Part shown: piece after piece, positions 1-45,335 of the stretch
Layout of the letters: every line of letters begins with the position of its first letter
Numbering within the stretch: position 1 is the first letter of the stretch
From: a virus
Reading direction: 5' to 3' (one strand)
DNA: 45,335 nucleotides
IMG/VR virus record: IMGVR_UViG_3300032287_004317
Coordinates: 1 to 45,335 of that record
Program-made: the position numbers and the translations under genes
The notes under the pieces: model-generated
Database searches by the model: none
Seen by the model: the letters and a program-made list of their open reading frames with translations, nothing else
What the model was told of the DNA's origin: nothing

Positions 1-1
1 A

Positions 2-142
2 AAACCAGAGTTACAATTTATTTATTGGAATTCACCAAGAGAAAATTTTGCTCAAAATATACTCATACTTTTTGATGAAAATATAGAAAATATGTGGTTA
101 AATATATTTTTAGATGATTTAAATGATATTATAAATTCCTAA
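2..142 (+). CDS. 3' end of an unidentified protein (partial)
   Basis: An open frame enters from the left edge and runs 46 codons to TAA at 140-142. It is rich in Ile, Asn, Asp and Leu and ends in an acidic stretch (FLDDLNDIINS). The composition and AT-rich codons match the neighbours. It stops just before the first promoter module, so it probably ends an upstream transcription unit. No domain is recognisable in this fragment. Confidence 0.6.
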   Translation, partial: KPELQFIYWNSPRENFAQNILILFDENIENMWLNIFLDDLNDIINS

Positions 143-150
143 TAAATAAT

Positions 151-179
151 TTGGTTTTTTAAATTAGTTTTCGTATATT
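151..179 (+). promoter_or_regulatory. Promoter module, TTG-N20-TATATT with TTTCG
   Basis: The -33-like TTG (151-153) lies exactly 20 bp before TATATT (174-179), with TTTCG directly upstream of TATATT. The start codon of the next gene is 25 nt further on. It belongs to the family of 24 such modules in this window and probably drives the chaperonin operon. Confidence 0.75.
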
Positions 180-203
180 ATAGTTATAAATTTAAATTTA
201 GTT

Positions 204-560
204 ATGGAAGAAACCAAACGACGCGGTCGTCCCGCTAGAGACGAGAATGACACACAATCAAACTTATGTACAATTAAAGATCCTGCAATGGAGCCTTTTT
301 ATATTGTAAAGGATTCTACAAACTTTACAGTTATAGAAAAATCTATTGCCACACGTGGATTTGGAGGCAAAAAAGCATCCGGTAAAGAAACTGAAAAAGT
401 GGTAGGTTACTATACAAGTTTTGGAAATGCTGTAAATCGCATTGCAAAAGAAAAGTTTTATTCAAATGAAGGTGAGTACGAAACCATTCAAGACTACATT
501 AGCACCTGGAACACAGTTAAAGAAGGAATGGAATCAATGTTAAACAAGTTAGAAATATGA
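204..560 (+). CDS. Small protein with AT-hook-like N-terminus
   Basis: The protein has 118 residues. Residues 5-11 read KRRGRPA, a core like the AT-hook (RGRP flanked by basic residues) that binds the minor groove of AT-rich DNA. The rest is mixed charged with no family I recognise. The start is set by the GTTATG context common in this genome, 25 nt after a promoter module. The stop codon overlaps the start of groES (ATGA), so the two are translationally coupled. The same RRGRP motif opens the RadA-like ATPase at 35896. DNA binding is an inference from the motif alone. Confidence 0.8.
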   Translation: MEETKRRGRPARDENDTQSNLCTIKDPAMEPFYIVKDSTNFTVIEKSIATRGFGGKKASGKETEKVVGYYTSFGNAVNRIAKEKFYSNEGEYETIQDYISTWNTVKEGMESMLNKLEI

Positions 561-862
561 AAAAATTAGAAGCATTATTTGATGCGGTTATTGTTAAGCC
601 GCTTGAGACAGAAGAGACAATGTATGGTTCTATTTTTGTACCTGATGCAGGCAAAGATAGAAATGAACAAGGTGAAATAGTTGCCGTTGGGCCTGGAAGA
701 ACAGTACCAGGAGTTGGGTTTGTACCGTGTGACGTGCAAGTAGGAGATATTGTAATTTTACCTACAATGGGGTTTTCAAAACTTCAATTTGAAGGAAGTG
801 AATATTATATTGGAAGAGAAAATGAAATTTTAGCTAAAATTAAATCAGTAGACAATGAGTAA
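557..862 (+). CDS. groES: GroES-like co-chaperonin
   Basis: The 101-residue length fits the Cpn10 family (about 95-100). The N-terminal strand DAVIVKPLE, the segment around residues 20-35 at the mobile-loop position (YGSIFVPDAGKDRNEQGEI), and the following VAVGPG are characteristic. GroES caps the GroEL ring and closes the folding chamber in the cytoplasm. The gene overlaps the upstream frame by 4 nt and groEL downstream by 8 nt, so it sits in a tight operon. A phage-encoded pair probably serves folding of abundant virion proteins, as T4 gp31 does for gp23; that role is inferred. Confidence 0.92.
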   Translation: MKKLEALFDAVIVKPLETEETMYGSIFVPDAGKDRNEQGEIVAVGPGRTVPGVGFVPCDVQVGDIVILPTMGFSKLQFEGSEYYIGRENEILAKIKSVDNE

Positions 863-2498
863 GAGAATTGAATTTGGAGCAGAGGCTCGTCAAAAACTAG
901 TTAAAGGTATAGATACTTTAGCAGATGCAGTAGTATCAACTTTAGGTCCAAACGGACGAAATGTAGTTTACATTGAAAACGGAACAGTTGTTTCAACTAA
1001 AGATGGTGTATCAGTAGCAAAAAATATTTCAGAATTGGAAGATCCAATTGAAAATTTAGGAGCTCAAATGGTTAAACAAGCCGCTATTAAAACAGCTGAT
1101 CACGCTGGAGATGGTACAACAACATCAACTTTATTAGCACGTGAGTTAGTTAAAGGTGGTTTATCTAAACTAAACGCTGGAGCAAATGCAGTTGAAATTA
1201 AAAGAGGAATTGACGCTGGAGTAAAAGAAGTACTAGCTACATTAAAAGAAGGATCTGAAAAAATTACATCCGAAGAACAACTTGAACAAATTGCTACTAT
1301 CTCAGCAAACAATGATGCTGAAATTGGAAAATTAATTTCTCGTGCTATGGAAAAAGTAGGACGTGAAGGTGTAGTTTATATTGAGGAATCAAAAACAGAC
1401 GAAACATATTTAGAGGTTGTTGAAGGTATGCAATTTGATAGAGGATATAAATCCCCATACTTTGTAACCAACAATAACACTATGTCAGCGTTACTTCAAG
1501 ATGCTTATGTTTTGATTGCAGATTACCGTTTTACACAAGTAAAAGAATTGCTTCCAATTTTGGAAGGTGTATCGCAAAAAGGAAAATCACTATTGATCAT
1601 TGCAGAAGATATTGATGGAGAGGCTTTAGCTACATTAATTGTAAACAAAATGAGAGGTACTTTAAAAGTATGTGCTGTTAAAGCCCCTGATTTTGGTGAG
1701 CGTAGAAAATTGATTTTGGAAGATATTGCAATTTTAACTGGTGGTACTGTATTTGACAAAGACAAAGGTATGAAACTAGACAAATTCAATTGGGAATGGT
1801 TTGGTGAAGCTAAAACAGCTACAGTAACTAAAGAAAAAACCACAATTATTGATGGTAACGGTACAGCTGAAGCAATTACAGCTAGAGCAGAAGAATTACA
1901 AGCACAAATTGAAAAAGCACAAACACCATTTGAAGTTGAAAAACTACAAGAACGTTTATCTAAATTTGTAGGTGGAGTTGCTTTGGTTCACGTAGGTGGA
2001 AGTACAGAAACTGAAATGAAAGAGAAAAAAGATCGAGTAGATGATGCACTTCACGCTACACAATGTGCCCTAGAAGATGGTATTGTACCAGGTGGTGGTT
2101 CCGCTCTACTATATGCACGTGAAGGTATTACCCACAAGAAAACAGATTCAGATGATTTCAATTATGGTAAAAAATTAGTATATAAAGCTTGTGGTAAACC
2201 ATTTGAAACTATTTTACACAATGCAGGATATGCTGAAAGTGAAATGTACCCAATTAATTTAGAAATTGGAAAAGCAGGTGAAGTAGGTTCAAACCCATGG
2301 TTTGGTTTCAACATTAAAACAGAAACTATTGTTGATATGAAAGAGGCTGGTATTATTGATCCACAAAAAGTAACTAAAAATGCTTTATTGAATGCTGCTT
2401 CAATTGCAGGAACTATTTTATTAACAGAATGTGTCGTAGTAGACAACCCAGAAGATAAAAAAGAAACTGGGATGGATCCTATGATGGGAATGATGTAA
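855..2498 (+). CDS. groEL: GroEL-like chaperonin (Cpn60)
   Basis: At 547 residues this is full length for the 60-kDa chaperonin. The nucleotide-binding GDGTTT is at 85-90, with the ATP-hydrolysis Asp at 86, and the conserved DGIVPGGGSA lies near 406-416. The equatorial VSTLGPNGRN is near 27-36, and a short Gly/Met-rich tail ends in MMGMM. The apical-domain segment ALATLIVNKMRGT is intact. No frameshift or missing catalytic residue is visible. The phage encodes both ring and lid, which suggests a self-sufficient folding machine. The region around residues 430-475 looks divergent from bacterial GroEL. Confidence 0.97.
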   Translation: MSKRIEFGAEARQKLVKGIDTLADAVVSTLGPNGRNVVYIENGTVVSTKDGVSVAKNISELEDPIENLGAQMVKQAAIKTADHAGDGTTTSTLLARELVKGGLSKLNAGANAVEIKRGIDAGVKEVLATLKEGSEKITSEEQLEQIATISANNDAEIGKLISRAMEKVGREGVVYIEESKTDETYLEVVEGMQFDRGYKSPYFVTNNNTMSALLQDAYVLIADYRFTQVKELLPILEGVSQKGKSLLIIAEDIDGEALATLIVNKMRGTLKVCAVKAPDFGERRKLILEDIAILTGGTVFDKDKGMKLDKFNWEWFGEAKTATVTKEKTTIIDGNGTAEAITARAEELQAQIEKAQTPFEVEKLQERLSKFVGGVALVHVGGSTETEMKEKKDRVDDALHATQCALEDGIVPGGGSALLYAREGITHKKTDSDDFNYGKKLVYKACGKPFETILHNAGYAESEMYPINLEIGKAGEVGSNPWFGFNIKTETIVDMKEAGIIDPQKVTKNALLNAASIAGTILLTECVVVDNPEDKKETGMDPMMGMM

Positions 2499-2501
2499 TG
2501 T

Positions 2502-2765
2502 ATGCTACAAGTAATAGAATACAACGAAATAATTGCCACTAGAGTAAAAGGGCAAGGTGATACTTGGGTTTTAGTTGAAGATGCAAAAAAAGTTCAACAC
2601 AAGTCACTTACAGATGCTTTAGAAGCATGGTTTGAACAAAACCAAGAAAAAGCAGAATTTCGTTTAGCTCCTTTAGATAGTAAACTTTATGTTATACGAA
2701 ACGAAGAGAAAGAAATTCAACCCGAACCAGTTAAACGCTTTAACATATATGGAGATCAAATGTAA
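2502..2765 (+). CDS. Unknown small protein, chaperonin operon
   Basis: An 87-residue protein begins 3 nt after the groEL stop, so it is the last gene of the chaperonin operon. It has mixed alpha/beta character (VIEYNEIIATRVKGQGDTWVLVED). I recognise no family. The final codons overlap the stem of an intrinsic terminator, which fits the end of the transcription unit. Proximity to groES/groEL could mean a client-handling role, but nothing in the sequence shows it. Confidence 0.75.
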   Translation: MLQVIEYNEIIATRVKGQGDTWVLVEDAKKVQHKSLTDALEAWFEQNQEKAEFRLAPLDSKLYVIRNEEKEIQPEPVKRFNIYGDQM

Positions 2766-2780
2766 TTGGTCTCCTTTTTT
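2751..2780 (+). terminator. Intrinsic terminator after chaperonin operon
   Basis: A 7-bp stem, GGAGATC (2751-2757) with GGTCTCC (2768-2774) including one wobble pair, a 10-nt loop, and six T residues (2775-2780). It overlaps the last codons of the preceding gene. Confidence 0.75.
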
Positions 2781-2781
2781 A

Positions 2782-2793
2782 CATATTTATAAT
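2782..2793 (+). promoter_or_regulatory. ATATTTAT motif, possible late promoter
   Basis: CATATTTATAAT directly follows the terminator and lies only about 12 nt from the next ATG. It is one of six such sites. The short distance would leave almost no leader, so this copy is the weakest promoter candidate of the set. Confidence 0.3.
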
Positions 2794-2794
2794 T

Positions 2795-3904
2795 ATGAAA
2801 TTAACAGATATTTTACGCCAAATAAACGAAGAGGAAGAAGACACACAACAAGGACCAAATAAAACAATATTTTATGATCCTGCTGTAAAACCTGTATCTC
2901 CTTCTACTATTCAAGATATAGTAAATGCTCTTACTGATCCCAATAATTACGATAAAACTTTAAAAACAAAGTTTTCTTTAAGAGATACTGGAGCTATGAA
3001 GGAACCTCTTCCTAAAAGTCCAAACCTAAATGGATTTTTAAAGTTAGCTAAAGAAGAATGGAATAAACTTTCTGAGGATGGAAAACTTAGAAAAATCAAA
3101 AATATTAAAAATAGAGTTTTTATCCAAACTATAGATAAAGAACATGTGCCTAACTATGCTGGAAAAAAAGCATGGGAAGAAAATATTGTAAACAATGAAG
3201 CTGTTCAAGATGCTTATAATGATTGGGAAAATGAAGGAAATGAGGGCAGCATAGAAAGTTATCTATCTTCATTATCTTTTGATGAATTAAGAAACACAGG
3301 TTTATTAGGAACTAAAGGAGTAAATTATTGGCCACAAAAACCATACACTAAAGATGATGAAATTCTTCTAAATCAAGCTACTATGCGTGAAGGAGAAAAT
3401 TTTATAGTAACAAATGATCGAGTTATTTTCCCATTAGTATCAAACAAACCATTTTTAGGCACCCAGGGTGAACAAGGTTTAAAAGATATAGTAAATTCTA
3501 TTTTAAAAAATGCTAAAGTTTCTGTTGAACAAGCAGATGTTGTAAGAGGAACTACTTCTTCTACTTCTAGTTCAACTGAACCAACTCTAACCAAACCAAA
3601 ACAAGAAATCCCAACCCCTCAACCTGCAGGCCCATCTGTTTTAACCCTTACACTAGACCCAGCTAAAATTAAAGGTAAAAAACCTGAATTGAATGCGATA
3701 GTTAAGTTGTTGAAAAATACATACGATAAAAATTTTGATTACGATCAAGAAAATAGTGTAATTAAAATTACAAATATTAAACCGGAACGAAGAGCTGATG
3801 TAAGAAACCAATTTTCTAAATTTTTAAAAGCATCAACTCCAATAAAAGAGGATTTTGATTTTGAAAGATACCAAATGCTTAGACGAGCAGGAATTATAAA
3901 GTAA
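2795..3904 (+). CDS. Putative virion-associated protein with CTS-like N-terminus
   Basis: The protein has 369 residues. The N-terminus MKLTDILRQINEEEE resembles the T4 capsid-targeting sequence: short, amphipathic, and followed by a (L/I)-x-E site (INE) that a gp21-type prohead protease could cut. A Ser/Thr/Pro-rich linker (about residues 250-280) precedes a C-terminal alpha/beta domain ending FERYQMLRRAGIIK. A similar tail (RWQLRAGILK) ends the protein at 9213. No enzymatic domain is recognised. It is followed after 2 nt by another protein with a similar N-terminus. The virion role is an inference. Confidence 0.75.
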   Translation: MKLTDILRQINEEEEDTQQGPNKTIFYDPAVKPVSPSTIQDIVNALTDPNNYDKTLKTKFSLRDTGAMKEPLPKSPNLNGFLKLAKEEWNKLSEDGKLRKIKNIKNRVFIQTIDKEHVPNYAGKKAWEENIVNNEAVQDAYNDWENEGNEGSIESYLSSLSFDELRNTGLLGTKGVNYWPQKPYTKDDEILLNQATMREGENFIVTNDRVIFPLVSNKPFLGTQGEQGLKDIVNSILKNAKVSVEQADVVRGTTSSTSSSTEPTLTKPKQEIPTPQPAGPSVLTLTLDPAKIKGKKPELNAIVKLLKNTYDKNFDYDQENSVIKITNIKPERRADVRNQFSKFLKASTPIKEDFDFERYQMLRRAGIIK

Positions 3905-3906
3905 CT

Positions 3907-4275
3907 ATGGACAATTTCGATTTAAAAAAATATTTAGCTGAAAATAAGCTAAACGAAGCAGAAGGAACAGATTTGTACTATGATGCTGGTCAAATGATTT
4001 CACAAGTTGGTTTATTTACTAGAGAAAATGCCGATAAGATGGATGCAGAAGGAGATGGAATAGGCCGTTGGTATGACACCCCAGAAGAAAGAGAAGAACT
4101 AATTAAAATATCCGAAGCATATCCTGCATATTTAGCTAAAGTAAAAGCAACATTTGATGAATTAATGAACGATCCAATGTATCGAGTTGCAGTTGGTGAT
4201 GTAGGTGGAAAATATAGAGATAGAGGACCAGGTGAAACTTTAGAAAAAGCATATTACAGATCAAAAAGATATTAA
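3907..4275 (+). CDS. Small putative virion-associated protein with CTS-like N-terminus
   Basis: A 122-residue protein begins MDNFDLKKYLAENKLNEAEG, a short lysine-containing helix with LAE at about residues 10-12, fitting the (L/I)-x-E rule of T4 gp21-type cleavage. The remainder is acidic and helical, with Trp-Tyr-Asp patches and a basic C-terminus (RSKRY). It lies 2 nt after its upstream neighbour and ends at a terminator, so the two share a transcript. No known family. It could be an internal head protein delivered with the DNA. Confidence 0.72.
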   Translation: MDNFDLKKYLAENKLNEAEGTDLYYDAGQMISQVGLFTRENADKMDAEGDGIGRWYDTPEEREELIKISEAYPAYLAKVKATFDELMNDPMYRVAVGDVGGKYRDRGPGETLEKAYYRSKRY

Positions 4276-4281
4276 ATAAAG

Positions 4282-4306
4282 AGCTTGCCTAGTGTAAGCT
4301 TTTTTT
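4282..4306 (+). terminator. Hairpin-T7 terminator fused to the next promoter
   Basis: AGCTT (4282-4286) pairs with AAGCT (4296-4300) across a 9-nt loop, followed by a run of T. The T run continues directly into GTATATT, and the stem carries the TTG that serves as the -33 element of the next promoter. Confidence 0.55.
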
Positions 4307-4313
4307 GTATATT
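4285..4313 (+). promoter_or_regulatory. Promoter module nested in a terminator
   Basis: TTG (4285-4287) sits in the terminator stem exactly 20 bp before TATATT (4308-4313). The spacer ends TTTTG rather than TTTCG. The clamp-loader start is 7 nt downstream, implying a very short leader. Confidence 0.6.
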
Positions 4314-4319
4314 ATGGTT

Positions 4320-5228
4320 ATGAAAGAAAATACGTTATATGTAGAACGTTTTCGCCCTACCGAACTAAAATACTATGTTGGTAACGAAAACATTAAAGAT
4401 ACAATTCAAAAATATCTTGATCAAGGTGACATTCAAAATTTTATATTTTATGGTCCACCTGGCTGTGGGAAAACTACATTAGCTAAAATCATAGTTAAAA
4501 ACCTAGATTGCGATTATCTTTATATAAACGCATCTGATGAAAACGGAATCGATACTATTAGAGAGAAAGTAAAGGGATTTGCTAGTGCTGCTTCTTGGAA
4601 AGGTATCAAAGTAGTAATTTTAGATGAAGCCGATTTCATTACAGTTCAAGGACAAGCCGCATTACGTAATGTAATTGAAACATTCTCTCGCTCAACACGC
4701 TTTATTTTAACTTGTAACTTTATAGAGCGAATCATTGATCCTCTACAATCCAGATGTCATACTCTTAAAATTGTACCTCCAACTAAAATGGATGTGTATA
4801 ACCATTTGACTTGGATTTTAACAGATCAACTTAATTTATCTTACAAGCAAGATGATATAAAAAATCTAATCGTTAAATACTATCCTGACATGCGTAAAAT
4901 GCTAAACGTTTTACAAATGTCTGTAAAAGATGATGCTATTGTACTTGATGAAACAGTTTTAACTTCAAACAACTACATTAAAGAGGTATTAAAAGAACTA
5001 GCAGGCAAGAAAAAATGGCTTACTATTCGACAAATTATAAATGATTCAAATACAAAGGACTTTGAAGAACTATATCGTAATTTATTTGAACATGCTTCAA
5101 AATATGCCCCAGGTAAAGAAGGATCTGTTGCAATTATATTAAACGAACATTTATATCAAGCTAATTTTAGAATAGATAAAGAAATTAATATAGCTTCTTG
5201 TATAGCCAAAATCATAGAAACAATATAA
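4320..5228 (+). CDS. 44: Sliding-clamp loader ATPase, T4 gp44-like
   Basis: This AAA+ ATPase loads the ring clamp onto primed DNA. In T4 four gp44 copies and one gp62 form the loader. Walker A GPPGCGKTT is at 45-53, Walker B LDEAD near 100-104, and the arginine-finger motif SRC near 144-146. The N-terminal VERFRPTEL is typical of RFC small subunits. The length, 302 residues, matches gp44 (about 319). The start at 4320 fits the GTTATG context; 4314 is an in-frame alternative. The small-subunit candidate lies at 6680, three genes away. Confidence 0.92.
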   Translation: MKENTLYVERFRPTELKYYVGNENIKDTIQKYLDQGDIQNFIFYGPPGCGKTTLAKIIVKNLDCDYLYINASDENGIDTIREKVKGFASAASWKGIKVVILDEADFITVQGQAALRNVIETFSRSTRFILTCNFIERIIDPLQSRCHTLKIVPPTKMDVYNHLTWILTDQLNLSYKQDDIKNLIVKYYPDMRKMLNVLQMSVKDDAIVLDETVLTSNNYIKEVLKELAGKKKWLTIRQIINDSNTKDFEELYRNLFEHASKYAPGKEGSVAIILNEHLYQANFRIDKEINIASCIAKIIETI

Positions 5229-5240
5229 TATTTATTATAA
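5227..5240 (+). promoter_or_regulatory. ATATTTAT motif, possible late promoter
   Basis: AATATTTATTATAA overlaps the end of the clamp-loader gene, about 15 nt before the ATG at 5243. It shares the ATATTTAT core with sites before other putative virion genes. Confidence 0.35.
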
Positions 5241-5242
5241 AA

Positions 5243-6229
5243 ATGATAAAACTTGTAAATCTTTTAAAAGAAATAACTGAGAATGGAAACTTTTTTCTTT
5301 ATCACAGAACTAAAATACCAACAACAACAAAAATCTTAACATCCCCCAATAAATCCCTTAACCCAAATGATGGAAGGGCTGGAGTTGGAACATATTTTGT
5401 ATATGGCAACCCAAAAGAAATTAGCTCAACAATGGACGTTTATGGAGGAGCTTCTTTAAGATATAGTATTCCCGAATCATCACTTTCTAATTTTTTAGTT
5501 TTTGATAAAAATTTACAATCCAGATCATTGGATCAACAACTTACCCCATTAAAATCAGAAATAGGTGAAGATAGATTTAATGAAGTTATTAATTCATATG
5601 ATAAAGGGACTCTAAATCAATTAGAATTTATAGAAGAATTAATCGAACAAGGTATTAATCTTGCAGATTATTTTGATGGAGCATTATATGGAGCTAAATC
5701 TCAATCAACTGCGGGATCTAGTTTGGGATTTGGTACTGCTAAAACCGCTGGAACTAGTAGAACTGCAGTAGTATATAATCAAAATCTATTAACTTTTCAA
5801 GGAGTATCTACAGATGGAGTTAATTATAAAATACCTTCTGAATCAACTAATAAAATTAAATCACCTGAAATGGCATTAACCCAAGGAGAAATCCCAGATG
5901 GGTATACTATTAAAAAAACAACAGTTGATCTCAAGGGAAAAAACATTTCTACCCTCCCAAATGATTTAGAAATAATTGGAAGTTTAGATTTAAGAAATCC
6001 TTCTATTGAAAACTTACCATCTAATTTAAAAGTTAAAAATACTTTATATATTTTACCTTCTCAAATCACTTCATTTTTATCAACTAAACCTCAAATAAAA
6101 AGATTATGGGTTGATTCAATTACCTCTGATATTATTAAAACCTTAAACCAGGTAGGACTTACATATGTATCTCAACCATGGGATAGACCTGAAGAAAATT
6201 CTTATAGTGGAACATTTAAAGTAAAATAA
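5243..6229 (+). CDS. Putative virion protein with ADP-ribosyltransferase-like region
   Basis: The protein has 328 residues from the chosen ATG; an upstream frame extension overlaps the clamp-loader gene and lacks a good start context. The N-terminus MIKLVNLLKEITEN resembles a capsid-targeting sequence with ITE as a cleavage site. Residues 18-70 (LYHRT, then GRAGVGTYFVYG, then YGG with SLRYSIP) recall the strand pattern of ADP-ribosyltransferase folds, but I cannot place a catalytic Glu. The C-terminal 110 residues contain leucine-rich-repeat-like spacing (ISTLPNDL, IENLPSNL). If it is an injected ART it would parallel T4 Alt; this is tentative. Confidence 0.75.
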   Translation: MIKLVNLLKEITENGNFFLYHRTKIPTTTKILTSPNKSLNPNDGRAGVGTYFVYGNPKEISSTMDVYGGASLRYSIPESSLSNFLVFDKNLQSRSLDQQLTPLKSEIGEDRFNEVINSYDKGTLNQLEFIEELIEQGINLADYFDGALYGAKSQSTAGSSLGFGTAKTAGTSRTAVVYNQNLLTFQGVSTDGVNYKIPSESTNKIKSPEMALTQGEIPDGYTIKKTTVDLKGKNISTLPNDLEIIGSLDLRNPSIENLPSNLKVKNTLYILPSQITSFLSTKPQIKRLWVDSITSDIIKTLNQVGLTYVSQPWDRPEENSYSGTFKVK

Positions 6230-6242
6230 AAAAATAAAAGTT

Positions 6243-6443
6243 ATGAAATATTTTGTAAAATACACTCTTTCGTGGGTATCTCAAAATTTAGCCGTACCTT
6301 TCTGGACAGTAGGACATATACATTTAATGACATCTGTTTATGCTGATATACACGAATTGATCATGTCATTGGGAATGAACCTGATAGTTGCAGCAGGATT
6401 CATCCATGACTTTATAGAATATAGAAACAATAAAAACAAATAA
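6243..6443 (+). CDS. Small membrane-associated protein
   Basis: A 66-residue protein with two hydrophobic stretches, one near residues 10-32 and a clearer one near 38-56 (MSLGMNLIVAAGFIHDFIE), and a basic Asn/Lys tail. It starts in the AAAGTTATG context, 13 nt after its neighbour. No family is recognised. It is probably an inner-membrane peptide. Confidence 0.6.
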   Translation: MKYFVKYTLSWVSQNLAVPFWTVGHIHLMTSVYADIHELIMSLGMNLIVAAGFIHDFIEYRNNKNK

Positions 6444-6444
6444 A

Positions 6445-6687
6445 ATGGAAAAACCACAAATGAACATTGACTTTACAAACACAACATCCGTTGAAGGATT
6501 TGATGGAGGTAAATTATTCGGACAAGCAGTTATTATCCGTAAAATCTCAAAATTTGTAGTAGGATCAGATGAAGATATGCTCATGCCTATCCCAGTATTT
6601 TATGATTTGGAATCAAAGAAAATCTTACCAGATTCACTTCCAAAAGAACTACGTGACGAATATAAAGATATTTCTTTAGATGTCTAA
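6445..6687 (+). CDS. Unknown protein preceding gp62-like gene
   Basis: An 80-residue protein with beta-rich character (KLFGQAVIIRKISKFVVG). It begins 1 nt after the upstream stop and overlaps the next gene by 8 nt, so it is cotranslated with the clamp-loader small-subunit candidate. No motif or family is recognised. Confidence 0.72.
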   Translation: MEKPQMNIDFTNTTSVEGFDGGKLFGQAVIIRKISKFVVGSDEDMLMPIPVFYDLESKKILPDSLPKELRDEYKDISLDV

Positions 6688-7108
6688 AAAACAGATAAAA
6701 GATATTTGGGGGTGGTTAAACGAAATCACCCTCTATAAAACACCGATTGAAAATATCTCTGAGGAGTCGTGGGACAAATGGAACTCCTATATAATACATC
6801 GATATGTATCTATGAATATAAATTATATTGAAGTAGCAAATTATATTCAAACTATACCTTACGATAGTAAACAACAAATATATTTAATTTATAGAGAGAT
6901 GATTCCAAAAGCTAAAACGTTCTTGAAATATATCAAATCAAGAACAAAGAAACAGCCTACTACATTGGTAGAGTATGTAGCAAAATATTTTGAATGCAGT
7001 TTAGGTGAAGCAGAAGAGTACATTGATATTTTACGTGAACATGGGGTTCGTAGAGTCCTTTACGATATGGGATTAGATGAAAAAGAACAAAAAAAGTTAT
7101 TAAAATAG
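6680..7108 (+). CDS. 62: Clamp-loader small subunit candidate, T4 gp62-like
   Basis: The protein has 142 residues. The order of features resembles phage clamp-loader small subunits: an N-terminal WGWLNEIT segment, HRYVSMN..IEVANYIQ near residues 40-58, IPKAKTFLKYIKS near 75-88, and a helical C-terminus with an AEEYIDIL segment. It has no ATPase motif, as expected of gp62, which holds the ring of gp44 subunits in shape. It is somewhat shorter than T4 gp62 (187). The gp44-like gene 1.5 kb upstream supports the assignment. The call rests on remembered sequence pattern, not an alignment. Confidence 0.68.
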   Translation: MSKKQIKDIWGWLNEITLYKTPIENISEESWDKWNSYIIHRYVSMNINYIEVANYIQTIPYDSKQQIYLIYREMIPKAKTFLKYIKSRTKKQPTTLVEYVAKYFECSLGEAEEYIDILREHGVRRVLYDMGLDEKEQKKLLK

Positions 7109-7109
7109 T

Positions 7110-7346
7110 ATGGATAAAGAATTTAGATTAATAGATAAAACAGACTCAATAGTTGATTCAATTATTGACCAATTTGTACAAAGAGCTATAATGGGGAAGG
7201 AAAAATATGGGTGTGGATTAGACCGCACAGATCTTAACCTCCTTGATTATATAAACCACGCTTTAGAAGAACATATGGATGCGATTCTATATTTACAAAA
7301 AGCTAAAAAAATCCTTGAAGAAGAATATAAAAAGACAGAAAAATAA
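7110..7346 (+). CDS. Small helical protein, possible MazG-like fold
   Basis: A 78-residue protein. The pattern KYGCGLDRTDLNLLDYINHALEEHMDAILYLQKA (written here only as a pattern of YG, DRTD, H-x3-EE and D) matches small phage proteins whose EE..D helix recalls the metal-binding helix of all-alpha NTP pyrophosphatases. The second EXXD half is not clear, so activity is uncertain. It starts 1 nt after the gp62-like gene. Confidence 0.65.
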   Translation: MDKEFRLIDKTDSIVDSIIDQFVQRAIMGKEKYGCGLDRTDLNLLDYINHALEEHMDAILYLQKAKKILEEEYKKTEK

Positions 7347-7358
7347 CATATTTATAAG
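7347..7358 (+). promoter_or_regulatory. ATATTTAT motif, possible late promoter
   Basis: CATATTTATAAG lies 22 nt upstream of the ATG of the GIY-YIG gene, overlapping the preceding stop. Its core is the same as at 8089 and 29842. Confidence 0.35.
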
Positions 7359-7369
7359 AAATATTAAAT

Positions 7370-8089
7370 ATGGTGCTGATTTATTTTTTAACTAAAAACA
7401 ATAACCCCTTTTATGTAGGAAAAACTACTTTACATTTTTGTAAAAAACGAGAATATAAACATAAAGAAAAGTATGGTTTTGATATTCAAATGGAGATCCT
7501 AGAGGAAGTAGAATATCAAGATTGGAAATTTTGGGAGTGTTATTGGATAGAACAATTTAAACAATGGGGATTTAACTTAAAAAACAAAAATAATGGTGGT
7601 GGAGGTTGTATAAAAATGCCTGAAATTTCTAAAGAATTAATAGGGAATAAAAATAGAAAACCAAAACCATTTAATTTTAAAGGAACTAAAGGTATTAAAT
7701 ATTCTGAAGAAACCAAACAAAAAATGAGAAAACCTAAACCAGAAGGGTTTGGAGAAAAAATTTCATCTAATATTGAACGGAGTAAAAAAATATCTCAAAG
7801 TGCTTTAGGTAATACAAGAAAAAAAGGAACAACAGAATCTCAACAAGCTAAACTTAATAAAAGTAAAGCTGCTTTAGGTAAGGAAAAATCATTATCCCAT
7901 AAACAGAATATGTCTTCTCCGATACTACAAATAGATTTAAACGGTAATCTTGTAAAAAAATGGAATCAAATACAACAACTTCTTCAAAGTAAAATCATTA
8001 GTACTGGGGTATTATATAAGTGCCTTAAAGGAATAAAACCACATGCTAATGGTTTTATATGGAAATATGTAGAGACAAAAGATATATAA
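7370..8089 (+). CDS. GIY-YIG homing endonuclease with NUMOD modules
   Basis: The protein has 239 residues. The N-terminal nuclease has the paired motifs IYFL (4-7) and FYVG (14-17), a downstream KKREYKHK basic helix and a Glu near residue 55-62 (WECYWIEQF) in the position of the catalytic Glu. The middle has NUMOD3-like repeats (SEETKQKMRKPK), and the C-terminus has a NUMOD1-like DNA-binding module (ILQIDLNGNLVKKW...FIWKYV). Such enzymes cut intron- or gene-lacking alleles and spread by repair. It is free-standing between the gp62-like operon and a virion-like gene. A second enzyme of this type is at 34110. Confidence 0.88.
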   Translation: MVLIYFLTKNNNPFYVGKTTLHFCKKREYKHKEKYGFDIQMEILEEVEYQDWKFWECYWIEQFKQWGFNLKNKNNGGGGCIKMPEISKELIGNKNRKPKPFNFKGTKGIKYSEETKQKMRKPKPEGFGEKISSNIERSKKISQSALGNTRKKGTTESQQAKLNKSKAALGKEKSLSHKQNMSSPILQIDLNGNLVKKWNQIQQLLQSKIISTGVLYKCLKGIKPHANGFIWKYVETKDI

Positions 8090-8102
8090 TATTTATAATA
8101 AA
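8088..8102 (+). promoter_or_regulatory. ATATTTAT motif, possible late promoter
   Basis: AATATTTATAATAAA lies 23 nt before the ATG at 8112 and resembles the T4 late -10 element TATAAATA in composition. The downstream gene looks virion-associated. Confidence 0.4.
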
Positions 8103-8111
8103 ATACTTAAA

Positions 8112-9200
8112 ATGATACAAGAACAACTTAGAATGCAAATGTTAGCAGGTGTAATTACAGAAGGTGAATATAAAGCAAAATTAGAAGAAGCATCATATTC
8201 TATCCCACCTAAAGCAGAAAAAATCTCAGATAAAGTAATTAAATGGTATGAAAAACACCCTAATGATAAAATGAAAGAACTTCTTAATTCTGTTGAAAAG
8301 AATTTAGAAAAGATGCTTTCTAAAACCTCAGGTAAGGATGCTATTAAAGTTGAGGAATTTGAGAAAATGGTAAAAACCAAATACCCAAAACCCTTTGAAG
8401 ACCCAAATTATTCAGTATTTAAAAAATCCCAAGTTAAAGAATCCCTTAACGAACACTACGTAGCAGGTGTAATCACAGAAGGGCAATATAAAGCAAAATT
8501 AAAAGAAAACAAAGATAAATCTTCCTTAAATGAAGGAATGATTGGAGGAATTGTAGGAGTTGGAGCAATTACTCAAATCCCACCTCGTGCTAAAACAGAT
8601 TACGAAACAGCATTCGAACATTTTTTAGGTGAGCGTTATGAAACTAAATTCGAAAACAGAGAACAAGATCCTTACACAATGGAAGAAGATCTAGAAGAAG
8701 CTAAGATGGGAAACATTGACCCAGCAATCAAAAACAACCCAGCTTTTAACAAACTAGTGAACTACCTTAAAACCCATCCAGATGAAGCTGAAGAGTTAAA
8801 AGATAAAGAAGATGAAATTGAAGATGTTCTTCAAAATGTAAATGAAGCTTTTAAAAAAGATGGTAAATTCTACACTCAAGATACTTACGGAAATACAAAA
8901 GAAGTAGATTTCAAAACTTACTTAAAAGATAAAGGTATTAGTGTGGCTATGTCAGCTGCTGCTCTTGGTTTTCTTGGAGCATTAATGGCTGGAGCTTTAG
9001 GTACAAACACACCAAATGAAATTTTAGATGCTGTTTTAGTTGCTTCTGGAATTGGTGCTGCTGCTGGAGCTACTTTGGGTGAAGGTGAAGAACCACTTAA
9101 AGATGTTTCTGATGAAAAAAAAGCTGAATATTTAGTTTACATGACTGGAATGAGCTATGAAGATGCTATTACTGCAATCAGACGAGGAGCTAAAGTTTAA
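8112..9200 (+). CDS. Putative virion protein with SHOCT-like repeats and glycine-rich hydrophobic hairpin
   Basis: The protein has 362 residues. Residues 3-24 (QLRMQMLAG-VITEGEY-KAKL) and 117-135 (YVAGVITEGQYKAKL) are two copies of a SHOCT-like motif, a short helical module often found at protein termini. Residues 275-320 are Ala/Gly-rich and hydrophobic (AMSAAALGFLGALMAGALG, then ASGIGAAAGATLG), forming a possible membrane hairpin. Between them is a charged helical region. The copies suggest tandem duplication. I infer a head or ejection protein that may touch the membrane; no known family is named. Confidence 0.78.
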   Translation: MIQEQLRMQMLAGVITEGEYKAKLEEASYSIPPKAEKISDKVIKWYEKHPNDKMKELLNSVEKNLEKMLSKTSGKDAIKVEEFEKMVKTKYPKPFEDPNYSVFKKSQVKESLNEHYVAGVITEGQYKAKLKENKDKSSLNEGMIGGIVGVGAITQIPPRAKTDYETAFEHFLGERYETKFENREQDPYTMEEDLEEAKMGNIDPAIKNNPAFNKLVNYLKTHPDEAEELKDKEDEIEDVLQNVNEAFKKDGKFYTQDTYGNTKEVDFKTYLKDKGISVAMSAAALGFLGALMAGALGTNTPNEILDAVLVASGIGAAAGATLGEGEEPLKDVSDEKKAEYLVYMTGMSYEDAITAIRRGAKV

Positions 9201-9212
9201 AATAAATAAAAT

Positions 9213-9446
9213 ATGAACCCAAGAGACATAATTAAAATAGATGTTCCTCTATTTATTCGTTTACTCGAATATGCTAAAGAGGATGCAAAAGACGATATGG
9301 ATTTACACCGTATTGCAGAAAATGCAATTGATTTGTCTCGTTTAGGTGGAACTTTAGGGATGATCGATTACGAAAATATAGTTGGTCCTCAAGAAAATAT
9401 TGAAGAAATCAAACGTTGGCAACTTAGAGCCGGCATATTAAAATGA
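9213..9446 (+). CDS. Small protein with LRAGILK tail
   Basis: A 77-residue acidic helical protein. The C-terminus IKRWQLRAGILK matches the end of the 369-residue protein at 2795 (RYQMLRRAGIIK) and the first half of the SHOCT-like motif. It overlaps the next gene by 4 nt (ATGA). No other feature is seen. Confidence 0.72.
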   Translation: MNPRDIIKIDVPLFIRLLEYAKEDAKDDMDLHRIAENAIDLSRLGGTLGMIDYENIVGPQENIEEIKRWQLRAGILK

Positions 9447-9946
9447 AAGATTCAAGACTACAAAAACTAATCAGAGAAGGTTTACTTGATATGTTCCGTA
9501 AACCAAAGGAAGAACCCCAAGAAAAAAGAATTCTATTTGTGCATCAAATTCCAATAGATGCTACAGCTGAAGATTTTAGATATTTAAAATCAAATGATAC
9601 AGAAAAACTAAAAGCTTTTGAAGATGCTTGGAAAAGAGGAAATGATACAACTAGAGACAGTTTAAGAACTCTTTTAAATACTGAACCTTATTCTCAAAAG
9701 AAAGATTTTGTTGATAAATACGATGCTAAATTAAAACAATATCAAAATGATCTTAAAACAGGTAAAGCTAAATCTTCAATTTCATCAAAATCTTCTGTTG
9801 GAGGAGTTGGGGATTCAAGTACTGGTTCTAGTTCATCTAGAATAGCTGGAATGAGTGGATTATTTGAAGAACAACTTAGAATGCAACTATTAGCTGGTTT
9901 AATTACCGAAACTGAATATAGAGAAAAATTAAACAAGAACTATTAA
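9443..9946 (+). CDS. Putative virion-associated protein with C-terminal SHOCT-like motif
   Basis: The protein has 167 residues. The N-terminus MKDSRLQKLIREGLLDMF is a short amphipathic helix. A Ser/Gly-rich linker near residues 110-140 leads to the C-terminal FEEQLRMQLLAGLITETEY, nearly identical in plan to the start of the protein at 8112. The gene ends just before a structured RNA and terminator. It may be a head-internal or scaffold-type protein; no homologue is recognised. Confidence 0.74.
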   Translation: MKDSRLQKLIREGLLDMFRKPKEEPQEKRILFVHQIPIDATAEDFRYLKSNDTEKLKAFEDAWKRGNDTTRDSLRTLLNTEPYSQKKDFVDKYDAKLKQYQNDLKTGKAKSSISSKSSVGGVGDSSTGSSSSRIAGMSGLFEEQLRMQLLAGLITETEYREKLNKNY

Positions 9947-9949
9947 GAT

Positions 9950-10053
9950 ACGGCTTAGGACCGTTTGCTGGTTACAGCAAGAGATTATCTTATTGTCGCT
10001 ATCAAGGTAATTTCAAAAATTTAAAGAAAGCTTGCCTTTGGCAGGCTTTTTTT
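9950..10053 (+). ncRNA. Candidate structured RNA: three hairpins plus terminator
   Basis: Four stems stand in series: ACGG/CCGT (9950-9953, 9961-9964), TTGCTG/CAGCAA with loop GTTA (9965-9980), an 11-bp stem GAGATTATCTT/AAGGTAATTTC with two wobbles (9981-9991, 10004-10014), and the terminator hairpin at 10029-10047. No coding frame is evident. It could be a small trans-acting RNA or the leader or end of a transcript. It starts just after the stop codon of the upstream gene, so a 3'-UTR-derived RNA is also possible. Confidence 0.55.
10029..10053 (+). terminator. Strong intrinsic terminator fused to the next promoter
   Basis: AGCTTGCC (10029-10036) pairs with GGCAGGCT (10040-10047) around a TTT loop, followed by T7. 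The T run leads straight into GTATATT. Confidence 0.8.
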
Positions 10054-10060
10054 GTATATT
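10032..10060 (+). promoter_or_regulatory. Promoter module nested in a terminator
   Basis: TTG (10032-10034) in the ascending terminator stem is exactly 20 bp before TATATT (10055-10060). The start codon is at 10067. The same arrangement and similar stem sequence are seen at 4285. Confidence 0.6.
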
Positions 10061-10066
10061 CCAATA

Positions 10067-11005
10067 ATGAAAAAAAAGTTACCTTCTATATTAAAGGAAA
10101 TAAAAACTAAGGTTTTACCCGAAATTGATTATGCAACTCAAAAATCTATTTCATATTCCCAATTTTCCATGTTCAATGAGTGTCCTAAAAAATGGTCACT
10201 CCAATACAAAGAAGGACATAAACAATTTACCTCCTCCATCTACACAGTTTTTGGAACAGCATTACATGAAACACTCCAGCATTACCTAACTGTATTTTAC
10301 GAACAAAGCGGAGCAGAAGCAGATCGAATCAACACCTCTGAAATGCTAGAGGAAAAACTTAGAGAAGAATACAAAAAACAATACAAAGCAAACAACAACC
10401 AACATTTTGTAACCCCAGACGAGTTAAGAGAATTTTACGAAGATGGAGTAGAAATCATAAGAGAAATAGCTAAAGATAGAGGAAAATACTTTGGTAAAAG
10501 GGGATGGCATTTAGTTGGATGTGAAATTCCGCTTATACTATCTCCTGACCCAAAATTACCAAACATAATGTTTCAAGGTTTTTTAGATTTAGTTTTATAT
10601 CATGAACCAACAAACAAAATTAAAATCATAGACATTAAAACAAGTAGACAAGGTTGGAACAAAAAACAAAAATCAGATGAAAATAAACAATTTCAACTTA
10701 TAGCCTACAAAAAATATTTTTCCGAGCTATACAACATGCCTTTAGAAAACATTGATGTTGAATTCATGATTGTAAAACGTAAAATATTTGAAAGCGAACA
10801 ATTTGTTATAAAAAGAGTACAATGGTTTAAACCGGCGGCAGGAAAAGTAAAATTAAATAGAGTAACAAAATCAATAGAAGAATTTATAGAAAATGCATTT
10901 GATTGGAATGGTTTTAAAAAAGTTGAACACCAACCAAAATTAAATGAAAATTGCAAGTACTGTCCTTTCTATAAAACTCATTTATGTTCTGCTACATATG
11001 TATAA
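10067..11005 (+). CDS. PD-(D/E)XK nuclease with Cas4/AddB-like Cys set
   Basis: The protein has 312 residues. It resembles RecB-family nucleases of the Cas4/AddB type. SYSQFSMFNECPKKW near 29-43 gives the first Cys (39). GFLDLVL near 171-177 and IIDIKTS near 186-192 supply the metal-binding Asp, Asp and Lys. QFQLIAYKKY near 211-220 is the QhxxY motif. The C-terminal CKYCPFYKTHLC near 296-307 supplies three further Cys, a spacing typical of a 4Fe-4S cluster clasping the domain. It likely cuts single-stranded or branched DNA in recombination or end processing. The start at 10067 follows the promoter; an extension to 10052 runs into the promoter. Confidence 0.85.
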   Translation: MKKKLPSILKEIKTKVLPEIDYATQKSISYSQFSMFNECPKKWSLQYKEGHKQFTSSIYTVFGTALHETLQHYLTVFYEQSGAEADRINTSEMLEEKLREEYKKQYKANNNQHFVTPDELREFYEDGVEIIREIAKDRGKYFGKRGWHLVGCEIPLILSPDPKLPNIMFQGFLDLVLYHEPTNKIKIIDIKTSRQGWNKKQKSDENKQFQLIAYKKYFSELYNMPLENIDVEFMIVKRKIFESEQFVIKRVQWFKPAAGKVKLNRVTKSIEEFIENAFDWNGFKKVEHQPKLNENCKYCPFYKTHLCSATYV

Positions 11006-11020
11006 TATATAATTTAAAGT

Positions 11021-11716
11021 ATGTTTGATTTAAGAAAATTTTTATCTGAAAACCAATTAACCTTAAAATCCCAAACGATTAACGAGGTTTCTATTCAACA
11101 GTTACAAACTGACTTTGTTGATACTGGAAAAATTTCTCAAAAAGATTTTGATGAAATACTAAAAGCTTCTAAAAATGATAGCGCTTTTGCTACTTGGCTA
11201 GTTGCTAAAGTTGCAGGCTCTAAAAAATCCCCCGCAATTATCAAACCAGAAGACATATACAAATATGGAGAATATTTAGATATCTTTAAACGCAGAAAAA
11301 AAGAATACCCTTTATCAGATATAAACCAGATCAAAACACCTCAACAACTCCAAGACTTTATTAAAACATCAGTTGATTTTTCTTCCCAAGAAGAACAAGA
11401 CCCATCAGCTCAAAAAGGTGTTTCTAAAACAGAAAAATTTCAAGACCTTAAAATTGGAGACTATAACGGATTTTCTGTTTACATGATTCCTAAAGGTAGA
11501 AAAGATTTATACCCAACTTCATGTGAACTAGGCTCTGGAACAGAATGGTGTACAGCTACAGGAAAAACCTCAGACTTCTTTGACCAATATATTGAAGACG
11601 GCCCGTTATTTATCTTTATAGATAATTCAGATCCTAAAAACAAATATCAAGTAAGTTTTGAAGAAGAACAATTTATGGATAAATACGATAACCCTATTTA
11701 CGCTACTAATTATTAA
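11021..11716 (+). CDS. Putative virion protein with CTS-like N-terminus and WCTA motif
   Basis: The protein has 231 residues. MFDLRKFLSEN at the N-terminus matches the CTS-like group (LSE as cleavage site). The second half has TEWCTATGKT near residues 176-185, then GPLFIFID, then KYQVSFEEEQFMDKYDNPI. This WCT..KYQ..F(M)D order occurs in proteins of environmental T4-like phages that I recall as uncharacterised. The preceding TACATATGTATAAT region may hold its promoter. Function is unknown; packaging in the head is inferred from the N-terminus. Confidence 0.75.
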   Translation: MFDLRKFLSENQLTLKSQTINEVSIQQLQTDFVDTGKISQKDFDEILKASKNDSAFATWLVAKVAGSKKSPAIIKPEDIYKYGEYLDIFKRRKKEYPLSDINQIKTPQQLQDFIKTSVDFSSQEEQDPSAQKGVSKTEKFQDLKIGDYNGFSVYMIPKGRKDLYPTSCELGSGTEWCTATGKTSDFFDQYIEDGPLFIFIDNSDPKNKYQVSFEEEQFMDKYDNPIYATNY

Positions 11717-11718
11717 TT

Positions 11719-12255
11719 ATGGAATATATAAAAGTACCTTACGTACGCTTAAGAGGAAAAAAATATGGAGGTGATTTAACACCTGAAGAAGCAGAATCTA
11801 TTACTAATTTTTATACTGATGCTGTTGGAGATGGATCATCTGAAAATTATAGCGGTACCTTTCAAGAACTTTATAAGGAATATAACAGTGGAAAAGACCC
11901 CATAGAAAGTGCTCCCAATATATTTTCAGGTACCCTTAACAACCCAGAAAAAATATTTGCCCTTCATGATGCCATATCCGCTATAGCAAAAAAATACGGC
12001 TATGATGCACCTAACTCAAAAAATCTATCTGCTATAACCCCAGGTGTTTTCCAAAAAATATCAGTTCCTAACTCATATTTTATAGCTAGACAAGACTATG
12101 GGGAAAATGTTTTAATTATAACAGATAATGATTCAATCCCCACTTACATGGCATTACCTTTAGATATAGATTGGGAACTACAAGTAGACGTTGATAAAAG
12201 TGGAAATATATTAATTCCAAAAGAAGCATATGACGAGGATTTAGAAGTATTTTAA
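11719..12255 (+). CDS. Unknown protein
   Basis: A 178-residue acidic protein starts 2 nt after its neighbour in the ATTATGG context. It contains a helical segment (FALHDAISAIAKKYGYDAP) and a beta-rich C-terminal half. No recognised domain. Co-transcription with the WCTA protein suggests a related virion or injected role, but that is only context. Confidence 0.7.
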   Translation: MEYIKVPYVRLRGKKYGGDLTPEEAESITNFYTDAVGDGSSENYSGTFQELYKEYNSGKDPIESAPNIFSGTLNNPEKIFALHDAISAIAKKYGYDAPNSKNLSAITPGVFQKISVPNSYFIARQDYGENVLIITDNDSIPTYMALPLDIDWELQVDVDKSGNILIPKEAYDEDLEVF

Positions 12256-12264
12256 AAAAGTTTT

Positions 12265-12717
12265 ATGATAAATAGTTATGAAGAAATTTATAATATCTTG
12301 GATAGGTATTATATTCCGATACAACACAAATATTCTTTTATTTCATTAGGTGGGAGTATTCCTTTAATTTTAAATAAACAAATCCCATTTAGACCAATAA
12401 AGGATATAGACATTATTTCAACTCAATTCATAAGCAAAGCAGAAATCAAACACGAGATATTTGGTTATCCTTTATATGAAATAGGAGAAGAAACATTCAA
12501 TATTAGTGAATATAGATTAGCATGTAATAAACCATTTACTCAAGGAGTAGGTTTAGATATTTTTATCAATCCAAAAGCAACTTACTACTACGTTAAGTTT
12601 AAAGATTTAAAATTGAGAATATCCCCTCCCGAAGAAATAATCCAATTTAAATTTAAAGGATATTCTAGTGGAGAAAAAACAAATGAAGATTTAAAATCAT
12701 TTTTTGCCCTTTTATAA
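12265..12717 (+). CDS. Nucleotidyltransferase-like protein (pol-beta fold)
   Basis: The protein has 150 residues. The GG-S signature (SLGGSIPLIL, about 27-36) followed by KDIDII (about 46-51, two Asp) and a later single Asp in VGLDIFI (about 93-99) reproduces the catalytic arrangement of minimal nucleotidyltransferases, the superfamily that includes MNT and AbiEii toxins. Such enzymes transfer NMP to protein, tRNA or small molecules. There is no obvious partner antitoxin next to it unless the regulator at 12770 plays that part. The substrate is unknown. Confidence 0.6.
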   Translation: MINSYEEIYNILDRYYIPIQHKYSFISLGGSIPLILNKQIPFRPIKDIDIISTQFISKAEIKHEIFGYPLYEIGEETFNISEYRLACNKPFTQGVGLDIFINPKATYYYVKFKDLKLRISPPEEIIQFKFKGYSSGEKTNEDLKSFFALL

Positions 12718-12732
12718 CCCTACCTCTATCCC

Positions 12733-12742
12733 TACATATGTA
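12733..12742 (+). promoter_or_regulatory. Palindrome upstream of RHH gene, possible operator
   Basis: TACATATGTA is a perfect 10-bp palindrome 28 nt before the ribbon-helix-helix gene. The same word also occurs at 10993 before another gene. Autorepression is plausible but short AT palindromes arise easily here. Confidence 0.3.
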
Positions 12743-12769
12743 TATACGATAATATTAAATTAAAAACAT

Positions 12770-12961
12770 ATGAGTGAAAAAAACCAACAATTAACATCCG
12801 TCAAAATAGACAAAGATCTATTTGAGCAATTTAGAGTAGAGTGTATTAAGCGTAAATTTAGCTTCCAAAAACTAAGTGAAAGAGCAATTCACCTATATTT
12901 AACAAACGAAGATTTTAGAAAACAAGTTCACAACCACAACGACTTGAGCTTGGAAGATTAA
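12770..12961 (+). CDS. Ribbon-helix-helix type regulator
   Basis: The protein has 63 residues. TSVKIDKDLFEQFRVECIKRKF then FQKLSERAIHLYL (split here for length) follows the strand-helix-helix pattern of CopG/Arc-type DNA-binding proteins: an N-terminal beta strand with alternating residues, then two helices. Such proteins bind palindromic operators as dimers. A palindrome lies just upstream. It stands alone between the nucleotidyltransferase-like gene and the glycan island and could control either. Confidence 0.65.
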   Translation: MSEKNQQLTSVKIDKDLFEQFRVECIKRKFSFQKLSERAIHLYLTNEDFRKQVHNHNDLSLED

Positions 12962-12996
12962 AAAATAAGTTTTACATTTAAGCAAAATAAAGTTAT

Positions 12997-14436
12997 ATGA
13001 AAGAAAAGTTTAAACACTTGCCTCAAAACGAGCGAAAAAAAATCCTATTAATTTGCGACGACATTAGAGTACACTCGGGTGTAGCAACAGTAGCACGTGA
13101 ATTAGTTTTAAACACAGCCCACCATTTCAATTGGGTAAACGTAGCAGGAGCAATCAATCACCCCGAACAAGGAAAACGTTTTGATCTGTCTCAAGACACA
13201 AACACAAACACCGGTTTAACAGATGCTTCTATTTTCTTGTACCCAACAAATGGATATGGTGATGCTGATTTGATTCGTCATTTAATTGAATTGGAAAATC
13301 CAGATGCAATAATGCTAATAACGGATCCAAGATACTTTGAGTGGTTGTTTCAAATTGAAAACGAGATTAGAAAACACATGCCAATCATTTATTTGAACAT
13401 CTGGGATGATTATCCGGCACCGTTGTACAACAAATCATTTTACGAATCGTGTGACGCGTTACTTGCAATTTCAAAACAAACAAAATTAATTAACGAGCTA
13501 GTTTTAGGTGAAAAGGCAAAAAGTAAAGTAATAGAGTATGTTCCACACGGTTTAAATGAAGATCATTTTTATCCAATTGAGGATGAAAATGAACTTAAGG
13601 AACTAGAGGCAGTTAAAAACCAATTATTTGGTAATCAAGAAAAAGATTTTATAGTATTTTTTAATTCAAGAAATATTAGACGTAAACAAATTCCAGATAC
13701 AATGCTTGCGTTTAGGTATTTTTTAGACACGTTACCAAAAGAAAAAGCAGAAAAATGTGCTTTAGTTTTACATACCGAAATAGTAAGTGAACATGGAACA
13801 GATTTAGATGCGGTAAGAAATATTTTATTTCAAGATTATCCAAATGCAATATATTTTTCAACAAATAAATTAGATCACAAACAATTAAATTATTTGTATA
13901 ATATTGCAGATGCTCAAATTTTGTTAACTTCAAACGAAGGATGGGGCTTATCTTTAACAGAGGCAATTTTAGCAGGAACTCCAATTATAGCAAACGTAAC
14001 TGGTGGAATGCAAGATCAAATGCGATTTGAAGATGAATTTGGAAATTGGTTTACACCAACTCCAAAATTACCTTCAAACCACACAGGTAAATTGAAAAAC
14101 CATGGTTGTTGGGCGTTTCCGGTTTATCCAACAAATCGTTCAATTCAAGGTTCACCTAAAACACCTTATATTTTTGATGATAGATGCACAGCAGAGGATG
14201 CAGCCGCTCGTATATCCGAAGTGTATGCAATGGATAGAAAAATGAGAAAAGAACTTGGTAAAACAGGAAGACATTGGGCTTTAAATGAAGCAGGATTAAC
14301 TGGAGAGTATATGGGAGTTAGAGCAATTAACGCGATAGATCAATTATTTAACACGTGGACTCCACGCTCAAAATATGAGTTAATCAACTGTAATGAAGTA
14401 GAAACAGACACAATTAGACACGAATTATTATATTAA
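12997..14436 (+). CDS. GT-B glycosyltransferase (GT4-like)
   Basis: The protein has 479 residues. N-terminal ILLICDDIRVHSGVATVARELV is the nucleotide-free Rossmann half of a GT-B enzyme. The C-terminal donor-binding half carries SNEGWGLSLTEAILAGTPIIA near 308-330, the E-x7-E signature of the GT4 family. An insert of about 40 residues around a Trp/Pro-rich stretch follows. It opens the glycan island and is followed after 4 nt by a second GT-B enzyme. It probably transfers a sugar from an NDP donor in the cytoplasm; the acceptor is unknown. Confidence 0.88.
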   Translation: MKEKFKHLPQNERKKILLICDDIRVHSGVATVARELVLNTAHHFNWVNVAGAINHPEQGKRFDLSQDTNTNTGLTDASIFLYPTNGYGDADLIRHLIELENPDAIMLITDPRYFEWLFQIENEIRKHMPIIYLNIWDDYPAPLYNKSFYESCDALLAISKQTKLINELVLGEKAKSKVIEYVPHGLNEDHFYPIEDENELKELEAVKNQLFGNQEKDFIVFFNSRNIRRKQIPDTMLAFRYFLDTLPKEKAEKCALVLHTEIVSEHGTDLDAVRNILFQDYPNAIYFSTNKLDHKQLNYLYNIADAQILLTSNEGWGLSLTEAILAGTPIIANVTGGMQDQMRFEDEFGNWFTPTPKLPSNHTGKLKNHGCWAFPVYPTNRSIQGSPKTPYIFDDRCTAEDAAARISEVYAMDRKMRKELGKTGRHWALNEAGLTGEYMGVRAINAIDQLFNTWTPRSKYELINCNEVETDTIRHELLY

Positions 14437-14440
14437 AATT

Positions 14441-15733
14441 ATGAGCAAACCAGTTTTTGTAATTAGTTGCCCAATTGACACTTATAGTGGCTATGGAGCA
14501 CGTTCACGCGATATCGTTAAAGCAATTATTGAATTAGATAAATACGATGTTAAAGTTTTACCTCAACGATGGGGTGCAACACCTAAAGGATTCATTAAAG
14601 ATAATCCGGAATGGTCATTTTTAACCCCTCATTTATTAAACAATCCTCAATTACCAACTCAACCAGAAATTTGGATGCAAATTACAGTTCCAAATGAATT
14701 CCAACCAATAGGAAAATATAACATTGGATGTACAGCTGGAATTGAAACTACAATTGCACCTGCAGAGTGGGTTGAAGGATGTTCTAGAATGAACTTAATT
14801 TTAGGTTCCTCAAAACATACAATTGATGTGTTAAAAAATAGTAAATTTGAAAAACGCGATCAACAAACAAATCAACCAGTAGGAATTATTGAGTGGAAAG
14901 GAGATAGTGAGGTTATATTTGAGGGAGCAGATGTTGAAACATATAAAGTAGCTAAATCAAAATTTGATTTATCTTCAATTGAAGAAGATTTTGCTTATTT
15001 GTTTGTAGGACATTGGATGCAAGGTGCTTTAGGTGAGGATAGAAAAAATGTAGGATTACTTGTAAAAGCATTCTTTGAAACATTTAAAAACAAGAAAAAA
15101 CAACCAGCATTAATTTTAAAAACATCTCAAGTAGGATCCTCTTATATGGATAGAGATGAAATTTTAAAGAAAATTAAAGCAATTAAAGAATCTTGTAAAT
15201 CTAAAAACTTACCTAACGTATATTTGTTACATGGTGAATTTACAAACGAGGAAATGAATGAGATTTACAATCACCCTAAAGTTAAAGCAATGATTAATTT
15301 AACTAAAGGAGAAGGATTTGGTCGCCCATTACTTGAATTTTCTTTAGTTAATAAACCAATCATTACAACAAATTGGAGTGGTCATATTGATTATTTAAAT
15401 CCTGAATTTACAACGTTGTTACCTGGTACTTTAACAAATGTTCACCCAAGTGCCGCAAACAATATGTTAATGCAGGAAGCACAGTGGTTTTCTGTTGATC
15501 ACGGGCACGTAGGACATTATTTAAAAGATGTGTTTGAAAACTATAAAGGATATGCTGATAATGCAAAACGTCAAGGTTTCCAATCAAGATCTAAATTCTC
15601 GTTTGAAGCAATGAAAGAAAAATTGGATACTGTATTTACTGAACGTATACCTGAATTCCCAAAACAGGTACAATTACAGTTACCTAAATTGAAAAAAATT
15701 GAATTACCTAAACTTAAAAAAGTAGAAGCATAA
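14441..15733 (+). CDS. GT-B glycosyltransferase (GT4-like)
   Basis: The protein has 430 residues. PIDTYSGYGARSRDIVKAI near residues 8-26 forms the glycine-rich N-terminal loop, and LTKGEGFGRPLLEFSLVNKP near 288-307 is the E-x7-E donor-site motif of GT4 enzymes. The last 25 residues are a Leu/Pro/Lys repeat (LQLPKLKKIELPKLKK), perhaps a membrane- or partner-binding tail. It overlaps the next frame at TAATG. It is distinct enough from the previous enzyme to act on a different acceptor. Confidence 0.87.
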   Translation: MSKPVFVISCPIDTYSGYGARSRDIVKAIIELDKYDVKVLPQRWGATPKGFIKDNPEWSFLTPHLLNNPQLPTQPEIWMQITVPNEFQPIGKYNIGCTAGIETTIAPAEWVEGCSRMNLILGSSKHTIDVLKNSKFEKRDQQTNQPVGIIEWKGDSEVIFEGADVETYKVAKSKFDLSSIEEDFAYLFVGHWMQGALGEDRKNVGLLVKAFFETFKNKKKQPALILKTSQVGSSYMDRDEILKKIKAIKESCKSKNLPNVYLLHGEFTNEEMNEIYNHPKVKAMINLTKGEGFGRPLLEFSLVNKPIITTNWSGHIDYLNPEFTTLLPGTLTNVHPSAANNMLMQEAQWFSVDHGHVGHYLKDVFENYKGYADNAKRQGFQSRSKFSFEAMKEKLDTVFTERIPEFPKQVQLQLPKLKKIELPKLKKVEA

Positions 15734-16197
15734 TGCAACACGAAGAAATAATTGACTGCCCTAAATCAGGAGGAGATTTATGTTACAAAACTCAAGTAAC
15801 ACCTGATATTTCAAACTACATGAGTTTGAGCTGTGGTTTTTGGACTAACAGTCTAATGAAAGAAGGTGAAGAATTCTATGAAGCTCAAATGGAAACTTTA
15901 CCTGAATTGTATAAAGATTTAGCTTGGGTAGATGAAAAAACAGGTTTAACTTGGGTTCCAAACACTATTAACCAACCTGGTTTAGGAATGGTATTTGCAA
16001 ATGGCTCAAATGCCCAAAATTGGGGATGGGCAGCTGTTAAATCAATTGAAATCCCTGAAGATCAAAGAAAAAACCATCCAATTCCAGGTAAACCAGGAGA
16101 GTTTATGGAGCATAAAATGGATATGGCTAATATGAAAATGTTTAACGAGCGTGATTATATTGAAGCTTTAGATTACATTGGAATGTTTCAAAAATAA
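15733..16197 (+). CDS. Unknown Cys/Trp-rich protein in glycan island
   Basis: The protein has 154 residues. The N-terminus has DCPKSGGDLCYKTQ, then SCGFWTNSLMKEG and GLTWVPNTINQPGLGMVF. Cys residues near 9, 16 and 34 could hold a metal, but the spacing fits no standard finger. I recall similar proteins beside glycosyltransferases in T4-like phages, without function. It starts on the stop codon of the upstream transferase and ends before a promoter. Confidence 0.75.
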   Translation: MQHEEIIDCPKSGGDLCYKTQVTPDISNYMSLSCGFWTNSLMKEGEEFYEAQMETLPELYKDLAWVDEKTGLTWVPNTINQPGLGMVFANGSNAQNWGWAAVKSIEIPEDQRKNHPIPGKPGEFMEHKMDMANMKMFNERDYIEALDYIGMFQK

Positions 16198-16198
16198 T

Positions 16199-16227
16199 TA
16201 GGTTTTATAAAAAAAGTTTTGTATAAT
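16199..16227 (+). promoter_or_regulatory. Promoter module variant, TAG-N20-TATAAT
   Basis: TAG (16199-16201) lies exactly 20 bp before TATAAT (16222-16227), with TTTTG in place of TTTCG. The ATG at 16235 follows after 7 nt. It is the only module inside the glycan island and would split it into two transcripts. Confidence 0.6.
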
Positions 16228-16234
16228 CAAGTAT

Positions 16235-16858
16235 ATGAAAATTACGTACGCAATCACAGTCTGTAACGAATTCATTGAAATTCAACGTTTAGTGGGATTT
16301 TTGCTTCAACACAAACGTTTACAAGACAACATAGTGATCCTATATGATGAAGCAAATGGTGACCCTGAAATCGAGAATTTCCTCCGTTCACATTCTGTGA
16401 ATGGAGAATTTTCTTGGCACAAAGCAAAATTCAATAAGCATTTTGCTGATTGGAAAAACAAGCTAACCAGTTTATGTAATGGAGATTATATTTTCCAAAT
16501 TGATGCTGATGAAATACCTGCAGAAGATTTAATTAGACATTTACCTGAAATCATAGAATTAAATCCTGAAATGGATATTTATTTAGTTCCTAGAGTAAAT
16601 ACTGTTGAAGGTTTAACTGCAACCCATGTTGCTAAATGGGGTTGGAAAGTAAACGAAGAAGGTTGGGTAAATTGGCCTGATTTTCAATGGCGTATTTGGA
16701 AAAATAAACCTGAAATTAAATGGGTAAATAAAGTACATGAGCGTTTAGATGGCTTTAAAACATACACAGCATTACCAGATGCAGAGTATTTTGCTTTATA
16801 CCACCCAAAAACAATAGAAAAACAAGAAAAACAAAACAACTTATACGATACCATATGA
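16235..16858 (+). CDS. GT2 glycosyltransferase (GT-A fold)
   Basis: The protein has 207 residues. ITYAITVCNEFIEIQRLV is the first strand and loop of the GT-A fold. FQIDADEIPAEDLI near 87-100 supplies the DxD metal/donor motif. The middle resembles WaaE-type transferases (WRIWKNKPEIKWVNKVHERL). It overlaps the epimerase gene by 4 nt. It is short for a GT2 (usually 250-300), so it may be a minimal catalytic domain. Confidence 0.85.
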   Translation: MKITYAITVCNEFIEIQRLVGFLLQHKRLQDNIVILYDEANGDPEIENFLRSHSVNGEFSWHKAKFNKHFADWKNKLTSLCNGDYIFQIDADEIPAEDLIRHLPEIIELNPEMDIYLVPRVNTVEGLTATHVAKWGWKVNEEGWVNWPDFQWRIWKNKPEIKWVNKVHERLDGFKTYTALPDAEYFALYHPKTIEKQEKQNNLYDTI

Positions 16859-17892
16859 AAACAGCATTAGTATTAGGTGGAGGTGGTTTTATAGGAGGTC
16901 ATCTTGCAAAACGATTAAAAGAAGAAGGATTTTGGGTTCGTATTGTAGATATTAAAGAAAAACATGAATACTGGAACCATGATGATATTTGCCATGAATA
17001 TATTTGTGGTGACTTACGAGACCCAAAATTAGTTTCAGCAGTAATGTATTCCCCAACCCAACATTCAGAATCAGATAAAGTTCACTCATTTGATGAAGTT
17101 TATCAATTAGCTGCTGATATGGGAGGAGCAGGTTATATTTTTACAGGTGAAAATGATGCTAATGTAATGCACAACTCAGCTTTAGTTAATTTAAATGTTG
17201 TATATGAAGCAGCTAAAAAATCAATTAAAAGAATATTTTACAGCTCTTCAGCTTGTATGTACCCAGAACATAACCAATTAGATCCTGATAATCCAAACTG
17301 TGAAGAATCATCTGCCTACCCTGCTAACCCAGATTCAGAGTATGGATGGGAAAAATTATTCAGTGAGCGTTTATTTTTAGCATTTAATCGTAATTATGGT
17401 TTAGATGTTAGAGTAGCTCGTTTCCATAATATTTTTGGACCTATGGGAACTTGGGCAGGAGGTAAAGAAAAAGCACCTGCCGCTATGTGTAGAAAAGTAG
17501 CTGGTGCAGAAAAAAATGAATCTATTGAAGTATGGGGAGATGGGCAACAAACACGTTCATTTCTTTATATTGATGAATGTTTAGAAGCAGTATTACGTTT
17601 TATGCGTCAAGATGAATTTTCTGGGCCTGTTAATATAGGATCTGAAGAAATGGTTACAATTAATCAACTTGCTCAAATGACCCTTGATATTGCAAATAAA
17701 GGTTTGTATATTAAAAATATTGAAGGAGAAGAATTTAAACAAAAATATGGCTTTAAATGCCCTGTAGGAGTTAGAGGAAGAAACTCAGACAATAAACTTT
17801 TTAAAGAAAAGATGGAATGGGAACCAACCCAACCACTTTATGAGGGAATGAAATTAACATTTGAATGGATTAATAAACAAGTAAACCAATGA
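16855..17892 (+). CDS. gme: GDP-mannose 3,5-epimerase
   Basis: The protein has 345 residues and converts GDP-D-mannose to GDP-L-galactose (and GDP-L-gulose). It is an NAD-dependent extended SDR. The Gly-rich loop GGGGFIGGHL is at 8-17. LAADMGGAGYI, SSACMYPE (catalytic Cys near 133) and YGWEK (Tyr/Lys near 163-167) follow. Then come RFHNIFGPMGTWAGGKEKAPA and VRGRNSDN, all hallmark segments of plant and bacterial GMEs. It overlaps both neighbours by 4 nt. GDP-mannose must come from the host. Two GT11 enzymes in the island use GDP-L-sugars and are plausible consumers. Confidence 0.9.
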   Translation: MKTALVLGGGGFIGGHLAKRLKEEGFWVRIVDIKEKHEYWNHDDICHEYICGDLRDPKLVSAVMYSPTQHSESDKVHSFDEVYQLAADMGGAGYIFTGENDANVMHNSALVNLNVVYEAAKKSIKRIFYSSSACMYPEHNQLDPDNPNCEESSAYPANPDSEYGWEKLFSERLFLAFNRNYGLDVRVARFHNIFGPMGTWAGGKEKAPAAMCRKVAGAEKNESIEVWGDGQQTRSFLYIDECLEAVLRFMRQDEFSGPVNIGSEEMVTINQLAQMTLDIANKGLYIKNIEGEEFKQKYGFKCPVGVRGRNSDNKLFKEKMEWEPTQPLYEGMKLTFEWINKQVNQ

Positions 17893-18686
17893 TTACTCAT
17901 AAAAGTATAGGATATAGTGGAAGGTTAGGTAACCAAATGTTCCAATATGCTGTTTTAAAGGCATTGTCTTTAAAAACAGGATATGAAATGTTTTTACCTA
18001 ACAATACTTCTATTAAACCTGATGGATGTTATGATATGACTAACAATAAATGGATAGAGTATAAACTTGATTTATTTGATTGTTTTAATCTTTCATGTGA
18101 TGTATCTTCAAACTCCCTTATAAACACATATCAAGAAAAAGGATTTACTTTTGAATCTGAAGTATTTAACATATCCGATGATACAGCTATAGAAGGTTAT
18201 TTCCAATCATATAAATATTTTGACGAGTTTAAACAAGATATTATAAATGATTTTACTTTCAAATCTGATATTTTAAATAAATGCAAAAATTTTATTCTTC
18301 AATTTATCAACCCTTTAGCCATTCATGTTAGAAGAGGAGATTACGTTAACCATCCAGGACTTTGGAACATCACTCCAGAATATATTCAAGAAGCAATAAA
18401 CCAATTTTCAGACGATGAATGCACTTTTATTATTTTTTCGGATGATATAGAATGGTGTAAACAGATTTTTCCTGAATGGGCTATATTTGTAGAAGGGAAT
18501 AATCAATTTGAGGATTTATGTTTAATGTCTTTATGTAACCATAATATAATTTCAAATAGTTCATATAGTTGGTGGGGAGCTTACCTTAATCAAAACCCAA
18601 ATAAAAAAGTTATAGCCCCAAAAAACTGGTTTATTCCATCTAAACCATTGAACGATTTATACCCTAAAACATGGACAATAATATAA
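17889..18686 (+). CDS. GT11 alpha-1,2-fucosyltransferase-like enzyme
   Basis: The protein has 265 residues. GRLGNQMFQYAVLKALSLKTG near residues 10-30, HVRRGDYVNHPG near 146-157 (the basic GDP-binding motif), and SNSSYSWWGAYL near 222-233 are the three conserved GT11 motifs in order. Known members transfer L-fucose from GDP-L-fucose to galactose. The adjacent GDP-mannose epimerase suggests the donor may be GDP-L-galactose, an inference. It overlaps the next gene by 16 nt. Confidence 0.9.
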   Translation: MITHKSIGYSGRLGNQMFQYAVLKALSLKTGYEMFLPNNTSIKPDGCYDMTNNKWIEYKLDLFDCFNLSCDVSSNSLINTYQEKGFTFESEVFNISDDTAIEGYFQSYKYFDEFKQDIINDFTFKSDILNKCKNFILQFINPLAIHVRRGDYVNHPGLWNITPEYIQEAINQFSDDECTFIIFSDDIEWCKQIFPEWAIFVEGNNQFEDLCLMSLCNHNIISNSSYSWWGAYLNQNPNKKVIAPKNWFIPSKPLNDLYPKTWTII

Positions 18687-19318
18687 AAGCTTTTCTAGTT
18701 ATATCTAGATTTAATGAAGATATTAGTTGGATTAACAACTACACCTCTAACTACATCATCTACAACAAAGGAGAGGAACTCCCAGAACAATACAATCAAA
18801 AAATAGTTCCCAATTCTGGGGCTAACCAATATGATATATTTGATTACATTTATACTAACTATGATAAACTTCCCGATTTAATAGCTTTTATGCAAGGTGA
18901 CCCATTTGATCATTGTTTACCTGAAAGATTTAATCAATTAATATATAGTGAATCTTATACTCCATTATTTGGGGATGCTAATTACCCTCATGGAGAGTAT
19001 CATGAAACTAATAATAATTGGTATATAGATGCTGGTTTTAATGACCATAAACCCCCAAGTAAATTTGGTTCATTTGATGAATATATGAATTATATGTTTG
19101 AAGATTATACCCCATTAGAAATGCTTCATTTCCCTCCTGGATCTCAATTAATAGTAGAGAAAGAAAGATGTTTATTTTATTCTAGAGAATTTTGGAAAAA
19201 ATTAATGAATGTTATTTGCCATGAAGAAGGGATGAATGGTGGAAGAGAAGCCCATATAGTAGAAAGATCCATCCAATTGATTTTTGAAAATAAGTATAAA
19301 GAAAAAACATTATGTTAG
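18671..19318 (+). CDS. DUF3431-like protein
   Basis: The protein has 215 residues. The order ISRFNEDISWI, YNKGEELPE, YDIFDYIYTNYDKLPDLIAFMQGDP then HFPPGSQLIV resembles DUF3431, a family often found with glycosyltransferases. No catalytic residue can be named. It overlaps both neighbours (16 nt upstream, 7 nt downstream), so it belongs to the glycan pathway by position. It may be an uncharacterised transferase. Confidence 0.7.
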   Translation: MDNNIKAFLVISRFNEDISWINNYTSNYIIYNKGEELPEQYNQKIVPNSGANQYDIFDYIYTNYDKLPDLIAFMQGDPFDHCLPERFNQLIYSESYTPLFGDANYPHGEYHETNNNWYIDAGFNDHKPPSKFGSFDEYMNYMFEDYTPLEMLHFPPGSQLIVEKERCLFYSREFWKKLMNVICHEEGMNGGREAHIVERSIQLIFENKYKEKTLC

Positions 19319-20400
19319 AACAAGACCAACTAGAACCTACTCAAGGTAGAACATTTACTAGTAATACTAGTAAATTATTAAAACATTTAGATAAAATTAA
19401 ACTTTTACAAGATGGTAAAAGACCTTCTCCAGTAATGTTCCATTTATCTATAGCAAATCCTTGTAATTTAACTTGTAGTTTTTGTTGCTTTGCTAATAGA
19501 ACATTAAAAGAGATGCTTACTTTAGACCAAATAAAGAAAGCTATTGATTCATTTGTTGAATTAGGAACTACAGGAATGGAAATTACAGGTGGGGGTGAGC
19601 CAACACTCCATCCCGATTTTGGAAAAGTAGTGAATTATGCTTATGAAAAAGGATTAAAAATTGGTGTAGTAACTAATGGAACTACAATAACTAAATGGCA
19701 TAATGTGGGGGGAGTTTGGGATAAACTTGAATGGATTCGATTGGGGATGTATGGATTTTATGAAGGGTATGAATATGATATTGAAGCTTTAAGAACATAT
19801 CCTAACCTTACTATAGGTGCTGCCTATATATGGGATGAAAATTTTTCAACATCAACTAATCCTAACATAACAGGAAAATGGGGAGAAACAGAAGGAGTAG
19901 ACACTAAAGGAAAACGTTTATCTAAACACAGACAAACCCCTGAACATTTTGATAGAATGTTAGAGTGGGTAGAAAAAGAAAAAATCCCAACCAGAATAGC
20001 ATTTAACTCTATTAAAACATCAGATTTAATTGCCCAAGATATTGAAATGATTAGAGAAAGAATAAAAGATAAAAATTTAAAATATGCCTTTCTCTCAGAC
20101 TTTAATTATAAAGGAACAAGAAGAAATCATAATTGCTATATGCATAATTTTAAACCGTTTGTTTTTACTGATGGGAATGTATATGTATGCCCTTGTGCTG
20201 AAATGGCTGTAGAGAATTCATGGAAAGTAAATCCTGAATTTAAAATATGTGATATTGATGGTATTATGGATTTTTACAATAATGTTCAAAAAGATAACGG
20301 AATTAAAAGAATCCATGCTTGTACCTACTGTAAATATGCTGCTCAAAATGAACTAATTGATGATGCTTTAACTGAAACTGAACATAATGATTTTGCTTAA
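19312..20400 (+). CDS. Radical SAM enzyme with SPASM-like C-terminus
   Basis: The protein has 362 residues. The cluster motif C-x3-C-x2-C is at Cys51, Cys55 and Cys58 (ANPCNLTCSFCC). EITGGGEPTLHPDF near 93-106 is the SAM-binding GGE motif region. The C-terminal half has further Cys (CYMHN, VYVCPCAEM, HACTYCKY), as in SPASM-type auxiliary-cluster domains. It uses SAM to start radical chemistry. In a glycan locus it could dehydrogenate, epimerise or methylate a sugar, but the substrate cannot be read. It is followed by two methyltransferase genes. Confidence 0.88.
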   Translation: MLEQDQLEPTQGRTFTSNTSKLLKHLDKIKLLQDGKRPSPVMFHLSIANPCNLTCSFCCFANRTLKEMLTLDQIKKAIDSFVELGTTGMEITGGGEPTLHPDFGKVVNYAYEKGLKIGVVTNGTTITKWHNVGGVWDKLEWIRLGMYGFYEGYEYDIEALRTYPNLTIGAAYIWDENFSTSTNPNITGKWGETEGVDTKGKRLSKHRQTPEHFDRMLEWVEKEKIPTRIAFNSIKTSDLIAQDIEMIRERIKDKNLKYAFLSDFNYKGTRRNHNCYMHNFKPFVFTDGNVYVCPCAEMAVENSWKVNPEFKICDIDGIMDFYNNVQKDNGIKRIHACTYCKYAAQNELIDDALTETEHNDFA

Positions 20401-20418
20401 ATAAATAAATAATAAATT

Positions 20419-21099
20419 ATGAAAATTAAAAACACACACGAAAACGAACACAAAAACACACCTTTTGAAGGAACATTCTATGATGCTGATTATTTTGAAA
20501 ATGGTCAAGAATCTGGAAAAGGATGGTTACAAAATTATAGATGGATGCCTCGACGTACTTTTAAAGAAGCATTAGCAATAGCTGATTATTTAGAATTAGG
20601 TGATAAAAGTTATGTTTTAGATGTAGGGTGTGCTAAAGGATTTATTGTTAAGGCATTAAGAGAACTTGAAATTAAAGCAGATGGATGTGACATTAGTGAA
20701 TATGCTTTATCTTTTGCTCCTGAAGGGTGTTGGAATTGCACTGATTGGACTTATGGATTTAATAAGGGGTATACTCATATTGTTATTAAAGATATGCTAG
20801 AACATTTAACTTTACCTCAGTTAGATGAATTACTCCAAACATTAAAAAATGTAGCTAATACTTTATTATGTGTTATTCCAATAGGAGATAATGGAGTGTA
20901 TAGAATCCCTGAGTACCATATGGAAATATCTCACTTAATTGCTGAAGATGAGCAATGGTGGATGAATGTATTTGAAAAAAATGGATGGTATGTGTCCAAA
21001 CATGATGCTATTGTACCTGGATTAAAAGATAATTGGTCTAACCATGCCGATGGATTAGGAAATCACACATTTGTAATTAAAACTAAAAATAAAATATGA
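20419..21099 (+). CDS. SAM-dependent methyltransferase (class I)
   Basis: The protein has 226 residues. YVLDVGCAKGFIVKAL near 67-82 is motif I, and ADGCDISEYAL near 90-100 is the acidic motif II that binds the SAM ribose. IKDMLEHLTLPQLDELL near 120-136 fits the HLPxxE-like segment of sugar and lipid methyltransferases. It overlaps the following gene by 4 nt. It probably methylates a glycan or a precursor. Nothing suggests DNA methylation: no NPPY-type motif is seen. Confidence 0.85.
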   Translation: MKIKNTHENEHKNTPFEGTFYDADYFENGQESGKGWLQNYRWMPRRTFKEALAIADYLELGDKSYVLDVGCAKGFIVKALRELEIKADGCDISEYALSFAPEGCWNCTDWTYGFNKGYTHIVIKDMLEHLTLPQLDELLQTLKNVANTLLCVIPIGDNGVYRIPEYHMEISHLIAEDEQWWMNVFEKNGWYVSKHDAIVPGLKDNWSNHADGLGNHTFVIKTKNKI

Positions 21100-21620
21100 A
21101 ACAACACTCAATCCAATCAGAAAACTCAGAACACCATTGGCCTTTTTTAAATATTGAAGGTAAAGTGCTTTTAGACTTAGGATGTGGTCGGCATGAAACA
21201 AGCGATTTACATCAATCAAGTGCTGTATATTTAGGGGAAAAAGGAGCTACTAAAGTAATTGCTATAGATGGTAGAGATTCCGAAATCACCTACTTTAATG
21301 ATAATAACCCAGACCCAAATAAATACACATTTATTAATATGTTCATTAACACCCCAGAGGATATTAGAAACTTACTTAAAGAGTATAATCCAACAGCTGT
21401 TAAATGTGATATTGAAGAATATGAAACTAATTTTTATGACATTACTAAAGAAGAAATGGAGAATGTTGTTGAATTTGGGTTAGAATATCATTCTTTAGAT
21501 ATTTTAAATAATATGACCCAAAAAATAAAAGAATGGGGATTTGAAATTCATACTGAAGCAAAATTTGGTTTTGTAGATGCTCCTCAAATGGGTGTATTAT
21601 TTTGCTCCAAAAATAAATAA
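21096..21620 (+). CDS. SAM-dependent methyltransferase-like protein
   Basis: The protein has 174 residues. KVLLDLGCGRHETSDL near 21-36 matches motif I, and KVIAIDGRDSEI near 50-61 matches motif II. The CDIEEYE segment resembles the post-motif of FkbM-type enzymes. It is shorter than most, so it may be a minimal or specialised enzyme. It lies between another methyltransferase and a GT2 gene. Confidence 0.75.
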   Translation: MKQHSIQSENSEHHWPFLNIEGKVLLDLGCGRHETSDLHQSSAVYLGEKGATKVIAIDGRDSEITYFNDNNPDPNKYTFINMFINTPEDIRNLLKEYNPTAVKCDIEEYETNFYDITKEEMENVVEFGLEYHSLDILNNMTQKIKEWGFEIHTEAKFGFVDAPQMGVLFCSKNK

Positions 21621-21621
21621 T

Positions 21622-22296
21622 ATGGTTAGCATATGTATTCCAACATATGAAATGAATGGGATGGGAGTAGAATACTTAGAATATTCTTTTAATATACTTT
21701 ACTCCCAAACATACACAGATTTTGAAATCATTATTTCAGACCATAGTACATCAAATAATATAAAAGACTTATGTGAACAATGGAAACAAGTTTTGAATAT
21801 TAAATACTTTAATAACCCAAACAAACGTGGAATATCATCAGCTAATATTAATAATGCTATTAAACATGCTACCGGAGATATCATCAAAATCCTATTCCAG
21901 GATGATTTTTTATATGATGAATATAGTTTAGAAAAACAATTAGAATGTTTTAAAGATAATTGGATGGTAACAGCATGTTGCCATTATAATGGAAAAGAAA
22001 TTTATAAACCATTTTATCCAAGATATCACGATAATATACAATACGGAGAAAATACTATTAGTTCCCCTAGTGTTTTAATGTTTAAAAATAAAAATGTTTT
22101 AGAATTTGATGAAAATTTATTTTGGTTAATGGATGTAGATTATTATAAAAGACTTTACAATGCCTTTGGAAATCCAAGTATTTGTTCTTATATTACGGTA
22201 GTAAATAGAGAACATAAAAATCAAGTAAGTAATACTCTAGCTACTGAAGAAGTTAGAAAAAAAGAATTAGAATACATAATTCAAAAATACAAATAA
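21622..22296 (+). CDS. GT2 glycosyltransferase (GT-A fold)
   Basis: The protein has 224 residues from the ATG at 21622, placed right after the upstream stop; a longer frame would overlap the methyltransferase without a start signal. MVSICIPTYEMNGMGVEYLEYS opens the GT-A fold. IIISDHSTSNN is the second strand, and ILFQDDFLYDEYSLEKQL carries the acidic DD metal motif near 91-92. A later WLMDVDYYKRL is the acceptor-side motif. It is compact. The stop overlaps the next start by one base. Confidence 0.86.
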   Translation: MVSICIPTYEMNGMGVEYLEYSFNILYSQTYTDFEIIISDHSTSNNIKDLCEQWKQVLNIKYFNNPNKRGISSANINNAIKHATGDIIKILFQDDFLYDEYSLEKQLECFKDNWMVTACCHYNGKEIYKPFYPRYHDNIQYGENTISSPSVLMFKNKNVLEFDENLFWLMDVDYYKRLYNAFGNPSICSYITVVNREHKNQVSNTLATEEVRKKELEYIIQKYK

Positions 22297-23204
22297 TGAA
22301 AATATATGATGGTTTTATTTTCTTCAATGAATTAGATTTATTGGAGATTAGATTAAATGTTTTAAATGATGTGGTAGACCATTTTATTCTAGTTGAAGCA
22401 TCTGTAACTCATCAAGGTACCCCTAAACCTTTTTATTTTGAAGAAAATAAAGATAAATTTAGTAAATTTTTAGATAAGATAATTCATATCAAAATAACTA
22501 ACATACCTGATAGTTTTACTACCCTCCCAGAAATTAACCCTATTAATTTTGAAGAACAATGTTTTGTGAATATCTTTAATGATATTAGTAAAACTTCATT
22601 ATTTAACAGATTTGACCCTAATCAAATGGGATTTGGAAGAGATTTCTTTCAAAAAGAATGTGTTAAATTAGGAATGAAAAATGCCCAAGAAAATGATATT
22701 TTGATTTTTTCAGACATAGATGAAATCCCCAACCCAGAATATATCAGTCGTTTAAATGAATTTTTTGAACCTGATCAGTTATATACTTTTAATCAAACCC
22801 ATTATTGTTATTATTTAAATATGATTCACTATTCTCATATTGATAATACAAGATATAATAGAGAAATTAACACTAATTGGAAAGGTTCTAGAATGGGAAC
22901 TTGGAGTATATTAAAAAATTATTCTTTAAATGAATTAAGAGCCCAAGATAATAATGATATAATTAATGGTGGATGGCATTTTAGTTGGATGGGAGGTATA
23001 GATAGAGTTAAAAATAAACTTAAATCTTATAGTCATCAAGAAAATAATCAAACCCATATAATTGAAGGTATTGATCAGATGTTAAATGTAGAAAACACAA
23101 TATACGATTTTAGAGGAGATAGATCAATTAAAATAGAAATTGGAGAAAACCACCCACAATATATTATTGATAACCAAAATAAATTTAAACATCTAATTAA
23201 ATGA
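22296..23204 (+). CDS. GT17-family glycosyltransferase
   Basis: The protein has 302 residues. MKIYDGFIFFNELDLLEIRLNVL (shown only as the pattern YDGFIFFNELDLLEIRL), then DHFILVEASVTHQGTPKP, and ILIFSDIDEIPNPE near 135-148 are the conserved order of GT17 (beta-1,4-N-acetylglucosaminyltransferase-type) enzymes. The last segment gives the DxD motif. WHFSWMGG near 228-235 is also characteristic. It probably adds GlcNAc or a related sugar. It overlaps the next gene by 4 nt. Confidence 0.86.
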   Translation: MKIYDGFIFFNELDLLEIRLNVLNDVVDHFILVEASVTHQGTPKPFYFEENKDKFSKFLDKIIHIKITNIPDSFTTLPEINPINFEEQCFVNIFNDISKTSLFNRFDPNQMGFGRDFFQKECVKLGMKNAQENDILIFSDIDEIPNPEYISRLNEFFEPDQLYTFNQTHYCYYLNMIHYSHIDNTRYNREINTNWKGSRMGTWSILKNYSLNELRAQDNNDIINGGWHFSWMGGIDRVKNKLKSYSHQENNQTHIIEGIDQMLNVENTIYDFRGDRSIKIEIGENHPQYIIDNQNKFKHLIK

Positions 23205-24157
23205 TATCAACTGAAATATTATATGGGCAAGGTTTAGGTAACCAACTGGCATGTTATGTTACTACTAGAGCAATAGCTGCTGATCGTGGAGTTGATTTTG
23301 GAATTTATGATCCCCATGGTTGCTGGGGAGATAAAAGATATAATGATAAAGGGTTATATTTTATGGATCTAGACATGGGTAAGCAGATTGATATAGATAA
23401 AATTAAATTATTCTATAATGAAAAAGAATATAGATATTTTAATAATAGCTGCATGCATGATATGCAATTTGGAGCTTGGGTAAATAAAACAGATGAACAG
23501 TTAAAAAATATACCTGATGGTTCCCATGTTTTGGGGATTATGCAGGGACCTGATTATTTTTATCACCGGATTGAGGAAATCAAACAATGGCTCAAAGTAA
23601 AACCAGAATACGATAATTATAATTTCAGTTCAGATAATATTTGTATTTTAAACATCAGAGCAAATTTAGATGAAGCTGTTTTTCTTCCTAGAGAATATTG
23701 GATTAATGCTATTAACCATATGTTATCAATTAATCCTGATTTTACATTTTTAGTTATTACTGAAGATCCAACTACTATTAAACAGTTTCTTCCTGAATTA
23801 GCAGATAATATTTTTGATTTTGGGATTGGAGAAGATTATTCAATAATAAAAAATGCTAAATATTTAATTGCTTCTAATTCTAGTTTTTCAATTTTTCCAT
23901 CTTTAACTAGTGAAACTTTAAAATATATAATTGCTCCTAAATATATGCTTCGTCATAACACAAGTGATGGGTATTGGTCATGTGGGTATAATATATATCC
24001 AACATACACCTATATGGATCGAGAAGGAAAATTATTTTCATATGAAGAATGTATTGAAGAATTTAAACAATATGATCTTAAAAATAATTTTTACCCAACT
24101 AAAGTTAAAGAAATTAACCCAGAATACCCTCCCGTAGCTACAATTAGATCAAAATGA
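23201..24157 (+). CDS. GT11-like glycosyltransferase, divergent
   Basis: The protein has 318 residues. YGQGLGNQLACYVTTRAIAA near 8-27 is the GT11 GxGNQ motif. ILNIRANLDEAVFLPREYW near 148-166 holds the position of HxRRGDY but lacks the double Arg and Asp. NAKYLIASNSSFSIFPSL near 218-235 matches the third motif. It is either specialised for another L-sugar donor or reduced in activity. It is the second GT11 member of the island. The stop overlaps the next start (ATGA). Confidence 0.78.
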   Translation: MISTEILYGQGLGNQLACYVTTRAIAADRGVDFGIYDPHGCWGDKRYNDKGLYFMDLDMGKQIDIDKIKLFYNEKEYRYFNNSCMHDMQFGAWVNKTDEQLKNIPDGSHVLGIMQGPDYFYHRIEEIKQWLKVKPEYDNYNFSSDNICILNIRANLDEAVFLPREYWINAINHMLSINPDFTFLVITEDPTTIKQFLPELADNIFDFGIGEDYSIIKNAKYLIASNSSFSIFPSLTSETLKYIIAPKYMLRHNTSDGYWSCGYNIYPTYTYMDREGKLFSYEECIEEFKQYDLKNNFYPTKVKEINPEYPPVATIRSK

Positions 24158-25023
24158 CAACACAAATAGTTATACACTTATTACCTCATGAAATTGATTG
24201 GTTTGAATGGCAAATTAAACAATTGAAACAAGGGAGTTATTATATTAATGATAAAGTAATTATAGATGTTACTTTAAATTTAAATTTAATCAATTGGGAT
24301 CACTCCCAACTACCAAAACAATTCTTTATTGAAAAATTTAACCAAATAAAAAAATTATGTGATTGGTGTGAGACTCAGTTTATAATTGATGAAGAAAATA
24401 AGTGTTTAGGTTGTGATGATAAACGCAGAGAAGCAATTCATTCTACTACAGCAGACAATATTCTATATTTAGATAGTGATTTATTATTTAACCCAGAATT
24501 ATTAAGTTATATGATTGAATCCTCTAAACTAATTAAAGAGGAATATTATATTGTATCCCCCCAAACAGTTAGAATGTGGGATAATAGTTGGGATGTCATA
24601 ACTAATAAAAAATACCTAACCACCCCAGCAGATATGGAAACATATTATGCTAATGATCCGTTTGAAATAATAATGCAAGAACAAACAGATTTAAATCTTA
24701 AACCAATCCCCCAATTTAAATTTGGAGGAGGATGGTTTAATTTATTGTCTACTAAACTACTCAAATTAACAGATATTCCTGATTCGTTTGGACCTTATGG
24801 AATAGATGATTTATATGTAATGATTTGTTGTGATATAATGAAACAAAAAGGATACAATATTCAACAATATGTTTTGGAGAATTCAATAATTATTGAAAAT
24901 TTTAAATATCGTTGGAATCCTTATAAAAATTTCTTATATTCAATAAACAAGCAAGACGAGTTTAGAAAACAAGCTGAACTAAATATTCAAAATGAAATAC
25001 AAAACTTTATAAATAGAATTTAA
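24154..25023 (+). CDS. Glycosyltransferase-like protein (GT-A fold)
   Basis: The protein has 289 residues. ILYLDSDLLFNPELLSYMI near 108-126 is the DxD region of a GT-A fold. FGGGWFNLLSTKLL near 190-203 and FGPYGIDDLYVMI near 214-226 correspond to acceptor-loop and catalytic-base segments. A CDWCETQF...CLGCDD stretch at residues 68-90 could form a small metal-binding insert. No subfamily is clear. The terminal codon overlaps the next start. Confidence 0.72.
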   Translation: MTTQIVIHLLPHEIDWFEWQIKQLKQGSYYINDKVIIDVTLNLNLINWDHSQLPKQFFIEKFNQIKKLCDWCETQFIIDEENKCLGCDDKRREAIHSTTADNILYLDSDLLFNPELLSYMIESSKLIKEEYYIVSPQTVRMWDNSWDVITNKKYLTTPADMETYYANDPFEIIMQEQTDLNLKPIPQFKFGGGWFNLLSTKLLKLTDIPDSFGPYGIDDLYVMICCDIMKQKGYNIQQYVLENSIIIENFKYRWNPYKNFLYSINKQDEFRKQAELNIQNEIQNFINRI

Positions 25024-26207
25024 TGGATAAAATAACATTTTGTATCCCCAGTAAATCAAACCTAAGATACCTTAAAACTTGTATCCCCTCAATCCGAGAA
25101 AATGCCTCCCGTAATGACCATGAAATTATAGTATTTGTTGATTCAGATGAAGATGGAACAGTAGAGTGGTTAGAACAAGTAAAGGATGAATATGATTTAA
25201 AGTACTTTGTTAATCCAAATTTAGGTAAAAGTCTGTTTGGAATAGGTAAAGCATATGATTATTGTATTGAACATTCAACCACAGATGTGTTTATGATATT
25301 TCATGCTGATATGATGTTAGGGAAAAATGCTGATTTAAAAGCATTCCAACAATTAAAATCAAAAACAGTGGTTTGTGCAACTCGTATTGAACCACCTTTA
25401 CACCCCAACAATGGTGAAAAAGTATTAATTGATTTTGGAATGTATCCTGAAGAATTTAAAAAGGATGAATTTAATCAATATGTAGAGGAACACTTGGGTG
25501 ATGATAAAACTACAAATGGTGTATTTGCTCCTTGGATGATGCATAAACAAGAATTCTTGGAAATGGGTGGACATGACCCAATTATGCATTCATGTAGAGA
25601 AGATTCAGATGTATTTAACAGAATGAAATTAAATGGGTTTGAATTTATTCAACCTTGGAATTCATTAGTTTACCATTTAACAGGTAGAGGAGCAGGAAGT
25701 TTTGATGGGGACGAAGAAAGACATAAACAATGGAGAAAAGATATGGATAAATCTACGTTAGAATTTATTCGTAAATGGGGTTCAAACGTGAACCATACCG
25801 CTTTAATGGAACCTATAGTTGCACCAAAATATAACATTGCTTATGTGGTAAAAAAATGTAATTTACAATTACTTGGAGTATTAGAACCTTGGTGTGACAG
25901 AATTTACATTGAAGATGATATGCACTTTTTGATTGATTCATATATAGAACAAGAACAACCCAACACTTCATTTGATTTGACAAAACGTGTGTTTCATATA
26001 GGACATAATGATTCAAAAGGTGAAAATGATATAGTAATTGAATTTGATGCTACTCATTTAACAAATGAGAATTTTCAACTTCTTCAACAATTCCCAAATA
26101 TCGTAAAAGAAAGTGGGGAAATTGGAGAATTTGAACTTGATATATTTAAGATTATAATTTCAAATTTAGAAGAATATACAAATAATTTAATTAGCATAAA
26201 ACCATGA
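25023..26207 (+). CDS. GT2 glycosyltransferase with C-terminal extension
   Basis: The protein has 394 residues. ITFCIPSKSNLRYLKTCI opens the GT-A fold. IIVFVDSDEDGTVEWL is strand two, MIFHADMMLGKNADL near 96-110 has the HxD metal motif, and HSCREDSDVFNRM near 190-202 is the ED acceptor motif. About 140 extra C-terminal residues (VKKCNLQLLGVLEPWCDRIY onwards) have no obvious family. This gene ends the island and overlaps a small protein gene by 4 nt. Confidence 0.87.
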   Translation: MDKITFCIPSKSNLRYLKTCIPSIRENASRNDHEIIVFVDSDEDGTVEWLEQVKDEYDLKYFVNPNLGKSLFGIGKAYDYCIEHSTTDVFMIFHADMMLGKNADLKAFQQLKSKTVVCATRIEPPLHPNNGEKVLIDFGMYPEEFKKDEFNQYVEEHLGDDKTTNGVFAPWMMHKQEFLEMGGHDPIMHSCREDSDVFNRMKLNGFEFIQPWNSLVYHLTGRGAGSFDGDEERHKQWRKDMDKSTLEFIRKWGSNVNHTALMEPIVAPKYNIAYVVKKCNLQLLGVLEPWCDRIYIEDDMHFLIDSYIEQEQPNTSFDLTKRVFHIGHNDSKGENDIVIEFDATHLTNENFQLLQQFPNIVKESGEIGEFELDIFKIIISNLEEYTNNLISIKP

Positions 26208-26377
26208 AAACATATATTTATTACAACAAATACGATTCCTCTAAAGAACCACAAGGTAAAGTTCAAGCCGACAACATTACAGAGGCAATTGAAAAGTCAG
26301 CAGCTATTAAGCAAATGGATATAGATAGCTTTTTATCAATTTTTGATGTTAAAACAGATGGAAAACGAAAAATTTAA
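26204..26377 (+). CDS. Small unknown protein
   Basis: A 57-residue protein begins MKTYIYYNKYDSSKEPQG. It is strand-then-helix in character (ADNITEAIEKSAAIKQM). It starts inside the stop of the last glycosyltransferase (ATGA) and its end overlaps the next gene. The pattern of a short beta strand followed by a helix recalls small phage accessory proteins. No family is known. Confidence 0.62.
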   Translation: MKTYIYYNKYDSSKEPQGKVQADNITEAIEKSAAIKQMDIDSFLSIFDVKTDGKRKI

Positions 26378-26744
26378 AAACCTTTCAGAACTTTTAGGAA
26401 AAGGAATTGGTGTAGCTAAAAGTGTAAAATCTTCCAAAAAAGAAGAAGAAAAATTCTTTTTGGACTTTACAGAAAACCTATGCCAAATTGAAGCTGTAAA
26501 CGCTGTTTTAGGTACTGTTGGGGTTACAGTATCAAAATATGATAACCCATACATTAGATCAGTTCGAATGTTGATGGAAAAACATTTTGGGGAACTTAAA
26601 ACAGAAATTATCCTGTGGTGGGTATTTGATAGTATTACACCTGAGGGAGATGTTTATCCATTATTGGATGAAGACAATAAAAAACATATAATTAGAACCC
26701 CCTTACAATTATTTAAATTTTTAAAACGATACGATGGAAAGTAG
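26358..26744 (+). CDS. Unknown protein
   Basis: The protein has 128 residues from the ATG at 26358; 26346 is an in-frame alternative. A basic N-terminus (VKSSKKEEEKFF) is followed by a helical body (ENLCQIEAVNAVLGTVG) and IILWWVFDSI. It overlaps genes on both sides, so it is cotranslated with the zinc-finger protein downstream. No domain is recognised. Confidence 0.68.
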   Translation: MENEKFKNLSELLGKGIGVAKSVKSSKKEEEKFFLDFTENLCQIEAVNAVLGTVGVTVSKYDNPYIRSVRMLMEKHFGELKTEIILWWVFDSITPEGDVYPLLDEDNKKHIIRTPLQLFKFLKRYDGK

Positions 26745-27042
26745 AAACTGTGTTTATTGTAAACAAGAAATTAACCCTTTAAGAATAAAAGCTTTACCCA
26801 ATACAAAAACATGTGTTGACTGTTCTACAGTTGGAGCTAAAAAGGGAATGTCAATGGTGTTTGGTGAAAAAGACCATACATGGAATGATATGATAATCAT
26901 TGAAGCCAATGATGCCGATAGAATAGAAAAAATAAAACAACCCGATTTTACTTCCTTTGATAAAATTGAATTAAATGACGATTCAGACGATGATGTAAAA
27001 CTTTGGGACAATACATTACTTGACGGATTAGAGGATATGTAA
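26734..27042 (+). CDS. DksA/TraR-type zinc-finger protein
   Basis: The protein has 102 residues. CVYCKQEINPLRIKALPNTK then CVDC near residues 6-31 gives the C4 zinc site of the DksA/TraR family. The acidic C-terminal tail lacks the long coiled coil of DksA. Family members bind the RNA polymerase secondary channel, so the protein may modify host transcription, though the short form could act otherwise. It overlaps the upstream gene by 11 nt. Confidence 0.8.
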   Translation: MESRNCVYCKQEINPLRIKALPNTKTCVDCSTVGAKKGMSMVFGEKDHTWNDMIIIEANDADRIEKIKQPDFTSFDKIELNDDSDDDVKLWDNTLLDGLEDM

Positions 27043-27043
27043 T

Positions 27044-27691
27044 ATGGCTCACCCAAAACCTATATCAAAAGAGGATTGCATTAGAGCAATGAAATACACT
27101 CGCTCAGTTAGAGCGGCTGCTCGTTATTTAAATTGTTCCTACCAGCATTTAAAACCATTTATGAAAGCCTATAAGGACGATGAAACAGGTTTGTCTTTAT
27201 TTGATTTACATAAAAACCAAAGTGGTAAGGGCATTCCAAAATTCATCACACATAGCCATTTTGGAAAAATAGCCCCAATTGAAGACATAGTAAACGGTGT
27301 AGTAGATGCTTCTTCATTTAATTCAGATAAAATCAAATTTAAAATGATTGAAGCTGGATTTTTGTTAGAGCAATGTTATTATTGTGGGTTTGGGGAAAGA
27401 AGAGATATAGATGGAAAAACACCACTATTAATGACCTTCTTAAACGGTCATAAACACGACTATACAAACGGTAATGCCCAATTATGTTGTTACAATTGTT
27501 ACTTTCTAAACATAGGTAATGTATTTACAGACAAAGACATTGAATCAATTGAAGGACATACAGTATACAATACAACAGATGCAATTGATTTTCAAGTAGA
27601 TGAATATACAGCTAAACGATTAGCTGAACTGGGAGGTTTTGATGCTAAAGTAACAGATAACCCATATGATTTAGTTTCAAGAAAAAAATAA
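27044..27691 (+). CDS. HNH-like protein with helix-turn-helix N-terminus
   Basis: The protein has 215 residues. Residues 8-40 (SKEDCIRAMKYTRSVRAAARYLNC, by pattern) look like a Fis-type helix-turn-helix. CYYCGF near 106-111 and CCYNCYF near 146-152 form a Cys4 zinc site around LNGHKHDYTNGNAQL, where HNH nucleases carry the catalytic His and Asn. The last His of the motif is missing (Tyr where NCH is usual), so nuclease activity is doubtful. It could be a homing-type enzyme or a derived DNA-binding protein. Confidence 0.68.
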   Translation: MAHPKPISKEDCIRAMKYTRSVRAAARYLNCSYQHLKPFMKAYKDDETGLSLFDLHKNQSGKGIPKFITHSHFGKIAPIEDIVNGVVDASSFNSDKIKFKMIEAGFLLEQCYYCGFGERRDIDGKTPLLMTFLNGHKHDYTNGNAQLCCYNCYFLNIGNVFTDKDIESIEGHTVYNTTDAIDFQVDEYTAKRLAELGGFDAKVTDNPYDLVSRKK

Positions 27692-27700
27692 TATTTATCA
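27689..27700 (+). promoter_or_regulatory. ATATTTAT motif, possible late promoter
   Basis: TAATATTTATCA overlaps the stop of the HNH-like gene, about 15 nt before the ATG at 27706. Confidence 0.3.
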
Positions 27701-27705
27701 TTGAG

Positions 27706-27861
27706 ATGAAAAGCAAAAAACATAAAAAAATTGAGAAAGATTTTGATAAACAAAAAAGCAAACATCTTGAAAAATTAGCAGATAAACTCTTGGAAACCGA
27801 GGAAAAATTTAGTAAATTAAAGGGGAAAGAAATCAATCCTAAATTTTTAGATTTATTTTAA
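27706..27861 (+). CDS. Small basic protein ending in a clamp-binding-like motif
   Basis: A 51-residue, highly charged, coiled-coil-like protein (KHKKIEKDFDKQKSKHLEKL). The last residues are NPKFLDLF. Bacterial beta-clamp partners use QL(S/D)LF, and T4 gp33 and gp55 bind the gp45 clamp through short hydrophobic-acidic C-termini, so the tail may dock on a sliding clamp. This is an inference from six residues. It starts 14 nt after the HNH-like gene. Confidence 0.6.
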   Translation: MKSKKHKKIEKDFDKQKSKHLEKLADKLLETEEKFSKLKGKEINPKFLDLF

Positions 27862-27872
27862 ACATAAGAGAC

Positions 27873-28217
27873 ATGGCAATAGAAATAAGTGTATTTGATA
27901 GTGAGGAATTTGAAAAAATGATTGCTAAACGTGATTTAAGAATTTCAACAGCATTAGTTGAAACTATTTTAAAGAACTTAACTGGAAGAAAACGTCACAT
28001 CCATGCGTTATCTATATTGGTTGAAAATGAAGAAACAATATACGATGTAACAGTAGACAGGCAAGATTTTGTAACTACATTAGAAAACAATTTGCCCATA
28101 TATGAAGAAAATGAGTTATATGAGGGGTGTGCTGAAATTGTAAAAGCAATCAAGTTTTTGAAAACAAAAGATTTACTTGGAGGAGTAAAAGAAAGTAAAA
28201 AGAAATCTAAAAAATAA
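27873..28217 (+). CDS. Unknown protein
   Basis: A 114-residue protein has a helix-rich N-terminus (EFEKMIAKRDLRISTALVETIL), a central beta region and a poly-Lys tail (KESKKKSKK). The tail suggests binding to nucleic acid. No family is recognised. It ends just before the next promoter. Confidence 0.7.
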   Translation: MAIEISVFDSEEFEKMIAKRDLRISTALVETILKNLTGRKRHIHALSILVENEETIYDVTVDRQDFVTTLENNLPIYEENELYEGCAEIVKAIKFLKTKDLLGGVKESKKKSKK

Positions 28218-28218
28218 T

Positions 28219-28247
28219 TTGGCTTTTTAACTTTTCTTTCGTATATT
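28219..28247 (+). promoter_or_regulatory. Promoter module, TTG-N20-TATATT with TTTCG
   Basis: TTG (28219-28221), a 20-bp spacer ending TTTCG, and TATATT (28242-28247). The sequence around it (ATAATTTGGCTTTTTAA) is nearly repeated at 32145. The ATG follows 22 nt later. Confidence 0.8.
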
Positions 28248-28268
28248 AAACTTAAAGAAAGAAAGGTT

Positions 28269-28712
28269 ATGTTAAGTAAGATGTTTATAGAATACGAGGA
28301 TGGGTTGAAGGTAGAGAAAGTAGTTCATAATAGTGAGACTTCATTCAAAACCAAAAACATAAAACACGCCAGTTGCCAACCATTCAAATATAAAGTAGAT
28401 AAACACCCATACTTGTGTGTAGCTATAGTTAGATATTCGGATAAAACCATGATTATGCCAGCAGGTATACCATGCCACCCGAAAACAACATTAGAGGATA
28501 TTATTGAAATAGATAATACCCCAGTTGAGGTAAAGGAAAAACCCGTTGAGAAAAAGAAATGGATGTTTGAATCATCTAGTTCAGAAGGATTTTATCAAGT
28601 AACTGAAAATATGGGAAAACTAAAATGCAATTGTCCTGGAACATGGAGAGCAAAAGATAGACGTTGCAAACATATCAAAGAAGTTGAACTAGAACTTGGA
28701 ATAGTAAAATAA
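28269..28712 (+). CDS. SWIM zinc-finger protein
   Basis: The protein has 147 residues. The C-terminal CNCPGTWRAKDRRCKH near 121-136 is a C-x-C-x(n)-C-x-H SWIM finger, a small zinc module that binds DNA or protein. The N-terminal 90 residues are beta-rich (FIEYEDGLKVEKVVH). The start has the AAAGGTTATG context after its own promoter. It may act in DNA processing or regulation. Confidence 0.8.
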   Translation: MLSKMFIEYEDGLKVEKVVHNSETSFKTKNIKHASCQPFKYKVDKHPYLCVAIVRYSDKTMIMPAGIPCHPKTTLEDIIEIDNTPVEVKEKPVEKKKWMFESSSSEGFYQVTENMGKLKCNCPGTWRAKDRRCKHIKEVELELGIVK

Positions 28713-28736
28713 AGTTATTAAATTTAAAATAAAAAA

Positions 28737-28835
28737 ATGAGCAAAGTAAGCGCAAAACAAAGAGTAGAACAGCTACAAGGATGGTTATCATTTGTAAAAG
28801 CAGAGGCAATTAGAAAAGGTAAAAAACGAAAATAA
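28737..28835 (+). CDS. Small basic peptide
   Basis: A 32-residue peptide, MSKVSAKQRVEQLQGWLSF followed by a Lys/Arg tail (KGKKRK). It lies between the SWIM gene and a tRNA. It is short, but A-rich leader and codon use match neighbours, and a sequence of similar plan (MRKSAKQQVEEIEMA) occurs at 42780. Confidence 0.5.
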   Translation: MSKVSAKQRVEQLQGWLSFVKAEAIRKGKKRK

Positions 28836-28841
28836 CATTAT

Positions 28842-28913
28842 GTTCCGTTAGTGAAGTGGTTAACACGTCGCTCTTTCTAAGCGAAGGCACGAGTTCGAAT
28901 CTCGTACGGAATA
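28842..28913 (+). tRNA. tRNA-Glu (anticodon UUC) by structure
   Basis: Acceptor GTTCCGT/ACGGAAT, D stem GTG/CAC, anticodon stem TCGCT/AGCGA around loop CTTTCTA, a 4-nt variable region, and T stem ACGAG/CTCGT with loop TTCGAAT. The anticodon at the standard position is TTC (Glu). Position 37 is T, which is unusual; reading TCT (Arg) would need a shifted stem that does not pair. CCA is not encoded. Confidence 0.82.
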
Positions 28914-29054
28914 CGTGGGAAAGACTCATCCCGAAATCAGAACAAGGGTCAAAAACACGCGAACCTAAGTACCTGTACAGCGGTGAGTAACGGGCTAAGT
29001 TATATACAATTCCTCGGAGCTGGGAGTAGAATGCTTAGGAGCGTGTTTTTTTAT

Positions 29055-29127
29055 TGTCCTATGGTGTAATTGGCAACACGTCTGGTTTTGGTCCAGAAGA
29101 GTCGAGGTTCGAACCCTTGTGGGACAA
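29055..29127 (+). tRNA. tRNA-Gln (anticodon UUG)
   Basis: Acceptor TGTCCTA/TGGGACA (one wobble), anticodon stem TCTGG/CCAGA with loop TTTTGGT (anticodon TTG), and T arm GAGG/CCCT with TTCGAAC. CCA is not encoded. The flanks continue the acceptor helix (TTG/CAA, then CGTGTTTTTT with AAAAAACACG), so it seems embedded in a longer transcript. Confidence 0.9.
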
Positions 29128-29309
29128 CGCAAAAAACACGTGACGTAGTTTCCTTACCTCAATTGAGATGGGTTTTACAAGTCACATATTTATTTATGAT
29201 AGTACCTACCACGCTTCTGGACTGGGGTGTCCCCGATCGAGCGTACCAGGGTAGGTCTTTTACCTCCACCGTTAGCAATAACGGAACCCTCTAGTTCTCC
29301 GGTTCTAGA

Positions 29310-29345
29310 GTTGCTCTTTACCTTATGGTTGCTCTTTACCTTATG
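29310..29345 (+). repeat. Tandem 18-bp direct repeat inside RNA region
   Basis: GTTGCTCTTTACCTTATG occurs twice head to tail (29310-29327 and 29328-29345) with no mismatch. It lies between two predicted hairpins in non-coding sequence. Confidence 0.9.
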
Positions 29346-29549
29346 GTCTGGAGTCTACAAAGGTTTTTTACATTGAACCCGTAATCAATGTGACACTCCC
29401 CCCTGCGTTGAGATAGACGTAGGCCAAGAACCATCGGGCATACCGTTAGATCTGCTCACTCAGATGGTCTTTCTTGATATTGGGAAGTTGGATTGCTTTA
29501 TAGGTGCAAACGCGTTGCCTTTATGAACAACCATATAACCAACTATCAC

Positions 29550-29596
29550 CCCCTAGAAAGTGCCAAGGACGCTTGGAAAACTACTAGGGGTTTTTT
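29550..29596 (+). terminator. Terminator closing the structured RNA region
   Basis: CCCCTAG (29550-29556) pairs with CTAGGGG (29584-29590), enclosing an inner stem CCAAG/CTTGG with loop GACG (29563-29576), followed by T6. The inner stem carries the TTG of the next promoter. Confidence 0.75.
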
Positions 29597-29601
29597 ATAT
29601 T
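29573..29601 (+). promoter_or_regulatory. Promoter module nested in a terminator
   Basis: TTG (29573-29575) is exactly 20 bp before TATATT (29596-29601). The spacer ends TTTTT/A instead of TTTCG. The ATG at 29620 follows after 18 nt. Confidence 0.55.
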
Positions 29602-29619
29602 AAACATAAAATTAAAGCT

Positions 29620-29790
29620 ATGGAAATAATTATTGGAATACTTTTAGCATTTTGTTTACTTTTATTAGAAAAAGTATTGGAAATGAAAGATCGAATTAAA
29701 AATTTAGAGAAAATTGTTAAATCAATAAACGATGATTTGAATATGGTAGCTCAAACTCAAAAAAATACCAAACAAATACTCAAGGGGTAA
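29620..29790 (+). CDS. Small membrane-anchored coiled-coil protein
   Basis: The protein has 56 residues. MEIIIGILLAFCLLLLEKVL is a single N-terminal membrane helix. Residues 22-56 form a charged coiled coil (MKDRIKNLEKIVKSINDDL). The layout resembles phage spanin, Rz-like or superinfection-exclusion peptides, but nothing specific supports these. An upstream in-frame extension runs through the terminator and is rejected. Confidence 0.68.
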   Translation: MEIIIGILLAFCLLLLEKVLEMKDRIKNLEKIVKSINDDLNMVAQTQKNTKQILKG

Positions 29791-29840
29791 CGGTAAATAG
29801 TAAATAACCCGTCAAAAACTTCTACGTTATTTTTAATTTA

Positions 29841-29857
29841 AATATTTATAAATAAAA
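29841..29857 (+). promoter_or_regulatory. ATATTTATAAATA motif, possible late promoter
   Basis: AATATTTATAAATAAAA contains TATAAATA, identical to the T4 late -10 element, 21 nt before the start of the secreted-protein gene. This is the best copy of the late-type motif. Confidence 0.45.
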
Positions 29858-29862
29858 CCAAT

Positions 29863-32148
29863 ATGAAAAAGTTATTAGCCTTATTTTATTTTCTATTAGT
29901 TGTAGGAAATGCGTTTGCCCAAGTATCAACATACACATTTAGTGAAACAACAGGGACATATACTGTAATCACAGGAGGTACCCAATTAGTAACTACAACA
30001 GCCGGAGCTATATCATATGATACTGATGGTAGTTATTTCACTTTAGCGGCAGGAAATCGATTTACATTTAATAGTACCTTAATAACTTCAGTCAATATGA
30101 CAGCTGATGGTGCTCTTTGGTTAAACCCAGGAGCCACAACAACAGGAAATGGAACAACTGGAGCCATTTCATCAACAGCAACTGCAGCAGGTGTTATTTG
30201 TGCTATGAATATGGATTTACGAAGTACAGCAATTGCTGGTCAAGTATATGAACGTAGATGGCAAGATGATGGAACTGAAGTTATATTTCAATGGCAAAAT
30301 GTAGCTCGTTATTCAACAACTTCTCCATTTGTATTAAATGAAAGATTTTCATTCCAAATCAGAATAAATAAATCAACAGGTGTTGTACGTGTTGTTTATG
30401 GTAATATGACCACTATTGTTAACAGCACAACATACCAACCAATGGTTGGATTACGTGGATCAGTAAACACAGATTACAATAACAGGCGATTAACAGCAGC
30501 AATACCAGATGCTACTCCAAATTGGGGTGCACCAAATGGAACAACAACAGGAACATCCAATGCTCATACCGTTAGATTTACTTCGGTTGCATCATGTTTT
30601 CCTGTATCCGGTTTAACTTTTGTATGGACCCCTCCATCATGTTCTCCTCCAACTAGCTTAACTAAAACATATCCATCTCCAACATCTGCGAATATGAGTT
30701 GGACAGCCTCTATTTCCAACCCATCAAGTGGATATGAATGGGAAATGAGAACTTCAGGTGCTGGTGGTTCAGGTGCAACAGGTTTAACTGCTAGTGGAAC
30801 AACTGCAGCCGGTGTGGTAACAGCAACAACAAGTGCTCTTACCCAAAATACAGCATATATTTTATATGTAAGAAGTAATTGTGGTGGAGGTGTTTTTAGC
30901 GCTTGGGCAGCCTCAACTAGCACTATTACACCATCACCCCCTCCCTCAAATGATTATTGTTCTGGGGCAACAAATGTTCCTTGTGGTACTAGCTCATTAG
31001 CAGGTACAACAGTAGGTACAGTAATTGAAACTGCACCGTTTTCATTATCATCTAGTTATGGTGTTTGGTATACCTTTACAGGTGATGGTCAACAAACAAC
31101 TATTACATCAACAACTACATTTGATCATAGTTTATTATTTATGTCCGGATCTTGTAGTGGATTAAGTTATATAACTAACATTGATAATTCATTTTCTACT
31201 GAAACATATACATTTGTTACTGCAGTAGGGGTCCAGTATTATATTTATGTTGCTCATTATTTAACAAGTAGTACTTCAACAGGAACCTTTACTATATCTA
31301 GAACATGTACTGCTCCTCCTGTACCCCCAATTAACGACAATCCATCAGGGGCAATTGCATTAACCATATCAAATACAGTTACATATGCAACTTATACAAA
31401 TGTTAATGCTACTGCTACTACAACAGAATCCACGCCTAGTTGTGCTGCATATGTTGGTGAAGATGTTTGGTTTAAAGTTATAGTCCCACAGTATATGAAT
31501 TCATTGGATTTTGATACACAAATAGGTACAATTACAGATGCAGGTATGGCTATTTATAGAGGTACTCCTGGAGCATTAGTTGAAATACAATGTGACGATG
31601 ATAGTTCCCCAAATGGAGCAATGTCATTTATCTCTAGAACAGATTTCATTGAATACGAAACAATTTATATTCGTATTTGGGAATATAATGGCGGAACAGT
31701 AGGTACATTTGGAATTTCAGTTACTTCACCTCAACCACTACCAGTTGAATTACTTTATTTTGAAGGAACAGCCCACTCAACATATAACAATTTAAAATGG
31801 GCTACAGCTTCAGAACAAAACTCAAATTATTTTGGTATTGAAAGATCAATAGATGGAGAAATATGGAGAGAAGTAGCTACAAAACAATCAGCAGGCAATT
31901 CAACAGAAAAAATAAACTACTACCATTCAGATAATATAGATCAATTTACAATTCACTACTATAGATTAGTTCAATATGATATTGATGGTAAATTTGAAAT
32001 ATTTGACCCAATAGCATTAGATAATAGAGTTAAAGAAAAAACTATTGTCAAATATGTTAATCTACTAGGTCAAGAAGTAGGCTCTGAATATAAAGGTGTT
32101 GTTTTTGAAATATACGAGGATAGTACCTCAAAGAAAATCATTAGATAA
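29863..32148 (+). CDS. Secreted modular protein with T9SS-like C-terminal signal
   Basis: The protein has 761 residues. The signal peptide MKKLLALFYFLLVVGNAFA (1-19) precedes Gln, a typical cut site. A Thr/Ser-rich beta domain (20-240) is followed by a fibronectin III-like domain (about 250-360). Two Asn/Asp-Cys domains (NDYCSGATNVPC and NDNPSGAIAL starts) follow. The C-terminal 135 residues begin LPVELLYFEG and continue with LKWATASEQNSNYFGIERS and YYRLVQYDIDG, then VKYVNLLGQEV and KKIIR. That order is standard in Bacteroidota proteins exported by type IX secretion and anchored at the surface. It is probably acquired from a host and displayed on the infected cell. Confidence 0.85.
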   Translation: MKKLLALFYFLLVVGNAFAQVSTYTFSETTGTYTVITGGTQLVTTTAGAISYDTDGSYFTLAAGNRFTFNSTLITSVNMTADGALWLNPGATTTGNGTTGAISSTATAAGVICAMNMDLRSTAIAGQVYERRWQDDGTEVIFQWQNVARYSTTSPFVLNERFSFQIRINKSTGVVRVVYGNMTTIVNSTTYQPMVGLRGSVNTDYNNRRLTAAIPDATPNWGAPNGTTTGTSNAHTVRFTSVASCFPVSGLTFVWTPPSCSPPTSLTKTYPSPTSANMSWTASISNPSSGYEWEMRTSGAGGSGATGLTASGTTAAGVVTATTSALTQNTAYILYVRSNCGGGVFSAWAASTSTITPSPPPSNDYCSGATNVPCGTSSLAGTTVGTVIETAPFSLSSSYGVWYTFTGDGQQTTITSTTTFDHSLLFMSGSCSGLSYITNIDNSFSTETYTFVTAVGVQYYIYVAHYLTSSTSTGTFTISRTCTAPPVPPINDNPSGAIALTISNTVTYATYTNVNATATTTESTPSCAAYVGEDVWFKVIVPQYMNSLDFDTQIGTITDAGMAIYRGTPGALVEIQCDDDSSPNGAMSFISRTDFIEYETIYIRIWEYNGGTVGTFGISVTSPQPLPVELLYFEGTAHSTYNNLKWATASEQNSNYFGIERSIDGEIWREVATKQSAGNSTEKINYYHSDNIDQFTIHYYRLVQYDIDGKFEIFDPIALDNRVKEKTIVKYVNLLGQEVGSEYKGVVFEIYEDSTSKKIIR

Positions 32149-32149
32149 T

Positions 32150-32178
32150 TTGGCTTTCTAAATTTTCTTTCGTATATT
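32150..32178 (+). promoter_or_regulatory. Promoter module, TTG-N20-TATATT with TTTCG
   Basis: TTG (32150-32152), 20 bp, TATATT (32173-32178), spacer ending TTTCG. It overlaps the end of the secreted-protein gene. Its surroundings repeat those of the module at 28219 with few changes. Confidence 0.8.
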
Positions 32179-32198
32179 AACCTCAAAAAAGAGGAAAA

Positions 32199-32279
32199 AT
32201 GTTTAAAAAAAATCTATTACCAATATTACTAGTTATTTGGTTTACAGTAGTAATATTAATCGCACTTATATTTGGGTAA
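32199..32279 (+). CDS. Tiny membrane peptide
   Basis: A 26-residue peptide, MFKKNLLPILLVIWFTVVIL plus IALIFG: a basic tip and one hydrophobic helix. It has its own promoter 21 nt upstream and is followed after 1 nt by the phosphoesterase start. It could be a membrane toxin-like or regulatory peptide. Length is the main doubt. Confidence 0.55.
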   Translation: MFKKNLLPILLVIWFTVVILIALIFG

Positions 32280-32280
32280 T

Positions 32281-33000
32281 ATGAAATATAAAATAACTTT
32301 CATATCAGATACCCACGGAAAACATAATCAATTAAGCAAAGACTTACCAGGTGGAGACATATTAATTCATGCTGGGGATTTTATGGATTCAGGTTACTAT
32401 AAAACAGAAGCAATTGAGTTTTTCAATTGGTTTGATGCAATTGACAATTACGATACAAAAGTATTTATTGCCGGAAATCATGACCGTATAATGGAAGATG
32501 ATCCAACGTGGGCTCAAGGTTATTTAACAGGATTTAAAACAATCGAATATCTACAAGATGATTGGATGGGTTTATATTTTGATGGACCAAATGGAGATAT
32601 GCCTGAAGAAAATATTCGCATTTATGGTTCACCTTGGCAACCTGAATTTTACAATTGGGCATTTAATTTACCTCGAACCAGTGAGACACTGATGGAAAAA
32701 TGGAATGCTATACCAGATAATACAGACATATTAATTACACATGGTCCTCCATTTGGATTTCTAGATATCCCAGGACATGGTGCACCAATGAATGTAGGTT
32801 GTGGAATGTTGCGTTATCGAATAGATGAATTGCGTCCTAAAATACACGTGTTTGGTCATATTCATGGCAGTGCAGGCTATTATTTTAATGGACATACACA
32901 TTTTATAAACGCATCTGTTTTAAATGAGCGATATGTTTATGAAAATAAACCATTAACATTTGAATGGGATAATATAACAAATGAAATTCAATGGTTGTAA
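32281..33000 (+). CDS. Calcineurin-like metallophosphoesterase
   Basis: The protein has 239 residues. The five metal-binding blocks are in order: DTHGKH (near 9-14), GDFMD (near 33-37), GNHDR (near 65-69), THGPPFG (near 155-161) and GHIHG (near 192-196). This is the MPPED/239AB-like branch, which hydrolyses phosphomonoesters or phosphodiesters with two metals. Phage members are implicated in nucleotide or RNA-end metabolism, but the substrate is not visible here. The start at 32281 follows a short membrane peptide. Confidence 0.93.
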   Translation: MKYKITFISDTHGKHNQLSKDLPGGDILIHAGDFMDSGYYKTEAIEFFNWFDAIDNYDTKVFIAGNHDRIMEDDPTWAQGYLTGFKTIEYLQDDWMGLYFDGPNGDMPEENIRIYGSPWQPEFYNWAFNLPRTSETLMEKWNAIPDNTDILITHGPPFGFLDIPGHGAPMNVGCGMLRYRIDELRPKIHVFGHIHGSAGYYFNGHTHFINASVLNERYVYENKPLTFEWDNITNEIQWL

Positions 33001-33006
33001 GAGGAA

Positions 33007-33035
33007 TAGGTTTTATAAAAGAAATTTCGTATATT
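33007..33035 (+). promoter_or_regulatory. Promoter module, TAG-N20-TATATT with TTTCG
   Basis: GGAATAG provides TAG (33007-33009), exactly 20 bp before TATATT (33030-33035). No hairpin in the spacer. ATG at 33053. Confidence 0.8.
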
Positions 33036-33052
33036 CAATTAAAATAAAGGAA

Positions 33053-33376
33053 ATGGCAAAGAGATTAACAAGAGAAGAAAAATTAAATCAAGCCGTAGTT
33101 GATCTAATTAATGAAATGTTCAAAATAGCAGGACATTCAGTAACATATGATGATATAAAAGATCGTAAAGATAATTGGTTCAGTGAATATACTATGACTG
33201 AAGAGCAAAATGAACAATGGATCAAATGGGGACGCGTTTATTTAAGAAAGAAACTTAACATATACGCTAAACAAGCAGAAAAAGAAATGTTGTGGATTAA
33301 CTTAATGTGGGGATTGAAATTAGATCCATCCCCATTTACAAAAATAAAACAAAATGAGCAAACTGAATCAAATTAA
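33053..33376 (+). CDS. Unknown protein
   Basis: A 107-residue, Lys/Glu/Trp-rich helical protein (MAKRLTREEKLNQAVVDL, later WIKWGRVYLRKKLNIYAKQAE by pattern). The start at 33053 is set by the promoter; a longer frame would overlap the phosphoesterase. It overlaps the next gene by 23 nt. No family is recognised. Confidence 0.7.
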   Translation: MAKRLTREEKLNQAVVDLINEMFKIAGHSVTYDDIKDRKDNWFSEYTMTEEQNEQWIKWGRVYLRKKLNIYAKQAEKEMLWINLMWGLKLDPSPFTKIKQNEQTESN

Positions 33377-33668
33377 AATACCGGTTGAAATAGAGGATTC
33401 TAGACCAACACCAAACTACAAACTAGTAAGAGAACGTGATGGATTAGAAAAATACTCACAGGATGTTGTTTGGGTAGAGTGGGATGAAGCAGGCTACTTT
33501 AAAGATAGACATAAAGAACTAGCTATTGGTCGATCGTTGTTGATGTCTCCGTTCCATCCATTTACCTTTACTTGGCAGACAACACCAGTAACCGAAGTTA
33601 TAGAACAAAGAGAAGACTACATTAAATTTAAAACAGAAAACAGTAACTACGAACTATTCAAAATATGA
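33354..33668 (+). CDS. Unknown protein
   Basis: A 104-residue beta-rich protein (KLVRERDGLEKYS, DVVWVEWDEAG, PFTFTWQTTPVTEV). It overlaps both neighbours (23 nt and 4 nt), so it is translationally coupled in a run of four small genes. The final segment (EDYIKFKTENSNYELFKI) resembles a small phage beta-sandwich, but I cannot assign it. Confidence 0.7.
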   Translation: MSKLNQIKIPVEIEDSRPTPNYKLVRERDGLEKYSQDVVWVEWDEAGYFKDRHKELAIGRSLLMSPFHPFTFTWQTTPVTEVIEQREDYIKFKTENSNYELFKI

Positions 33669-33901
33669 AAATCAGCCACGAAGGAAAAGGTAGACCAGCA
33701 GAGGAAAAAATACCAACAGTTGTAGTATATAAAAAACCTACAGGTAAAAAACACTACTTGTTAGTTACAGAATCTGAAATAGACACTATTTTAACTCCTT
33801 CTAAACGTAAACCACTTATACCAGATGGGTGTGAAATTGTTGATATTGGAATAGGAAAATCGTTTATTGAAAAATATAAAAAACAATACAACATAAAATG
33901 A
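33665..33901 (+). CDS. Unknown small protein
   Basis: A 78-residue basic protein. It has a Lys-rich loop (KKPTGKKHYLLVTE) and a C-terminal helix (GKSFIEKYKKQYNIK). It overlaps neighbours by 4 nt at each end. No family is recognised. Confidence 0.66.
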   Translation: MKISHEGKGRPAEEKIPTVVVYKKPTGKKHYLLVTESEIDTILTPSKRKPLIPDGCEIVDIGIGKSFIEKYKKQYNIK

Positions 33902-34113
33902 AACAATGGTACTATCACGGTGATAAAACATTTATTATCCATAAAAAAATGGCGATTTCATCGTTTACAAGCTCAAACGGAATACTAAACATGGACCTGG
34001 TTAAAGATGGAAGAGACTCGTTGTTTAACGTGGACCATGTATTAAAAACAGACTCACATTTTATGTTTGTAGAAACTATACAAGATGCAGAAATTGAAAT
34101 GATAAAAGAATGA
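33898..34113 (+). CDS. Unknown small protein
   Basis: A 71-residue protein (MKQWYYHGDKTFIIHKKMA at the start) with strand-rich content, overlapping both neighbours by 4 nt. It directly precedes the homing endonuclease, whose start lies in its stop codon. No family is recognised. Confidence 0.64.
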   Translation: MKQWYYHGDKTFIIHKKMAISSFTSSNGILNMDLVKDGRDSLFNVDHVLKTDSHFMFVETIQDAEIEMIKE

Positions 34114-34649
34114 ATAGATTTTATATATATTGTCATAGAAAATTAACTGATGGAAAATGTTTTTATATTGGGAAAGGAACTGGGAATAGATGGAAATCAA
34201 TTCATTTTAGAAATCAATATTGGAAGAATGTTGTTGATAAACATGGGTTTGAACCTGTAATATTAATTAATAATATATCTGAACAAATGGCATTTGAATT
34301 AGAATCATATTTCTGTATTCAAATAGGATATGAAAATTTAGTAAATTTAAATCAAGAAAAAGGAAATGGGGCATGGTCTCGTTCTCAAGAAACTAAAGAT
34401 AGAATTAGCCAAGTTAATAAGGGAAGAAAAATTACTTGGGATTTAAACCATACCCCTAGATCTAACACAACAAAAGAAAAAATAGGCAAATCTAATAGCA
34501 AACCAGTCCTTCAGTTTGATAAACAGGGGAATTTTATTAAGGAATGGCCTTCTGCTACAGCTGTTAAAAAAGAAACTAAAATTGATCCTCAATGGTGTGT
34601 TTTAGGAAAAAGAAAAACAGCAGGGGGGTATAAATGGAGATATAAATGA
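34110..34649 (+). CDS. GIY-YIG homing endonuclease with NUMOD modules
   Basis: The protein has 179 residues. FYIYCHRKLTDGKCFYIGKG near 4-23 contains the YIY and YIG pair, and RW near 27 and FELESYFC near 63-70 supply the Arg and the catalytic Glu. SQETKDRISQVNKGRK is NUMOD3-like, and KPVLQFDKQGNFIKEW plus GGYKWRYK are NUMOD1-like DNA-binding segments. It is free-standing with ATGA overlaps on both sides, so it integrated without breaking the operon. Confidence 0.88.
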   Translation: MNRFYIYCHRKLTDGKCFYIGKGTGNRWKSIHFRNQYWKNVVDKHGFEPVILINNISEQMAFELESYFCIQIGYENLVNLNQEKGNGAWSRSQETKDRISQVNKGRKITWDLNHTPRSNTTKEKIGKSNSKPVLQFDKQGNFIKEWPSATAVKKETKIDPQWCVLGKRKTAGGYKWRYK

Positions 34650-34732
34650 AAAAATTATTAAATTCCATCAAAATATGGATTAAGAAACATATAGCTGATA
34701 CTGTACCTGAACATTTAAACGATTTATTTTAA
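34646..34732 (+). CDS. Small basic peptide ending NDLF
   Basis: A 28-residue peptide begins MKKLLNSIKIWIKKHIADTV and ends PEHLNDLF. It starts inside the stop of the homing endonuclease. An amphipathic basic helix precedes an acidic-hydrophobic tail reminiscent of clamp-binding motifs (compare 27706). Short length makes it provisional. Confidence 0.5.
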   Translation: MKKLLNSIKIWIKKHIADTVPEHLNDLF

Positions 34733-34736
34733 ATAT

Positions 34737-35276
34737 ATGATAGAAAAAATTAAACTGTGGTGGAAATTTGAAGGTAGATATTACCACACAGATTTCATTA
34801 AAGGAATTAAAAACATTCGGAATTGGTTTCCTGTAATTTGGAAAGATAGAGATTGGGACTCAGATTTTATTTACGAGGTGCTTATTCACAAACTAGAAAA
34901 ACAAGCAACTTACATTCACAAATATGGTAGACATGTTAGTGCTAAACGTGATGCTGAAAAAATGTTTTTGTGTGCTCGTTTGGCTCGCATTCAACAACAG
35001 GAATTGTATATGGATGAATACTATGATACACACGAAATGGAATTTGAATTTATTCCAACAGATGAAACAGAACAATGGTTTGAAATGGAATCTAAAATAT
35101 TAAGTGAAAATTTTACTGACTATCTATACAAATATCGTCATCAATATAAATTAATTGACAAAACAGGTTTAGACAAACAAGAAATTGCAAGAGAAATTGC
35201 ATATAACAATCAAGACCGTTCTCGAAAACTTCTATTTAAAATAATGGAAGAGAATATAGAGCGTTGGTGGAACTAA
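34737..35276 (+). CDS. Unknown phage protein with DRDWD motif
   Basis: The protein has 179 residues. IKNIRNWFPVIWKDRDWDSDFIYEVL near 25-50 (by pattern: W-F-P-x-I-W-x-DRDWD) is a segment I recall from hypothetical proteins in many tailed phages. The remainder is helical and charged. Function is unknown. It runs into the next promoter, whose -33 lies just after its stop codon. Confidence 0.78.
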   Translation: MIEKIKLWWKFEGRYYHTDFIKGIKNIRNWFPVIWKDRDWDSDFIYEVLIHKLEKQATYIHKYGRHVSAKRDAEKMFLCARLARIQQQELYMDEYYDTHEMEFEFIPTDETEQWFEMESKILSENFTDYLYKYRHQYKLIDKTGLDKQEIAREIAYNNQDRSRKLLFKIMEENIERWWN

Positions 35277-35294
35277 AAGATTTAAATAAAGGAA

Positions 35295-35323
35295 TAGGGA
35301 GCGCGAGCTCCCTTTCGTATATT
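35295..35323 (+). promoter_or_regulatory. Promoter module with GNRA hairpin in the spacer
   Basis: TAG (35295-35297) of GGAATAG is 20 bp before TATATT (35318-35323). The spacer is filled by the hairpin at 35297-35312, then TTTCG. ATG at 35342. Confidence 0.8.
35297..35315 (+). terminator. GNRA-capped hairpin, GGGAGC-GCGA-GCTCCC
   Basis: Perfect 6-bp stem (35297-35302, 35307-35312) with a GCGA tetraloop, followed by TTT. It is likely the terminator of the upstream gene, nested inside the next promoter. Confidence 0.6.
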
Positions 35324-35341
35324 CCCCTCAAATTAAAAGAA

Positions 35342-35551
35342 ATGAAAGTTTTATTAGATAAAAAGCAACGCGAACCCAAACCAAAACAATTTATAGTATT
35401 AAATGAGTACTGTCAGGTGTTTTGTGGTTTGCAAGGTGGTTACCCTGCTTTCAGTGATAATTTAGATGAAGCAAAACCACTTGAAAGAGATTCTCAAGTT
35501 AGAATGATTCAACAAGGGACGTCATTTAGATTAGAAAAAGAATATTTATAA
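35342..35551 (+). CDS. Unknown small protein
   Basis: The protein has 69 residues from the ATG after the promoter; an upstream extension crosses the promoter hairpin and is rejected. It has a basic N-terminus (DKKQREPKPKQ), a beta core (FIVLNEYCQVFCGLQGGYPAFS) and SQVRMIQQGTSFRLEKE. No family is recognised. Confidence 0.68.
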   Translation: MKVLLDKKQREPKPKQFIVLNEYCQVFCGLQGGYPAFSDNLDEAKPLERDSQVRMIQQGTSFRLEKEYL

Positions 35552-35556
35552 GGGAA

Positions 35557-35585
35557 TAGAAGATTTGAAAAGAATTTCGTATATT
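35557..35585 (+). promoter_or_regulatory. Promoter module, TAG-N20-TATATT with TTTCG
   Basis: TAG (35557-35559) of GGAATAG, 20 bp, TATATT (35580-35585), followed by AAAGTATAAA. ATG at 35605. Confidence 0.8.
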
Positions 35586-35604
35586 AAAGTATAAAATAAA
35601 GGTT

Positions 35605-35823
35605 ATGTTAGGAAAAATATTTAGATTTTTAGAAGGTGTTGTATTGTTTTATTTAGCATTTGTTTTTTTCAAATGGTATATTAAAGGACATTTTGGTAAG
35701 TATTTTATATTCTTTTGGTTGAATACTATAATTGCTTTCATAATGTATTTTAATCATAAAAATCAAATTGAACAAGAATACGATCATAGAACAGGAGCAG
35801 AAGTGTGGGAAGCAACACATTAA
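35605..35823 (+). CDS. Small two-helix membrane protein
   Basis: The protein has 72 residues. Two hydrophobic segments, about 8-25 (LEGVVLFYLAFVFFKWY) and 33-49 (YFIFFWLNTIIAFIMYF), are joined by a basic loop, with a polar C-terminus. It starts in AAAGGTTATG after its own promoter. A role in membrane takeover or superinfection exclusion is possible but unsupported. Confidence 0.72.
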   Translation: MLGKIFRFLEGVVLFYLAFVFFKWYIKGHFGKYFIFFWLNTIIAFIMYFNHKNQIEQEYDHRTGAEVWEATH

Positions 35824-35839
35824 TTTTAAAAAAAAGGAA

Positions 35840-35868
35840 TAGTTTAAGTAAAAGAGATTTCGTATATT
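35840..35868 (+). promoter_or_regulatory. Promoter module, TAG-N20-TATATT with TTTCG
   Basis: TAG (35840-35842) of GGAATAG, 20 bp, TATATT (35863-35868), then AAAGTATAAATT. ATG at 35896. Confidence 0.82.
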
Positions 35869-35895
35869 AAAGTATAAATTAAAAAAAGAAAAGTT

Positions 35896-36699
35896 ATGAA
35901 AATTGAAAAAAGAGAAATGAAACGAAGAGGACGCCCAACAAAGCAAAAAGAAGTAACAGCATTCAACCCTGAAACGGTTAAGTTGTTTAGAGGTAGCGAT
36001 TTATCATTTAATGAATCGTTATTTAAACCATTAAAAACAAATACAGAAATAGATGTTATCTTATCTACTGAAGGCGGTTTAATGCCAGGTACATCAATGA
36101 TGATTGCAGGTGGACCAGGTTCAGGTAAGTCCACTATAGTAATGGATATGTTATCTAAGTTTACACAACAAGGTTTGAAATGTTTGTTAATACAAGGAGA
36201 AATGGATCAAATCGGACATTACAAATACTGTAGAAGAATGCCTGCATTTAGTTGTGTTCAAACATTGTTTTTGAAAGATCATATGAGCAACTTGAAAGAA
36301 ACAATCGAATATGTATTTAACTTAGGATACGATGTAATAGGAATCGATTCAATTGCAGAAGTATTAGATATGTATAAAGATCAAAACGGAGGTACATCTA
36401 AACAAGCTGAATCATGGTTTTTGAAATTACAAGATGATACTAAGAAAGGACAGAATTCAAAAGGATACTATACATCATTCATCAATATTCAACAAGTAAC
36501 TAAAAGCGATGATTTTGCAGGTTCAAACAGATTGAAACACATGATGGAAGCGTTTTGTAAAGTAGAGCGTAGTAAAGATGGTTTAGAGCGTTCGTTATTC
36601 TTTGAGAAGAATCGTGATTGCGATAAAGATTTTAAAGTATTCTTTTCAATCTACAACGAAGGAGTACATTACGCATATGAAATGGAAAAAGCTGATTAA
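35896..36699 (+). CDS. RecA/RadA-like ATPase with AT-hook-like N-terminus
   Basis: The protein has 267 residues. MKRRGRPTKQK at 8-18 is AT-hook-like. Walker A is AGGPGSGKST at 71-80. A Glu in QGEMDQ near 102 corresponds to the catalytic Glu of RecA-fold proteins. Walker B is VIGIDSIAEV near 151-160. INIQQVTKSDDFAGSN near 198-213 matches the loop with the sensor Gln and the GSN/GS motif of RadA/DnaB/KaiC proteins. It lacks the RadA zinc finger and Lon-like domain. It may be a recombination mediator or helicase-loader type ATPase. Confidence 0.85.
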   Translation: MKIEKREMKRRGRPTKQKEVTAFNPETVKLFRGSDLSFNESLFKPLKTNTEIDVILSTEGGLMPGTSMMIAGGPGSGKSTIVMDMLSKFTQQGLKCLLIQGEMDQIGHYKYCRRMPAFSCVQTLFLKDHMSNLKETIEYVFNLGYDVIGIDSIAEVLDMYKDQNGGTSKQAESWFLKLQDDTKKGQNSKGYYTSFINIQQVTKSDDFAGSNRLKHMMEAFCKVERSKDGLERSLFFEKNRDCDKDFKVFFSIYNEGVHYAYEMEKAD

Positions 36700-36704
36700 A
36701 GGAA

Positions 36705-36733
36705 TAGGAGGAGCAATCCTCCTTTCGTATATT
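36705..36733 (+). promoter_or_regulatory. Promoter module with GNRA hairpin in the spacer
   Basis: TAG (36705-36707) of GGAATAG is 20 bp before TATATT (36728-36733). The hairpin at 36707-36722 occupies the spacer. ATG at 36753. Confidence 0.8.
36707..36725 (+). terminator. GNRA-capped hairpin, GGAGGA-GCAA-TCCTCC
   Basis: Perfect 6-bp stem with a GCAA tetraloop, followed by TTT, right after the RadA-like gene. Nested in the next promoter. Confidence 0.6.
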
Positions 36734-36752
36734 AACATAAATTAAAGAAGAT

Positions 36753-36872
36753 ATGAGCTGCTCAGGAGGAAAATCAACTAAAAAAGGTAAATACAGTAAA
36801 AAAGATAACTTAAAAAAACCAACAGGATATACTGTAGATAAAAAAGGAAATGTTAAACCAATGTATAATTAA
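36753..36872 (+). CDS. Small Lys/Gly-rich protein
   Basis: A 39-residue protein, MSCSGGKSTKKGKYSKKDN then LKKPTGYTVDKKGNVKPMYN (the second part of 20). It is very basic and likely disordered, so it may bind nucleic acid or a host protein. It has its own promoter and lies 11 nt before the DUF932-like gene. Confidence 0.6.
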   Translation: MSCSGGKSTKKGKYSKKDNLKKPTGYTVDKKGNVKPMYN

Positions 36873-36883
36873 AAAACAAAAGT

Positions 36884-37636
36884 ATGAAGTACAAATTTAT
36901 TCCAGTCGATAATAACATCGACAAAGCGATAGCATTCGCTAACACATTAGATGCAAATAACATCAAAAATGTTCAAAAAATTAAACAAAAACCATTCTAC
37001 ATTCCAACATTAGATGCAGTTGAAATGTTACAAAATGATGGTTGGTTAATTAAAGGAGTAGCTGAACAAAGAGCAGGTAGTCGTAAAATTAAATCAAACT
37101 ACGTTCAGATGCAACATCCTGATTTTAGTATATTAGATAAAAAAGGACAAACTGAAGCGTTAGCTTCAATTACGATATCAAATAGTACTAGTGGTAATAA
37201 TCCGTTAAGTTTACATTTAGGAGCATTTCGTTTAGTATGTTCAAACGGAGCAGTAATGAAAGATACTGCAGCTGAATCTAATATTAAACATACTGAAATA
37301 AACTATAAACAATTACCTGAATTAATTGCAAAATTGAATAATAAAGCAATGATTTTATCTGATGTAATTAGCAATATGAAAAATATACAACTATCTTCAG
37401 ATGATATAAAGAAATTTGCATTTGAAGCAGCTCGTTTACGTTTTGATGATTTAACAGATGTAAATGTTAATAGTGTATTTAAAGTAAACAGAATCGAAGA
37501 TGAAAGCAACGATTTATGGACGGTATTCAACAGAATACAAGAAAACTTAACTGCTGATATATCTAACTTTAGCAATGATATTAAATTAAATCAACAGTTA
37601 TTTAGTTTAGCAGATCAATATGCGTTAGCAGTTTAA
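36884..37636 (+). CDS. DUF932-like protein, copy 1
   Basis: The protein has 250 residues. FYIPTLDAVEMLQNDGW, LSLHLGAFRLVCSNGAVM near 108-125, MKNIQLSSDDIKKFAFEA near 165-182, and NDLWTVFNRIQENL near 210-223 follow the layout of DUF932 phage/plasmid proteins, whose function is unsettled. It shares all these blocks with the protein at 38346, so the two are paralogues. It stands downstream of a RadA-like gene, a frequent recombination context. Confidence 0.8.
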   Translation: MKYKFIPVDNNIDKAIAFANTLDANNIKNVQKIKQKPFYIPTLDAVEMLQNDGWLIKGVAEQRAGSRKIKSNYVQMQHPDFSILDKKGQTEALASITISNSTSGNNPLSLHLGAFRLVCSNGAVMKDTAAESNIKHTEINYKQLPELIAKLNNKAMILSDVISNMKNIQLSSDDIKKFAFEAARLRFDDLTDVNVNSVFKVNRIEDESNDLWTVFNRIQENLTADISNFSNDIKLNQQLFSLADQYALAV

Positions 37637-37648
37637 AAAACGAAGGAC

Positions 37649-37677
37649 TAGCCCTCGTAAGAGGGCTTTCGTATATT
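37649..37677 (+). promoter_or_regulatory. Promoter module with GNRA hairpin in the spacer
   Basis: TAG (37649-37651) of GGACTAG is 20 bp before TATATT (37672-37677); the hairpin at 37650-37667 fills the spacer. ATG at 37698. Confidence 0.78.
37650..37669 (+). terminator. GNRA-capped hairpin, AGCCCTC-GTAA-GAGGGCT
   Basis: Perfect 7-bp stem with a GTAA tetraloop followed by TT, after the first DUF932-like gene and nested in the next promoter. Confidence 0.6.
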
Positions 37678-37697
37678 AAAGTATCAAAATAAAGGTT

Positions 37698-37928
37698 ATG
37701 AACGAAAGAAAGATTTTAAGTCAAATAGCAGCAAGCAATGCTGATTTTCACCCAACTATCAGAGATAGTAAATTGTCAATAGATGACAAGTTAGATTTAC
37801 AGTATTTACTTGAACATAAGTTTGGTGGTAACTTTAGAGCATTAATTGAAGACATATTAGCATATGCTATTGAAGTTGAAGAATATGAATTAGCAGCAAT
37901 AATTAGAGACGAATTACAAAATAAATAA
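37698..37928 (+). CDS. Small protein with UVR-like helix
   Basis: The protein has 76 residues. The C-terminal AIEVEEYELAAIIRDELQNK resembles the UVR motif (AxxxEDYExAAxLRD) through which UvrB and UvrC interact, also found in other proteins. The N-terminal half is polar. It might bind host repair proteins, which is an inference from the motif only. It is followed after 5 nt by an acidic protein. Confidence 0.68.
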   Translation: MNERKILSQIAASNADFHPTIRDSKLSIDDKLDLQYLLEHKFGGNFRALIEDILAYAIEVEEYELAAIIRDELQNK

Positions 37929-37933
37929 GAGTT

Positions 37934-38266
37934 ATGGCAAAGAAAGAAAAACACACAATTGAGATAGATTTTTTAGATTTAAAAAACAAATTCAAAGCAA
38001 ACCAATTAACAACAGAAGAAGTAGATCAAATCACAAGTAAACTTATAGCTGAACTAGCTGTACTGACGGTAAATGGTATTACTGAAATAAATGGTGTGTC
38101 AGTTGATTTATACAAAGATAGAGTTTGGTGGATTGTAGAAAAAGCAGGCCTATTACCTGAATATAGAGACCCTGAAGAAGATATTGAAGATGAAATTGAA
38201 GACAACTACTATGATGAAGAAGATGATTTCGATTTTGAAATAGATGATAGTAAGTTTTACAAGTAA
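37934..38266 (+). CDS. Acidic protein with Asp/Glu tail
   Basis: The protein has 110 residues. Residues 1-75 are a helical and strand domain (IEIDFLDLKNKFKANQL, DRVWWIVEKAGLLPEY). Residues 78-107 are nearly all acidic (EEDIEDEIEDNYYDEEDD). Acidic tails of this kind occur in DNA mimics and in single-stranded-DNA-binding proteins. No family is recognised. Confidence 0.72.
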   Translation: MAKKEKHTIEIDFLDLKNKFKANQLTTEEVDQITSKLIAELAVLTVNGITEINGVSVDLYKDRVWWIVEKAGLLPEYRDPEEDIEDEIEDNYYDEEDDFDFEIDDSKFYK

Positions 38267-38269
38267 AAT

Positions 38270-38298
38270 TTGGAGATTTAAAAAAGTTTTCGTATATT
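38270..38298 (+). promoter_or_regulatory. Promoter module, TTG-N20-TATATT
   Basis: TTG (38270-38272), 20 bp, TATATT (38293-38298), preceded by TTTTCG. The leader to the ATG at 38346 is the longest of the set (47 nt) and is A-rich. Confidence 0.78.
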
Positions 38299-38345
38299 AA
38301 AATCAAGAAAAAAGAAAAGAAAGTTAAATAAAAAAAAGAAAAGTT

Positions 38346-39155
38346 ATGTTAGATTTAAGCAAAGATGGTTTTTTAAAAACAAGTGAGATTAAAGAAAGAG
38401 CAAAATCAATTTTCACTGAAACAGCAGGTCCAAGTGTATCAAGTAAGTTTACACACATCCCAACATTTAAAGTGATTGAGGATATGGCTCAATTAGGATG
38501 GAGTGTAGTTGATGCTAAAGAAGTTAAAGCACGAGCTAAAAATAGTGTTGGTTTCCAAAAACACTTAGTTGTATTCCGTAATCCAGATGTAGTAATTAAT
38601 GGAGCAGATGGTGATACAGTATTTCCACAAATCCTATTGACAAATTCCAACGATGGTAAAAATGCATTTACATTTACTGCTGGTTTGTTCCGTTTAGTGT
38701 GTGAAAATGGTTTAGTTATTTCAACTGAGCAATTCAACGATGTTAAAATGCGTCACATGGGTTATACATTTGAAGAGTTGCAACTACAAATTAGAGCAAT
38801 GGTTGAGCAGTTGCCTTTAACAGTTGAATCAATGAATAAAATGAAATCGATTCAATTGAGTGGAGAGCAAGCAAAAGAATTAGCTACAAAAGCATTGACA
38901 ACTCGTTTCACTGAAGAACAAATTCAATCAGTTAAAATTGATTTAGATTTGTTACTTGAACCAACACGACCTGAAGATAAAGGTAGTGATTTATGGTCAG
39001 TATTCAATGTGATTCAAGAGAAAATATTAGAAGGTGATTTCCAATACATGTCAGGTACTAGAATTAGAAAAGCACGTAAAGTGAAGAATTTCAAACAAGA
39101 CCTAGAAATTAATCAAAAACTATTTGCAATGGCAGCTGAATTTATAGCTGCCTAA
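38346..39155 (+). CDS. DUF932-like protein, copy 2
   Basis: The protein has 269 residues. It shares with the protein at 36884 the blocks FKVIEDMAQLGWSVV, FTAGLFRLVCENGLV, MKSIQLSGEQAKELATKAL, SDLWSVFNVIQEKI and LEINQKLFAMA. It has an extra basic patch near the C-terminus (GTRIRKARKVKNFKQ). The two probably arose by duplication and then diverged. It has its own promoter, and a structured RNA region follows it. Confidence 0.8.
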   Translation: MLDLSKDGFLKTSEIKERAKSIFTETAGPSVSSKFTHIPTFKVIEDMAQLGWSVVDAKEVKARAKNSVGFQKHLVVFRNPDVVINGADGDTVFPQILLTNSNDGKNAFTFTAGLFRLVCENGLVISTEQFNDVKMRHMGYTFEELQLQIRAMVEQLPLTVESMNKMKSIQLSGEQAKELATKALTTRFTEEQIQSVKIDLDLLLEPTRPEDKGSDLWSVFNVIQEKILEGDFQYMSGTRIRKARKVKNFKQDLEINQKLFAMAAEFIAA

Positions 39156-39310
39156 GCAAAAAACAAACATAACCTGTACCCTTGAGAAACTCGTATTTAA
39201 AGATAAGCAGGTTAGTTCCGAAATAAAAGGGTAGGAGAATAAGGAACAACGATCATCGCAAGTAGAACCGACGGCCGCGTAAAGGTGCCGCTACTAGAAA
39301 ATTCGGGGTT

Positions 39311-39393
39311 AGTCAGGTGGTGTAATGAAACACGCTCCTAGTTTAATATGGTGTATACCAGGTGTAGTGCAGGTTCGAGTCCTGCCCTGACTA
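39311..39393 (+). tRNA. tRNA-like element with an expanded anticodon loop
   Basis: Acceptor AGTCAGG/CCTGACT (7 bp, perfect), D stem GTGT/ACAC, T stem GCAGG/CCTGC with loop TTCGAGT, and a 4-nt variable region. The anticodon stem CTCCT/AGGTG has one mismatch and closes a 20-nt loop instead of 7 nt. No standard anticodon can be read. The loop holds GGTGTATACC, which can fold on itself. It may be a tRNA pseudogene, a tRNA with an insert, or a tRNA mimic. Confidence 0.6.
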
Positions 39394-39420
39394 CAAAACG
39401 CTTCATAACCGTTTTCTTTT

Positions 39421-39456
39421 CCTACCGTGTGGCTACAAACACACGGTAGGTTTTTT
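39421..39456 (+). terminator. Strong intrinsic terminator
   Basis: Perfect 11-bp stem CCTACCGTGTG/CACACGGTAGG (39421-39431, 39440-39450), an 8-nt loop and T6. The best terminator in the window. Confidence 0.95.
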
Positions 39457-39466
39457 AAAAAAGGAC

Positions 39467-39495
39467 GTTTATTAGCAATAGAAATTTCGTATATT
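39467..39495 (+). promoter_or_regulatory. Promoter module with weak -33 (GTT)
   Basis: TTTCGTATATT is at 39485-39495, with GGACGTT where the -33 is expected. ATG at 39514. Confidence 0.7.
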
Positions 39496-39513
39496 AAAAC
39501 ATAAATTAAGAAA

Positions 39514-39909
39514 ATGGAAGATAGAATTCAAGTAAATGGTGTATGGTATGTTAGAGAAACACCTGAAATAGAAATTGAAGATAGAGAAATTACTGTTAGT
39601 ATGCAACGCACATGGGAATCTAATGATTGGTGTTTTGAAGCTACAATTATAATGAAAGATGATGCTGAAACATTAGATGACCATTACCCGGACCCATACA
39701 TTAAAATAACAGATAAACGCTCTGACGATAGGGAAGATTGGGTAGAAGATGAAATAGATAATCCAAATTTTATGTGGGGCGTGTTAGAAGGTAATCCTGA
39801 CTCAATGAAGAATGCAAATGAAATGTTTGATAAACAAGGTTTAGAGGAATTTAGAGCATTTTTACTTCATTTGATTAAAGTAGGTTGGTTAATTAAAGAA
39901 AATAAATAA
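39514..39909 (+). CDS. Unknown acidic protein
   Basis: The protein has 131 residues, rich in Trp, Asp and Glu. It has a beta-rich N-terminal half (VNGVWYVRETPEIEIED, TWESNDWCFEATIIM) and a C-terminal helix (EEFRAFLLHLIKVGWLI). It starts 18 nt after the promoter. No family is recognised. Confidence 0.72.
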   Translation: MEDRIQVNGVWYVRETPEIEIEDREITVSMQRTWESNDWCFEATIIMKDDAETLDDHYPDPYIKITDKRSDDREDWVEDEIDNPNFMWGVLEGNPDSMKNANEMFDKQGLEEFRAFLLHLIKVGWLIKENK

Positions 39910-39910
39910 T

Positions 39911-40018
39911 ATGTTAGAAACAATTTTTAGTTCATTTTGGACATTTATGGGAACAGTAATTTTATTATCCGTTTGTGGTAATATAGTTGTTGCAGTTATA
40001 AAAAGTTTAAAAAAATGA
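39911..40018 (+). CDS. Small membrane peptide
   Basis: A 35-residue peptide with one membrane helix (FWTFMGTVILLSVCGNIVVAV, roughly residues 9-29) and a KSLKK tail. It begins 1 nt after its upstream neighbour and overlaps the next gene (ATGA), so it belongs to that operon. Confidence 0.58.
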   Translation: MLETIFSSFWTFMGTVILLSVCGNIVVAVIKSLKK

Positions 40019-40254
40019 GAGGAATAACTAAACGAGAAGCTACTATACCTAGTTTAAAATCAGCTATAGGTAAACTCGTTTCAACAAATATATCTCCCAC
40101 AATGCGTGGGAGATTGTTGTACTATGATAGTGAACGAAGTTACTTTGAAGTAACAAAACACGAATCAAATGATCAATATGCTCATTGTGCAGGACAAACA
40201 TTTTGGATACCTAACTATATGTCAGTTACACTAACTTATTTAGAAGAGGAATAG
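40015..40254 (+). CDS. Unknown small protein
   Basis: A 79-residue basic, beta-rich protein (GKLVSTNISPTMRGRLLYYD, later TFWIPNYMSVTLTYLEEE). It overlaps the membrane peptide by 4 nt. It ends where the next promoter begins. No family is recognised. Confidence 0.66.
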   Translation: MRGITKREATIPSLKSAIGKLVSTNISPTMRGRLLYYDSERSYFEVTKHESNDQYAHCAGQTFWIPNYMSVTLTYLEEE

Positions 40255-40280
40255 GTTTTTAAATAGAAATTTCGTATATT
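40252..40280 (+). promoter_or_regulatory. Promoter module, TAG-N20-TATATT with TTTCG
   Basis: TAG (40252-40254) is the stop codon of the preceding gene and lies exactly 20 bp before TATATT (40275-40280). AAAGTATAAATT follows. ATG at 40299. Confidence 0.82.
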
Positions 40281-40298
40281 AAAGTATAAATTAAGAAA

Positions 40299-40538
40299 AT
40301 GGAAAATGTAATTACTACACTAAAAAATCGTTTAAGTAAAATAGGTATTGAAATAGAAATGTCAGGAAATTATCCATGGATCTACTTAGATAAAGTAAAT
40401 GGCAATCGCATTAAACAAGAAGATTTCACAGCAAACCATGGTTTCAACATTGCTTGGTTTGGGATACGAAACGATGATAAAATTAAATTTGCTGAAGATC
40501 CTAAAAAAATAATTTCAATAATTCGAAAATATAAATGA
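40299..40538 (+). CDS. Unknown small protein
   Basis: The protein has 79 residues: strand-rich (NYPWIYLDKVNGNRIKQEDF) with a C-terminal basic helix (EDPKKIISIIRKYK). Its stop codon overlaps the first copy of a 28-bp tandem duplication that contains the next start codon. No family is recognised. Confidence 0.68.
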   Translation: MENVITTLKNRLSKIGIEIEMSGNYPWIYLDKVNGNRIKQEDFTANHGFNIAWFGIRNDDKIKFAEDPKKIISIIRKYK

Positions 40539-40589
40539 AAGTAAAATTAAATAAAAGAGACAATGAAAGTAAAATTAAATAAAAGAGAC
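40534..40589 (+). repeat. Tandem 28-bp duplication at a gene start
   Basis: The 28-bp unit beginning AATGAAAGTAAAATTAAATA occurs twice without a mismatch (40534-40561, 40562-40589). Because 28 is not a multiple of three, the first ATG (40535) reads only 15 residues, and the second ATG (40563) opens the real gene. Confidence 0.95.
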
Positions 40590-41084
40590 AATGATTATTG
40601 GCTATATAATGAATATGGGGAAACTATTGCTTCATCTTGGGGTGTGTATGGTCAAAAACTATCCAAACAAAACTGCGATGAGATATTTGGAGTAGTTGAT
40701 GTTATTGATGTTGTATATAAACAAGTTAGAAAAGGATTTGATGGAGATATAGATTCATTCACTGAAGTATTTGCTAAAGAATGTATCAACAGAGCAATGG
40801 AGTTGAATAAAGACAAAATGTTTACTTTGGAGGATATGAGAAAAGCCATGGATTGGATTATGACTCAGTATTTTGAGTTCCATGAACAACCATCAACAGG
40901 AAGACGTGAACATTATTTACAATTACTTAAACAACCAATAGCTATTGAAGTTGATATTGATATGGAAAATAAAGAATATATTTTGACTCAAAATGGAGAA
41001 GGTTTTGAAGACCAAACATACAGAACTTGGGAAAAAGTACCAAAACTTGACTCAGAAGGATGTTTAATACTTAGAAAAATATAA
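40563..41084 (+). CDS. Unknown protein starting in a tandem duplication
   Basis: The protein has 173 residues from the second duplicated ATG. It is helical in the middle (FTEVFAKECINRAMELNKDK, FTLEDMRKAMDWIMTQYFEF) with an acidic C-terminal part. The upstream copy of the start would compete for ribosomes and yield a 15-residue peptide. No family is recognised. Confidence 0.72.
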   Translation: MKVKLNKRDNDYWLYNEYGETIASSWGVYGQKLSKQNCDEIFGVVDVIDVVYKQVRKGFDGDIDSFTEVFAKECINRAMELNKDKMFTLEDMRKAMDWIMTQYFEFHEQPSTGRREHYLQLLKQPIAIEVDIDMENKEYILTQNGEGFEDQTYRTWEKVPKLDSEGCLILRKI

Positions 41085-41088
41085 ATAA

Positions 41089-41298
41089 ATGTTATCACCA
41101 AAAGAAAAAGCAGCAGAATTAATATCAAAATTCAGACAAATACCTCCATTTAGCTCTTATACAGGTATAGGTTATTCAGAAGCTAAACAATGTGCATTAG
41201 TAGCACTACATGAAACCGTTTGGGGATACTTAAATCAACTACCTGTTGAAATTCAAGATTATTGGCAAGAAGTTAAACAAGAAATACTTTTACATTAA
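41089..41298 (+). CDS. Small protein, PKEKA family, copy 1
   Basis: The protein has 69 residues. The blocks SPKEKAAELISKF, EAKQCALVALHET and DYWQEVKQEILLH match the next gene in order. I recall proteins of this plan as unassigned phage proteins. It lies 4 nt after its neighbour and 4 nt before its paralogue. Confidence 0.7.
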   Translation: MLSPKEKAAELISKFRQIPPFSSYTGIGYSEAKQCALVALHETVWGYLNQLPVEIQDYWQEVKQEILLH

Positions 41299-41302
41299 AT
41301 AT

Positions 41303-41584
41303 ATGAAACCAAAAGAAAAAGCAGAACAACTAGTTAAAAAATATATTGAATTGCTTAAAAAAACAGATACTTGTTTAATTGATCCTTGCCCGAATATGAT
41401 TATGTGCCAACATAGTTGGTATATGTGTGAAGGTTGGCTATCTTATGCTAAACAATGTGCTTTATTAACAGTTGATGAAATAATGTTTTATAATCTAATG
41501 GAATACCCACAACATAGTACGATTTATGCTCCGCATAAAAATGATTATTGGCAAGAAGTTAAACAAGAAATACTTAACCATTAA
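41303..41584 (+). CDS. Small protein, PKEKA family, copy 2
   Basis: The protein has 93 residues from 41303; an upstream extension overlaps copy 1 and is rejected. It has the same blocks as copy 1 (KPKEKAEQLVKKY, YAKQCALLTVDEI, DYWQEVKQEILNH) plus a central Cys-containing insert (CLIDPCPNMIMCQHSWYMC) that could bind metal. The pair is a tandem duplication with divergence. Confidence 0.7.
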   Translation: MKPKEKAEQLVKKYIELLKKTDTCLIDPCPNMIMCQHSWYMCEGWLSYAKQCALLTVDEIMFYNLMEYPQHSTIYAPHKNDYWQEVKQEILNH

Positions 41585-41588
41585 ATAG

Positions 41589-41975
41589 ATGACAGAACAA
41601 GAAATGAACAATTTTCTACAATCCATAGATGGATTGGAAAACGGCATGTACTCAAATAGAGAACCAATAATGAATGCAGGGTTCTTTGAATGTGATGAGG
41701 GTTGGTATCAATTAATAAAAGACCTTATTGTTGACTTGATTGAATTGGGTTGGGATAAACAAATATGTCAAGTAAAGGAAAAATTTGGTGGGTTGCGTTT
41801 CTATGCCAATGAAACATCAATTGAAATGGATAAACGTATCAGAGCAGCAGAAGATTTAAGTTACCAAACATGTGAGGTAACAGGCAAACCAGGATTACTA
41901 AGACAAGATATAGGTTGGTGGACAACTCTATGTGAAGAAGAATATATAAAACGATTAGCAAAAAGGAATAGTTAA
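41589..41975 (+). CDS. Phage protein with KEKFGGLRFY motif
   Basis: The protein has 128 residues. QVKEKFGGLRFYANE near 58-72 followed by SYQTCEVTGKPG and GWWTTLCEEEY is a layout I recall from common hypothetical proteins of tailed phages. Two Cys pairs may bind zinc. Function is unknown. It starts 4 nt after the preceding gene. Confidence 0.8.
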   Translation: MTEQEMNNFLQSIDGLENGMYSNREPIMNAGFFECDEGWYQLIKDLIVDLIELGWDKQICQVKEKFGGLRFYANETSIEMDKRIRAAEDLSYQTCEVTGKPGLLRQDIGWWTTLCEEEYIKRLAKRNS

Positions 41976-41997
41976 TTTAAAAGAAATTTCGTATATT
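41969..41997 (+). promoter_or_regulatory. Promoter module, TAG-N20-TATATT with TTTCG
   Basis: TAG (41969-41971) within GGAATAG overlaps the end of the previous gene. TATATT at 41992-41997, then ATAGTATAAATT. ATG at 42025. Confidence 0.82.
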
Positions 41998-42024
41998 ATA
42001 GTATAAATTAAGAAAATAAAGGTT

Positions 42025-42783
42025 ATGAACGAAGAAATTAAAGATCCAAATCAACTAGACATGTTTACAGGTATATTATTTACACCTGAACAAGAACGAA
42101 AAATAGCAGAATTCATCAAAATTAGAGAAGATATTGCTAATACAAATGAAAGTATAAACAAACAACGAGAACAATTGCTTACCAACAATGGTTTTATTAA
42201 GGATGTTGATTTTGTTAATACATTTAAAATAGAAACTGTTACTAATGAAACAACAATAGGTTATTCATATAACAAAACTGATTTTAAAGCTGAAATAACA
42301 TATAAAACAATTGATGGGAGTATTTTTTTGAAAGGAAAACGATTTGGTACATATTCAAACCCAAATGAATTGATTAATTCTACATTCAATATTGATTTTG
42401 AAAAAGATAAAGTTAATTGTAGTACTATTCAAGATAATTACCGTTATATCAAACCTGCAACATTACTTGAAAAACTAAAAACATTTGATTCCCGTCAAGA
42501 ACAATTGTTGGAGGAATATAAAAGGAAAAACGGTTTAAAACTAAGTACAGTTGAAAAGTATACAAAACTATACCCAAATGCTACAATAACTGTTAAAAGT
42601 GATTGGGGAAAACATAGTGGTACATTTGATGTTATTGAAGTTAAATTTGAATCAGGTAGTTATGTTCAATTTAAGTTAGATACTTACAGAAATGTAGAAT
42701 ACCTATATAAAAAACATGACGCTGAGATTGAAACATTAGGATTAGATAAATTGTTAGATAAATTTTCAAAACAAGTAAAATGA
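42025..42783 (+). CDS. Unknown protein
   Basis: The protein has 252 residues. The N-terminal helix (PEQERKIAEFIKIREDIANTN, roughly 20-40) is coiled-coil-like. The middle and C-terminal parts are beta-rich (KAEITYKTIDGSIFLKGKR, TFDVIEVKFESGSYVQFKL). No motif is recognised. It overlaps a small gene by 4 nt. Confidence 0.75.
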   Translation: MNEEIKDPNQLDMFTGILFTPEQERKIAEFIKIREDIANTNESINKQREQLLTNNGFIKDVDFVNTFKIETVTNETTIGYSYNKTDFKAEITYKTIDGSIFLKGKRFGTYSNPNELINSTFNIDFEKDKVNCSTIQDNYRYIKPATLLEKLKTFDSRQEQLLEEYKRKNGLKLSTVEKYTKLYPNATITVKSDWGKHSGTFDVIEVKFESGSYVQFKLDTYRNVEYLYKKHDAEIETLGLDKLLDKFSKQVK

Positions 42784-42884
42784 GAAAATCAGCAAAACAA
42801 CAAGTAGAAGAAATAGAAATGGCTAGATTTGAAATGTATATGACAATATTTCTTTTAAACTTAGGAATTGAGTTAGCAGATTAA
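42780..42884 (+). CDS. Small amphipathic peptide
   Basis: A 34-residue peptide, MRKSAKQQVEEIEMARFEMY followed by MTIFLLNLGIELAD. It starts in the stop of the upstream gene. Its beginning resembles that of the 32-residue peptide at 28737 (MSKVSAKQRVEQL). The -33 of the next promoter lies inside it. Confidence 0.52.
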   Translation: MRKSAKQQVEEIEMARFEMYMTIFLLNLGIELAD

Positions 42885-42896
42885 ATTTCGTATATT
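42868..42896 (+). promoter_or_regulatory. Promoter module, TTG-N20-TATATT with TTTCG
   Basis: TTG (42868-42870) of GGAATTG lies within the preceding small gene. TATATT at 42891-42896, then GAAGTATAAATA. ATG at 42919. Confidence 0.8.
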
Positions 42897-42918
42897 GAAG
42901 TATAAATAAAAAAAGAAA

Positions 42919-43401
42919 ATGGGAAGTATAATTGATTATATTGGGTGTCCAAATTGTGAACACGAAGCGTTTAGTGATTTTTATTACAAAACAGGAGAAG
43001 AATATGTAAACTGTAACAACTGTGGTTACCACCATTCAGTAACAATTAAAGATAGAACTAAACGATTAGATGAACTAGAAGAAGATGATTTTGAAATTAA
43101 GGAATTAAAGAATCCTTTCGGAGCATATCGAATCAAATACTACAATTCACCTGGTTATGCTTGTGGTTCATTGGGAAGTGAAGAACAATTTAATAAATTA
43201 AAAACAGAATGCCAACAAGATGATTCAATTGAATATTTTAGTGTAAGTCGTTTTATTGATGGGGAAATTAAAGTTGAAACAATAATTGATAACGGACCAG
43301 AATACGATTCAGCAGGGTTTTCAATTGAAGATAGATTTGAAGATGAAGCAGGTGGAATGAGAGACTGTGGAAATAATGATGATGAGGACTTTTTTAATTA
43401 A
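42919..43401 (+). CDS. Zinc-ribbon protein
   Basis: The protein has 160 residues. CPNCEHEAFSDFYYKTG near 10-26 and CNNCGYHHS near 32-40 form a C-x2-C/C-x2-C zinc ribbon. The rest is beta-rich with an acidic tail (DDEDFFN). Such ribbons in phage proteins often bind nucleic acid or transcription machinery, but nothing more specific is visible. Confidence 0.76.
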   Translation: MGSIIDYIGCPNCEHEAFSDFYYKTGEEYVNCNNCGYHHSVTIKDRTKRLDELEEDDFEIKELKNPFGAYRIKYYNSPGYACGSLGSEEQFNKLKTECQQDDSIEYFSVSRFIDGEIKVETIIDNGPEYDSAGFSIEDRFEDEAGGMRDCGNNDDEDFFN

Positions 43402-43418
43402 AAGAAATTTCGTATATT
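43390..43418 (+). promoter_or_regulatory. Promoter module with weak -33 (TTT)
   Basis: TTTCGTATATT at 43408-43418, with GGACTTT at the -33 position inside the end of the previous gene. TATAAATA follows. ATG at 43446. Confidence 0.75.
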
Positions 43419-43445
43419 ACATTATAAATAAAAAAAGAAAAAATT

Positions 43446-43829
43446 ATGAGTACAAGAGCAAGAATAGCAATTGAAAATCAAGACGAAACAGTAGATTCAA
43501 TTTATTGTCATTTTGATGGGTATGTAGATTCAGTAGGTAAAACATTATTTGAACACTACGATCAAGAAAAATTAGAGAAATTACTAGAACTAGGTGATAT
43601 CAGTTCACTAGGAGAATCAACTATAGATACAGTAGCATATCATAGAGATAGAGGTGAAGATTTACATTTCAAATCATTTAAAAATATAGAGGAATTGTTT
43701 GAAGATGGTTTTGGTAGTGGAGTAGAGTATGTTTATTGTTTAACTAGACATGGTATTTGGTTAGTAGGTAGAGTTGAATCTCCAATGGTTAATTATTTAG
43801 CAGATTTATTAGAGGAAGAGGGAGCGTAA
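43446..43829 (+). CDS. Conserved phage protein, MSTRARIAIE type
   Basis: The protein has 127 residues. MSTRARIAIENQDETVDSIY then CHFDGYVDSVGKTLFEHYD and LGDISSLGES is a layout I recall from a widespread family of small phage proteins with unknown function. It is acidic overall. It ends in the hairpin of the next promoter. Confidence 0.82.
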   Translation: MSTRARIAIENQDETVDSIYCHFDGYVDSVGKTLFEHYDQEKLEKLLELGDISSLGESTIDTVAYHRDRGEDLHFKSFKNIEELFEDGFGSGVEYVYCLTRHGIWLVGRVESPMVNYLADLLEEEGA

Positions 43830-43846
43830 GCTCCCTTTCGTATATT
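43818..43846 (+). promoter_or_regulatory. Promoter module with GNRA hairpin, weak -33
   Basis: TTTCGTATATT at 43836-43846, with GAG at the expected -33. The spacer holds the hairpin at 43820-43835. ATG at 43870. Confidence 0.7.
43820..43838 (+). terminator. GNRA-capped hairpin, GGGAGC-GTAA-GCTCCC
   Basis: Perfect 6-bp stem with a GTAA tetraloop and TTT. It overlaps the stop codon of the preceding gene and is nested in the next promoter. Stem sequence is identical to that at 35297; only the loop differs. Confidence 0.6.
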
Positions 43847-43869
43847 TAAGCAAATAAAAAAAGAAAGTT

Positions 43870-44109
43870 ATGATAAAAAAAGAAATGATTAAAGTAATTC
43901 AACAACATGATGCAGAATTATTTTTACAATTAAAAGTAGATGAAAGTGTATTTGGAGAGGATCATACCATTACAAAATCATCAAGAACAAGATGGTGTGG
44001 GGTAAATGATTTAATGGAAAAACTAGGAATTAAACCAGACAATACATTACCTGAAAATCAAGAAGCAATTAGATTAATTATTGAAAGAAACAAAAATATA
44101 GCAGCGTAA
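43870..44109 (+). CDS. Unknown small protein
   Basis: A 79-residue helical protein (MIKKEMIKVIQQHDAELFLQ at the start; later RTRWCGVNDLMEKLGI). The start is in GAAAGTTATG, 23 nt after the promoter. No family is recognised. Confidence 0.68.
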   Translation: MIKKEMIKVIQQHDAELFLQLKVDESVFGEDHTITKSSRTRWCGVNDLMEKLGIKPDNTLPENQEAIRLIIERNKNIAA

Positions 44110-44110
44110 T

Positions 44111-44194
44111 ATGAGTGACGAAGAAGCCCTAGCAATACTAGAACAAATGGAAGCAGATGATTTTGGAGCAAAGGACATAGGTTATCAAATTTAA
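44111..44194 (+). CDS. Small acidic peptide
   Basis: A 27-residue peptide, MSDEEALAILEQMEADDFGA plus KDIGYQI. It begins 1 nt after the previous stop and ends just before the next promoter motif. The short length makes it provisional. Confidence 0.5.
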   Translation: MSDEEALAILEQMEADDFGAKDIGYQI

Positions 44195-44205
44195 GTTCGT
44201 ATATT
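44178..44205 (+). promoter_or_regulatory. Promoter module with 19-bp spacer
   Basis: TAG (44178-44180) precedes TATATT (44200-44205) by 19 bp, and the spacer ends GTTCG. This is the one module in which a -33-like TAG sits at 19 bp. ATG at 44239. Confidence 0.68.
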
Positions 44206-44238
44206 AAAGTATAAATTAAGAAAATAAAAAGAAAAGTT

Positions 44239-44595
44239 ATGAAAAAAGAAGAATTAGTAGCACAGCTAGAAGCAGCAAAAACATTATCATCACAAGTTGA
44301 TATTGATAAAGTAATTGCATTGATTGAACAAATCACACCAGAAGTAAAAGTAGGAATTACTCAGGAATTAGCAGAGGAAATTGCAGATAGAATTGAACGA
44401 ACTTTAGATCACAATAGTTGGGATTTGGTTGAGAAAGGTGATATTACATTTAGTATTTCATATGGAAACACAATTGAAATAGATGATGCTAATATCAATG
44501 TTTCAGAAACAATGGATCACATTACAGCATGTTTAGAAGAATTTGTTGTTGAAGAAGAGGATAAAGAAGAATCAACAGAGGAAGCAGCTATATAA
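44239..44595 (+). CDS. Unknown acidic protein
   Basis: A 118-residue protein with a helical N-terminus (KKEELVAQLEAAKTL), a central domain (ITQELAEEIADRIERTL, then DITFSISYGNTIEID) and an acidic tail (VVEEEDKEESTEEAA). Its end overlaps the hairpin of the next promoter. No family is recognised. Confidence 0.72.
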   Translation: MKKEELVAQLEAAKTLSSQVDIDKVIALIEQITPEVKVGITQELAEEIADRIERTLDHNSWDLVEKGDITFSISYGNTIEIDDANINVSETMDHITACLEEFVVEEEDKEESTEEAAI

Positions 44596-44604
44596 AGCTG
44601 CTTT
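44582..44604 (+). terminator. Hairpin AAGCAGC/GCTGCTT
   Basis: A 7-bp stem (44582-44588, 44597-44603) with an 8-nt AT loop, overlapping the stop of the preceding gene and nested in the next promoter. Confidence 0.5.
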
Positions 44605-44612
44605 CGTATATT
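44584..44612 (+). promoter_or_regulatory. Promoter module with hairpin, weak -33
   Basis: TTTCGTATATT at 44602-44612, followed by AAAGTATAAATA. The -33 position reads GCA, constrained by the coding end. ATG at 44648. Confidence 0.7.
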
Positions 44613-44647
44613 AAAGTATAAATAAAAAAAGAAAAAAAATAAAAGTT

Positions 44648-44827
44648 ATGAGTAAATTAAATGGTTTTGAGAAGTTTCTAATCAATGATGGATTAGACCA
44701 AGTACAAGCAAACATGATTGCTGAAATTGAAAAAGCAGAGCAGAATGGAAAAACACCTATCATGACTGCAGGTTTTGTTGAAATGACTATTAGTGATTTG
44801 AAATTGAAATTGAAATTGAATAAATAA
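44648..44827 (+). CDS. Small protein with LKLKLKL end
   Basis: A 59-residue protein: helical N-terminus (MSKLNGFEKFLINDGLDQVQ), then ANMIAEIEKAEQNGKTPIMT. The last residues (DLKLKLKLNK) come from three tandem GAAATT-like hexamers. It has its own promoter. No family is recognised. Confidence 0.65.
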   Translation: MSKLNGFEKFLINDGLDQVQANMIAEIEKAEQNGKTPIMTAGFVEMTISDLKLKLKLNK

Positions 44828-44832
44828 AGGAA

Positions 44833-44861
44833 TAAAAGATATAAAATATCTTTCGTATATT
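44833..44861 (+). promoter_or_regulatory. Promoter module, TAA-N20-TATATT with hairpin
   Basis: TAA (44833-44835) of GGAATAA, 20 bp, TATATT (44856-44861). The hairpin at 44835-44853 occupies the spacer. ATG at 44884. Confidence 0.75.
44835..44853 (+). terminator. Hairpin AAAGATAT/ATATCTTT
   Basis: An 8-bp AT-rich stem with a 3-nt loop that ends in TTT, nested in the next promoter. Confidence 0.45.
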
Positions 44862-44883
44862 TCATTCAAATAAAAAGAAAAAA

Positions 44884-45150
44884 ATGACAAAAACACAAAA
44901 ACGAAAAGAAGTTATTAAACGATTCCTAACATTTGTAAATGAAACATTCCCACAATATGAAATGGATGATTGTGGTGATGGAGGTAGAATTACTTTTTTT
45001 CCAATAAATGGTAGTAATGATAATGTAATTGAATTCCAGCGTTCACGTTTAGACTTGTGTACGTTGAATTGGGCTTCTCCACAAACAAAAGAAGATTGTT
45101 TAGTGATGGAAGGAATGTTAAATTTAATTCAAAAAGAATTAGAGGACTAA
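44884..45150 (+). CDS. Unknown small protein
   Basis: An 88-residue protein with a basic N-terminus (TKTQKRKEVIKRFL), then YEMDDCGDGGRITFFPINGS and RLDLCTLNWASPQTKEDCL. It starts 22 nt after its promoter. No family is recognised. Confidence 0.68.
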   Translation: MTKTQKRKEVIKRFLTFVNETFPQYEMDDCGDGGRITFFPINGSNDNVIEFQRSRLDLCTLNWASPQTKEDCLVMEGMLNLIQKELED

Positions 45151-45176
45151 AAGATATTAAAGAGATTTCGTATATT
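45148..45176 (+). promoter_or_regulatory. Promoter module, TAA-N20-TATATT with TTTCG
   Basis: TAA (45148-45150) is the stop codon of the previous gene, exactly 20 bp before TATATT (45171-45176); AAAGTATAAATA follows. ATG at 45210. Confidence 0.78.
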
Positions 45177-45209
45177 AAAGTATAAATAAAGAAAAAAAAG
45201 AAAAAAGTT

Positions 45210-45335
45210 ATGAAAATCACAAGCAAAACATTGATGGTAAGCTTCGAAACAGAAGTAAAATTAGGAAACAACGATGCAATTGAGTTAACATTAGAACATC
45301 AAGCATTTATTAGTGAAGATGGAATTGAAGTTGAG
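45210..45335 (+). CDS. 5' end of an unidentified protein (partial)
   Basis: An open frame of 42 codons runs off the right edge. It starts in AAAAGTTATG after a promoter. The visible part is beta-rich (KTLMVSFETEVKLGN). It cannot be assigned from this fragment. Confidence 0.6.
   Translation, partial: MKITSKTLMVSFETEVKLGNNDAIELTLEHQAFISEDGIEVE

Follow-up and report, generated by a model that had tools for sequence, protein, structure and literature searches.

Exchangeable N-terminal tags resembling T4 capsid targeting sequences in a phage related to Flavobacterium phage immuto

Results

Tagged genes in the window

The window analysed here is the entire 45,335-nucleotide record IMGVR_UViG_3300032287_004317, a fragment of a T4-like, Bacteroidota-infecting phage that is kin of Flavobacterium phage immuto. 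Four short N-termini carrying (L/I)xE had been singled out in a preliminary description, and all four were present on the + strand and were more than chance: MKLTDILRQINEEEE (gene starting at 2795), MDNFDLKKYLAENKLNEAEG (3907, of which the first two residues had been omitted), MIKLVNLLKEITENGN (5243, an ATG within an ORF with an alternative TTG start at 5198) and MFDLRKFLSENQLTLKSQTINEV (11021). As described, three of them have Asn as the residue right after the Glu; this Asn was set aside as a mark of the cut, and in class A it lies within the tag. The set of four was incomplete, since the 8112 and 9443 proteins are also tagged and the 2795 and 9213 proteins bear a related C-terminal motif (Table 1). 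A large third tag class (RMQxLAGIITE) had likewise been missed.

Table 1. Tags, related motifs and the genes that bear them, in window coordinates
Feature	Position	Strand	Basis
369-aa protein with class B-like tag MKLTDILRQINE (2795-2830) and C-terminus FERYQMLRRAGIIK	2795..3904	+	orthologs
YQMLRRAGIIK motif at the end of the 2795 protein, resembling the scaffold C-terminus	3866..3901	+	sequence, orthologs
Class A tag MDNFDLKKYLAENKLNE of 122-aa protein (3907-4275), two LxE (aa 12, aa 17)	3907..3957	+	borne by other bodies in relatives
Class B tag MIKLVNLLKEITE of 328-aa protein (5243-6229)	5243..5281	+	hydrophobic 4, 7, 8 and E 10, as in T4 IPIII
Class C tag MIQEQLRMQMLAGVITEGEYKAKLEE of 362-aa protein (8112-9200)	8112..8189	+	class C on 93 non-redundant bodies
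Second, internal class C-like copy LNEHYVAGVITEGQYKAKLKE	8448..8510	+	comparison with relatives
77-aa protein without N-terminal tag, C-terminal end IKRWQLRAGILK	9213..9446	+	sequence
Class B tag MKDSRLQKLIRE of 167-aa protein (9443-9946)	9443..9478	+	sequence
Class C motif FEEQLRMQLLAGLITETEYREKLNKNY at the C-terminus of the 9443 protein	9860..9943	+	comparison with relatives
PD-(D/E)XK nuclease with tag-like start MKKKLPSILKEI	10067..11005	+	ambiguous; distant orthologs without tag-like start
Class A tag MFDLRKFLSENQLTLKSQTINE of 231-aa protein (11021-11716)	11021..11086	+	hydrophobic 4, 7, 8 and E 10; second [LI]xE at 20-22

Among orthologs of the 2795 protein, [LI]xE was kept at residues 8-16 in 41/41, and C-terminal AGII(K) or a close variant in 39/41. 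The INE reported for this protein is present in the window and is not the commonest form, ILRE or IIRE being found in 34/41 orthologs and RQINE in 6/41. The window tag departs from the strict spacing, which most orthologs fit when shifted by one. One ortholog (L198) ends in LRMQKLAGIITE, which places class C at its C-terminus, and the 2795 body had no match among phage isolates.

Tag classes, exchange and junctions

The tags share the pattern hydrophobic-x-x-hydrophobic-hydrophobic-x-E and were sorted into three classes (A, B and C), of which class C (RMQxLAGIITE) is found again as the C-terminal end of the scaffold protein. Class A was found on 18 non-redundant bodies and class C on the number given in Table 1; 226 of 273 class C matches started within residues 1-20, and 24 were at the C-terminus. 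The information content of class C fell from about 4 bits in its core to 1.9 at the final E, and was mostly <0.5 beyond. In the genome collection, a single contig contained the class C DNA pattern, and this contig bears several tagged proteins; a class C search against isolate phages returned immuto only, with a weak E-value of 3.

That one pattern recurs on unrelated proteins was borne out, the tags being modular and interchangeable between unrelated bodies. Different tags occur on homologous bodies, whose homology in most cases sets in at or near an (L/I)xE, as it does in the 5243 body. The junction LNE/EKIPFF (slash, start of the body) was found with class B in G013 and with class C in L202, and LNE/ELDLPSEVDQ (class C) was paired with LKE/DLDLSSEVDQ (class A); the cross-class pairs numbered 13, several of which have alignments extending across the tag, wholly or in part, and are hardly informative about the junction. 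The 5243 ortholog in L368 has an 84-85% identical body (FFLYHRT...) and a different N-terminus, MSFDYRAYLKNNPLLEE, which recurs on the next, unrelated L368 gene. In relatives, the domain that follows the internal copy in the 8112 protein begins right behind an N-terminal tag, and in L238 and L267 the 9443 homolog does not stop at the class C motif and goes on into the 3907 body. Tagged bodies include kinase/zeta-toxin-like and nucleotidyltransferase/HAD-like proteins, and are swapped between phages at the same slot.

The T4 tag had been described as about ten residues long; the spacing of T4 IPIII is exact in the 5243 and 11021 proteins, and class C and longer class A tags extend to 22-26 residues. 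Because the tag is often longer and ends at a second, distal LxE (KLNE, TINE), LAE and LSE, named earlier as cut sites, are probably not the main mature ends.

Enrichment of (L/I)xE beside head genes

At 1-12.8 kb of the window, [LI]xE ended at residues 8-16 in 7/21 ORFs versus 13% of internal windows (p=0.014), and in the remainder in 1/47 ORFs. The evidence from the window by itself was weak, and was made strong by related genomes. In the head-gene neighbourhood of nine such genomes, (L/I)xE ended at residues 8-16 in 29-61% of proteins, compared with 10-18% at internal positions and 9-16% elsewhere in the genome (p from 0.006 to 3e-9, values that are not independent across genomes because the relatives form a single lineage). 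The extent of the head module was initially recognised in immuto and G001, and the held-out genomes are the other seven only. Two of the nine genomes (G010 and G009) gave weak results, in the comparison with the remainder of the genome or for the strict motif. At the last residue, E was enriched 3.3-fold and D was not enriched (0.87). Counts of the strict motif agreed with the (L/I)xE enrichment; this motif is not fully specific, also fitting the baseplate-side protein imm157 with its orthologs and the PD-(D/E)XK nuclease. No enrichment was found in crAss001.

Prohead protease and scaffold in relatives

Long relatives of the window phage have genes for gp20, gp23 and a protease of the gp21 type (Pfam S77), which in immuto is imm201. 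PF03420 matched immuto with an E-value of 9e-35 and was matched in 10/17 relatives' records, and every record of at least 129 kb has the protease. The catalytic His/Ser/Asp are conserved, with GEL(D/N)HP, SSRG and an aligned Asp matching T4 gp21. The gp21-like protease implied by the preliminary description was therefore present in every long relative searched; the 45-kb window record, being a fragment, contains neither head genes nor an S77 protease. The scaffold protein, imm204 in immuto, is encoded between the protease and gp23 and ends in RMQKLAGII(K) or a similar sequence in 9/9 genomes.

In the literature, no virion proteomics was found for the immuto-like group; none for immuto was found in a study of Baltic Flavobacterium phages, which does not cover that phage. 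Searches of open-access literature for such tags in phages of Bacteroidota found no report.

Comparison with known head-loading systems

The strict motif fits T4 IPII and IPIII (MKTYQEFIAE), Alt (MELITELFDE) and gp23 (FGSFLTE). Mutants of T4 show that residues 4 and 7 act in targeting, and residues 8 and 10 in processing (PMC9026906). The 5243 and 11021 proteins have hydrophobic residues at 4, 7 and 8 and E at 10, exactly the IPIII positions, and the 3907 tag fits them when shifted by two. As in the gp21-processed T4 proteins IPI, IPII, IPIII and Alt, the tags here resemble N-terminal propeptides of 10-19 residues ending in (L/I)xE, on unrelated and variable bodies, and as in T4 the S77 protease, gp20 and gp23 share a genome with them in long relatives. 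T4 has about four such proteins, whereas here each genome has ~15-20 candidates, which fall into three tag classes. In immuto, whose host is Flavobacterium sp. LMO8, the candidates include imm3, 40, 41, 176-179, 188, 191, 194 and 195. Unlike T4, the window-phage lineage also has tag exchange, tandem or internal tags and one class that matches the scaffold C-terminus.

In phiKZ and SPN3US, gp175 and gp245 cut head propeptides after a short motif whose last residue is E, and one propeptide often has several such sites (PMC9026906). Propeptides of this kind are borne there by many proteins, both of the head and ejected, and resemble the candidate tags here in their final E; the cleavage motif and virus group are different, and the tags here, which are short, recur on unrelated proteins.

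The 11021 body is homologous to EST35_0205 of Pseudomonas phage PA5oct (hhalign probability 98), a 482-aa protein from a different jumbo phage family, recorded as structural and found in PA5oct virions by ESI-MS/MS. Its N-terminus, MKLFEVFTLYE, has LxE at residue 11, and the record reports no cleavage.

Discussion

The short N-termini are very probably T4-type capsid targeting sequences that act as exchangeable cassettes and are trimmed in the head by a gp21-like protease. This capsid-targeting reading, already put forward in the preliminary description, is favoured by the protease in relatives, the concentration near head genes, the modularity and the T4 spacing. As the prohead core assembles, the amphipathic helix or scaffold-like RMQxLAGII motif would bind the core or inner shell, and the tagged protein would thereby be enclosed in the head. 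The gp21-like S77 protease would then cut after (L/I)xE, as suggested by the conservation cliff and by body junctions at or near LxE, releasing the mature protein within the head. Packaging with protease trimming is, on these comparisons, well supported. The mature proteins probably leave the head with the DNA by ejection; some of the tagged proteins may serve solely in the core or head, and for this reason injection is something we infer. The tags are independent cassettes traded among unrelated proteins.

A less likely explanation, although one to be taken seriously, is that the tags serve for docking of scaffold or core proteins, and that the proteins bearing them help to build the head and are degraded or expelled with no host delivery. 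The identity of the class C motif with the scaffold C-terminus, the tagged neighbours between portal and gp23, and the degradation of T4 gp22, gp67 and gp68 by gp21 (PMC9026906) agree with it. However, the bodies are numerous, unrelated and slot-swapped, and include the enzyme-like proteins above, which looks like variable cargo and not a conserved core; moreover, the homolog of the 11021 body is retained in PA5oct virions. It is quite improbable that the N-termini act as generic helices for protein interaction or SHOCT-like oligomerisation, with no tie to capsid or protease: amphipathic helices are common elements and class C in two window proteins weakly matches SHOCT, but class C is terminal in most cases, E is favoured and D is not, homology begins at or near LxE, tags are concentrated beside the S77 protease, and the one contig of the genome collection in which the class C DNA pattern was found has several tagged proteins. 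Short (L/I)xE motifs could also arise from the Lys/Leu/Ile/Glu-rich starts of AT-rich genes, given the internal background and a whole window without excess (8/68). Such a chance origin is extremely unlikely, being contradicted by the two- to five-fold excess in nine head modules and its absence from crAss001, by long near-identical tags on unrelated bodies, by the body junctions and by the spread of tag classes across many bodies.

The mechanism of targeting and trimming is already known; the variant here is new and much enlarged. Tentatively, it may be a head-loading system of general use: exchangeable tags, one copying the scaffold C-terminus, would make almost any gene into cargo, internal tags would split fused cargo at head maturation, and the tags would list a large, fast-changing injected set. 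Proteins that arrive with the virion act ahead of all phage gene expression and are difficult to spot by sequence; the tag would be a readable address label by which candidates can be listed across many uncultured phages, and it suggests that the scaffold C-terminus is a docking element.

No convincing match to any tagged window protein came from Pfam, PHROGs or NCBIfam. SHOCT (PF09851) scored 14.0-14.1 bits for class C in two window proteins, below the curated cut-off of 27. An Alt-like ADP-ribosyltransferase activity was considered for the 5243 protein on an LYHRT...GTYF pattern and found no statistical support; this protein had no Pfam match, and PARP3 appeared only at an E-value of 0.59. 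AlphaFold gave no usable fold for the 5243 (pLDDT 46) or 11021 (pLDDT 63.6) proteins, and the structure search, run with the 11021 model only, returned no match among solved structures. The C-terminal part of the 5243 protein matched a leucine-rich-repeat protein (E-value 8e-7).

Head protease and capsid protein of the relatives

The preliminary description read the N-termini of four window proteins as capsid targeting sequences like those of T4, and all four were found in the window at its coordinates (Table). The gp21-like protease that it proposed to look for was not found in the fragmentary window record and was present in relatives: PF03420 gave no match in the window record or in control genomes, and matched in 10 of 17 records from relatives, among them all records of at least 129 kb. 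Catalytic residues aligned to T4 gp21 (the His of GEL(D/N)HP, the Ser of SSRG and the aligned Asp) were kept in 9/9 proteases, and most, like T4 gp21, have two xxE sites with a hydrophobic residue, one at about position 20 and the other close to the C-terminus. Major capsid proteins (MCPs) of loci L005-L084 have tag-like N-termini, with hydrophobic-x-E ending at residues 8-9 in 68/77. Where these MCPs correspond to the T4 gp23 cleavage site they read (V/I)xE, which suggests that the relatives' protease may also accept Val at P3.

Enrichment of tags near head genes

Tags (short N-terminal peptides ending in (L/I)xE) were first noticed in Flavobacterium phage immuto and relative G001. The module was fixed afterwards, reaching from 22 kb upstream of the protease to 4 kb downstream. 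Of the nine genomes to which it was applied, seven were held out. Within modules, [LI]xE ended at amino acids 8-16 in 29-61% of proteins, compared to 10-18% at internal positions of module proteins and 9-16% of N-termini outside the module; because the nine genomes are related, enrichment p-values are not independent. At module N-termini Glu was enriched 3.3-fold and Asp was not, while Lys and Arg were likewise enriched, reflecting a basic helix. The strict pattern hydrophobic-x-x-hydrophobic-hydrophobic-x-E agreed in 8/9 genomes, its E peaking at residues 10-14. No excess of the motif was seen in crAss001, a phage of Bacteroidota whose head is of another kind. The tag family is almost certainly real.

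In T4, IPII, IPIII and Alt match the strict pattern, as does the cut site of gp23; IPI, with (L/I)xE at residue 19, fits the looser rule alone. Since 11 of 143 scanned T4 ORFs match, the pattern is a filter rather than proof. IPIII mutants place the targeting function at residues 4 and 7 and the processing function at 8 and 10 (PMC9026906); 5243 and 11021 have Glu at 10 and hydrophobic residues at 4, 7 and 8. The T4 pattern, module enrichment and relatives' protease all agree with the capsid-targeting reading, and capsid targeting with protease trimming is very likely.

Tag classes and exchange between bodies

Three classes were distinguished: class A, (N)FDLKKYLAENKLNE; class B, MIKLxxLLKE or MKKSQLRxIIKE; and class C, EQLRMQMLAGIITEGQYKAKLNE. 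Among 273 class C matches, 201 start within amino acids 1-8, 25 within 9-20, 24 are C-terminal and 23 internal; loci were partly collected via the class C DNA pattern, which affects the number of matches and not their position within the protein. Several "internal" copies are preceded by Met and are probably wrong starts in our ORF calls. Most C-terminal copies belong to the scaffold protein, which is encoded between protease and gp23 and terminates in RMQKLAGII(K), or a close variant of it, in 9/9 genomes. We infer that class C copies the scaffold's docking end. Class C conservation, ~4 bits in the core, drops to 1.9 at the final Glu and to ~0.2-0.5 directly after.

Non-redundant bodies (the remainder of tagged proteins) numbered 93 under class C and 18 under class A. 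In 13 non-redundant pairs, homologous bodies follow tags that differ in class. In most of these pairs homology starts at or a few residues from an (L/I)xE; some alignments also cover the tag, partly or fully, and give no information on the junction. Clear junctions are LNE|EKIPFF, in both pair members, and ITEGQYKAKLNE|ELDLPSEVDQ, AENRLLKE|DLDLSSEVDQ and KVLNE|DLDIASELN. The 5243 protein is a further example of such exchange: in locus L368 its body is 84-85% identical under a different N-terminus, MSFDYRAYLKNNPLLEE, which is common to this homolog and an adjoining unrelated gene. Tag likeness was 69% within and 59% between contigs (0/1000 permutations), as expected of tags that are matched to the assembly machinery of their own phage; common ancestry could also play a part. 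The homolog of 9443 in relatives L238 and L267 runs on through the class C motif into the 3907 body. This arrangement and the doubled motif in 8112 suggest fused cargo that the protease could separate.

Packaging and cargo identity

The 11021 body has a homolog in Pseudomonas phage PA5oct, EST35_0205 (BLASTP 28%, hhalign probability 98), annotated as a structural protein by ESI-MS/MS; it begins MKLFEVFTLYE, with an LxE at residue 11. This homolog provides independent evidence that the body would be packaged. Among the tagged bodies of relatives, zeta-toxin/AAA kinases were recognised (PF06414, E 4e-12), and others matched HAD/5'-nucleotidase and nucleotidyltransferase weakly; most bodies have no recognisable identity. 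The strict tag was absent from immuto early-gene enzymes, e.g., DNA polymerase, RecA, helicase and ribonucleotide reductase. We moderately favor that most tagged bodies would be delivered into the host.

Window and neighboring genes

The window is a 45.3 kb viral fragment. Among phage isolates, immuto is closest to its GroEL (59%); both share the gene order GroES-GroEL ... PD-(D/E)XK nuclease - glycosyltransferases, and immuto encodes gp20, the S77 protease and gp23. The window nuclease reaches up to 97% identity in environmental relatives. The C-terminal stretch of the 761-aa protein matched no model; we take it to resemble a type IX secretion sorting signal. Within the genome collection, the class C pattern was confined to L369, a Fluviicola MAG contig. 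Since this contig bears several tagged proteins, it is probably of phage origin and was placed in the bin of a Fluviicola genome, which hints at the host.

Table. Features of the window; single numbers are start coordinates by which proteins are named
Position	Strand	Feature	Observation
557-862		GroES	phage-encoded, adjoins cargo genes; kept in relatives
855-2498		GroEL	as for GroES
2795	+	tagged protein	ends in RAGI(I/L)K, related to scaffold C-terminus
3907	+	tagged protein	
5243-6229	+	tagged protein	aa 217-279, C-terminal match to solved leucine-rich-repeat protein 8z5u (E 8e-7)
8112	+	protein	two class C copies, each followed by a domain
9213	+	protein	ends in RAGI(I/L)K
9443	+	protein	class C motif at C-terminus
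11021	+	tagged protein	
12997-26207		glycan pathway encoded by the phage	long series of glycosyltransferase, epimerase, methyltransferase and radical SAM genes, partly present in immuto and relatives
29863-32148		761-aa protein	signal-peptide-like start, weak fn3 match; similar protein in G001
39311-39394		tRNA (ARAGORN)	two-base anticodon; probably degenerate

What the first reader, a model, noticed from the sequence alone, without database searches (positions are those of the whole stretch)
28914..29599. Possible ornate large phage RNA with tRNA-Gln embedded on an extended stem
A 690-nt block has no gene, is GC-richer than its flanks, and contains at least ten perfect or near-perfect local stems, including a GNRA hairpin and a terminal helix with T6. 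The tRNA-Gln inside it is flanked by CGTGTTTTTT and AAAAAACACG, which pair perfectly over 10 bp, so the tRNA sits on a branch of a larger fold. GOLLD and ROOL RNAs are known large structured RNAs of phages, occur near tRNAs, and some GOLLD members carry an embedded tRNA. Whether this is one of them or a new class is open; the block may also be several RNAs.
Basis: partly seen in the sequence, partly recalled or inferred. Interest (0 to 1): 0.82.

Follow-up and report, generated by a model that had tools for sequence, protein, structure and literature searches.

The report
tRNA-punctuated array of new phage RNAs
The gene-free block is not one giant RNA but a row of at least four separate, previously uncatalogued folded RNAs set between tRNAs in a virus related to a Flavobacterium phage; similar RNAs occur in more than a hundred other viral contigs, often butted against real tRNAs or against odd tRNA look-alikes that lack a decoding arm.

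Summary
In detail: the block is gene-free, GC-rich (45% against 31%), folds better than shuffles, and the 10-bp complement around tRNA-Gln exists. The main interpretation fails. Relatives show separate modules: P (pseudoknot), A (about 100 nt, pseudoknotted), B (hairpin plus invariant A-tract) and C-F (about 395 nt, own terminator). They occur alone, in other orders, or with a gene between them. The clamp is a by-product: A's 3' arm covaries with A's own 5' arm in 8 of 8 pairs, and B's A-tract persists where A is absent. Covariation is strong: A 70 sequences, B 39, C-F 26; no shuffle reached the observed covariation score. Nothing in Rfam 15 matches except tRNAs; GOLLD and ROOL are excluded at Rfam sensitivity. 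B follows a tRNA or tRNA-like element with zero spacing in 44 of 49 cases. The tRNA-like elements keep acceptor stem (AGUCAGG/CCUGACU) and T arm, but only 6 of 82 keep a canonical anticodon hairpin. Best explanation: a polycistronic array in which tRNAs and decoding-dead tRNA-like elements are processing marks that free new structured RNAs. Modularity is shown; processing is inferred; the function of the cargo RNAs is unknown.

The parts
28842..28913 (+). tRNA-Glu(UUC), no encoded CCA; module P starts right after its discriminator base
28914..28950 (+). Module P: compact H-type pseudoknot (GGGA 28917-28920 with UCCC 28929-28932; GACUC 28923-28927 with GGGUC 28946-28950). In relatives it also abuts a tRNA-like element and precedes module A
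   Evidence: sequence, relatives (GAY/RUC varies with pairing kept; few sequences)
28951..29052 (+). Module A: about 100-nt pseudoknotted RNA. P0 28951-28960/29041-29050, P1 28964-28969/29034-29039, P2 28972-28975/28991-28994, P3 28978-28981/29019-29022, P5 28985-28987/29013-29015, P4 29011-29012/29024-29025
29055..29127 (+). tRNA-Gln(UUG), ordinary cloverleaf
29128..29185 (+). Module B: CGCAAAAAAC tract plus hairpin GTGAC 29140-29144/GTCAC 29181-29185 with U-rich internal loop (AGUUU / GUUUUA) and CC/GG inner helices; zero spacing from tRNA-Gln
29202..29597 (+). Module C-F: multi-helix RNA of about 395 nt ending in its own terminator-like hairpin
29204..29257 (+). Domain C of C-F (ACCUACC/GGUAGGU, ACGCU/AGCGU, UGGGG/CCCCG)
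   Evidence: helices 1-3; found alone with another terminator in L109
29265..29400 (+). Domain D of C-F: string of hairpins (29269-29284 GCAA loop; 29289-29310; 29369-29391); missing in L040, L118, L146, L169
   Evidence: alignment A3
29401..29470 (+). Domain E of C-F; in L041 E reads like a second copy of domain C
29471..29597 (+). Domain F of C-F with final hairpin CCCCCUAG 29548-29555 / CUAGGGG 29584-29590 and U6
   Evidence: helices 10-14
39311..39392 (+). tRNA-like element (AGUCAGG acceptor, T arm, aberrant anticodon arm) in a second array of the same window
   Evidence: (tRNA-???)
39165..39310 (+). Further RNA module (G) directly 5' of that tRNA-like element; relatives in 15 loci
39393..39457 (+). 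Structured tail with terminator-like hairpin CTACCGTGTG..CACACGGTAGG-T6, zero spacing from the tRNA-like element

Best explanation
The block is a stretch of a polycistronic phage transcript made of ordinary tRNAs, decoding-dead tRNA-like elements (absent from this block but present at 39311 and in relatives) and independent structured RNAs. Host RNase P and the 3' tRNA processing enzymes would cut at each tRNA or tRNA-like element, as in tRNA punctuation of mitochondrial transcripts, and so release P, A, B and C-F as stable RNAs with defined ends. Shown here: separate modules, conserved folds, exact abutment on tRNA 3' ends, tRNA-like elements that keep the part processing enzymes read and lose the decoding part. 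Inferred: co-transcription, cleavage, stability, and that B (A-tract plus U-rich internal loop) closes as a triple-helix-like cap at its own or the tRNA's end. The biological job of the freed RNAs is not shown.
For: Modules occur alone and in orders A-B-CF, B-A, B-CF, A-CF, CF-B, A-A; an ORF separates B from C in L054 and L045. Covariation: A 70 sequences, 91.9% of cells paired, 344 both-side changes against 127 in shuffles, slid controls at most 46.5%; B 39 sequences, stem 1 changes on both sides in 5 of 5 pairs; C-F 26 sequences, 72 pairs in 14 helices, 96.6% paired, 38 pairs with both-side changes. B has a tRNA T arm in exact register in 39 of 42 loci against 0 of 208 control positions, 44 of 49 in the wider set; A lies within 10 nt of a tRNA/TLS 3' end in 43 of 104 and is followed by a tRNA/TLS in 57 of 105. 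tRNA-like elements: 82 distinct, 68-168 nt, 59 not called by ARAGORN, 6 with a canonical anticodon hairpin, many scored as tRNA by Rfam's model. When a TLS precedes an ORF the ATG tends to lie 15-30 nt away.
Against: No transcript, 5'/3' end or cleavage data. Five B copies and about half of the A copies do not directly follow a recognisable T arm. TLS were collected with a pattern that fixes acceptor and T loop, so conservation of those letters is partly by construction (the B-anchored test is free of this). Overall, TLS are not more often followed by an ORF start than random positions (22/84 against 29%). A and C-F could act in cis in the mRNA.
Confidence: 0.55

Rival explanations
1. One ornate RNA of about 690 nt with tRNA-Gln on an extended stem, GOLLD- or ROOL-like.
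For: Single-sequence complementarity of the flanks of tRNA-Gln; z -3.5 for the block; A-tRNA/TLS-B-CF order also in L052, and A-TLS-B in L054/L049.
Against: Order and spacing of modules vary, most copies occur alone. P0 of module A covaries internally in 8 of 8 pairs, including variants whose 3' arm cannot pair with B's A-tract (ACTATTAG/CTAATAGT types). No Rfam GOLLD/ROOL match.
Confidence: 0.04
2. The modules are cis-acting elements of mRNAs (leaders, 3' UTR stabilisers, terminators, riboswitch-like aptamers) rather than free RNAs.
For: C-F ends in a terminator-like hairpin and follows an ORF in L045, L047 and L054; an ORF start lies within 70 nt downstream of C-F in 29 of 61 and of A in 12 of 105. 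A's invariant pseudoknotted core with free outer stem looks aptamer-like.
Against: 57 of 105 A and 25 of 49 B copies are followed by another tRNA/TLS, not a gene; no consistent downstream gene was seen for A or B.
Confidence: 0.25
3. The tRNA-like elements and their attached RNAs are decoys or inhibitors of host tRNA-targeting defences, kept for their tRNA-like half rather than as processing marks.
For: Acceptor and T arm are kept, anticodon arm lost; phage tRNA clusters are known to counter tRNA-cutting defences (general knowledge).
Against: Does not explain zero spacing to several unrelated folded modules or attachment of the same modules to ordinary tRNAs.
Confidence: 0.12
4. Selfish units with a tRNA-derived head and unrelated body (SINE-like) that spread among phages.
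For: TLS plus B or P recur as fused units in many places; tandem A copies in L013, L023 and L031.
Against: Strong compensatory change shows selection on the RNA fold; heads differ while the body is kept; no reverse transcriptase was looked for or noticed nearby.
Confidence: 0.04

Closest known systems
GOLLD and ROOL RNAs (Rfam; PMC12286853)
   Same: Large structured phage RNAs of unknown function, often near tRNA islands; GOLLD linkers sometimes hold tRNAs.
   Different: No sequence/structure match; several RNAs of 37-395 nt instead of one RNA of often more than 800 nt; tRNA is a boundary, not an insert.
tRNA punctuation of mitochondrial transcripts
   Same: tRNAs set directly against other RNAs on one strand, which would define ends by RNase P and 3' processing.
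   Different: Phage, and many marks here lack a decoding arm; cleavage not shown.
Stable RNAs of the phage T4 tRNA cluster (RNA C and D; from memory, not found in the library)
   Same: Small non-tRNA RNAs of unknown role among phage tRNAs.
   Different: Not compared by sequence here; folds with pseudoknots and attachment to tRNA-like elements are not something I recall for them.
ENE plus A-tract elements next to tRNA-like RNAs (MALAT1/MEN beta type; from memory)
   Same: U-rich internal loop in a hairpin, an A-tract and an adjacent tRNA-like element.
   Different: Order is reversed (tRNA-like element 5', A-tract 5' of the hairpin), phage, and a triple helix is only inferred.
tmRNA tRNA-like domain
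   Same: tRNA-like half with acceptor and T arm, extra RNA in place of the anticodon arm.
   Different: Not found by ARAGORN as tmRNA; Rfam gives only 15-17-nt, below-gathering fragments.

Membership tests
GOLLD RNA | Match to the Rfam covariance model | tested here: not met
   cmscan of 28700-29900 at E <= 10 lists no GOLLD; none in 21 relative loci
GOLLD RNA | One RNA, often above 800 nt, with conserved 3' region | tested here: not met
   Independent modules of 37-395 nt
ROOL RNA | Match to the Rfam covariance model | tested here: not met
GOLLD/ROOL-like large phage RNA near tRNAs | Encoded by a phage beside tRNAs | tested here: met
tRNA (for the tRNA-like elements) | 7-bp acceptor and T arm in register | tested here: met
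   upstream of B: 39/42 T arms in exact register, 37/42 with a 7/7 acceptor partner (the partner search alone also succeeds at 35/208 control positions)
tRNA (for the tRNA-like elements) | 5-bp/7-nt anticodon hairpin with U33 | tested here: not met
   6 of 82
tRNA punctuation | RNA ends produced by RNase P and 3' tRNA processing | not testable with these tools
   needs end-mapped RNA or in vitro cleavage
tRNA punctuation | tRNA directly abuts the flanking RNA | tested here: met
   44 of 49 B copies at 0 nt; 43 of 104 A copies within 10 nt
ENE/triple-helix element (module B) | U-rich internal loop between two helices plus an A-tract | tested here: met
   alignment A2; the U-tract letters were part of the search pattern, the A-tract was not
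ENE/triple-helix element (module B) | U.A-U base triples | not testable with these tools
   needs probing or a structure
tmRNA | ARAGORN or Rfam tmRNA match | tested here: not met

The most novel reading that the evidence does not exclude
A large group of phages, some with contigs up to 296 kb, builds long arrays in which decoding-dead tRNA-like elements with a mostly fixed AGUCAGG acceptor serve as processing marks that release a repertoire of at least ten new structured RNA classes.
Probability: 0.45. Interest if true: 0.88.

Novelty: categorically new. Interest (0 to 1): 0.8.

Why it matters
Three covariation-supported RNA classes (A, B, C-F) with no Rfam relative are described here, with at least seven further candidate modules. 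Their attachment to tRNAs and to tRNA look-alikes that cannot decode gives a direct, testable idea of how phages make defined small RNAs from long transcripts. It also warns that many phage 'tRNA' or 'pseudo-tRNA' calls may be processing marks rather than adaptors, and that structured blocks near phage tRNAs should be split with relatives before they are read as one giant RNA.

Tried and rejected
GOLLD/ROOL or any other Rfam family: no match (below-gathering hits such as Plastid-ycf2 and mascRNA lie on the tRNAs). Clamp helix around tRNA-Gln: rejected by covariation. Cultured phages: blastn of 1.2 kb in INPHARED found matches in 108 records; the 20 listed are all at the tRNAs; the module A model gives no hit in 150 kb of Flavobacterium phage immuto or 50 kb of Cellulophaga phage phi17:2. 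Bacterial genomes: one pattern match, apparently in a coding sequence, hence chance. Isolate contig L216 was a chance pattern match; many of the 56 pattern hits for C were chance too (24 loci pass the profile search). boxA-like GTTCTTTGACATAT, seen downstream of C-F in some relatives, is absent from the window. My first column register for B was off by one and was corrected. Chance resemblance of 'GGTGAGTAACGGG' to a 16S rRNA stretch was noted and dropped. Literature searches found nothing that describes these RNAs; bioRxiv as such is not searchable here.

Full report
What the window is. The window is a 45,335-base virus record of IMG/VR. Its genes (GroEL, PD-(D/E)XK nuclease, glycosyltransferases, HNH endonuclease, DUF932) follow the order of a stretch of Flavobacterium phage immuto, the best hit for GroEL (58.9% identity) and for the nuclease (40.1%). 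The host is therefore probably a flavobacterium (inference).

Check of the observation. All the listed features are in the sequence: gene-free block, GC 0.452 against 0.310 for the window, many hairpins, a GCAA-capped hairpin at 29269-29284, a terminal helix with U6, and exact 10-bp complements on the two sides of tRNA-Gln. The whole block folds better than 20 shuffles (z -3.5). The U-rich complement has a second, equally long partner at 28951-28960, and the minimum-energy fold uses that one.

Splitting the block. A 15-base pattern from within 28979-28994 returned 37 viral stretches; in most of the real ones only the first 100-150 nt of the block were conserved, at 80-98% identity. Scans with patterns from other parts and with the neighbouring gene 28269-28712 returned further sets. 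Profile searches of each part showed four units: P (28914-28950), A (28951-29052), B (29128-29185) and C-F (29202-29597). Among non-redundant loci B occurs alone 24 times, A alone 13, C-F alone 9; the joint orders are B-CF 12, B-A 4, A-B-CF 3, A-CF 3, A-B 2, A-A 1, CF-B 1 (loci cut at contig ends contribute to the singles). In L054 and L045 a gene of about 115 codons lies between B and C. The block is thus an assembly of independent RNAs.

The clamp. In 70 distinct copies of A the outer stem P0 changes on both sides in all eight pairs (for example AAACACG/CGUGUUU against ACUAUUAG/CUAAUAGU), while B's A-tract is the same in all 39 aligned copies, whether or not A is near. The perfect clamp in the window follows from two separately conserved segments and is not evidence for a joint fold.

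Module A. Beside P0 and P1 there is a pseudoknotted core. P3 (28978-28981/29019-29022) shows three pair types at one position (AU 45, CG 15, UA 9). P5 (28985-28987/29013-29015) swaps GAG/CUC for ACG/CGU in about 21 sequences. P2 (28972-28975/28991-28994), which crosses P3 and P5, is supported by both-side changes at one position only. Overall 91.9% of cells are paired against 74.7% in shuffles; slid versions reach at most 46.5%. A covariance model finds the window copy at 108 bits and nothing in the immuto and phi17:2 sequences held.

Module B. A closing stem of five pairs, all with changes on both sides, carries a U-rich internal loop (AGUUU opposite GUUUUA) and CC/GG inner helices. Upstream of it stands the tract CGCAAAAAAC. 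The U-tracts were part of the search pattern, the A-tract was not, and copies found by other queries (L020, L039, L047, L049, L052) agree. The layout recalls ENE-type triple-helix elements; this is an inference. B begins exactly at the base after the discriminator of a tRNA or tRNA-like element in 39 of 42 loci, against 0 of 208 control positions for the T arm test; 44 of 49 in the larger set.

Module C-F. In 26 sequences 72 pairs in 14 helices are 96.6% paired, 38 of them with changes on both sides, against 24 in shuffles; slid versions give 42% at most. RNAalifold on its own proposes 48 pairs, 29 with compensatory change; the extra pairs were added by hand from the alignment. Domains are shuffled: D is missing in some copies, C in others, and C or D-E stand with other terminators in L109 and L019. 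Domain E of L041 reads like domain C, which suggests duplication of one folding unit.

tRNA-like elements. Relatives, and the window at 39311-39392, carry elements with acceptor AGUCAGG/CCUGACU, a T arm and mostly a D arm, but of 68-168 nt and without a regular anticodon arm (6 of 82 keep one). ARAGORN of 82; Rfam's tRNA model scores many of them between about 30 and 46 bits. The acceptor letters were part of that collection rule, but among elements found only by standing in front of B, CCUGACU is again the commonest 3' strand (19 of 42). B, P, A and several other conserved modules, or a start codon, follow them.

Mechanism. The part kept (acceptor, T arm) is what RNase P and the 3' processing enzymes read; the part lost is what the ribosome reads. 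Together with zero spacing this fits processing marks in a long transcript. Co-transcription, cleavage and the stability of the products are inferred. What the freed RNAs do is open; A's near-invariant pseudoknotted core suggests a specific partner, B suggests protection of RNA ends.

Comparison with the known. No Rfam 15 family other than tRNA (and tRNA-Sec on one relative) reaches its gathering score in the window or in the relatives scanned. GOLLD and ROOL share only the setting. No paper in the searched library describes these RNAs.

Limits. Retrieval by exact patterns biases conservation at the patterned letters. Shuffle controls do not correct for shared ancestry; slid controls do in part. 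No isolate with A, B or C-F was found, so no host and no expression data. Many loci are contig fragments.

Noticed in passing
window 39165-39460: Second array in the same window: module G (relatives in 15 loci), a tRNA-like element and a structured tail with a terminator-like hairpin.
   Followed up: partly
L040:5852-6011, L040:5647-5775: Two further conserved RNA modules between tRNAs (160 nt with relatives in 35 loci; 131 nt with relatives in 18 loci), absent from this window's block. Smaller modules (53-81 nt, 5-7 loci each) follow tRNA-like elements in L004, L020, L039 and L143.
   Followed up: partly
L181:21172-21250 (Flavobacterium phage immuto): Between tRNA-Glu and tRNA-Gln of a cultured phage lies a structured stretch with nearly the same GGACTGGGGTGTCCCCGGTCG hairpin as domain C; the annotated tRNA-Cys at 20246-20331 looks like a tRNA-like element.
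   Followed up: partly
window 29311-29346: Exact 18-nt tandem duplication (TTGCTCTTTACCTTATGG) inside domain D, single in relatives such as L054.
   Followed up: no
L045:7690-7740, L047, L107, L121: boxA-like GAGTTCTTTGACATAT just downstream of C-F in several relatives, which may point to antitermination through the array; not present in the window.
   Followed up: partly
L013:2590-2854, L023, L031: Two A modules of different core type in tandem, 87 nt apart in L013.
   Followed up: no
L008, L002, L009, L005, L017, L003 downstream of A: A is followed within about 20 nt by ATGACACCATTATTG..., the possible start of a small ORF, hence a possible case of A as an mRNA leader.
   Followed up: no
window 36884-37636 and 38346-39155: Two DUF932 genes close together.
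   Followed up: no
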